Source of the DNA: a virus
Length of the DNA: 26,233 nucleotides
IMG/VR virus record: IMGVR_UViG_3300017751_000188
Coordinates: 1-26,233 of that record
Reading direction: 5' to 3' (one strand)
Each line of letters starts with the position of its first letter. The first letter of the stretch is position 1. Both the position numbers and the translations under genes were made by a program. Shown piece by piece: positions 1 to 26,233 of this stretch. The notes below the pieces were generated by a model. The model was not told the origin of the DNA. It worked only from the letters and a program-made list of their open reading frames with translations, and did not search any database.

Positions 1-251
1 TATACGTACCTTCCAGCTTTCATTAAATTGGTTTGCGTAGCAGTTAAACCAATTACAACTTTTCCATTAGATGCAGGAGAAGGTATTTCAGTAGAAAAAT
101 CAATTGCAGTAGAAGAACTATATGTTTTTCTTATTTGCCCCGTAGCGGTATATCCATTAAGATTTAATGCATCACCAACGCTATCTGTCACTTCAATTTC
201 AGCGTTAAATGTTGCACCTTGATCTACTGTTAAATTTGAAATAACGGCCAT
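1..251 (-). CDS. Small virion-associated protein, 5' part only
   Basis: The reading frame opens at an ATG (bases 249-251) and runs off the left edge after 83 codons with no stop. The product begins MAVISNLTVDQGATFNAEIE and continues with a beta-rich stretch containing LNGYTATGQIRKTY and, near the edge, IGLTATQTNLMKAGRYV. From memory, this pattern (a DQGATF start, a GYTA.GQIRK strand, then LTA.QT..LKAGRYVY) is a small conserved protein found beside tail-fibre genes in T4-like marine phages. It is probably a beta-sandwich structural or fibre-associated protein, and its exact role is unknown. It lies 9 bases after the S74 fibre stop. A TAGGAT Shine-Dalgarno (258-263) overlaps that stop, and a late-promoter-like TATAAATA lies 20 bases upstream of the ATG, so the gene may be both co-translated and separately transcribed. 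The C-terminus is not in the window. Confidence 0.75.
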   Translation of the reverse strand, partial: MAVISNLTVDQGATFNAEIEVTDSVGDALNLNGYTATGQIRKTYSSSTAIDFSTEIPSPASNGKVVIGLTATQTNLMKAGRYV

Positions 252-257
252 TTGTTT

Positions 258-263
258 ATCCTA
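258..263 (-). promoter_or_regulatory. Shine-Dalgarno of the small left-edge gene
   Basis: TAGGAT read on the minus strand, 6 bases before the ATG at 251. Its TAG is also the stop codon of the S74 fibre gene, so the ribosome site overlaps the end of the upstream gene. This supports the chosen start and suggests translational coupling. Confidence 0.6.
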
Positions 264-581
264 TTTACTAGTATTTATATTCTTAAGCTCTTCAATATCA
301 GCTCTTAGTTGAGCATTTTGCTCTTTTAACTCTTTAATTGCTTCGACTAAAAGAGCAGTTACCTGAGAGTATTCAACTGTCTTATATATTTCATTACCAG
401 CATGAAGAGGCAACGGTTGTTCCTTTACGGCCGAAGGCAATACTGCCTCGAGATCTTGTGCAATTAAACCAGCAGAAGCTGCACCATTTCTTTCCCAGTC
501 AAACGTAACACCATTTAATTGGCTCACTTTGTCTAAAGCATTATCAACGGTTTTGATATTTTCCTTTAACCTTTCATCAGA
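261..581 (-). other. Peptidase S74 auto-cleaving chaperone domain plus C-terminal coiled coil
   Basis: Residues 660-765 of the fibre. The domain opens with SDERLKENIKTVDNALDKV and continues through VTFDWER and AGLIAQDLEAVLP, all hallmark S74 segments. It ends in a leucine/glutamate-rich heptad stretch (LLVEAIKELKEQNAQLRADI). The expected cleavage point is just before S660. The presence of both Ser and Lys suggests it is active. Confidence 0.85.
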
Positions 582-2558
582 AATTGTATTAGAAAAACCA
601 ACTATATCGCCATTGACATGTAAGTCGCCTGACTTTAGCAGTCTCATTTCTTCAGCTTTATTAGTAAAAAACTGAATAGAATCAATGATTGGATTAGCCT
701 CAGGGTTGAGATAATCAATGTCAGTTAAATCAAGTGGAAGTGGGTTAAATGCAATATATTCACTTGTATTTCCAGTCATAACGCGCGCATTATCGCTATT
801 ACGGCGTCTATCATCTTTAAGTCTTATATCAATCTCTTCCTCAATTGTAATACCATACTCACCATTTCCTGTATATGTTGTATCAGTCGCACTTGTATTA
901 ATCCCTATAAGTATTGTGTCTTCATTGCCTTCATGCTGAACAAGCGCAGTGCTTATTTCTATACCTCCACCCGGAACAAAAATCATATCTGTTCCAGAGG
1001 TAGCTTGAAGCGATTCCAGCTCTTCATTTAAATGAAGAGCTACATCGGAATTTACTCCAATAAATTTATCTGAATCTTCATAATATCCAGCTTTACCACT
1101 ATATATGTTAAATGAACCATAATTATCTGCACCATCTTCGACATTTAAAAGAGTACGAACATTTCCAGGTGTGAGCTCAGCAACATCACCTGTATCCCCT
1201 GCAACATTACCTAGTAATCTATCATTTGAAATATTTTCTAATTTAGATAATTGAATGTCAGCATTAGTGCCTATATGAGAATCTATGAGGGTAGTTAATT
1301 CAACGTGGCCATCAGTTAATGAAAAATCACCTGCTTTAAAAGAAGCTATACCTTTAGTATAATCAACAGTCGCCATTTCTTCGCCGAGGGTAACCGTATA
1401 AGCGCTTTCTGCTACAGGATTGAATGTAAATGCACCATTAACATATGACAGCGATCCACCCTCAGCTGGATCACCAGTAGTAAGAGATATCGCGTTACGA
1501 GCTCGCGTGTCGAGGAAATACAAATTAGTACTACCTTCGGCTAAATCATCTGTATTTAGAGTACCTGCAGCATTATTTAGCGCCTTAACTGTATCAGCTT
1601 GGCCCTCAAATAAATCGGCTTTTACTATGGCTGTAGGGGAGGCATCAGGATACGAGTCAATAACGCCTAAGTTAGTTCTCCATCGTGATGGACTATTAGG
1701 GTGATTATCATAATACCCGATGTCTAGTACGACTCCCGTTAACGTTGATCCTTCGACCACTGGTGCCTCATACAATCGCATTATATCAGTTTTAAGTACA
1801 CCATCATCAATATTGTTATTAGTATTATCCGTGACAAATACCGTGGAGTAATCACTTGACGACGTTGACCAAGAAAAATATGCATTATGTTTATCGGGTC
1901 CATTGTCTATATTAAAATTCAATGAACGACTATCATCTACAAACGTCGAATCATCAGCAGTGATATAAGTATGAGGAATAGTTGTATTATTACGTAAACC
2001 AATTTGAGCCTTGTATCCACTCGTGTTACCGGTAGCAAAGGTAACACTACCAGTTTCTACAAAAGAATCTAAAGTATATTCATAATCTTCTCCCGGAAAC
2101 GATCCGACTACGTTAATCCCAAGTGGATAAGGTATATTATTATTATTGAATGTGTAACTCGCGGGACGTTGTGCTGTCTCCAGGGCATGATAGCCTTTAT
2201 AGCCTAGCTTAACGCCGTGGCCTTTACTAAAGCTTGCAATAAAATCTCCATTTCCATCAGCGTTACTCGCGTCTGTTGTTATGTATACCGCATCATTATC
2301 ACCACCAGTTTGTATATATATGGGTGCCGCGGCACCTGCCTCGATAATACCGCCATTAGTATTATCAGTAGTAGTTCCTATTTTAAAATCATACGCACCG
2401 GTACCACGATCTCCAAAATATATTTGACCTTTATTAAGAACACCAAACTGATTGGTGTCGGCCTCAGGTAAATAAATATTAGATTCTGCGTAAACCTCAC
2501 CGCCTACAACAATGCCGTCGATAAATCGCGATCCTGAATTTGAGTTATAGTTAGCCAT
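261..2558 (-). CDS. Tail fibre / adhesin with C-terminal peptidase S74 intramolecular chaperone
   Basis: A 765-residue fibre. Residues 1-300 are beta-rich and unassigned. Residues 338-380 carry the DDLAEGSTNLYFLDTRARNA type motif common in marine phage fibre shafts. Residues 435-480 (LSKLENISNDRLLGNVAG, then VRTLLNVEDGAD) resemble shaft repeats of other long fibres. SDERLKENI at 660-668 starts a peptidase-S74 chaperone domain, and residues about 736-762 form a coiled coil. In this family the chaperone trimerises the fibre and then cuts itself off, using the conserved Ser (S660 here) with the following Lys (K664). Cleavage would leave a mature fibre of about 659 residues. It follows the giant fibre with a 2-base gap, so the two are probably made together. 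Its base composition is richer in G+C than the wedge genes. The host receptor it binds cannot be inferred. Confidence 0.85.
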   Translation of the reverse strand: MANYNSNSGSRFIDGIVVGGEVYAESNIYLPEADTNQFGVLNKGQIYFGDRGTGAYDFKIGTTTDNTNGGIIEAGAAAPIYIQTGGDNDAVYITTDASNADGNGDFIASFSKGHGVKLGYKGYHALETAQRPASYTFNNNNIPYPLGINVVGSFPGEDYEYTLDSFVETGSVTFATGNTSGYKAQIGLRNNTTIPHTYITADDSTFVDDSRSLNFNIDNGPDKHNAYFSWSTSSSDYSTVFVTDNTNNNIDDGVLKTDIMRLYEAPVVEGSTLTGVVLDIGYYDNHPNSPSRWRTNLGVIDSYPDASPTAIVKADLFEGQADTVKALNNAAGTLNTDDLAEGSTNLYFLDTRARNAISLTTGDPAEGGSLSYVNGAFTFNPVAESAYTVTLGEEMATVDYTKGIASFKAGDFSLTDGHVELTTLIDSHIGTNADIQLSKLENISNDRLLGNVAGDTGDVAELTPGNVRTLLNVEDGADNYGSFNIYSGKAGYYEDSDKFIGVNSDVALHLNEELESLQATSGTDMIFVPGGGIEISTALVQHEGNEDTILIGINTSATDTTYTGNGEYGITIEEEIDIRLKDDRRRNSDNARVMTGNTSEYIAFNPLPLDLTDIDYLNPEANPIIDSIQFFTNKAEEMRLLKSGDLHVNGDIVGFSNTISDERLKENIKTVDNALDKVSQLNGVTFDWERNGAASAGLIAQDLEAVLPSAVKEQPLPLHAGNEIYKTVEYSQVTALLVEAIKELKEQNAQLRADIEELKNINTSK
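272..279 (-). promoter_or_regulatory. T4-type late promoter box TATAAATA
   Basis: The minus strand reads TATAAATA exactly, the -10-like consensus of T4 late promoters (gp55/gp33/gp45-dependent in T4). It lies in the last codons of the S74 fibre gene. Transcription starting a few bases downstream would give a leader of roughly 15 bases that still contains the TAGGAT ribosome site of the next gene. In AT-rich DNA an 8-mer like this is expected about three times per strand in a window this size, so position is the main argument. Confidence 0.4.
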
Positions 2559-2560
2559 TA

Positions 2561-5500
2561 TTATATCATTCTCCTAAGTTTAATTGTATATGTTGCCCCG
2601 GCGGGTCTAGTAGTATATGTTGATCTTATTTGTAAAGCTAACTCTCGTTGAACGAACACCCCTGCAAGGGAGGTTCTTTGTGTTCTTAAGCCCCAATTTT
2701 TCTTATCAGCGCCATCGGAAAAAGATTCACTGCCAGCATTATGTAAAAATATTTCATCGCTTTCGTTGGCGGCTGTAGCTCCAGCCCACCATGACATAGT
2801 ACCGCTATAAATTTCATCAAATTGACCACCTGTACCGTTTTCTTGTATATATAGCTGAACCATATATGTACCAGTAGATAAATCATCAGAAGTAATTCCA
2901 GTATACTGCCAATCAGTATTTTCAGCGGGTGTTGGAAGAGTATAAGTATACAACTGATCAATATCAGTACCAGAAGTCATTTGTAAACCAGTATGGCTTA
3001 TTTTATTAAACTCTGAACTACCATCTGCCTGGTTTATTTTAACAGGATTATTTTTACCAGCCCAGCCGGCAGTCGCGCCATTAAGAGCTAGCCAATTCTC
3101 CGGATGCGAAGTAACTTCTAAACCATATTCAGCATTGATGTAAACCTTTTCAGTATTCTGATCGGCAATGCGATCTGCATTATCAGATAAAGCCCATGAC
3201 TCACCCGCATTTATATATATATGGCGATTATTCTGGTTGTTGATACCGGTATCAACAGCATTAATTTCACCAGTAAATAGACTACCGTTCATTGTACCAT
3301 TGCCAATTCGTATATCACCAGTAGTATCAATTGTACCGGTAGTTACTGCAGTTGAATTAACTGTTCCTGAAACATCTAATGGAGTTGTAGGAGTTTCGGT
3401 ACCAATACCAACTTTCTGATCTGAATCAATTACTAGTGCAAAACGTGGCTCAATAAAATCTTGCTTATGAGTACCAAACTTTAACCCCATGCTATAATTG
3501 TCGTCTTCTACCGAATCCTTATATGCTCGGATATAAGGTCCGCCTATATAGCCTGGATTAGAATGCGCGTTGTTACCATCGCTCCAGTTATGCATTGCAC
3601 TAAATTGAATTGCAGGACTTGAACCAAAGGCAGTTGATGGTGTTTGTGTGTTAACCAGGTGTAAAGTAGCTTGAGATCCTATTGGGCTAAACGAATTATT
3701 ATCATGAATAGTTAAAGCTGAACCCAGAGGCCAGTTAGACTGATAACTTAAATCGGCAACATTGCTTGTATTAATAGCAATCTTACCATCTGGATTAATT
3801 GTCATTGCTCTGGTTGCATTAGAGCTAGAACCTACCTCGTCGAATGAACCTGATGTGTCGGTATTAAATACGTCAAAAACGTGCTGACCGGAAAAATGTC
3901 TAATTCTATCGGGCTGGCTAGGCGCACCCAATACGCCGGTATGATCATCGTCGCCTTTAAAGAATAATAATTCTGATTTTTCGGTGCCATCATAGATTCT
4001 TTCACCTATAAATGTATGAGTATAGCCACCATTATCATCATCACCAGTTGTTCCTTTAAATGCTATAAAGTTTTCATTAGCATTTTCAGCAGAGAATTTT
4101 ATTCCACCAATTGTACCGGTATCAGAAGTTAAATCACCTGTAATTGTAACACCGCCACTATTTGTTTCAAGTTTCTTACTTGAGCTCGTTGCGGCTGCTA
4201 TGTTATGGAATATTTGAGTAGGGCCGCCAGAGTTAGTTGATATACCAACTTTATCTACTGAACTGTGTACACCACCAATTTCAACCAGATTACCTGCGCC
4301 TGGGAATGATACAAACCCACTTAAAATACCTTGACTAGTTTGACTACCGCTTACACGATGTTGTATACGTTTGGACGATCCTTGAATAGTATCATCACTA
4401 TTTACTGTTCGAACATCAGTTATATCAAGGTAGCTTAAGTCACCACCAAGAGCACCTCTAGAAACAAATACGGCCTGTTTTAGTTGTGAACCAATGGCAG
4501 AATCTAGTGTATTATATTGAGATAGATCATTTGGTGCAAAAACTGCAGTATGTGCCTGATCATTATCTACACCTGCATCAACTGGGAAGCTTGAAGTTTG
4601 ATCACCTTCTACTCTAAAGTTACCGTGAACATCTAATTTACTTAATGGATTAGTATGGCCAACACCAATATTGCCAGTTTCACCATCAATTGTCATACGA
4701 ACAATCGGACTAGTAGTAATTGTAGGATTATTAAGTGCAATATCAGCCTCATCTCCAATAGTTAAAGCTGAATATGTTGCCGAAAGATTTTTAATATCAA
4801 GATCACCATCAGCCTGAATTGTACCTGGTTTTGCATTAATACCTTTTACTGAAAAACCCATTTGAGGTAAAATGGTTTGATGAGACTGTACAGTATTATT
4901 AGTAGGAACAGCAAAAGCAAGACTAAAGTTTCCATTGTTATCTAAACCAGTTCTTAGATTAACAGATGATTTTGGACCTTCTGAATAATTAAATTGACCG
5001 TTACCAAGATCTGATTTTATAATATATTTAATAAAAGCTTCTACTATATATCTTTCATGCATGTTATTTGAATCATAAACACCAGGATCTATTTGTCCAG
5101 ACATATAGATTGTTCGACCTCTCCAATTTTCATCTTCTAAAAAGCTTATAACTTCAGCGTATGCACCACCATCAGTTTCATCTGCGTTTTTACCTATATC
5201 AGTACTAGGATTATTTGGAGTTGTATATAAACCCACAGTATACATAATTGTATTAGATGCTAATGAAACTATACCAGTATTATCATCAAAGGATATTTTT
5301 TGTGTACTCCTAATCGGATCACTCATTATTTTATCTTGGTATGTGACACCGTCCATTGGATCATAACCAAATGCATAATTCCCTTGGCCAGTTTCACTTT
5401 CTTCATCTATATAGAAAATATTTCTAAAGCCGAGCCACTCAGATGTACTATCTAAAGGAATGGTGGTAAGACTATCTTCATGTGTAATTGTACCACCAGT

Positions 5501-8500
5501 TGCAAACTGTATGGAACCAGATTCACTACCAGTTGATGAATGAGATGATGAATCAAGCAGTAAAGTATTATCTCTTCCTCCTGTTACACTCGTATCGTTT
5601 ACTCCTGTTAATCTTAAAGATCCAGAAACGTTTCTACCTCCTTGATAGAGCCGTACGACTGCATTAGAGTTTGGTGAATCATTATCATGATTAGATTCAA
5701 CTATTATTTTAGCATCTTCATTATCTACATTAGTTTTAATATGAAGATGAGCTTCAGGATAATAGAAAGATTGCCCGTCTACAGCACCAGTTGCGCCAAT
5801 TGCCATCTTACCGTTAAGTTTTAAATCAGATCTTACTGGATTAAATACTAATCGTTGAGCTTCATATAAATCGCTGGTTTCACCAGTACTTGAAACCATT
5901 GTTAAATTATGGTTTTCTGAGACTGAGCTTCCAGTTAAATCAAATTGAGTATTTCTTGCAAGTCTTCCGGTAAATGTATCACCTTGAGCCACAATTGCAC
6001 CGTTAGAAGTTTCACTTCCTCTATATAGTTCCCATTGATCTGTACCTTCATTCCATGCAATTTTAGCTTCAATATTTTGCTCTCTAAGAGTAATATTAGT
6101 AAAACCACCTAAATCAGTATCACCAGTTACTACAGCAGTAAATATTTCGTTATTTGAATAGTCAGTCTCTGAATCTGCACCTGATACAGTTCTTAAAGCA
6201 ACTTGTTCATCTGATGTAATTGCAGCGCTTGCAGCAGATGAAATAATTTGATATCTTTTACCAACTATTAAGTCACCAATGGCTCCAGCAATAGGAGTTG
6301 ATTGGAATCCGCGGTGAGCAACAAAACTAGCAGCTGGGATATATGCTTGACCAGTCGATGCTGGAGTTTCTGTTGTTGCAACTGTCGATAATGCATTTAG
6401 TATAATTTGCTGTGATGATACTGTAGCAGATGTTGTAGAGAATGAGAAAGATCCAGTAGCAGATGAAATAGAACCACCAACATTTAAATCGCCTCCAACA
6501 TTTAAGTTTTCGGCTATACCAGCACCACCAGCTACAAGTAATGCACCGGTAGATGATGAAGTAGATGTGTCAGTGCCACTGACAGTAAGAGTCTCATTAA
6601 TTTCTACATCATCAGTTAATCCTACTGTAACATTATTAAATGTACCTGCACCAGTAGCTTGGAACGTTAAATCTGTTTCTATTTGATTAGCAGTACCTTT
6701 TATATCGATAATATCTTCAGTACCAATAACTACTTGGTTAGAAACCCCACTTGCCTGAAGTTTAAATGTACCAAGTGCGTTTATAATCGCTGAAGTAGTA
6801 ACATTTGTTATTCGACCAAAGCTATCAACAGTAATAACTGGTACTCTAGTATTACTACCGACCGTACCTGAAACACCTGAAATAGTTTCTAATGTGGTAT
6901 TAAAATGTTGATTTACTGGATCCCATGTAACAATTACACCATTTTCTGTATTATCAAGGCCTGATGTACCTCTATCAAATAATCTACCAGCATTATAAAA
7001 ATCAAGGTTTGAAGTTTCATAACCAGCATCAGCTGCACTAGGATTGGTACTAGGCTTAAATCCTTTTACTTTCCATGCAAGATCACTTCGGTTATGTCTT
7101 CTAAAAAATACATTTAAACCGGGAAGAGACGATTGTATAGTATTAGATATAGTTATATCATTTTGATTAATACCTATAACAGTGGTTCCGTCAGGAATAA
7201 TTCCGCCGGAGTTTTCATATACAACCATTCCAATCTCGACCCCTGCAGCTGATGTCAATGATATTACGTCGTCACCAGTAGTTACACCACCTACAGTACC
7301 TACATTAAAGGGAGGATTTGTATCGTCTATCGCTGTCACCTCTTGATCAACCCATAGCAATGAAGGATCAATAGAAGTATTACCAATGGCATCTACAATT
7401 GGACCTGCGTCACGATCGATTTCAATGCCTTGACCATCTTTAACAGTAGAACTAAATACAATTTTCTTAGCAGTTGTTGTGAAATCGGCATTAGCTGCTT
7501 CTGTAATAAGAGTTGCTGCACTTAAATCTAATACAGTATTTTGACCAAATGTAAATGTAGTTTTATTTGCATCTCCAACTGTACCAGCAGAATTAAAGTT
7601 TAAATTACTTACAATAGTTTGTGCATCAGCACCAGATCCGCCTTTAACTTTCTTAAGGAAACCACCATTTGCATTATCTCTTGAAATTACCGTTGCACCT
7701 ACTGTTACATCAGCTTGTCCAGTACCATCGATGATTTCTTTAATTGCTGTAACAAGAGTAGATGATGTTGTACCCATATTAGATGCAGTTGTATCACCGA
7801 TATCTGTTTGTATTTCAGTAATAGCACCAACCAAAGTTGTATTAGTATAACCTGTTGCATCATTAACAGTAGAAACATCGCCAGTATTTGTATCTAACGC
7901 AAGAGTTTTAACTGAAAGATTTTCTGCTTTAAATGTTACGGTTGAGGCATCAGAAATTTCGGAATCAACAGCAGCACTTAAAGTTATTGTTGTAGCAGTA
8001 GTAGATACAATAGTTTGATTTGAAGTTATATTAGCATGAGTTGCTGTCATTCCAGGTACTAATCCAACCGTATCGCCAGAAGCAACAGTAATAGTATTAT
8101 TAGAAGTTGCACCTACAGTTGTAACAGCACGAGTTGTATTAGTACCCATTCTTGCTTCGGTAGGATTAGCAACATCAGCTTGTAATTCTTGAATACCAGT
8201 AACTGCAGTAGTTGCAACATAGCCGCTGGCACCGTAATCATTTGTCGCAATTGTTGTAACATCACCGAGCTCGGCTACATTTTCTTCAATAGCATCCTGG
8301 AAATTAGTTGATGTAAGACCAGTAAATGAACCAGTTGTAGATGTATAAAGATCATCTTCTAACTCGTTAATTGCTCCTGTAATGTCAGTTGCAGTAGTAT
8401 CAAGAGAAGCACCACTCGTACCAACGTCACCAATATCAGTTCTTAATTGTGCAATTGCATTCGTGAGTGTTTCATCTCCGCTATCAATTACATCACCAAT

Positions 8501-11500
8501 ATCAACAGCACCAATTGCAGCAGTAATACTATTAATTGCATCTTTAAAAGTACTACTTGAATAGTTACCATGAAGATCACCGTGGAAAGGTGATTGTGTA
8601 ATTAAGCTTTGTTGCCCTAAATCATCTTGAAGTTCTCTAATTGCATCAACAATATTGGTTGAATTAAAGTCAGTAGAAGCACCGTCAGAATCGTCAAGAG
8701 TATTAACCTTATCTGTAAGATCAGCTGTACCACCTACTAATGCAGTTCTTAATTCAATTAATGCATTAGTTACCACATCATCAGCAAAACCATATCCTGT
8801 AGGTTCAGTAAATGTAATTGTTACACCGGTACCTACAGTATGTGTTGCATTTAAAACAAACGATGTACTACTTAATTTTTCTACTATGGTTGCAGTACCG
8901 GTAATACCAGTTCCAGTAACTTCATAACCAACATCTACAGCTACATCAGCGGCTGATACTAAATTAAGAGTTGTTGTTCCCGTACCAGTTTCTGAACCAT
9001 GTGAGTTTACAGTATAAGTGTCACCAGAATTACTAAGTGTACTTGCATCACCAACATAAGTTTGTAGTTCTCTAATAGCGGCATGTAAATCAGTTGCACT
9101 ATATCCGGCTTTTTCAGCCAAGCTACCAACGCCACCCGCATCGAAAGCCGTAATAAACTCAACATTTCCTGTCATAGCGACAGCTGCTGCAAGAACAGAA
9201 GATGTTAAATCGGTAGTAGAGTTAGTATAGTTACCCGCAGAAATATTTGCACCTGAATCACCTACATCACCAATATCAGTTCTTAGTCTAAGTAGTGCTG
9301 AAGTAAGAGTTTCAGCATCACTTTCTCCTGAATTAATAACAGTACCAATATCAGCATTACCGATTGCAGTAGTAATACTATTGATTGTATCTTTAAATGT
9401 AGATTTATTATATGTAATATCAGCGTGAAAAGGAGATGTGCTTATTGCATCTAATGCGCCTAATGAATCATCAAGGCCTTTAATTTTTGTAACAAGATCT
9501 TCTACTTTAAAAGTAATACTTGCATTATCTGCTAAATCTTGAAGTAACGGTCTAGATATTGTAACATTAGTAGCACTTACTGCAGTAACAAATGAACCTC
9601 CACCTGTCGATTCATCAATAATAGTATCATGTCCTGATAAGAACATACCAACTTTAATGCCTGCATCAATAGGATTTGATGACATCGTAAGAATATTTGT
9701 AGCGCTAGAAGTAAGTCCAGAAGTAGTTAGTGAAACGTCTGGAGTATTTAATACACCAAGTTTAGCATTTGTAACATCACCAATATCACGCTGTAGTTCT
9801 TCATTATGGTCTACAAGATTTACAGCACTATTATTATATGGAGCAAGTGTTACTCCTAAATCAGTTAATACTAGACCAGCATTTGTACCTCTAATTGCTG
9901 TTTCTAATTCGTTAATCGATGCAACAAAGTTAGATTGGTTATTAGTTGCAAGGGAAGATAGTGTTTGAGATCCAGTACCATATAAATCAACTTCATGCTC
10001 AAGTACCGCAGCTACAAGATCATCGGCATCCATTGCTGGATGCCCTGAAGTAGAACCTAAATCTGTTGCAACAAGAGCTGAACTATTACCACGAATAGCA
10101 GTTTCTAGCTCATTGATTGAATCAACAATACTAGCTTGATCATTGGTAAGCAAACTTGTCAAGGTTCTTTTACTAGCACCTTCTGCACCAAATAAATCTG
10201 CTTCATGCTCAAGCAATGCAGATACAACATCATTGGCAGACATTGGAGTAGCGAGATCTGTTGCAACTAAATTGTTACGTGTTCCGCGCAATCCAAGTTC
10301 TAATTCATTAATTGCAACTGTTAAATCTGTTGAATTATTTGTTTGTAGATTTTCTACTGTACCAACATCATCTTGTAATTCAAGTACAGCGTCAACAGCA
10401 CTACCAAAATATACCTTATAATCATCACCTGCAGCTGCAGGTGTATTAAATTCTATCATTTGACCAATAGTAGGATCAGCCGTAATAATATTTGATGTTA
10501 AATTTGCATTTGCTATTAAGTCAGAATTATTAGTAGTAGATATAAGATCTTCGCTTGAATCGAAAGAACCTTCTAAAATACTTTTAAATATTAAAACACC
10601 TGAAATATCGGCAGTATATAATACACCTTTGAAAGTTTCAGAGCCCTGAGTACCTTGATATAATACTTCACCTTCTACAAATGTAGCTGGAATAGACGAT
10701 GCATTAGTACTAACATAATGTCGCTGTGGCGCAATATGAAATCCATTTTGATTCATATTCTGAGGTAATGCAACCCTCGAAGTTGATAACGACTGTGTTC
10801 CACTACCTGCTGCTAAAGTTTCTGCGCTACCATTAAAAGTAAGAGATAAAAAGATCTCGGTGCTTGTATATGATTTTGGTTTAATAACATAAAAAGTAGT
10901 AACGTCACCAGGACTACCGTATATGCCTCCAGTTTCTGGCGTAGTGTAAGTTACTTTTTCGTTATGTTGAATAGTATGATATGTATCATCGGATAATATT
11001 AATGCATTTACTGTTTGTCCAGTGATTACATTACCGGCAAATTGATAATTACGACTTCTATAAACTCGAACATTACCATGATGATATGATTCAACTATAA
11101 TTTCTTTTAAATAAGATGCCGCAATAAAGGCTGTTACTTCATCGGCATCATATAGATTTAGAGTTGGATTAAAACCTTCAGTTCCACCTATGTTACTCAG
11201 AAGGATTTTTTTATTAGAACAAGAAACAACCGTTGCACTAAATAAAGGAGTACTACTAGTGCTATTATTAGCATATTGCGCGATTAAAGTGCCACTTGGA
11301 AATCTAGTAGTAGAACCAGCATTAAGAATAAGATAACCATCAGTATTATCTACTGACCTATCAGCTGAATAGTCAATTTCTAATCCACCTGGAAGATTAC
11401 TAACATCACGAATATATAAACCACCATCACCTAAATCATCTCGTGTAATATATTGATCAGTTAAACGTGATTCAGTATCTAAACTTGCTGCAGTATATGT

Positions 11501-11602
11501 TCTATTACTAGCAATCGATCCGAGATCTAATGATACTTCATTAGTTTTTAATCTCCAATCTTCGAAGGTTTCTGACTTATTTACTAGGGTTTCTTTTGAC
11601 AT
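2561..11602 (-). CDS. Giant tail fibre / peripheral baseplate protein, 3013 residues
   Basis: At 3013 residues (over 300 kDa) this is by far the largest product. The N-terminus (ETFEDWRLKTNEVSLDLG, residues 11-28) matches the start of long structural proteins of marine T4-like phages, and probably docks to the baseplate. Residues 416-583 hold three tandem copies of an INELETAIRG unit. Residues 620-1300 are a mosaic of IxEL-type repeats and beta-modules, including a 62-residue segment present twice (723-785 and 1004-1065). Residues 1670-1710 contain GALLVAGGAGIAENLNVGG, a known fibre motif. Residues 2306-2335 and 2730-2746 carry GIGT..P..LDVSG-type shaft repeats. The end (about 2870-3013, with YSGTMSWWAGATAANESDEI and a final KLRRMI) looks like a compact distal beta head. 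There is no S74 domain here. It starts at the ATG of a TAATG overlap with the 76-aa gene. Function as a host-contact fibre is inferred from architecture and position, and it may combine roles of T4 gp10-12 or gp34-37. Confidence 0.75.
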   Translation of the reverse strand: MSKETLVNKSETFEDWRLKTNEVSLDLGSIASNRTYTAASLDTESRLTDQYITRDDLGDGGLYIRDVSNLPGGLEIDYSADRSVDNTDGYLILNAGSTTRFPSGTLIAQYANNSTSSTPLFSATVVSCSNKKILLSNIGGTEGFNPTLNLYDADEVTAFIAASYLKEIIVESYHHGNVRVYRSRNYQFAGNVITGQTVNALILSDDTYHTIQHNEKVTYTTPETGGIYGSPGDVTTFYVIKPKSYTSTEIFLSLTFNGSAETLAAGSGTQSLSTSRVALPQNMNQNGFHIAPQRHYVSTNASSIPATFVEGEVLYQGTQGSETFKGVLYTADISGVLIFKSILEGSFDSSEDLISTTNNSDLIANANLTSNIITADPTIGQMIEFNTPAAAGDDYKVYFGSAVDAVLELQDDVGTVENLQTNNSTDLTVAINELELGLRGTRNNLVATDLATPMSANDVVSALLEHEADLFGAEGASKRTLTSLLTNDQASIVDSINELETAIRGNSSALVATDLGSTSGHPAMDADDLVAAVLEHEVDLYGTGSQTLSSLATNNQSNFVASINELETAIRGTNAGLVLTDLGVTLAPYNNSAVNLVDHNEELQRDIGDVTNAKLGVLNTPDVSLTTSGLTSSATNILTMSSNPIDAGIKVGMFLSGHDTIIDESTGGGSFVTAVSATNVTISRPLLQDLADNASITFKVEDLVTKIKGLDDSLGALDAISTSPFHADITYNKSTFKDTINSITTAIGNADIGTVINSGESDAETLTSALLRLRTDIGDVGDSGANISAGNYTNSTTDLTSSVLAAAVAMTGNVEFITAFDAGGVGSLAEKAGYSATDLHAAIRELQTYVGDASTLSNSGDTYTVNSHGSETGTGTTTLNLVSAADVAVDVGYEVTGTGITGTATIVEKLSSTSFVLNATHTVGTGVTITFTEPTGYGFADDVVTNALIELRTALVGGTADLTDKVNTLDDSDGASTDFNSTNIVDAIRELQDDLGQQSLITQSPFHGDLHGNYSSSTFKDAINSITAAIGAVDIGDVIDSGDETLTNAIAQLRTDIGDVGTSGASLDTTATDITGAINELEDDLYTSTTGSFTGLTSTNFQDAIEENVAELGDVTTIATNDYGASGYVATTAVTGIQELQADVANPTEARMGTNTTRAVTTVGATSNNTITVASGDTVGLVPGMTATHANITSNQTIVSTTATTITLSAAVDSEISDASTVTFKAENLSVKTLALDTNTGDVSTVNDATGYTNTTLVGAITEIQTDIGDTTASNMGTTSSTLVTAIKEIIDGTGQADVTVGATVISRDNANGGFLKKVKGGSGADAQTIVSNLNFNSAGTVGDANKTTFTFGQNTVLDLSAATLITEAANADFTTTAKKIVFSSTVKDGQGIEIDRDAGPIVDAIGNTSIDPSLLWVDQEVTAIDDTNPPFNVGTVGGVTTGDDVISLTSAAGVEIGMVVYENSGGIIPDGTTVIGINQNDITISNTIQSSLPGLNVFFRRHNRSDLAWKVKGFKPSTNPSAADAGYETSNLDFYNAGRLFDRGTSGLDNTENGVIVTWDPVNQHFNTTLETISGVSGTVGSNTRVPVITVDSFGRITNVTTSAIINALGTFKLQASGVSNQVVIGTEDIIDIKGTANQIETDLTFQATGAGTFNNVTVGLTDDVEINETLTVSGTDTSTSSSTGALLVAGGAGIAENLNVGGDLNVGGSISSATGSFSFSTTSATVSSQQIILNALSTVATTETPASTGQAYIPAASFVAHRGFQSTPIAGAIGDLIVGKRYQIISSAASAAITSDEQVALRTVSGADSETDYSNNEIFTAVVTGDTDLGGFTNITLREQNIEAKIAWNEGTDQWELYRGSETSNGAIVAQGDTFTGRLARNTQFDLTGSSVSENHNLTMVSSTGETSDLYEAQRLVFNPVRSDLKLNGKMAIGATGAVDGQSFYYPEAHLHIKTNVDNEDAKIIVESNHDNDSPNSNAVVRLYQGGRNVSGSLRLTGVNDTSVTGGRDNTLLLDSSSHSSTGSESGSIQFATGGTITHEDSLTTIPLDSTSEWLGFRNIFYIDEESETGQGNYAFGYDPMDGVTYQDKIMSDPIRSTQKISFDDNTGIVSLASNTIMYTVGLYTTPNNPSTDIGKNADETDGGAYAEVISFLEDENWRGRTIYMSGQIDPGVYDSNNMHERYIVEAFIKYIIKSDLGNGQFNYSEGPKSSVNLRTGLDNNGNFSLAFAVPTNNTVQSHQTILPQMGFSVKGINAKPGTIQADGDLDIKNLSATYSALTIGDEADIALNNPTITTSPIVRMTIDGETGNIGVGHTNPLSKLDVHGNFRVEGDQTSSFPVDAGVDNDQAHTAVFAPNDLSQYNTLDSAIGSQLKQAVFVSRGALGGDLSYLDITDVRTVNSDDTIQGSSKRIQHRVSGSQTSQGILSGFVSFPGAGNLVEIGGVHSSVDKVGISTNSGGPTQIFHNIAAATSSSKKLETNSGGVTITGDLTSDTGTIGGIKFSAENANENFIAFKGTTGDDDNGGYTHTFIGERIYDGTEKSELLFFKGDDDHTGVLGAPSQPDRIRHFSGQHVFDVFNTDTSGSFDEVGSSSNATRAMTINPDGKIAINTSNVADLSYQSNWPLGSALTIHDNNSFSPIGSQATLHLVNTQTPSTAFGSSPAIQFSAMHNWSDGNNAHSNPGYIGGPYIRAYKDSVEDDNYSMGLKFGTHKQDFIEPRFALVIDSDQKVGIGTETPTTPLDVSGTVNSTAVTTGTIDTTGDIRIGNGTMNGSLFTGEINAVDTGINNQNNRHIYINAGESWALSDNADRIADQNTEKVYINAEYGLEVTSHPENWLALNGATAGWAGKNNPVKINQADGSSEFNKISHTGLQMTSGTDIDQLYTYTLPTPAENTDWQYTGITSDDLSTGTYMVQLYIQENGTGGQFDEIYSGTMSWWAGATAANESDEIFLHNAGSESFSDGADKKNWGLRTQRTSLAGVFVQRELALQIRSTYTTRPAGATYTIKLRRMI
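2564..2998 (-). other. Distal C-terminal beta head of the giant fibre
   Basis: Residues about 2869-3013. A compact alternating beta pattern (TYMVQLYIQENGTGG, then YSGTMSWWAG, DEIFLHNAG, WGLRTQR, LALQIRS, YTIKLRRMI) ends the protein. From memory, similar endings with an LHRAG and a final FKFRRMI occur in other marine phage fibre proteins. It is likely the receptor-side tip or a trimer-capping domain. The W-W and aromatic pattern is visible, but the fold assignment is a guess. Confidence 0.45.
2570..2575 (-). promoter_or_regulatory. Shine-Dalgarno of the S74 fibre, inside the giant fibre gene
   Basis: AGGAGA on the minus strand, 11 bases before the ATG at 2558, and inside the last codons (RRMI then stop) of the 3013-residue gene. 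It is the strongest ribosome site in the window. Because it is covered while the upstream gene is translated, coupling is likely. Confidence 0.6.
7094..7276 (-). repeat. Beta-module B, fibre copy 4
   Basis: Fibre residues 1443-1503. It begins DDVISLTSAAGVEIGMVV, followed by DGTTVIGI and NDITISN. This is the same strand order as the other module-B copies (a strand, then GMxV, a turn, TTVxxI, then xITLS). Confidence 0.55.
7919..8107 (-). repeat. Beta-module B, fibre copy 3
   Basis: Fibre residues 1166-1228: NNTITVASGDTVGLVPGMT, then NQTIVSTTATTITLSAAV and TVTFKAENL. It ends, like copy 1, in an xxTFKxEDL/ENL segment that leads into a helical K-x-L repeat. Confidence 0.6.
8408..8593 (-). repeat. 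Internal duplication in the giant fibre, copy 2
   Basis: Fibre residues 1004-1065, opening SPFHGDLHGNYSSSTFKDAI and ending QLRTDIGDVGTSGA. It matches residues 723-785 closely, including STFKD.INSIT.AIG and DIG.VI.SG, and the similarity is also visible at DNA level. The offset is 281 residues, about 843 bases. Confidence 0.85.
8804..8980 (-). repeat. Beta-module B, fibre copy 2
   Basis: Fibre residues 875-933: GTTTLNLVSAADVAVDVGYE, then GTGITGTATIVEKL, SFVLNATHTV and VTITF. It has the same pattern as the other copies, with Tyr in place of Met after the central Gly. Confidence 0.6.
9248..9436 (-). repeat. Internal duplication in the giant fibre, copy 1
   Basis: Fibre residues 723-785, opening SPFHADITYNKSTFKDTI and ending RLRTDIGDVGDSGA. 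The partner copy lies at 8408-8593. The two copies are diverged but clearly homologous, which indicates that the shaft grew by duplication. Confidence 0.85.
9500..9703 (-). repeat. Beta-module B, fibre copy 1
   Basis: Fibre residues 634-701: ATNILTMSSNPIDAGIKVGM, then FLSGHDTII, ATNVTISRPL and ASITFKVEDL. It follows a helical repeat and precedes duplication copy 1. Confidence 0.6.
9854..10357 (-). repeat. Three tandem INELExxIRG repeats in the giant fibre
   Basis: Fibre residues 416-583. INELELGLRG (431-440), INELETAIRG (496-505) and INELETAIRG (563-572) are each preceded by a TNxxxxxVxSINELE type helix. Each is followed by a (L)VATDLG or VLTDLG strand, and copies 1 and 2 continue into V-AxLEHExDL-G. 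The period is 65-67 residues, about 200 bases. Further IxELQ/IxELE copies without the full unit continue to about residue 1290. The helical segments suit a trimeric coiled-coil shaft. Confidence 0.85.
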
Positions 11603-11832
11603 TATTCTTTACTCGCTAATAAGGTTTTTAATAAAGTTTTTATTTCATCTACATCATTCTTAAGATCATTAAACTCTTCATCGAATTTTTTCTTTTCAGA
11701 TTGACGACTTTTTAAAGCTTTAATTTGATTTAATCGTTTTTGATATAAACTACTATTAGTATTTATAACGGCGCCAGTCGTAGTATCACGTTCTAGGTCT
11801 ATATTATTTTCTATTATCAGTCTTGATGACAT
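11602..11832 (-). CDS. Small conserved coiled-coil protein, 76 aa
   Basis: The product starts MSSRLIIENNIDLERDTTTG and continues AVINTNSSLYQKRLNQIKAL. It ends in a charged helix with heptad hydrophobics (FNDLKNDVDEIKTLLKTLLA). I recognise the pattern (a short beta start, RD..TGAVINT, then a Lys/Glu-rich helix ending in an EIK.LL segment) as a small protein of unknown function in T4-like marine phages. I chose the ATG at 11832, four bases after the upstream stop. A longer reading from 11850 would start at TTG inside the preceding gene. The gene ends in TAATG, sharing one base with the giant fibre start. Its place between the DUF4815 protein and the fibre suggests an assembly factor, adaptor or oligomerisation peptide for one of them. 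That role is inference. Confidence 0.75.
   Translation of the reverse strand: MSSRLIIENNIDLERDTTTGAVINTNSSLYQKRLNQIKALKSRQSEKKKFDEEFNDLKNDVDEIKTLLKTLLASKE
11760..11767 (-). promoter_or_regulatory. Possible late promoter box TATAAATA inside the 76-aa gene
   Basis: An exact TATAAATA on the minus strand, about 160 bases before the ATG of the giant fibre. It could give the fibre an extra late transcript. It also encodes part of the conserved VINTN segment and may be chance. Confidence 0.2.
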
Positions 11833-11836
11833 TATA

Positions 11837-14800
11837 TTATGTACTCGCAATTGCTCTTAAATCAGAAATCATTGGAACTCTACTACTATTTGTTGCAACG
11901 AATACCACTTTAAATGCGAATGATGTAAATGTATCTGTTACTTCCGGAACATCTGCTAAGTTAACTTCATATTCAACCGGACCAAAATTAGTATCATCTG
12001 CTGGAATTGGTTCTAATGGCTCTAATCTAGTCCATTGCAAATCATCAAATGGAACATCATCACCAGAAGTTTGCGCCTTATAATACACAATAACATCTGA
12101 TCCTACTGGTTTAAATACATCTGCAAAGAAATTGAGATGTGTTGCTTCATTAGCTAAAGTAACTTCTTTTGTAATATAGGCATTAAGATTTGAATTACCT
12201 TTAGCTGCAGTATCTGCAACATAGTTTCGCCCATGTGTTGTTTTATTATATTGAGTACTACCTATTTGCTGAGAAGTAACTGCGCTATTTGTTCTATTGG
12301 AAATACAAAATAGTGATGTTCTATCTCCATCAATTATTGGTGTTAAATTAGTATTTGTAGTACTAAGAGATATAGTCATACCAAATGATTTATTAGTTGC
12401 AATATCATTATTTAATCCACCAAGAGGAGATAGTCCTCCACCTGGATTATGTTCAGCTGAACTAGCAATACACAGAGGATTATCTAGGTAATTAGTTTTA
12501 TTAAATGTTAAAGGTTGATTAACAGTTTTTACAAATTTACCTTGAGTAGTATTATCTTGTGATCTACCGCTAAATCCACTATATTCAGCTGATACAGAAG
12601 TTTCAGGTAAGTTTAGCATCTCAGTATAAGGAACAAATGCATCAATCATCATATTCTCGGTTGCAGTTACACTATCACCACCACCATAACTATTTTCAGA
12701 TAAAGTTCCCGTAAATGTTATAGGATCAAGAGCATATGAATCTCTTTCAACATCCCTAATGACATGATATCCGTTTATTTGAGAAGCTGTTAATGATCCA
12801 ATTGAAGTAGCTCCAGCAATTGTAACGCCACTTCCTTCCATCATTCCATGATTAGGATGACTTACTCTGAGTACAGCGCTATTTGTTGCAGAAGCTGTAC
12901 ATACAAGGAAAGGATCTGTGACTAAATCTTTAACTGGAAGCTTGTCATTTACAAATGTAAGTGTTGCATTTGATTCAAATTGCGCTTTATACAACTTAAA
13001 CTTAAGATCACGTTTTGGATCAGCTGTCCAAGTTGAAGCATTTTGAGACATGAAGAAAGAACCACCATAGTGGTTACCATCAACTAATGCACCAGTTGTT
13101 AAATCATTTTTACCTGGTGTTGTTACAAATAGCTTGTAAATATCTGAATTAGACATTAACACAATCGCGTATTCTTGATCTTGAGATAAGTAAACTGGAT
13201 TCGAGAATGTAACCGGTAATGCAGCTGACGCATTATCTGATATCATAGGACCGTTACCACCAGAGCCAGTGTATAATACATTTATTTCGTCAACTTTACC
13301 ACTAGTACCTAATGCACTAATAGCAGATTGACTCGCTTCAATAGAAACTCTAAATACTGTACCTACATTATTATTTGGTGCACCTACTGATGTAAAGTTA
13401 CTAGATCCTGAAGTCATAATTCGATATTTTTTACCAGCTACCATCGTATTTGCATTTGTAGTACCTGATGATGCAGTCGATGGATAAATTACGGTATCAG
13501 ATCCCGGTACAACTTTTTGAGTAGGATAACCATTTAACATTTCTCTAATAGATACATTAATTGGTATTGAAGGATCAGCTGTATTTAAGAATATATCAAG
13601 TTCAGTAACAAAACAACCACCTTTTTCTGTTATCAAAATCGATTGAGCTAATGGATCAAACCAAGTTACTCTTCTTTGATCGTTAACATTGCGTTCAGTA
13701 ATAACTCTATTTTCCGTTATTTCGCGATGTGCGATTTGTGCAACCTTAGTATTAACAATTGTATTTTGCTTAGACTCTATCAAACCTTGTGCACGATAAG
13801 TTGCTTCGGCATAAGTCATTTCATCATTAAGACTAGCAGTATCATTTGATGGAGAATCAGTTAATTTAAATATACGCTCACCAGTTTTGAATTTTAACGC
13901 CTCAGTATTAGGAATCAAAAATGACCCGGTAATTCTACCAGATGCATCAGTCGTTAACTGGCCACGACTACTAAGAGTATGTTGTGTTTGGTTAGTGTAC
14001 AATCTTACATTAGTTCTATCTGTAAATTCCTGGAATGCTTTTTCTGCACAATAATTAGTAACGTTAACACCATTAAAGAATGCATAAAGCTTAGTATTGG
14101 GTTTTAATAATTCAGCAGTAAAGTAAACTTCTCTAGAACGAATAAACGGTATATAATTAACTTCTACTACCTTATCACCTGATTCTGTAGTAACAGTATC
14201 TTCTTTAATATAACCCATTGTTCCTACGCGCGATTGCCCAGTTCTAGTAGTAGTAGTTGTAACTTGACCTACGTTTCTTCCTGGCTGCCACCAGCCTCCT
14301 CTATCGCGCCAATTTGTATTTCCTACTGCACCGAAAGTAAAATTCTGAGTACGAGTACTAGTACCAACCCAATCTGTTTCCCATTCGCCCCAATCCCATT
14401 GACCTACGAGTCCGGCCTTTTCATAAAGCTCAACCATTTGATTAAAGTTACCATCTGAATTAACAATAACATCTGGTAAATGTTCTACATCTTTCCATTC
14501 ATCCGTATCTGGTGATAGTCGGCATGTTCCAGTCCATACAAACATATTATATGGATTAATAAACTCTGTTTCAGTTGCATTAGGTTGATTAATAAATGAT
14601 ACACTAGTATATGGTAATGAATAAGTTGATCTATTATGTACAGCCGCCCCGTTGTCTCCAGGTTTACGAACTAGATTAACACATTGTTCATCAAACATTG
14701 GTCTTACTACGTTATTTTTTCTATCAATAGAACAGAAATAATTTGGATGCGTAACGTGTGCGTTGCCATGGCCTTTAAACTGATCTGTAAAAATACCATT

Positions 14801-17800
14801 TTTAAATCTTTCAACAGTATCTTCATAAGTAGTAAGACCATCAGCAGTTGGTTTTTGCACAACTTCATTAAGAGATATATTAAATGTAGCTTGCTCTTGT
14901 AAACTTAAAGAAGTATAATATTCTAGTTTCTTAAGTCTTTTATCAATATCAGCAATATTCTTCATAGTATATCGCTTATAATTTCTTACTTCAGGTATAA
15001 TATCAACTCGAGCATCATACGTAAATGGTTTAACTTTTAATACTCCAATTACCATACAATCAGATGGATCTTCTATTTCAACCGGGTCTTCGCTTGAAAC
15101 ACCTTTTAATATCTGGTATTCTCCATCACGTCCTAATACAATTTTATCTATTCTAGGAAACCATATTTGACCGTTAAAAATAAATTGAGAAGCCGGTTGA
15201 ATTGCAGGAGAGTTAACAGAAGCGCCAGGACCAGATGATGGTGTATAATCAAAGACACTATCATCTGTTAGTCCATATTGATTTGTTGTAAAACCGGTTG
15301 TAGCTTTTACTGGTCTAAAATCTACGCAATCTTTTAAATCAACTTCTTCACCAGAAGGTAACGAAAATTTTGGTATATCTTTTAAATAATGTCCAGTTAC
15401 GGCATTATCTACTGGGTATGAATCCTTAACAAGATATTCTCCTGAACTATGTGTATAGTGATCAAAAGTTACATATAATTTACCCGCAGCTATTTTTTGC
15501 AATGGTATTAACTTACCTTCGCCATAATAATTGGCAGTTTGACCATTATCTAAATCAAACTTATCGGTGACATCAGCTCCAATAAGGGATAAAGTTGATC
15601 CAGTATTGATATCGGCTTCAATTGCAATCGATAGGGTTATAGTATCTCCAGATTTATCAGTAATAGTTGTTCCATTTACAATACCTACGCCTACTACGCC
15701 CATTCCAATTTCTGCGTTACCTGAAGTTGCTGAAGTAAGAGTTATTTGAGTGTCACCATCAGTAGCATTGCCATCTGTTTCACCAGTACCATTAACTCCC
15801 AATTTTACAGAATGAAGCTTGTATATATCGTATGCATCTAGGAGTAAAGAACTATTACCATCAAAGGTATATTCTTTATTTATTTCCTGATTAAACGTTT
15901 TGTTTTTTCTATTATCTCCCGCTCCAGTTTTTTGTACTACAATAATTACAGCGAGGCTTTCACCACTAGCAATATCATCATGATTTATTGTAATATTTTG
16001 AGAATCATTTCCTGTACCCGCTGAGGCTGTAGCATCAACTTTAGTTACGAGATCAGTACCAGTACCGGTACCTATTGACGTCACTATACCAGTAGTTGAT
16101 ATTAATGTTTCGTCAATAGCTAATGCATTACTAAAAGTATGTGCATTATCAGCACTAGCACTATCTACATATAATTTCTTTTGTATTTGATAAATAGGTT
16201 TAGGGTCGTTTGCTGTTTCAGTCGTCTTAATTCCATAATGAGGTAAAGACCATATATAAGAATTATCTTTTGCAAGATACTTTTTACCTGAAGTTCCACC
16301 GATTGGTGTAGGTAAAATTGCATGAAAACTATTAGCTGCAGAGCCATCAGTTGCAGTTGATAATTGTTCTACTCTATCAACCTGTGCAAAAGATCCTTTC
16401 GTCATAATGATATCGAATAGATATAATCTTAAAAAGCCTGTAGTATCTGGTGTTACTGCGCGACATCTTGCTCTACCGACACCAAGTTGTGCAACATTAA
16501 ATGTAAGATCATGAGTAGTATCAGTACCACCTAACGCAGATCCTTTAACGGTAAATACGTTATCAACATGATAACCATCACCGCCTTCTGTAACTTCAAT
16601 TGATACAAATTTAGATTGATCAATAGTAATTTTAAACTCAGCTCCAGTTCCTTGACCACCGCCTGCAGTATTTGAAGTACAAATAGTACCACTAGCACCA
16701 GTATCTGTTACATTATAAATTCCCGTGGCTCTACCTGTTGAAGCAGTAGCTTGAAACGGAGTGGCGCCAGTACTATCATTAACAGTATCAACCAAAGCAA
16801 CATGATCAAGTTCTGAAGAATCAACAAGAGCTAGCTCTCTAAAATTATTAATATCAGGTAATCCAACTGAGTTAGTAGTAGTATCAATTTGTACTCTTAT
16901 GTAATTTCCAAGAGGTAAGCTACTTGTTGTACTTTCTTTTTCAACGAAGTCGAAAGGACTAGCACTAGTCTCTCGCGGTTTATCTACTTCAATAAACTTA
17001 GTTGAAATATTTTCAGTTCTAAACCCTTGCACATAAGCAACATTAGGTTCAATACCAACAACATACTTATCAGCATCACCACCGTTAGCTGCAGTTAAAT
17101 AACCATTATTAGATCCGTTATCTAAATGTTCTTTAATATCTAATACGAATGGTTTTAAAGAATAGTTTCCTGATTCTTCATATGTTCTATTTGCAAATCT
17201 ATGAGTTAATTCTGTATCAACCTCTGCAGCAGGAGCAATTTTCTTTTGAATTATTCCGCCTTGAACTCGCAATAAAGTTAGGTAATTAGTATATATTGTA
17301 TTAGGAGCATCAAGAGGCTCTTTAATTAATTGAGTTGAGATTTTATAACGATCTGCACCAGGAGCAGAAGCATTAGGAAATCCTTGTGCATTATCAACTA
17401 GATCAGGATCATCGACTGCTGATACGACTGTTTCTAAAACGTTTAAGCCTATAATATTATTTGGAATATTACTATATTTGTCTAGTATTAGATTGTCAGC
17501 ACTAACATAAACAAAGCTGCCTGACATAAAATAGACACCTTCATTAATTGTTATTTTAGACCCCTGACCTATCGCATTTTGAATTGTCGAATCTTCGCCA
17601 GCATTATCAATATTAGTACCTTCACCAACCATTAATTTGTGATTAGCATTGGTACTTGATGTTAATACCTCTCCAATAGAAAATAAATTAGAATTATTAG
17701 TACCACTACCTTTAATGTACTTAATATATATTGTAAGAGGATCAGAAGAATTGCCAGAAGATAAAATTCCGCTTTTATTAGAATTTGATTTTAAATCAGT

Positions 17801-18181
17801 ACCTGCCTCACTAATAATTTGAATTACTTCAGCTTCAACACCATTTGCATTTGTTAATACTGTACCAACAGTATTTGCAATAGTTGTAATAAATGATTCT
17901 GAATTATATGTTCCAGTACCATCAGTAAATGTGCTTTCAAGTTTTACATAATCATATTCAACATCTAATGCAAGCTCACCTCCAGTAACACGGCTTCCAT
18001 CTACGAAACTATATTGACCATGATAATCAATTTGTCGCTGCAAATTAGTTTGAAGCTCTGTAAGTTCGCGGGCTTGTACTGATACACCCGGTCTAAATAA
18101 CACTCTATGATAATTCTTTGTCTCAACAGAGTCATCAAAAGTATAAGTTGAAAAAATACTTTTTACTTTACTAATTGCCAT
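11837..18181 (-). CDS. DUF4815-type giant baseplate/tail structural protein, 2114 residues
   Basis: The N-terminus (residues 22-75, with KNYHRVLFRPGVSVQARELT, LQTNLQRQI and a DGSRVTGGEL segment) matches DUF4815 proteins of T4-like marine phages. Later landmarks of this large family are DCVDFRPV at 951, a coiled stretch MKNIADIDKRLKKLEYYTSL at 1073, FDPLAQSILI at 1508, VSIREMLNGYPTQKVVPGSD at 1543, HPNHGMMEGSGVTI at 1775, and the end VFVATNSSRVPMISDLRAIA. It occupies the place of T4 genes 9-12 and probably forms peripheral baseplate structure that holds fibres. Three small beta-modules are spliced in: a GGDGY module at 527-566, module B at 811-866 and module C at 1582-1640. Residues 1262-1298 contain seven tryptophans. 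The Shine-Dalgarno AAGAGAA (18189-18195) overlaps the stop of gp8. The family assignment is strong, the exact role is inferred. Confidence 0.85.
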   Translation of the reverse strand: MAISKVKSIFSTYTFDDSVETKNYHRVLFRPGVSVQARELTELQTNLQRQIDYHGQYSFVDGSRVTGGELALDVEYDYVKLESTFTDGTGTYNSESFITTIANTVGTVLTNANGVEAEVIQIISEAGTDLKSNSNKSGILSSGNSSDPLTIYIKYIKGSGTNNSNLFSIGEVLTSSTNANHKLMVGEGTNIDNAGEDSTIQNAIGQGSKITINEGVYFMSGSFVYVSADNLILDKYSNIPNNIIGLNVLETVVSAVDDPDLVDNAQGFPNASAPGADRYKISTQLIKEPLDAPNTIYTNYLTLLRVQGGIIQKKIAPAAEVDTELTHRFANRTYEESGNYSLKPFVLDIKEHLDNGSNNGYLTAANGGDADKYVVGIEPNVAYVQGFRTENISTKFIEVDKPRETSASPFDFVEKESTTSSLPLGNYIRVQIDTTTNSVGLPDINNFRELALVDSSELDHVALVDTVNDSTGATPFQATASTGRATGIYNVTDTGASGTICTSNTAGGGQGTGAEFKITIDQSKFVSIEVTEGGDGYHVDNVFTVKGSALGGTDTTHDLTFNVAQLGVGRARCRAVTPDTTGFLRLYLFDIIMTKGSFAQVDRVEQLSTATDGSAANSFHAILPTPIGGTSGKKYLAKDNSYIWSLPHYGIKTTETANDPKPIYQIQKKLYVDSASADNAHTFSNALAIDETLISTTGIVTSIGTGTGTDLVTKVDATASAGTGNDSQNITINHDDIASGESLAVIIVVQKTGAGDNRKNKTFNQEINKEYTFDGNSSLLLDAYDIYKLHSVKLGVNGTGETDGNATDGDTQITLTSATSGNAEIGMGVVGVGIVNGTTITDKSGDTITLSIAIEADINTGSTLSLIGADVTDKFDLDNGQTANYYGEGKLIPLQKIAAGKLYVTFDHYTHSSGEYLVKDSYPVDNAVTGHYLKDIPKFSLPSGEEVDLKDCVDFRPVKATTGFTTNQYGLTDDSVFDYTPSSGPGASVNSPAIQPASQFIFNGQIWFPRIDKIVLGRDGEYQILKGVSSEDPVEIEDPSDCMVIGVLKVKPFTYDARVDIIPEVRNYKRYTMKNIADIDKRLKKLEYYTSLSLQEQATFNISLNEVVQKPTADGLTTYEDTVERFKNGIFTDQFKGHGNAHVTHPNYFCSIDRKNNVVRPMFDEQCVNLVRKPGDNGAAVHNRSTYSLPYTSVSFINQPNATETEFINPYNMFVWTGTCRLSPDTDEWKDVEHLPDVIVNSDGNFNQMVELYEKAGLVGQWDWGEWETDWVGTSTRTQNFTFGAVGNTNWRDRGGWWQPGRNVGQVTTTTTRTGQSRVGTMGYIKEDTVTTESGDKVVEVNYIPFIRSREVYFTAELLKPNTKLYAFFNGVNVTNYCAEKAFQEFTDRTNVRLYTNQTQHTLSSRGQLTTDASGRITGSFLIPNTEALKFKTGERIFKLTDSPSNDTASLNDEMTYAEATYRAQGLIESKQNTIVNTKVAQIAHREITENRVITERNVNDQRRVTWFDPLAQSILITEKGGCFVTELDIFLNTADPSIPINVSIREMLNGYPTQKVVPGSDTVIYPSTASSGTTNANTMVAGKKYRIMTSGSSNFTSVGAPNNNVGTVFRVSIEASQSAISALGTSGKVDEINVLYTGSGGNGPMISDNASAALPVTFSNPVYLSQDQEYAIVLMSNSDIYKLFVTTPGKNDLTTGALVDGNHYGGSFFMSQNASTWTADPKRDLKFKLYKAQFESNATLTFVNDKLPVKDLVTDPFLVCTASATNSAVLRVSHPNHGMMEGSGVTIAGATSIGSLTASQINGYHVIRDVERDSYALDPITFTGTLSENSYGGGDSVTATENMMIDAFVPYTEMLNLPETSVSAEYSGFSGRSQDNTTQGKFVKTVNQPLTFNKTNYLDNPLCIASSAEHNPGGGLSPLGGLNNDIATNKSFGMTISLSTTNTNLTPIIDGDRTSLFCISNRTNSAVTSQQIGSTQYNKTTHGRNYVADTAAKGNSNLNAYITKEVTLANEATHLNFFADVFKPVGSDVIVYYKAQTSGDDVPFDDLQWTRLEPLEPIPADDTNFGPVEYEVNLADVPEVTDTFTSFAFKVVFVATNSSRVPMISDLRAIAST
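13262..13444 (-). repeat. Beta-module C inserted in the DUF4815 protein
   Basis: Residues about 1580-1640: VAGKKYRIMTSGSSNFTSVG, then NNNVGTVFRVS and ALGTSGKV. It lies between the IREMLNGYPTQKVVPGSD segment and the LPVTFSNPVYLSQDQEYAIV segment. These are normally joined by a shorter linker in the family (from memory), so it reads as a loop insertion. Confidence 0.65.
15584..15751 (-). repeat. Beta-module B in the DUF4815 protein
   Basis: Residues 811-866: TQITLTSATSGNAEIGMGVV, then GVGIVNGTTITD, GDTITLSIAI and STLSLIGAD. It shows the same pattern as the copies in gp8 and the giant fibre. Confidence 0.65.
16484..16603 (-). repeat. GGxGY module in the DUF4815 protein
   Basis: Residues 527-566: SIEVTEGGDGYHVDNVFTVK, then GSALGG and HDLTFNVAQ. 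It aligns by eye with the gp7 segment AGTGYKVGEVITIPGSDLGG, which ends in LELIVNQV. Confidence 0.6.
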
Positions 18182-18188
18182 TTTTTTA

Positions 18189-18195
18189 TTCTCTT
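18189..18195 (-). promoter_or_regulatory. Shine-Dalgarno of the DUF4815 gene
   Basis: AAGAGAA on the minus strand, 7 bases before the ATG at 18181, overlapping the TAA stop of gp8. It supports the chosen start and coupled translation. Confidence 0.55.
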
Positions 18196-19936
18196 AAAAT
18201 TCAAGGATTAATTTAATATCTTCTATTTGTGTACTACTTCTTTGAATAGGATCACGATTTTCAATAAATAATATCTCACCAGATTGCTTATTAAAGTCAG
18301 TAACACCATTAGAAGCAGTTAATGTAATACCACCAACAGCTCCGGTTGGCGCGCCACTATCTGAGTATGTAAGGGTATCAGTTGCAGGGAATGAATTATA
18401 ACCAGTAAGACTGTTTTGTACATAATATATTTTACCTGCAGTTGTGTCTACATTTGTAACATAAGCTCGAGGTATCACCCCTTGAGCTGACGCAGCACCT
18501 TGGCTGCCTTTTAACAATACATCATTACCATTTTGGACCACATTAGCCATACCAACAACAGCAGATTGAATATTTGCGTCACCAGTATCATAACTTAAAA
18601 ACTTAGTTGCTCTAAATGTGCCGCGATTATTACCTCTTGCTGTTGCTGCAGCTTTAGTCTCAACTTTTTCTGCAGAACCTGTACCAACCGTAGGATTTTT
18701 AAGTATAGTGATTTGTCTAAAGTCCTGGTTATTTGCAATATCAGTATCATCAACTCCACTAATTTGTGTATTTGCGGCAACATAAAAACCACCGAGCTCT
18801 GCTACAGGGTCTACACCGTGACCAGATGGAGGTGGAATAATTGCTCTTGCTTTAAATCCAGAACCTAGTAATTCACTATCAATAATAGATACTTGAGCAA
18901 CACTATAATTAGTACCAGGATTACTTGGAACAATTCTAGTAATTGTATTGCTAATTTTAGTTACACTTGCCGTAGTAACAGCTCCACCAGTTCCATCACC
19001 TACAATAAAAATCTCATCAGCTATAGCGCTATTTGTATCGGTATAACCACTACCAGCATCAGTTACTTCAATACGATCAATACCGCCCGCAAGTGGTATA
19101 CTATTCTTCTGAGCTTGTTGCTGATCATAAAGAGGGTTAGTATCTTCAAAATCACCAAATGTTAAAATGGTGCTAGCAGTAGTAGTATATTCAACTGTAT
19201 TTGCTGTAAGAGTTACGAATTTGCCTGATACTGCAGTTACAACAGTCGTATTCGCGAATGTACCAGTTACGACACTTGCACTTACTCGTTGGCCTACAGT
19301 AATTTTTGGATTTTCATTCTCTAATTCAATTGTAAATGCACTATTTGCTGCAGCAGTTTGTCCAGCAACAGCCTGAGTTTCAGTACTAACAGTAAGTGTT
19401 TTAACTGGCATATAAGAACGAGTTAAAAACTTTTCTGAATCAGTAGCAATAACGGTATACATATACTTCCACTTATAACCATCAGCTGTTTCAAATGGTG
19501 CAGCTTGTACTTTTACTGGAACATCAGATGCTAGAGTTGTACTAGATAATCTATCTATGCATTTATATACTTTAAAGTCTCTTGTTAAAACATAAAAAGG
19601 ATTTTCCGAGTTTTCGAAAATATTAGGATCATCCGAATCCCATGGTGTATACACAGTACCTGCCGTCCAGTCATATCTTGGAACTACATGCGATACTTCG
19701 TTATTTTTCAATAACTTCATGCCAATCATATTAGCCCGAGCTTCGTTGGCATCGTCAATGGTATCTACCGGTAATGGAGCTTGACCATCGGTAAAATCTT
19801 GCAAATTCGGGCTTGAATCTTGCCAAGCTGTAGTTTTACCCACACCAATGTAAATGTTACTTTGCTCAGATCTTACGTCTTCGATAAAACCCTTTGCGTT
19901 AAGTGATCTAAAATTGTTTGAAACGATTGCGGCCAT
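18194..19936 (-). CDS. gp8: Baseplate wedge subunit gp8
   Basis: A 580-residue protein, against 334 in T4 gp8. The N-terminal part has the marine gp8 pattern: MAAIVSNNFRSLNAKGFIED, VSHVVPRYDWTAGTVY at 81-96, FYVLTRDFKVYKCIDR at 114-129, and DGYKWKYMYTVIATDSEKFL at 152-171. The later hallmarks are IIPPPSGHGVDPVAELGG at 365-382 and DFRQITILKNP at 405-415. It ends with GEILFIENRDPIQRSSTQIE and DIKLILEF. In T4, gp8 joins gp10, gp7 and gp6 in the wedge. The extra length comes from a module-B segment (185-262), a GSGY-type segment (287-350) and a loose C-terminal insertion (about 430-545). It sits 9 bases after gp7, with a TAGGAT ribosome site overlapping the gp7 stop. Confidence 0.9.
   Translation of the reverse strand: MAAIVSNNFRSLNAKGFIEDVRSEQSNIYIGVGKTTAWQDSSPNLQDFTDGQAPLPVDTIDDANEARANMIGMKLLKNNEVSHVVPRYDWTAGTVYTPWDSDDPNIFENSENPFYVLTRDFKVYKCIDRLSSTTLASDVPVKVQAAPFETADGYKWKYMYTVIATDSEKFLTRSYMPVKTLTVSTETQAVAGQTAAANSAFTIELENENPKITVGQRVSASVVTGTFANTTVVTAVSGKFVTLTANTVEYTTTASTILTFGDFEDTNPLYDQQQAQKNSIPLAGGIDRIEVTDAGSGYTDTNSAIADEIFIVGDGTGGAVTTASVTKISNTITRIVPSNPGTNYSVAQVSIIDSELLGSGFKARAIIPPPSGHGVDPVAELGGFYVAANTQISGVDDTDIANNQDFRQITILKNPTVGTGSAEKVETKAAATARGNNRGTFRATKFLSYDTGDANIQSAVVGMANVVQNGNDVLLKGSQGAASAQGVIPRAYVTNVDTTAGKIYYVQNSLTGYNSFPATDTLTYSDSGAPTGAVGGITLTASNGVTDFNKQSGEILFIENRDPIQRSSTQIEDIKLILEF
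18887..19078 (-). repeat. GGxGY module in gp8
   Basis: Residues 287-350: DRIEVTDAGSGYTDTNSAIA, then a GDGTGGAVTTASVT turn and a second half IVPSNPGTNYSVAQVSI. This double unit resembles the GAGY/GTGY units in the C-terminal part of gp7. Confidence 0.55.
19151..19384 (-). repeat. Beta-module B inserted in gp8
   Basis: Residues 185-262, core ITVGQRVSASVVTGTFANTT, then VVTAVSGKFVTLTAN and ASTILTFGD. It lies just after the RSYMPVKTLTV strand of the conserved gp8 core and reads as an insertion that T4 gp8 lacks. Confidence 0.6.
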
Positions 19937-19942
19937 AATTGT

Positions 19943-19947
19943 ATCCT
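19943..19947 (-). promoter_or_regulatory. Shine-Dalgarno of gp8
   Basis: AGGAT on the minus strand, 6 bases before the ATG at 19936, overlapping the TAG stop of gp7. The immediately upstream bases can fold: AGGA pairs with UCCU across a short CCGAAGU segment. Confidence 0.6.
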
Positions 19948-22900
19948 AGGAACTTCGGTCCTTTTCAGGTTGAATAATTGTGTTAACGTTAAGATTATTT
20001 ATACTACTTGTATCGACATTTTCTATAGTAAATGATGATAATTGATCAATTCGATACTCTCCAGTAAACTTCTTAACTCCTAATATTGGGTTTTCATTAT
20101 ATATTTTTCTTGCAAAATAATTATTATTTCTATCGACATTTGTTGTAGTAACTCTTCCAGTATCATCATCGATATGTTGAATATCATTACCATTTGTTAC
20201 AATTCTTATTGGTATAACTGTAGGCACTCGTTTTTCGTGAATAGAGTTACTTATTATTTTTACTTCTGGATCATTAATATATCCTAGTCCAGCATTTGTA
20301 ATTCTAAATCCATTTAATTTACCATCAGCATCATAAGGTACAACAGTAGCAGCAGTTGAAGATAATACACTTCCATCATTATATGCAATAAATGTATCTC
20401 CAACATTCCATGTTGTTTGCTGATCTTTGGCGATAGAATTAAAGTTAGCATCGGTGGCATCACCTTTAAATGCTACTATATATCTATTTCTTAATACAAG
20501 CCTTGCTGTACCATCTAATGGAATTTCAGTATTAAGAGTAAGTCTTGCTTCTGCATTAATGTTGGTTGATAAAGGCTGACCTATTGAATCAATTGCATCA
20601 GGAGAAGCAATGCTTACAATAGGTGGTATTCTGTATTTTTTAGTTATATTTAGATTAATAGTTAAACCTATTTCTGCAACTTGTAGTTTTGCTGTTGTAG
20701 TTAAACTCGAGCCAGTAGTTTCAGCCTGAAATACATCACCAACTTCCCAAGTTTCTCTATCATATTCTTCTGTTGATATTGCATTGAAGTTTGCTGAAGT
20801 TGCATCACCTAAATCTAATATTTTATAAAAAATACCAACTGTTAATGGATTACTTGCTAATGTAATTTCTGTTAAATCGGTTACTTTACCAATAGCAGTT
20901 TCTGTACCACTATTAGCAACTTCGCTTAATGGTTGTACAGTAAGAGATGAGTTTGTATCATAACCAGTTCCGGAATGTACTTGGTTTACTATAAGTTCTA
21001 GATCAGCACCTCCTCCTAAATCACTTCCCGGAATTGTAATTACTTCACCGACTTTATATCCTGTGCCGGCAGTTGTAGCTGTTACACTTTCAATTGTATC
21101 ATCAGCACCAATAACAATAGTAACTTCGCCATCGATGCCCGAACCAGAAGAACGCGAACCACCGGTTGATATAGCAGTTACAGTAGTATCGGTACTTCGA
21201 TTATTATCTGCAGTTCCATCGAATATAAATGAAGTTGAATTAGTTGGAGTAGATGTAGTAAGCGGATGTCCACCTTTTACAATTACATCTACTACTTCAC
21301 CAAATCTATTTACTTCAGTTTCAAATACAGCATCAGAACCATCTGATGCTGTTACAGTTGGAGCAGTATTATAACCAGCACCAGGCTCAACAATTGATAC
21401 ACCATCTGCAGGAATAGTTCCACCAGTTTCAAGTTTTACAATAGAAAGTCTTGCTGATCTATTTGGGCGAGCATCTGTAGAAGGAGAAAAGAAAGAAGCC
21501 AGTGCTATAATAAGTAATGCAAGATCATCACGCATCAATCCAGGCTGTATTCCTGGCATAGCAGAAAGAGTTTTTCTAAACGCCGCTGCATTGCTATATG
21601 CAATTACGTTTCTTTCTTCTGTTATTTCGTTACCAAAAAGATCTCTTGTTCTTTCGGTAATTGTTGTTCTCGGACCTTCAGGACCAGCCCCATCACCTAA
21701 AACATCACGTACAGCTTTAATTACAACTAAAATTTCGCCAAAGTATTTAAATCCTGCTGGATGAACTAATTTATTATAAACGTTTTTCCATTGAGATATA
21801 TTACGACCAGCTTTAATTACATACGAAAACTTTTGATAAAATTCAGAATCTTGTATTTTTTGTTTATCAGATAAAAAGCCTTCGTTATTTAAATACTTAC
21901 CTACTTGAGACGGTCTATTGAAATTAATAATATGACCACCTGCACTTGATAAAGGTGTACCAACAAGTAAGTTATATACATCGGTTTTAGAAATTTCAAC
22001 GAACGAACCAAACTTATTATTAGCAGTTTTAATTTCATTATATGTCGATTTTTGAAGCCATTCATCTATTTTTTCAAAATGATATACTAATCCACAGTTT
22101 GTAATAAGGTTAGTATCATCTATTCCATCAGAAAGCGGTGCTCCTACTAATACATTATTATTAAATATTTTTAATGATGTACCAAAACCATCATCAAGTT
22201 GTCCAACTGATGGTTGTAATCTATCCTGTAAATCCCAATTTACAACATTATTACTCGCAACGTGTCTTTCAAAAATATATACTGATCTAGATCCTGGTGA
22301 AGAAATTGCACAAATCGGTTTTGCTGGATTTGTTATTGCATCTAAATCAAAAGACGTTCCAAATAAATCGCCAGTATCTAATGTTCTAGGTACTAATATA
22401 TCTTCCGGTATTTCATTAAATAAACCTGTTGATTGGTTTTTAGTAAATATACTTACTGAACCTGTATTATTATTTCTACTAGGCCAAGAAACAATTAAAT
22501 AATTACCTTTTAAATGTACCTTTTCACCCCAACCATTTTCTCCATTTTCATTCACATCTAGTGGAGTAGGAATAACTTGCGATTGTACCCAACTAGAACC
22601 AGTACCTTTATAGACAATAATCGCACCATTTGAACGATCAGCATTTACGTAACCAGGAACACAAACTGCTAAGGTATCTCTATCTAATGATATGTCTTTA
22701 CCAAAGTTTAATCCTCCAGTACTGCCACTAAGTTTCGACTGAAAACGCCATTGATATGTTGAAGGTGCTTGTGTTAAAAATCTTTGCCATATTTCTACAG
22801 TACCACTATCAGCTGCAGTTCCACCATTATACTCAGTATCTTCTGGAGCTGATATTGCAACTATTTCATCAGATAAAGATACAACTGAACCAAACTTATC

Positions 22901-24274
22901 ACCTCCCGATCCAGTATTACTTTCAATTTTTACTTCTGAGCTATAAGTGTAACCATTATCACCAGTATTATAAATATATACAGCACCTTCATCCGAATCT
23001 TTTCCTGGTGCACCTACAGCTACTAATTTTGTCACAGCATCTAATGAAATAGAACTACCATAATCGTCGCCTGCAGCCGCATCTGAAGCATTTAAATCAG
23101 TATTTAATTTATCATACGCTGCAGCAACTAATGTTTGATTATCCCAGTTACCCATCGATGTTTTAAGCGTAGAATCCCATGGGTATGTAACATCAATTTC
23201 TTGATCTTGAAAAAACAATTTAAAAAATAAATCAATCGAATCGTTTGAACCACGTATTCTATAAAAATCAATTAGTCTTTGATAAAGAGCTCTTTTATTT
23301 ACATTAATATTTTTATCAATAGAAGGGGCGATTTCTCGCTGCATCATATCTAAAAGTTCTTCGTCAGTCTCATTAATATTTAAAGCATCTTCTAACGTAT
23401 TTAATTTAAAGGATGGATTAGAGATGACAAGATTTTGTACTGACGTACGAACTGTAATTTTTTTATTATTTAATCTTGCTGGTAATCCTACGATTGATAA
23501 TGTTCTTCCTGAGTTACTATCTAATGAAATATCAGTAGGTAAATTATCTACGTTAAAAATATTAATATCATCTACTGCAATATCATAATCAATTGAATTG
23601 TCTCCAACTGTTAAAATATTGCCTTCGAAGTCAATAATTTGCGCACTACGAGCAGCAGCTTGACTAAAAAACTTAGTATTTTTTAAATCCGGATCTGGTA
23701 TACGAATCGTTGCAACATTATTAATAACTACATCTTCAAAGGTTTCTATTTCTTTATATAGAAACTCTTCAGTATTCATAAATTTATAATATGCATCAAG
23801 GAAAGGCTGTATACCACCAGAATCAACATCCCCCGAATGATCTAAAAGTTGTTCTGGTATAAGATCATTAATTCTTAAATCTTCTTTTGATCGTGATAAT
23901 GTGCTACCAACAATATCATATTGGTCAAGACCAGAATTAGTATCGCTTACAGTTATAAAAGTATTAGCATCAAGAGTTTGAGGAATATCTATACTAATAG
24001 TTGATTCACCATTACCATTATCTAAAGTAAATGATACTATTTTAGGTATACCATCGATTCCTTCGGCCGATATTACTTGGCCAATAACAGGAACTATTTC
24101 ATTATATAAGCCTTCATTTTTGACTAATTTACTAGTAAAAACAATCTCAGTGCTGTTTGTTATTGCAGTTTTTACATCACCCGATAATGTTGTATCAAAG
24201 TCAACTTGTGTAGTACGACCTTCAATATAACCACGAGAAAATGAATCTAAATTTTTTAAACTTTTAACTGACAT
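19946..24274 (-). CDS. gp7: Baseplate wedge subunit gp7 with an inserted beta-propeller
   Basis: A 1442-residue protein; T4 gp7 has 1032. It is assigned from its place between gp6 and gp8 and from the marine gp7 pattern: an N-terminus with DSFSRGYIEGRTTQVDFDTT, a mid segment NVNKRALYQRLIDFYRIRGS (324-343) followed by LFFKLFF, and IQDSEFYQKFSYVIKAG then KLVHPAGFKYFGEILVVIKA (807-854). Between the last two lies an insert of about 400 residues with seven FG-GAP repeats (see separate entry). Residues 957-1340 hold GAGY, GTGY, GTGY and GLGY beta repeats and two copies of module C. A hydrophobic helix lies at about 916-930. In T4, gp7 starts wedge assembly with gp10, and gp8, gp6 and gp25 then add. 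The gene starts 3 bases after gp6 with GAGA (24281-24284) 6 bases upstream of the ATG. Confidence 0.8.
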   Translation of the reverse strand: MSVKSLKNLDSFSRGYIEGRTTQVDFDTTLSGDVKTAITNSTEIVFTSKLVKNEGLYNEIVPVIGQVISAEGIDGIPKIVSFTLDNGNGESTISIDIPQTLDANTFITVSDTNSGLDQYDIVGSTLSRSKEDLRINDLIPEQLLDHSGDVDSGGIQPFLDAYYKFMNTEEFLYKEIETFEDVVINNVATIRIPDPDLKNTKFFSQAAARSAQIIDFEGNILTVGDNSIDYDIAVDDINIFNVDNLPTDISLDSNSGRTLSIVGLPARLNNKKITVRTSVQNLVISNPSFKLNTLEDALNINETDEELLDMMQREIAPSIDKNINVNKRALYQRLIDFYRIRGSNDSIDLFFKLFFQDQEIDVTYPWDSTLKTSMGNWDNQTLVAAAYDKLNTDLNASDAAAGDDYGSSISLDAVTKLVAVGAPGKDSDEGAVYIYNTGDNGYTYSSEVKIESNTGSGGDKFGSVVSLSDEIVAISAPEDTEYNGGTAADSGTVEIWQRFLTQAPSTYQWRFQSKLSGSTGGLNFGKDISLDRDTLAVCVPGYVNADRSNGAIIVYKGTGSSWVQSQVIPTPLDVNENGENGWGEKVHLKGNYLIVSWPSRNNNTGSVSIFTKNQSTGLFNEIPEDILVPRTLDTGDLFGTSFDLDAITNPAKPICAISSPGSRSVYIFERHVASNNVVNWDLQDRLQPSVGQLDDGFGTSLKIFNNNVLVGAPLSDGIDDTNLITNCGLVYHFEKIDEWLQKSTYNEIKTANNKFGSFVEISKTDVYNLLVGTPLSSAGGHIINFNRPSQVGKYLNNEGFLSDKQKIQDSEFYQKFSYVIKAGRNISQWKNVYNKLVHPAGFKYFGEILVVIKAVRDVLGDGAGPEGPRTTITERTRDLFGNEITEERNVIAYSNAAAFRKTLSAMPGIQPGLMRDDLALLIIALASFFSPSTDARPNRSARLSIVKLETGGTIPADGVSIVEPGAGYNTAPTVTASDGSDAVFETEVNRFGEVVDVIVKGGHPLTTSTPTNSTSFIFDGTADNNRSTDTTVTAISTGGSRSSGSGIDGEVTIVIGADDTIESVTATTAGTGYKVGEVITIPGSDLGGGADLELIVNQVHSGTGYDTNSSLTVQPLSEVANSGTETAIGKVTDLTEITLASNPLTVGIFYKILDLGDATSANFNAISTEEYDRETWEVGDVFQAETTGSSLTTTAKLQVAEIGLTINLNITKKYRIPPIVSIASPDAIDSIGQPLSTNINAEARLTLNTEIPLDGTARLVLRNRYIVAFKGDATDANFNSIAKDQQTTWNVGDTFIAYNDGSVLSSTAATVVPYDADGKLNGFRITNAGLGYINDPEVKIISNSIHEKRVPTVIPIRIVTNGNDIQHIDDDTGRVTTTNVDRNNNYFARKIYNENPILGVKKFTGEYRIDQLSSFTIENVDTSSINNLNVNTIIQPEKDRSS
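19996..20003 (-). promoter_or_regulatory. Possible late promoter box TATAAATA upstream of gp8
   Basis: An exact TATAAATA on the minus strand inside the end of gp7, 59 bases before the gp8 ATG. It would give a leader of about 50 bases. Two similar boxes occur at 272-279 and 11760-11767. Chance cannot be excluded. Confidence 0.3.
20336..20482 (-). repeat. Beta-module C, gp7 copy 2
   Basis: gp7 residues 1265-1313: YIVAFKGDATDANFNSIAKD, then TTWNVGDTFIAYNDGSVL and STAATVV. It aligns with copy 1 at D-AT-ANFN-I, W-VGD-F-A and GS-L--TA. Confidence 0.8.
20684..20827 (-). repeat. Beta-module C, gp7 copy 1
   Basis: gp7 residues 1150-1197: YKILDLGDATSANFNAISTE, then TWEVGDVFQAETTGSSL and TTTAKL. The partner copy lies 115 residues later. 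From memory, the module (a YxI strand, G-T-FN-IG, then VGTxFTA..GTG) is common in marine phage structural proteins. Confidence 0.8.
21899..23107 (-). other. Seven-bladed FG-GAP beta-propeller inserted in gp7
   Basis: gp7 residues about 390-792. Seven FG-GAP type units begin at residues 405 (YGSSISLDAVTKLVAVGAP), 461 (FGSVVSLSDEIVAISAP), 524 (FGKDISLDRDTLAVCVP), 582 (WGEKVHLKGNYLIVSWP), 638 (FGTSFDLDAI, then ICAISSP), 697 (FGTSLKIFNNNVLVGAP) and 755 (FGSFVEISKTDVYNLLVGTP). Spacing is 56, 63, 58, 56, 59 and 58 residues. Most units continue with a G-VxIY/F strand and an aromatic-rich outer strand before the next FG. The last unit stops after its third strand (GHIINFNR), while the residues before unit 1 (YDKLNTDLNASDAAAGDD) look like the missing outer strand. 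That is the normal velcro closure of a propeller. Acidic turns such as GKDSDEG and NADRSNG could bind calcium. Confidence 0.85.
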
Positions 24275-24277
24275 ATA

Positions 24278-26140
24278 TTATCTCAATCTACTTGTAGTTG
24301 AATAATCAAGAGTTCCAGAAGGTCCTGAATATGCAATTTGATCAATTGATCCAGAAGCAAGAATACGTGAAGCTTCTATATTAATAATTTGATTTCTCTT
24401 TGGCGCAATATCTAATGAATCAGGAGCAATTGTTATTTGTATTGTCGTTGGTGTATCTACTGCAAAATTATTTAATGTAATTACTCCATTTAAAGTATTT
24501 ATTTCTCCTGCATCTGGTACTACAACCTGATTTTGCGCATTTACTACTTTATATACCATAACCTTTCTATTATTAGATCCTTCGATTTCTAAGTCTCCGA
24601 AGAAATGATCTATACCACCAATTTTAAATGCTGTACTGTCAATGCTAAATTCTTTTCCTTTTTTAATAAAGAATTTGCCGGCATAAGTTAAAGTAAATGT
24701 GTTATCGGCTTTTATTGTACTAGCATCTATGTTTTTATACATAAATGGTCTTATCGTAGAACTTGTAATTGCTGGATCAGAATTATCAACAAGAGTTAAT
24801 AATTCAGAGTGTCTAAATACACCATCAAACTTATTAAGTTGGTTAAAGTTATAATCTAAAATTGTATCAGTTACTAATGATTCAATTGCTTGTTTTGTTC
24901 TACTTGTAAGAGCAGGATTATATTTAAATATAACGTCTAGTTCGATATTTGTAAATTCTGGATCTAGTATTTCAGGTTTAATAGATACTGTATTTTTATT
25001 TTGTAAAATATCGACAATTTGATTTTTTTCATTTTGAGTAAGCACATTACCAATCAATGGCTTAATACTTAGATATGCTTTTCCATAATCAGGAATAACA
25101 TTATCTTCACCACCCCATGTAGAAATAGATTCGATATTAGCAAAGTTGCGCTGAATAATTGCAGCATAGTCCTGAGATGTAACTGCTCGATCCTGAGCTT
25201 GGAATGTAATAGGAGCATTAAATCTAATTGACTCTGTGGTCTCAGCTTGAGTACCACCAGTAGCTGTAGTAAGCGTAGTCACAGTTGTATTAATGTTACC
25301 AGTCAAAGTTGGAAAATCTGTTGTAAGAGTAAACGTATTTGCACCGTTTGCAGCTGGCCCATCAGTTGCAAGATAATCGAGTGTTACAATATTGTCATTT
25401 ACTGGCTTCTTACCAATAATACCATCACCAAAATATATTTGGAAAAAGCCACTTGAATTTTCTTGTAAATGATACACTTGGCTTAATGAATCGATTTCTT
25501 GTAATGTAGTAAATTTAACATAAGAATCAAATGCATTCGAATCTTGGTTTTCTTGAATACGAACTCGTAATGAAGATGTATCAGCGTTTAAATCAGAAAG
25601 CTGAAACTTTTGATTTTCTATTTCGTTATCTACTCGATACGATAGATATCTAAACTTACCTTGACCTAATGTTATCTCGTCAAATGTATATGTTTTACTA
25701 GCGTCATCTTCAACTAAAATAGCAGTTTGAGATTCTAAAGAAGAAAACGTATATGAAACACCATCAACAACTGAATTAAATTTAGTACCTCTTTCTACAA
25801 CAAGTGCCGAAGGAATTGTACCTTGATAAGCACTTACATCTACAACTAACTTTACTGTTGATCGTGGTGCTAGTATTGATCGTGGAGTATAACCGAGTAG
25901 TCCTGCACGTGATACAACATTACCACGAATTTGAGCTGAATCAAGAAATGCTTCGTTAAGAGCAAAGTGAGCTAGCATCGCATTATAATGTGTATTATAT
26001 GCAAGAACATCCATTAACACGTTTAGACCTGAACCTTCAAAGTCATAATCTTTAAATTGCGATTGTGACTTCATAAAGCTTTTTAAATTTTCCTTTATCT
26101 GATCAAAGTCTAATTCTGTAACATTTAAATTTGATGCCAT
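24278..26140 (-). CDS. gp6: Baseplate wedge subunit gp6 (baseplate J-like)
   Basis: A 620-residue protein, close to T4 gp6 (660). Residues 29-88 carry the family signature: FKDYDFEGSGLNVLMDVLAY, NTHYNAMLAHFALNEAFLDS, then AQIRGNVVSRAGLLGYTPRS. Residues 237-266 (FGDGIIGKKPVND, then LDYLATDGPAANG) and 303-347 (RFNAPITFQAQDRAVTSQDY, then NFANIESISTWGGEDN) are baseplate-J-like core segments. In T4, gp6 dimers form the inner ring that ties the six wedges together around the hub and interlock with gp25 and gp53. The gene follows gp25 with a 6-base gap and starts at the ATG at 26140, with AGG (26150-26152) in the last gp25 codons as ribosome site. Its composition is the most AT-rich of the window. 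Confidence 0.95.
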   Translation of the reverse strand: MASNLNVTELDFDQIKENLKSFMKSQSQFKDYDFEGSGLNVLMDVLAYNTHYNAMLAHFALNEAFLDSAQIRGNVVSRAGLLGYTPRSILAPRSTVKLVVDVSAYQGTIPSALVVERGTKFNSVVDGVSYTFSSLESQTAILVEDDASKTYTFDEITLGQGKFRYLSYRVDNEIENQKFQLSDLNADTSSLRVRIQENQDSNAFDSYVKFTTLQEIDSLSQVYHLQENSSGFFQIYFGDGIIGKKPVNDNIVTLDYLATDGPAANGANTFTLTTDFPTLTGNINTTVTTLTTATGGTQAETTESIRFNAPITFQAQDRAVTSQDYAAIIQRNFANIESISTWGGEDNVIPDYGKAYLSIKPLIGNVLTQNEKNQIVDILQNKNTVSIKPEILDPEFTNIELDVIFKYNPALTSRTKQAIESLVTDTILDYNFNQLNKFDGVFRHSELLTLVDNSDPAITSSTIRPFMYKNIDASTIKADNTFTLTYAGKFFIKKGKEFSIDSTAFKIGGIDHFFGDLEIEGSNNRKVMVYKVVNAQNQVVVPDAGEINTLNGVITLNNFAVDTPTTIQITIAPDSLDIAPKRNQIINIEASRILASGSIDQIAYSGPSGTLDYSTTSRLR

Positions 26141-26146
26141 GTCTAT

Positions 26147-26233
26147 TTACCTGAGTCGTCTTAAGTTAATTTCTACGTCAGCAACTTCATCAGTTGCCTT
26201 TATACTAAATACTACAGTAATTCTATATTCTGA
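26147..26233 (-). CDS. gp25: Baseplate wedge subunit gp25, C-terminal end only
   Basis: The last 28 codons of a gene entering from the right edge and ending in TAA at 26147-26149. The product reads SEYRITVVFSIKATDEVADV then EINLRRLR. A YRITV.FSI strand, an acidic turn and a final L-LRRLR/RVR strand are the usual end of T4-like gp25, the small lysozyme-like-fold wedge protein that sits at the sheath-baseplate contact. Its place directly before gp6 is the usual order in T4-like phages. Most of the gene is outside the window. Confidence 0.8.
   Translation of the reverse strand, partial: SEYRITVVFSIKATDEVADVEINLRRLR

Follow-up and report, generated by a model that had tools for sequence, protein, structure and literature searches.

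The gp7 gene and its neighbours

The window is the whole stretch of viral DNA that we analysed, 26,233 nucleotides long (IMG/VR virus record IMGVR_UViG_3300017751_000188). It comes from an uncultured marine phage of the T4-like kind and encodes a series of baseplate proteins in which a gp7-type wedge protein is flanked by gp6 on one side and gp8 on the other, the gene position of a T4-type gp7. The genes, and two conserved blocks within gp7, are as follows:

24278-26140, minus strand: gp6 baseplate wedge protein (PF21379, 4e-21; phrog_219, 5e-163)
19946-24274, minus strand: gp7-type baseplate wedge protein, 1442 aa (open reading frame; PF23786; baseplate-wedge PHROGs; core homologous to T4 gp7)
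23141-23419, minus strand: left conserved gp7 core block B, residues 286-378 (cross-phage profile, E 9e-45)
21722-21907, minus strand: right conserved gp7 core block C, residues 790-851 (cross-phage profile, E 7e-38)
18194-19936, minus strand: gp8 baseplate wedge protein (PF09215, 3.5e-15; phrog_438, 6.5e-85)
11837-18181, minus strand: VrlC-type large baseplate protein (tblastn, 32-33% identity to the proteins annotated as VrlC in HTVC008M and Mosig)
261-2558: S74-type tail-fibre gene

The Pfam family Baseplate_wedge (PF23786) matches the window gp7 in two stretches with 28.8 bits (cut-off 27), and the protein contains both blocks of the core that is homologous to T4 gp7. In a profile-profile comparison, T4 gp7 matched the marine core with a probability of 96% (E 4e-9); it holds block B at residues 732-759 and block C at residues 863-890, in the same order. 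In the window, gp8 comes next after gp7, and no gp9 or gp10 gene separates the two, unlike in P-SSM4; the window encodes both gp7 and a VrlC homologue. Between the VrlC homologue and the tail-fibre gene lies a gene for a 3013-aa protein (2561-11602) that has almost no family matches. Toward the C-terminus of gp7 (residues ~1140-1350), the motif GDAT.ANFN.I......TW.VGD.F occurs twice, and similar GAGY/GTGY stretches recur.

Seven FG-GAP blades and their predicted fold

The first-pass annotation placed seven FG-GAP units with a period of about 58 residues at 21899-23107, coordinates that match residues 390-792 of gp7. The FG motifs fall at residues 405, 461, 524, 582, 638, 697 and 755, with spacings of 56, 63, 58, 56, 59 and 58 residues (period 56-63); the first reads YG and the fourth WG. 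Pfam FG-GAP_2 (PF14312) matches the protein with an E value of 3.5e-21, and a blade profile detected seven units and no others across residues 397-792 (E 1e-12 to 3e-20). When each blade was scored by a profile of the remaining six against 1000 shuffles of that blade, none of the 1000 shuffles equalled the real score for any of the seven. Both the number of units and their period were thus borne out, and seven units were likewise present in every complete propeller-bearing relative scanned. The blades, placed by the blade profile, and the strand that precedes them are:

23093-23113, minus strand: short strand just ahead of blade 1, residues 388-394, which may be the velcro strand of blade 7 (position; DSSP of the AlphaFold2 model)
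22922-23086, minus strand: FG-GAP blade 1, residues 397-451
22730-22915, minus strand: FG-GAP blade 2, residues 454-515
22568-22726, minus strand: FG-GAP blade 3, residues 517-569
22418-22552, minus strand: FG-GAP blade 4, residues 575-619
22211-22381, minus strand: FG-GAP blade 5, residues 632-688
22037-22204, minus strand: FG-GAP blade 6, residues 691-746
21899-22030, minus strand: FG-GAP blade 7, residues 749-792 as placed by the profile (modelled with three strands)

We modelled gp7 residues 285-860 with AlphaFold2 from 19 sequences. The pLDDT was about 90 across residues 385-789, and most of the flanking sequence scored below 50. Strands in the model are grouped in fours in blades 1-6 and in a set of three in blade 7, with a short one ahead of blade 1, and this strand order is consistent with velcro closure of the propeller by its N-terminal strand. 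A Foldseek search of the PDB returned only integrin alpha-subunit structures among the 50 best matches (best E 6e-13), and the sequence profile of the window propeller matched integrin alpha-4 (E 1.6e-6). Together with the repeat statistics, these results uphold the proposal of a complete seven-bladed FG-GAP propeller, with a toroidal fold in the predicted structure. The empty gp7 core modelled alone reached a pLDDT of 52, probably because its gp6 partners were missing, and was left out of the fold search.

The window is one metagenomic contig, and this is the sole point in favour of an assembly chimera or of a chance likeness to FG-GAP repeats. Such a reading is vanishingly improbable and we reject it, since the same fusion of gp7 and propeller occurs on 20 further IMG/VR contigs and all seven blades passed the leave-one-out test; the fold is also predicted with confidence.

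FG-GAP propellers elsewhere often bind their ligands with calcium, and the first-pass annotation had listed ion sensing among the possible roles. Calcium binding was not supported, as no blade of the window propeller contains a DxDxDG calcium loop between strands 1 and 2, and we rejected calcium sensing by the window propeller. A calcium-loop-like DIDSDG does occur in blade 5 of one sub-lineage only (L030-L032). We also rejected a variable top face of the integrin kind: variability in loops 4-1 and 2-3, on the presumed ligand face, did not exceed that in the loops of the opposite face and was, if anything, lower (mean entropy 1.25 vs 1.51, p 0.035).

The insertion point between core blocks B and C

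The propeller sits exactly between core blocks B and C. The first-pass annotation was right to place it between two conserved gp7 segments, but the real boundaries are tighter than the motifs that it quoted: the left core stops at residue 378 (GNWD) and the right core begins near residues 787-790 (GKYLNNEGFLSD). We surveyed insert lengths with profiles of both flanking blocks in relatives from IMG/VR scans and in named phages. In 59 distinct marine gp7s the site is empty (1-6 aa); in one of these (L038), ..STLIPSSGNYD.. runs almost directly into ..LYLDTKGFLSD... Two empty-site gp7s were found on MAG contigs in a search of genome contigs for relatives. Inserts in the propeller clade are 408-489 aa long. 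Inserts of other sequence span 83-508 aa, with 83 residues in Ochrobactrum phage OC, 92 in SRB7757, 356 in Mosig, 375 in Melnitz and 508 in HTVC008M, and giant inserts of 2598-2819 residues are present in five cyanophages and one of 2124 residues in B23. YHYH and Laminin_G_3 (LamG) domains lie within the cyanophage inserts. The propeller is thus present or absent at one identical point across relatives, and those with an empty site show it to be a self-contained insertion into gp7, as the first-pass annotation had proposed. The propeller occupies one loop of the core, running from B to C, which is empty in related marine phages. We are almost certain of this anatomy, a seven-bladed FG-GAP propeller (as predicted) in one core loop. 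Because close relatives do without it, the propeller is accessory.

It had also been claimed that T4 gp7 lacks such a domain. T4 indeed has no propeller, but its site is not bare, since about 61 extra residues, within domain V (PF21427, 766-861), lie between the core blocks. Homology between T4 domain V and the small insert of marine phages is only suggestive, and because hhalign gave a probability of 8% we claim for them a shared position only.

A tree of gp7 based on the core, with the insert excluded, united the propeller-bearing proteins in a single clade (support 100/96). The branch of the empty-site group had support of 44/72, and the propeller clade may lie either inside or beside that group. 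Within the clade, the propeller diverges faster than the core, as judged from sequence identity to the window: 62-73% for the propeller vs 85-93% for the core in nearer relatives, 26-46% vs 64-81% in L030-L035, and 26-28% vs 64-75% in L033 and L035. Complete proteins of this clade also have a longer N-terminus, with 286-387 residues ahead of block B compared with 171-246 in empty-site gp7s. In L005 (2281-6849), the GAP loop of blade 1 has some 80 additional residues nested within it, so this loop tolerates additions. In contig L004 (2250-3122 and 3070-5880), gp7 is broken across two frames, perhaps by a frameshift or sequencing error. A search for close propeller relatives in 50,697 phage records gave weak repeat matches only.

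T4 Gp7 was reported to be absent from pelagi- and cyanomyophages and seemingly substituted by VrlC (PMC7029224). Our block profiles contradict this report, because both core blocks were found in HTVC008M, Mosig and cyanophages. The proteins that carry them are gp7, although they are annotated as 'head closure Hc2' in HTVC008M (L131, 3436-6486) and as 'hypothetical protein' in Mosig (L132, 10882-13506, minus strand), while P-SSM4 gp7 was already annotated as such. VrlC is a separate gene from gp7 in HTVC008M, Mosig and P-SSM4. The range of insert sizes may explain why gp7 was reported absent despite the presence of its core, and the B and C blocks provide a means of annotating giant gp7 proteins.

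Among related phages, the contents of a single, precisely defined position in this core baseplate protein thus range from nothing to about 2800 residues. Because the site is empty in close relatives, holds a small domain in T4 and carries enormous inserts in cyanophages, the B-C loop has the look of a natural socket at which the infection machine can take on domains, and it suggests where a contractile apparatus tolerates such additions. We propose, tentatively and at somewhat less than an even chance, that T4-type baseplates in general have an insertion socket in this loop. Unrelated domains (the propeller, YHYH/LamG arrays, small beta domains) would have been plugged in independently and would give the baseplate its own host binding apart from the tail fibres; the propeller would be a single acquisition, at a socket that was empty or had been emptied.

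Possible roles of the propeller and comparison with known systems

In T4, gp7 is present in six copies per tail (PMC3004832 Table 1), one per wedge in the (gp6)2-gp7 trimer (PMC3004832, PMC6300606). With the same copy number, six propellers would stand at the baseplate periphery, each tethered through its neighbouring N and C ends. There, the most likely role of the propeller is that of an accessory adhesion module that touches the host envelope, or a glycan on it, close to the baseplate, and such contacts would help hold the tail through the baseplate switch. It would then be a possible host-contact element besides the tail fibres. Fast divergence is expected of an exposed, host-facing part, and the YHYH and Laminin_G_3 domains that cyanophages carry here also speak for adhesion. 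Against it count the presumed ligand-face loops, which are not more variable, the lack of a calcium motif in the window and the S74-type tail-fibre gene, which can serve receptor binding; fast divergence could equally reflect relaxed constraint. We put adhesion as the function a little below an even chance, and regard the explanation as a whole, six loop-borne propellers at the baseplate rim acting as accessory adhesion modules, as about evenly balanced.

The propeller could instead be a docking platform to which a fibre or pin protein attaches, doing the job of gp9/gp10 or of a wedge loop elsewhere. In phage A-1(L), the long tail fibre is anchored by residues 129-151 of the wedge protein gp32, a C-terminal loop immediately past the helical bundle of gp32, and is also held by an insertion domain of gp31 (PMC10966104). 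Two beta-sheet loops of TssG, a relative of gp7, dock TssK trimers (PMC6300606). We infer from topology that the gp7 B/C site may correspond to the TssG or gp32 loop, and the lack of a gp9/gp10 gene between the window gp7 and gp8 would fit such a role. However, relatives with an empty site have adjacent gp6, gp7 and gp8 genes yet no propeller, so docking must function without it, and no strong propeller-specific block was found in gp8 (there were two, of 8 and 11 residues). We consider docking rather unlikely.

A structural filler or stabiliser, packed between wedges or on VrlC and binding no ligand, is more doubtful still. The longer N-terminus of the propeller clade indicates that gp7 is enlarged as a whole, and VrlC and the 3013-aa protein suggest a bulky baseplate, but if the propeller were buried in such packing, slow change in step with the parts around it would be expected, and it diverges much faster than the core.

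A search of open-licence papers retrieved none on FG-GAP with phage baseplates or with pelagiphages. FG-GAP propeller folds or repeats are shared by nt-1 ORF127, a 3692-aa protein of Sinorhizobium phage Phosso, the S-TIM5 virion protein H6WG31 and proteins of Mimiviridae and prasinoviruses, the last three known here from fold matches alone. ORF127 is a free-standing gene of 1209 bases with no adjoining baseplate genes. The Phosso protein (L018, 690-11768), in which a gp7 core was not found, has more than 30 FG-GAP-like units, with further units in the next open reading frame. Integrin alpha-chain propellers share the seven FG-GAP units and were the top fold matches, but the window blades lack their DxDxDG loops, identity is about 15% and the setting is a phage baseplate.

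Among phages, the nearest cultured relatives by gp6 are HTVC008M, Mosig and Melnitz (35-38% identity; hosts Pelagibacter and Methylophilales). Their gp7s have the same core blocks as the window gp7, but their inserts are without FG-GAP. The giant gp7s of cyanophages (P-SSM4 and Kyanoviridae relatives, ~5400-8600 aa) share the two blocks and the identical insertion point and differ in their ~2600-2800 inserted residues with YHYH and LamG, in which no FG-GAP propeller was found. T4 gp7, the baseplate wedge initiator (Pfam Gp7_helical, Gp7_5th and Gp7_6th), resembles the window protein in the order of blocks B and C and in the gp6-gp7-gp8 gene order, but has domain V residues at the site where the window gp7 carries its propeller.
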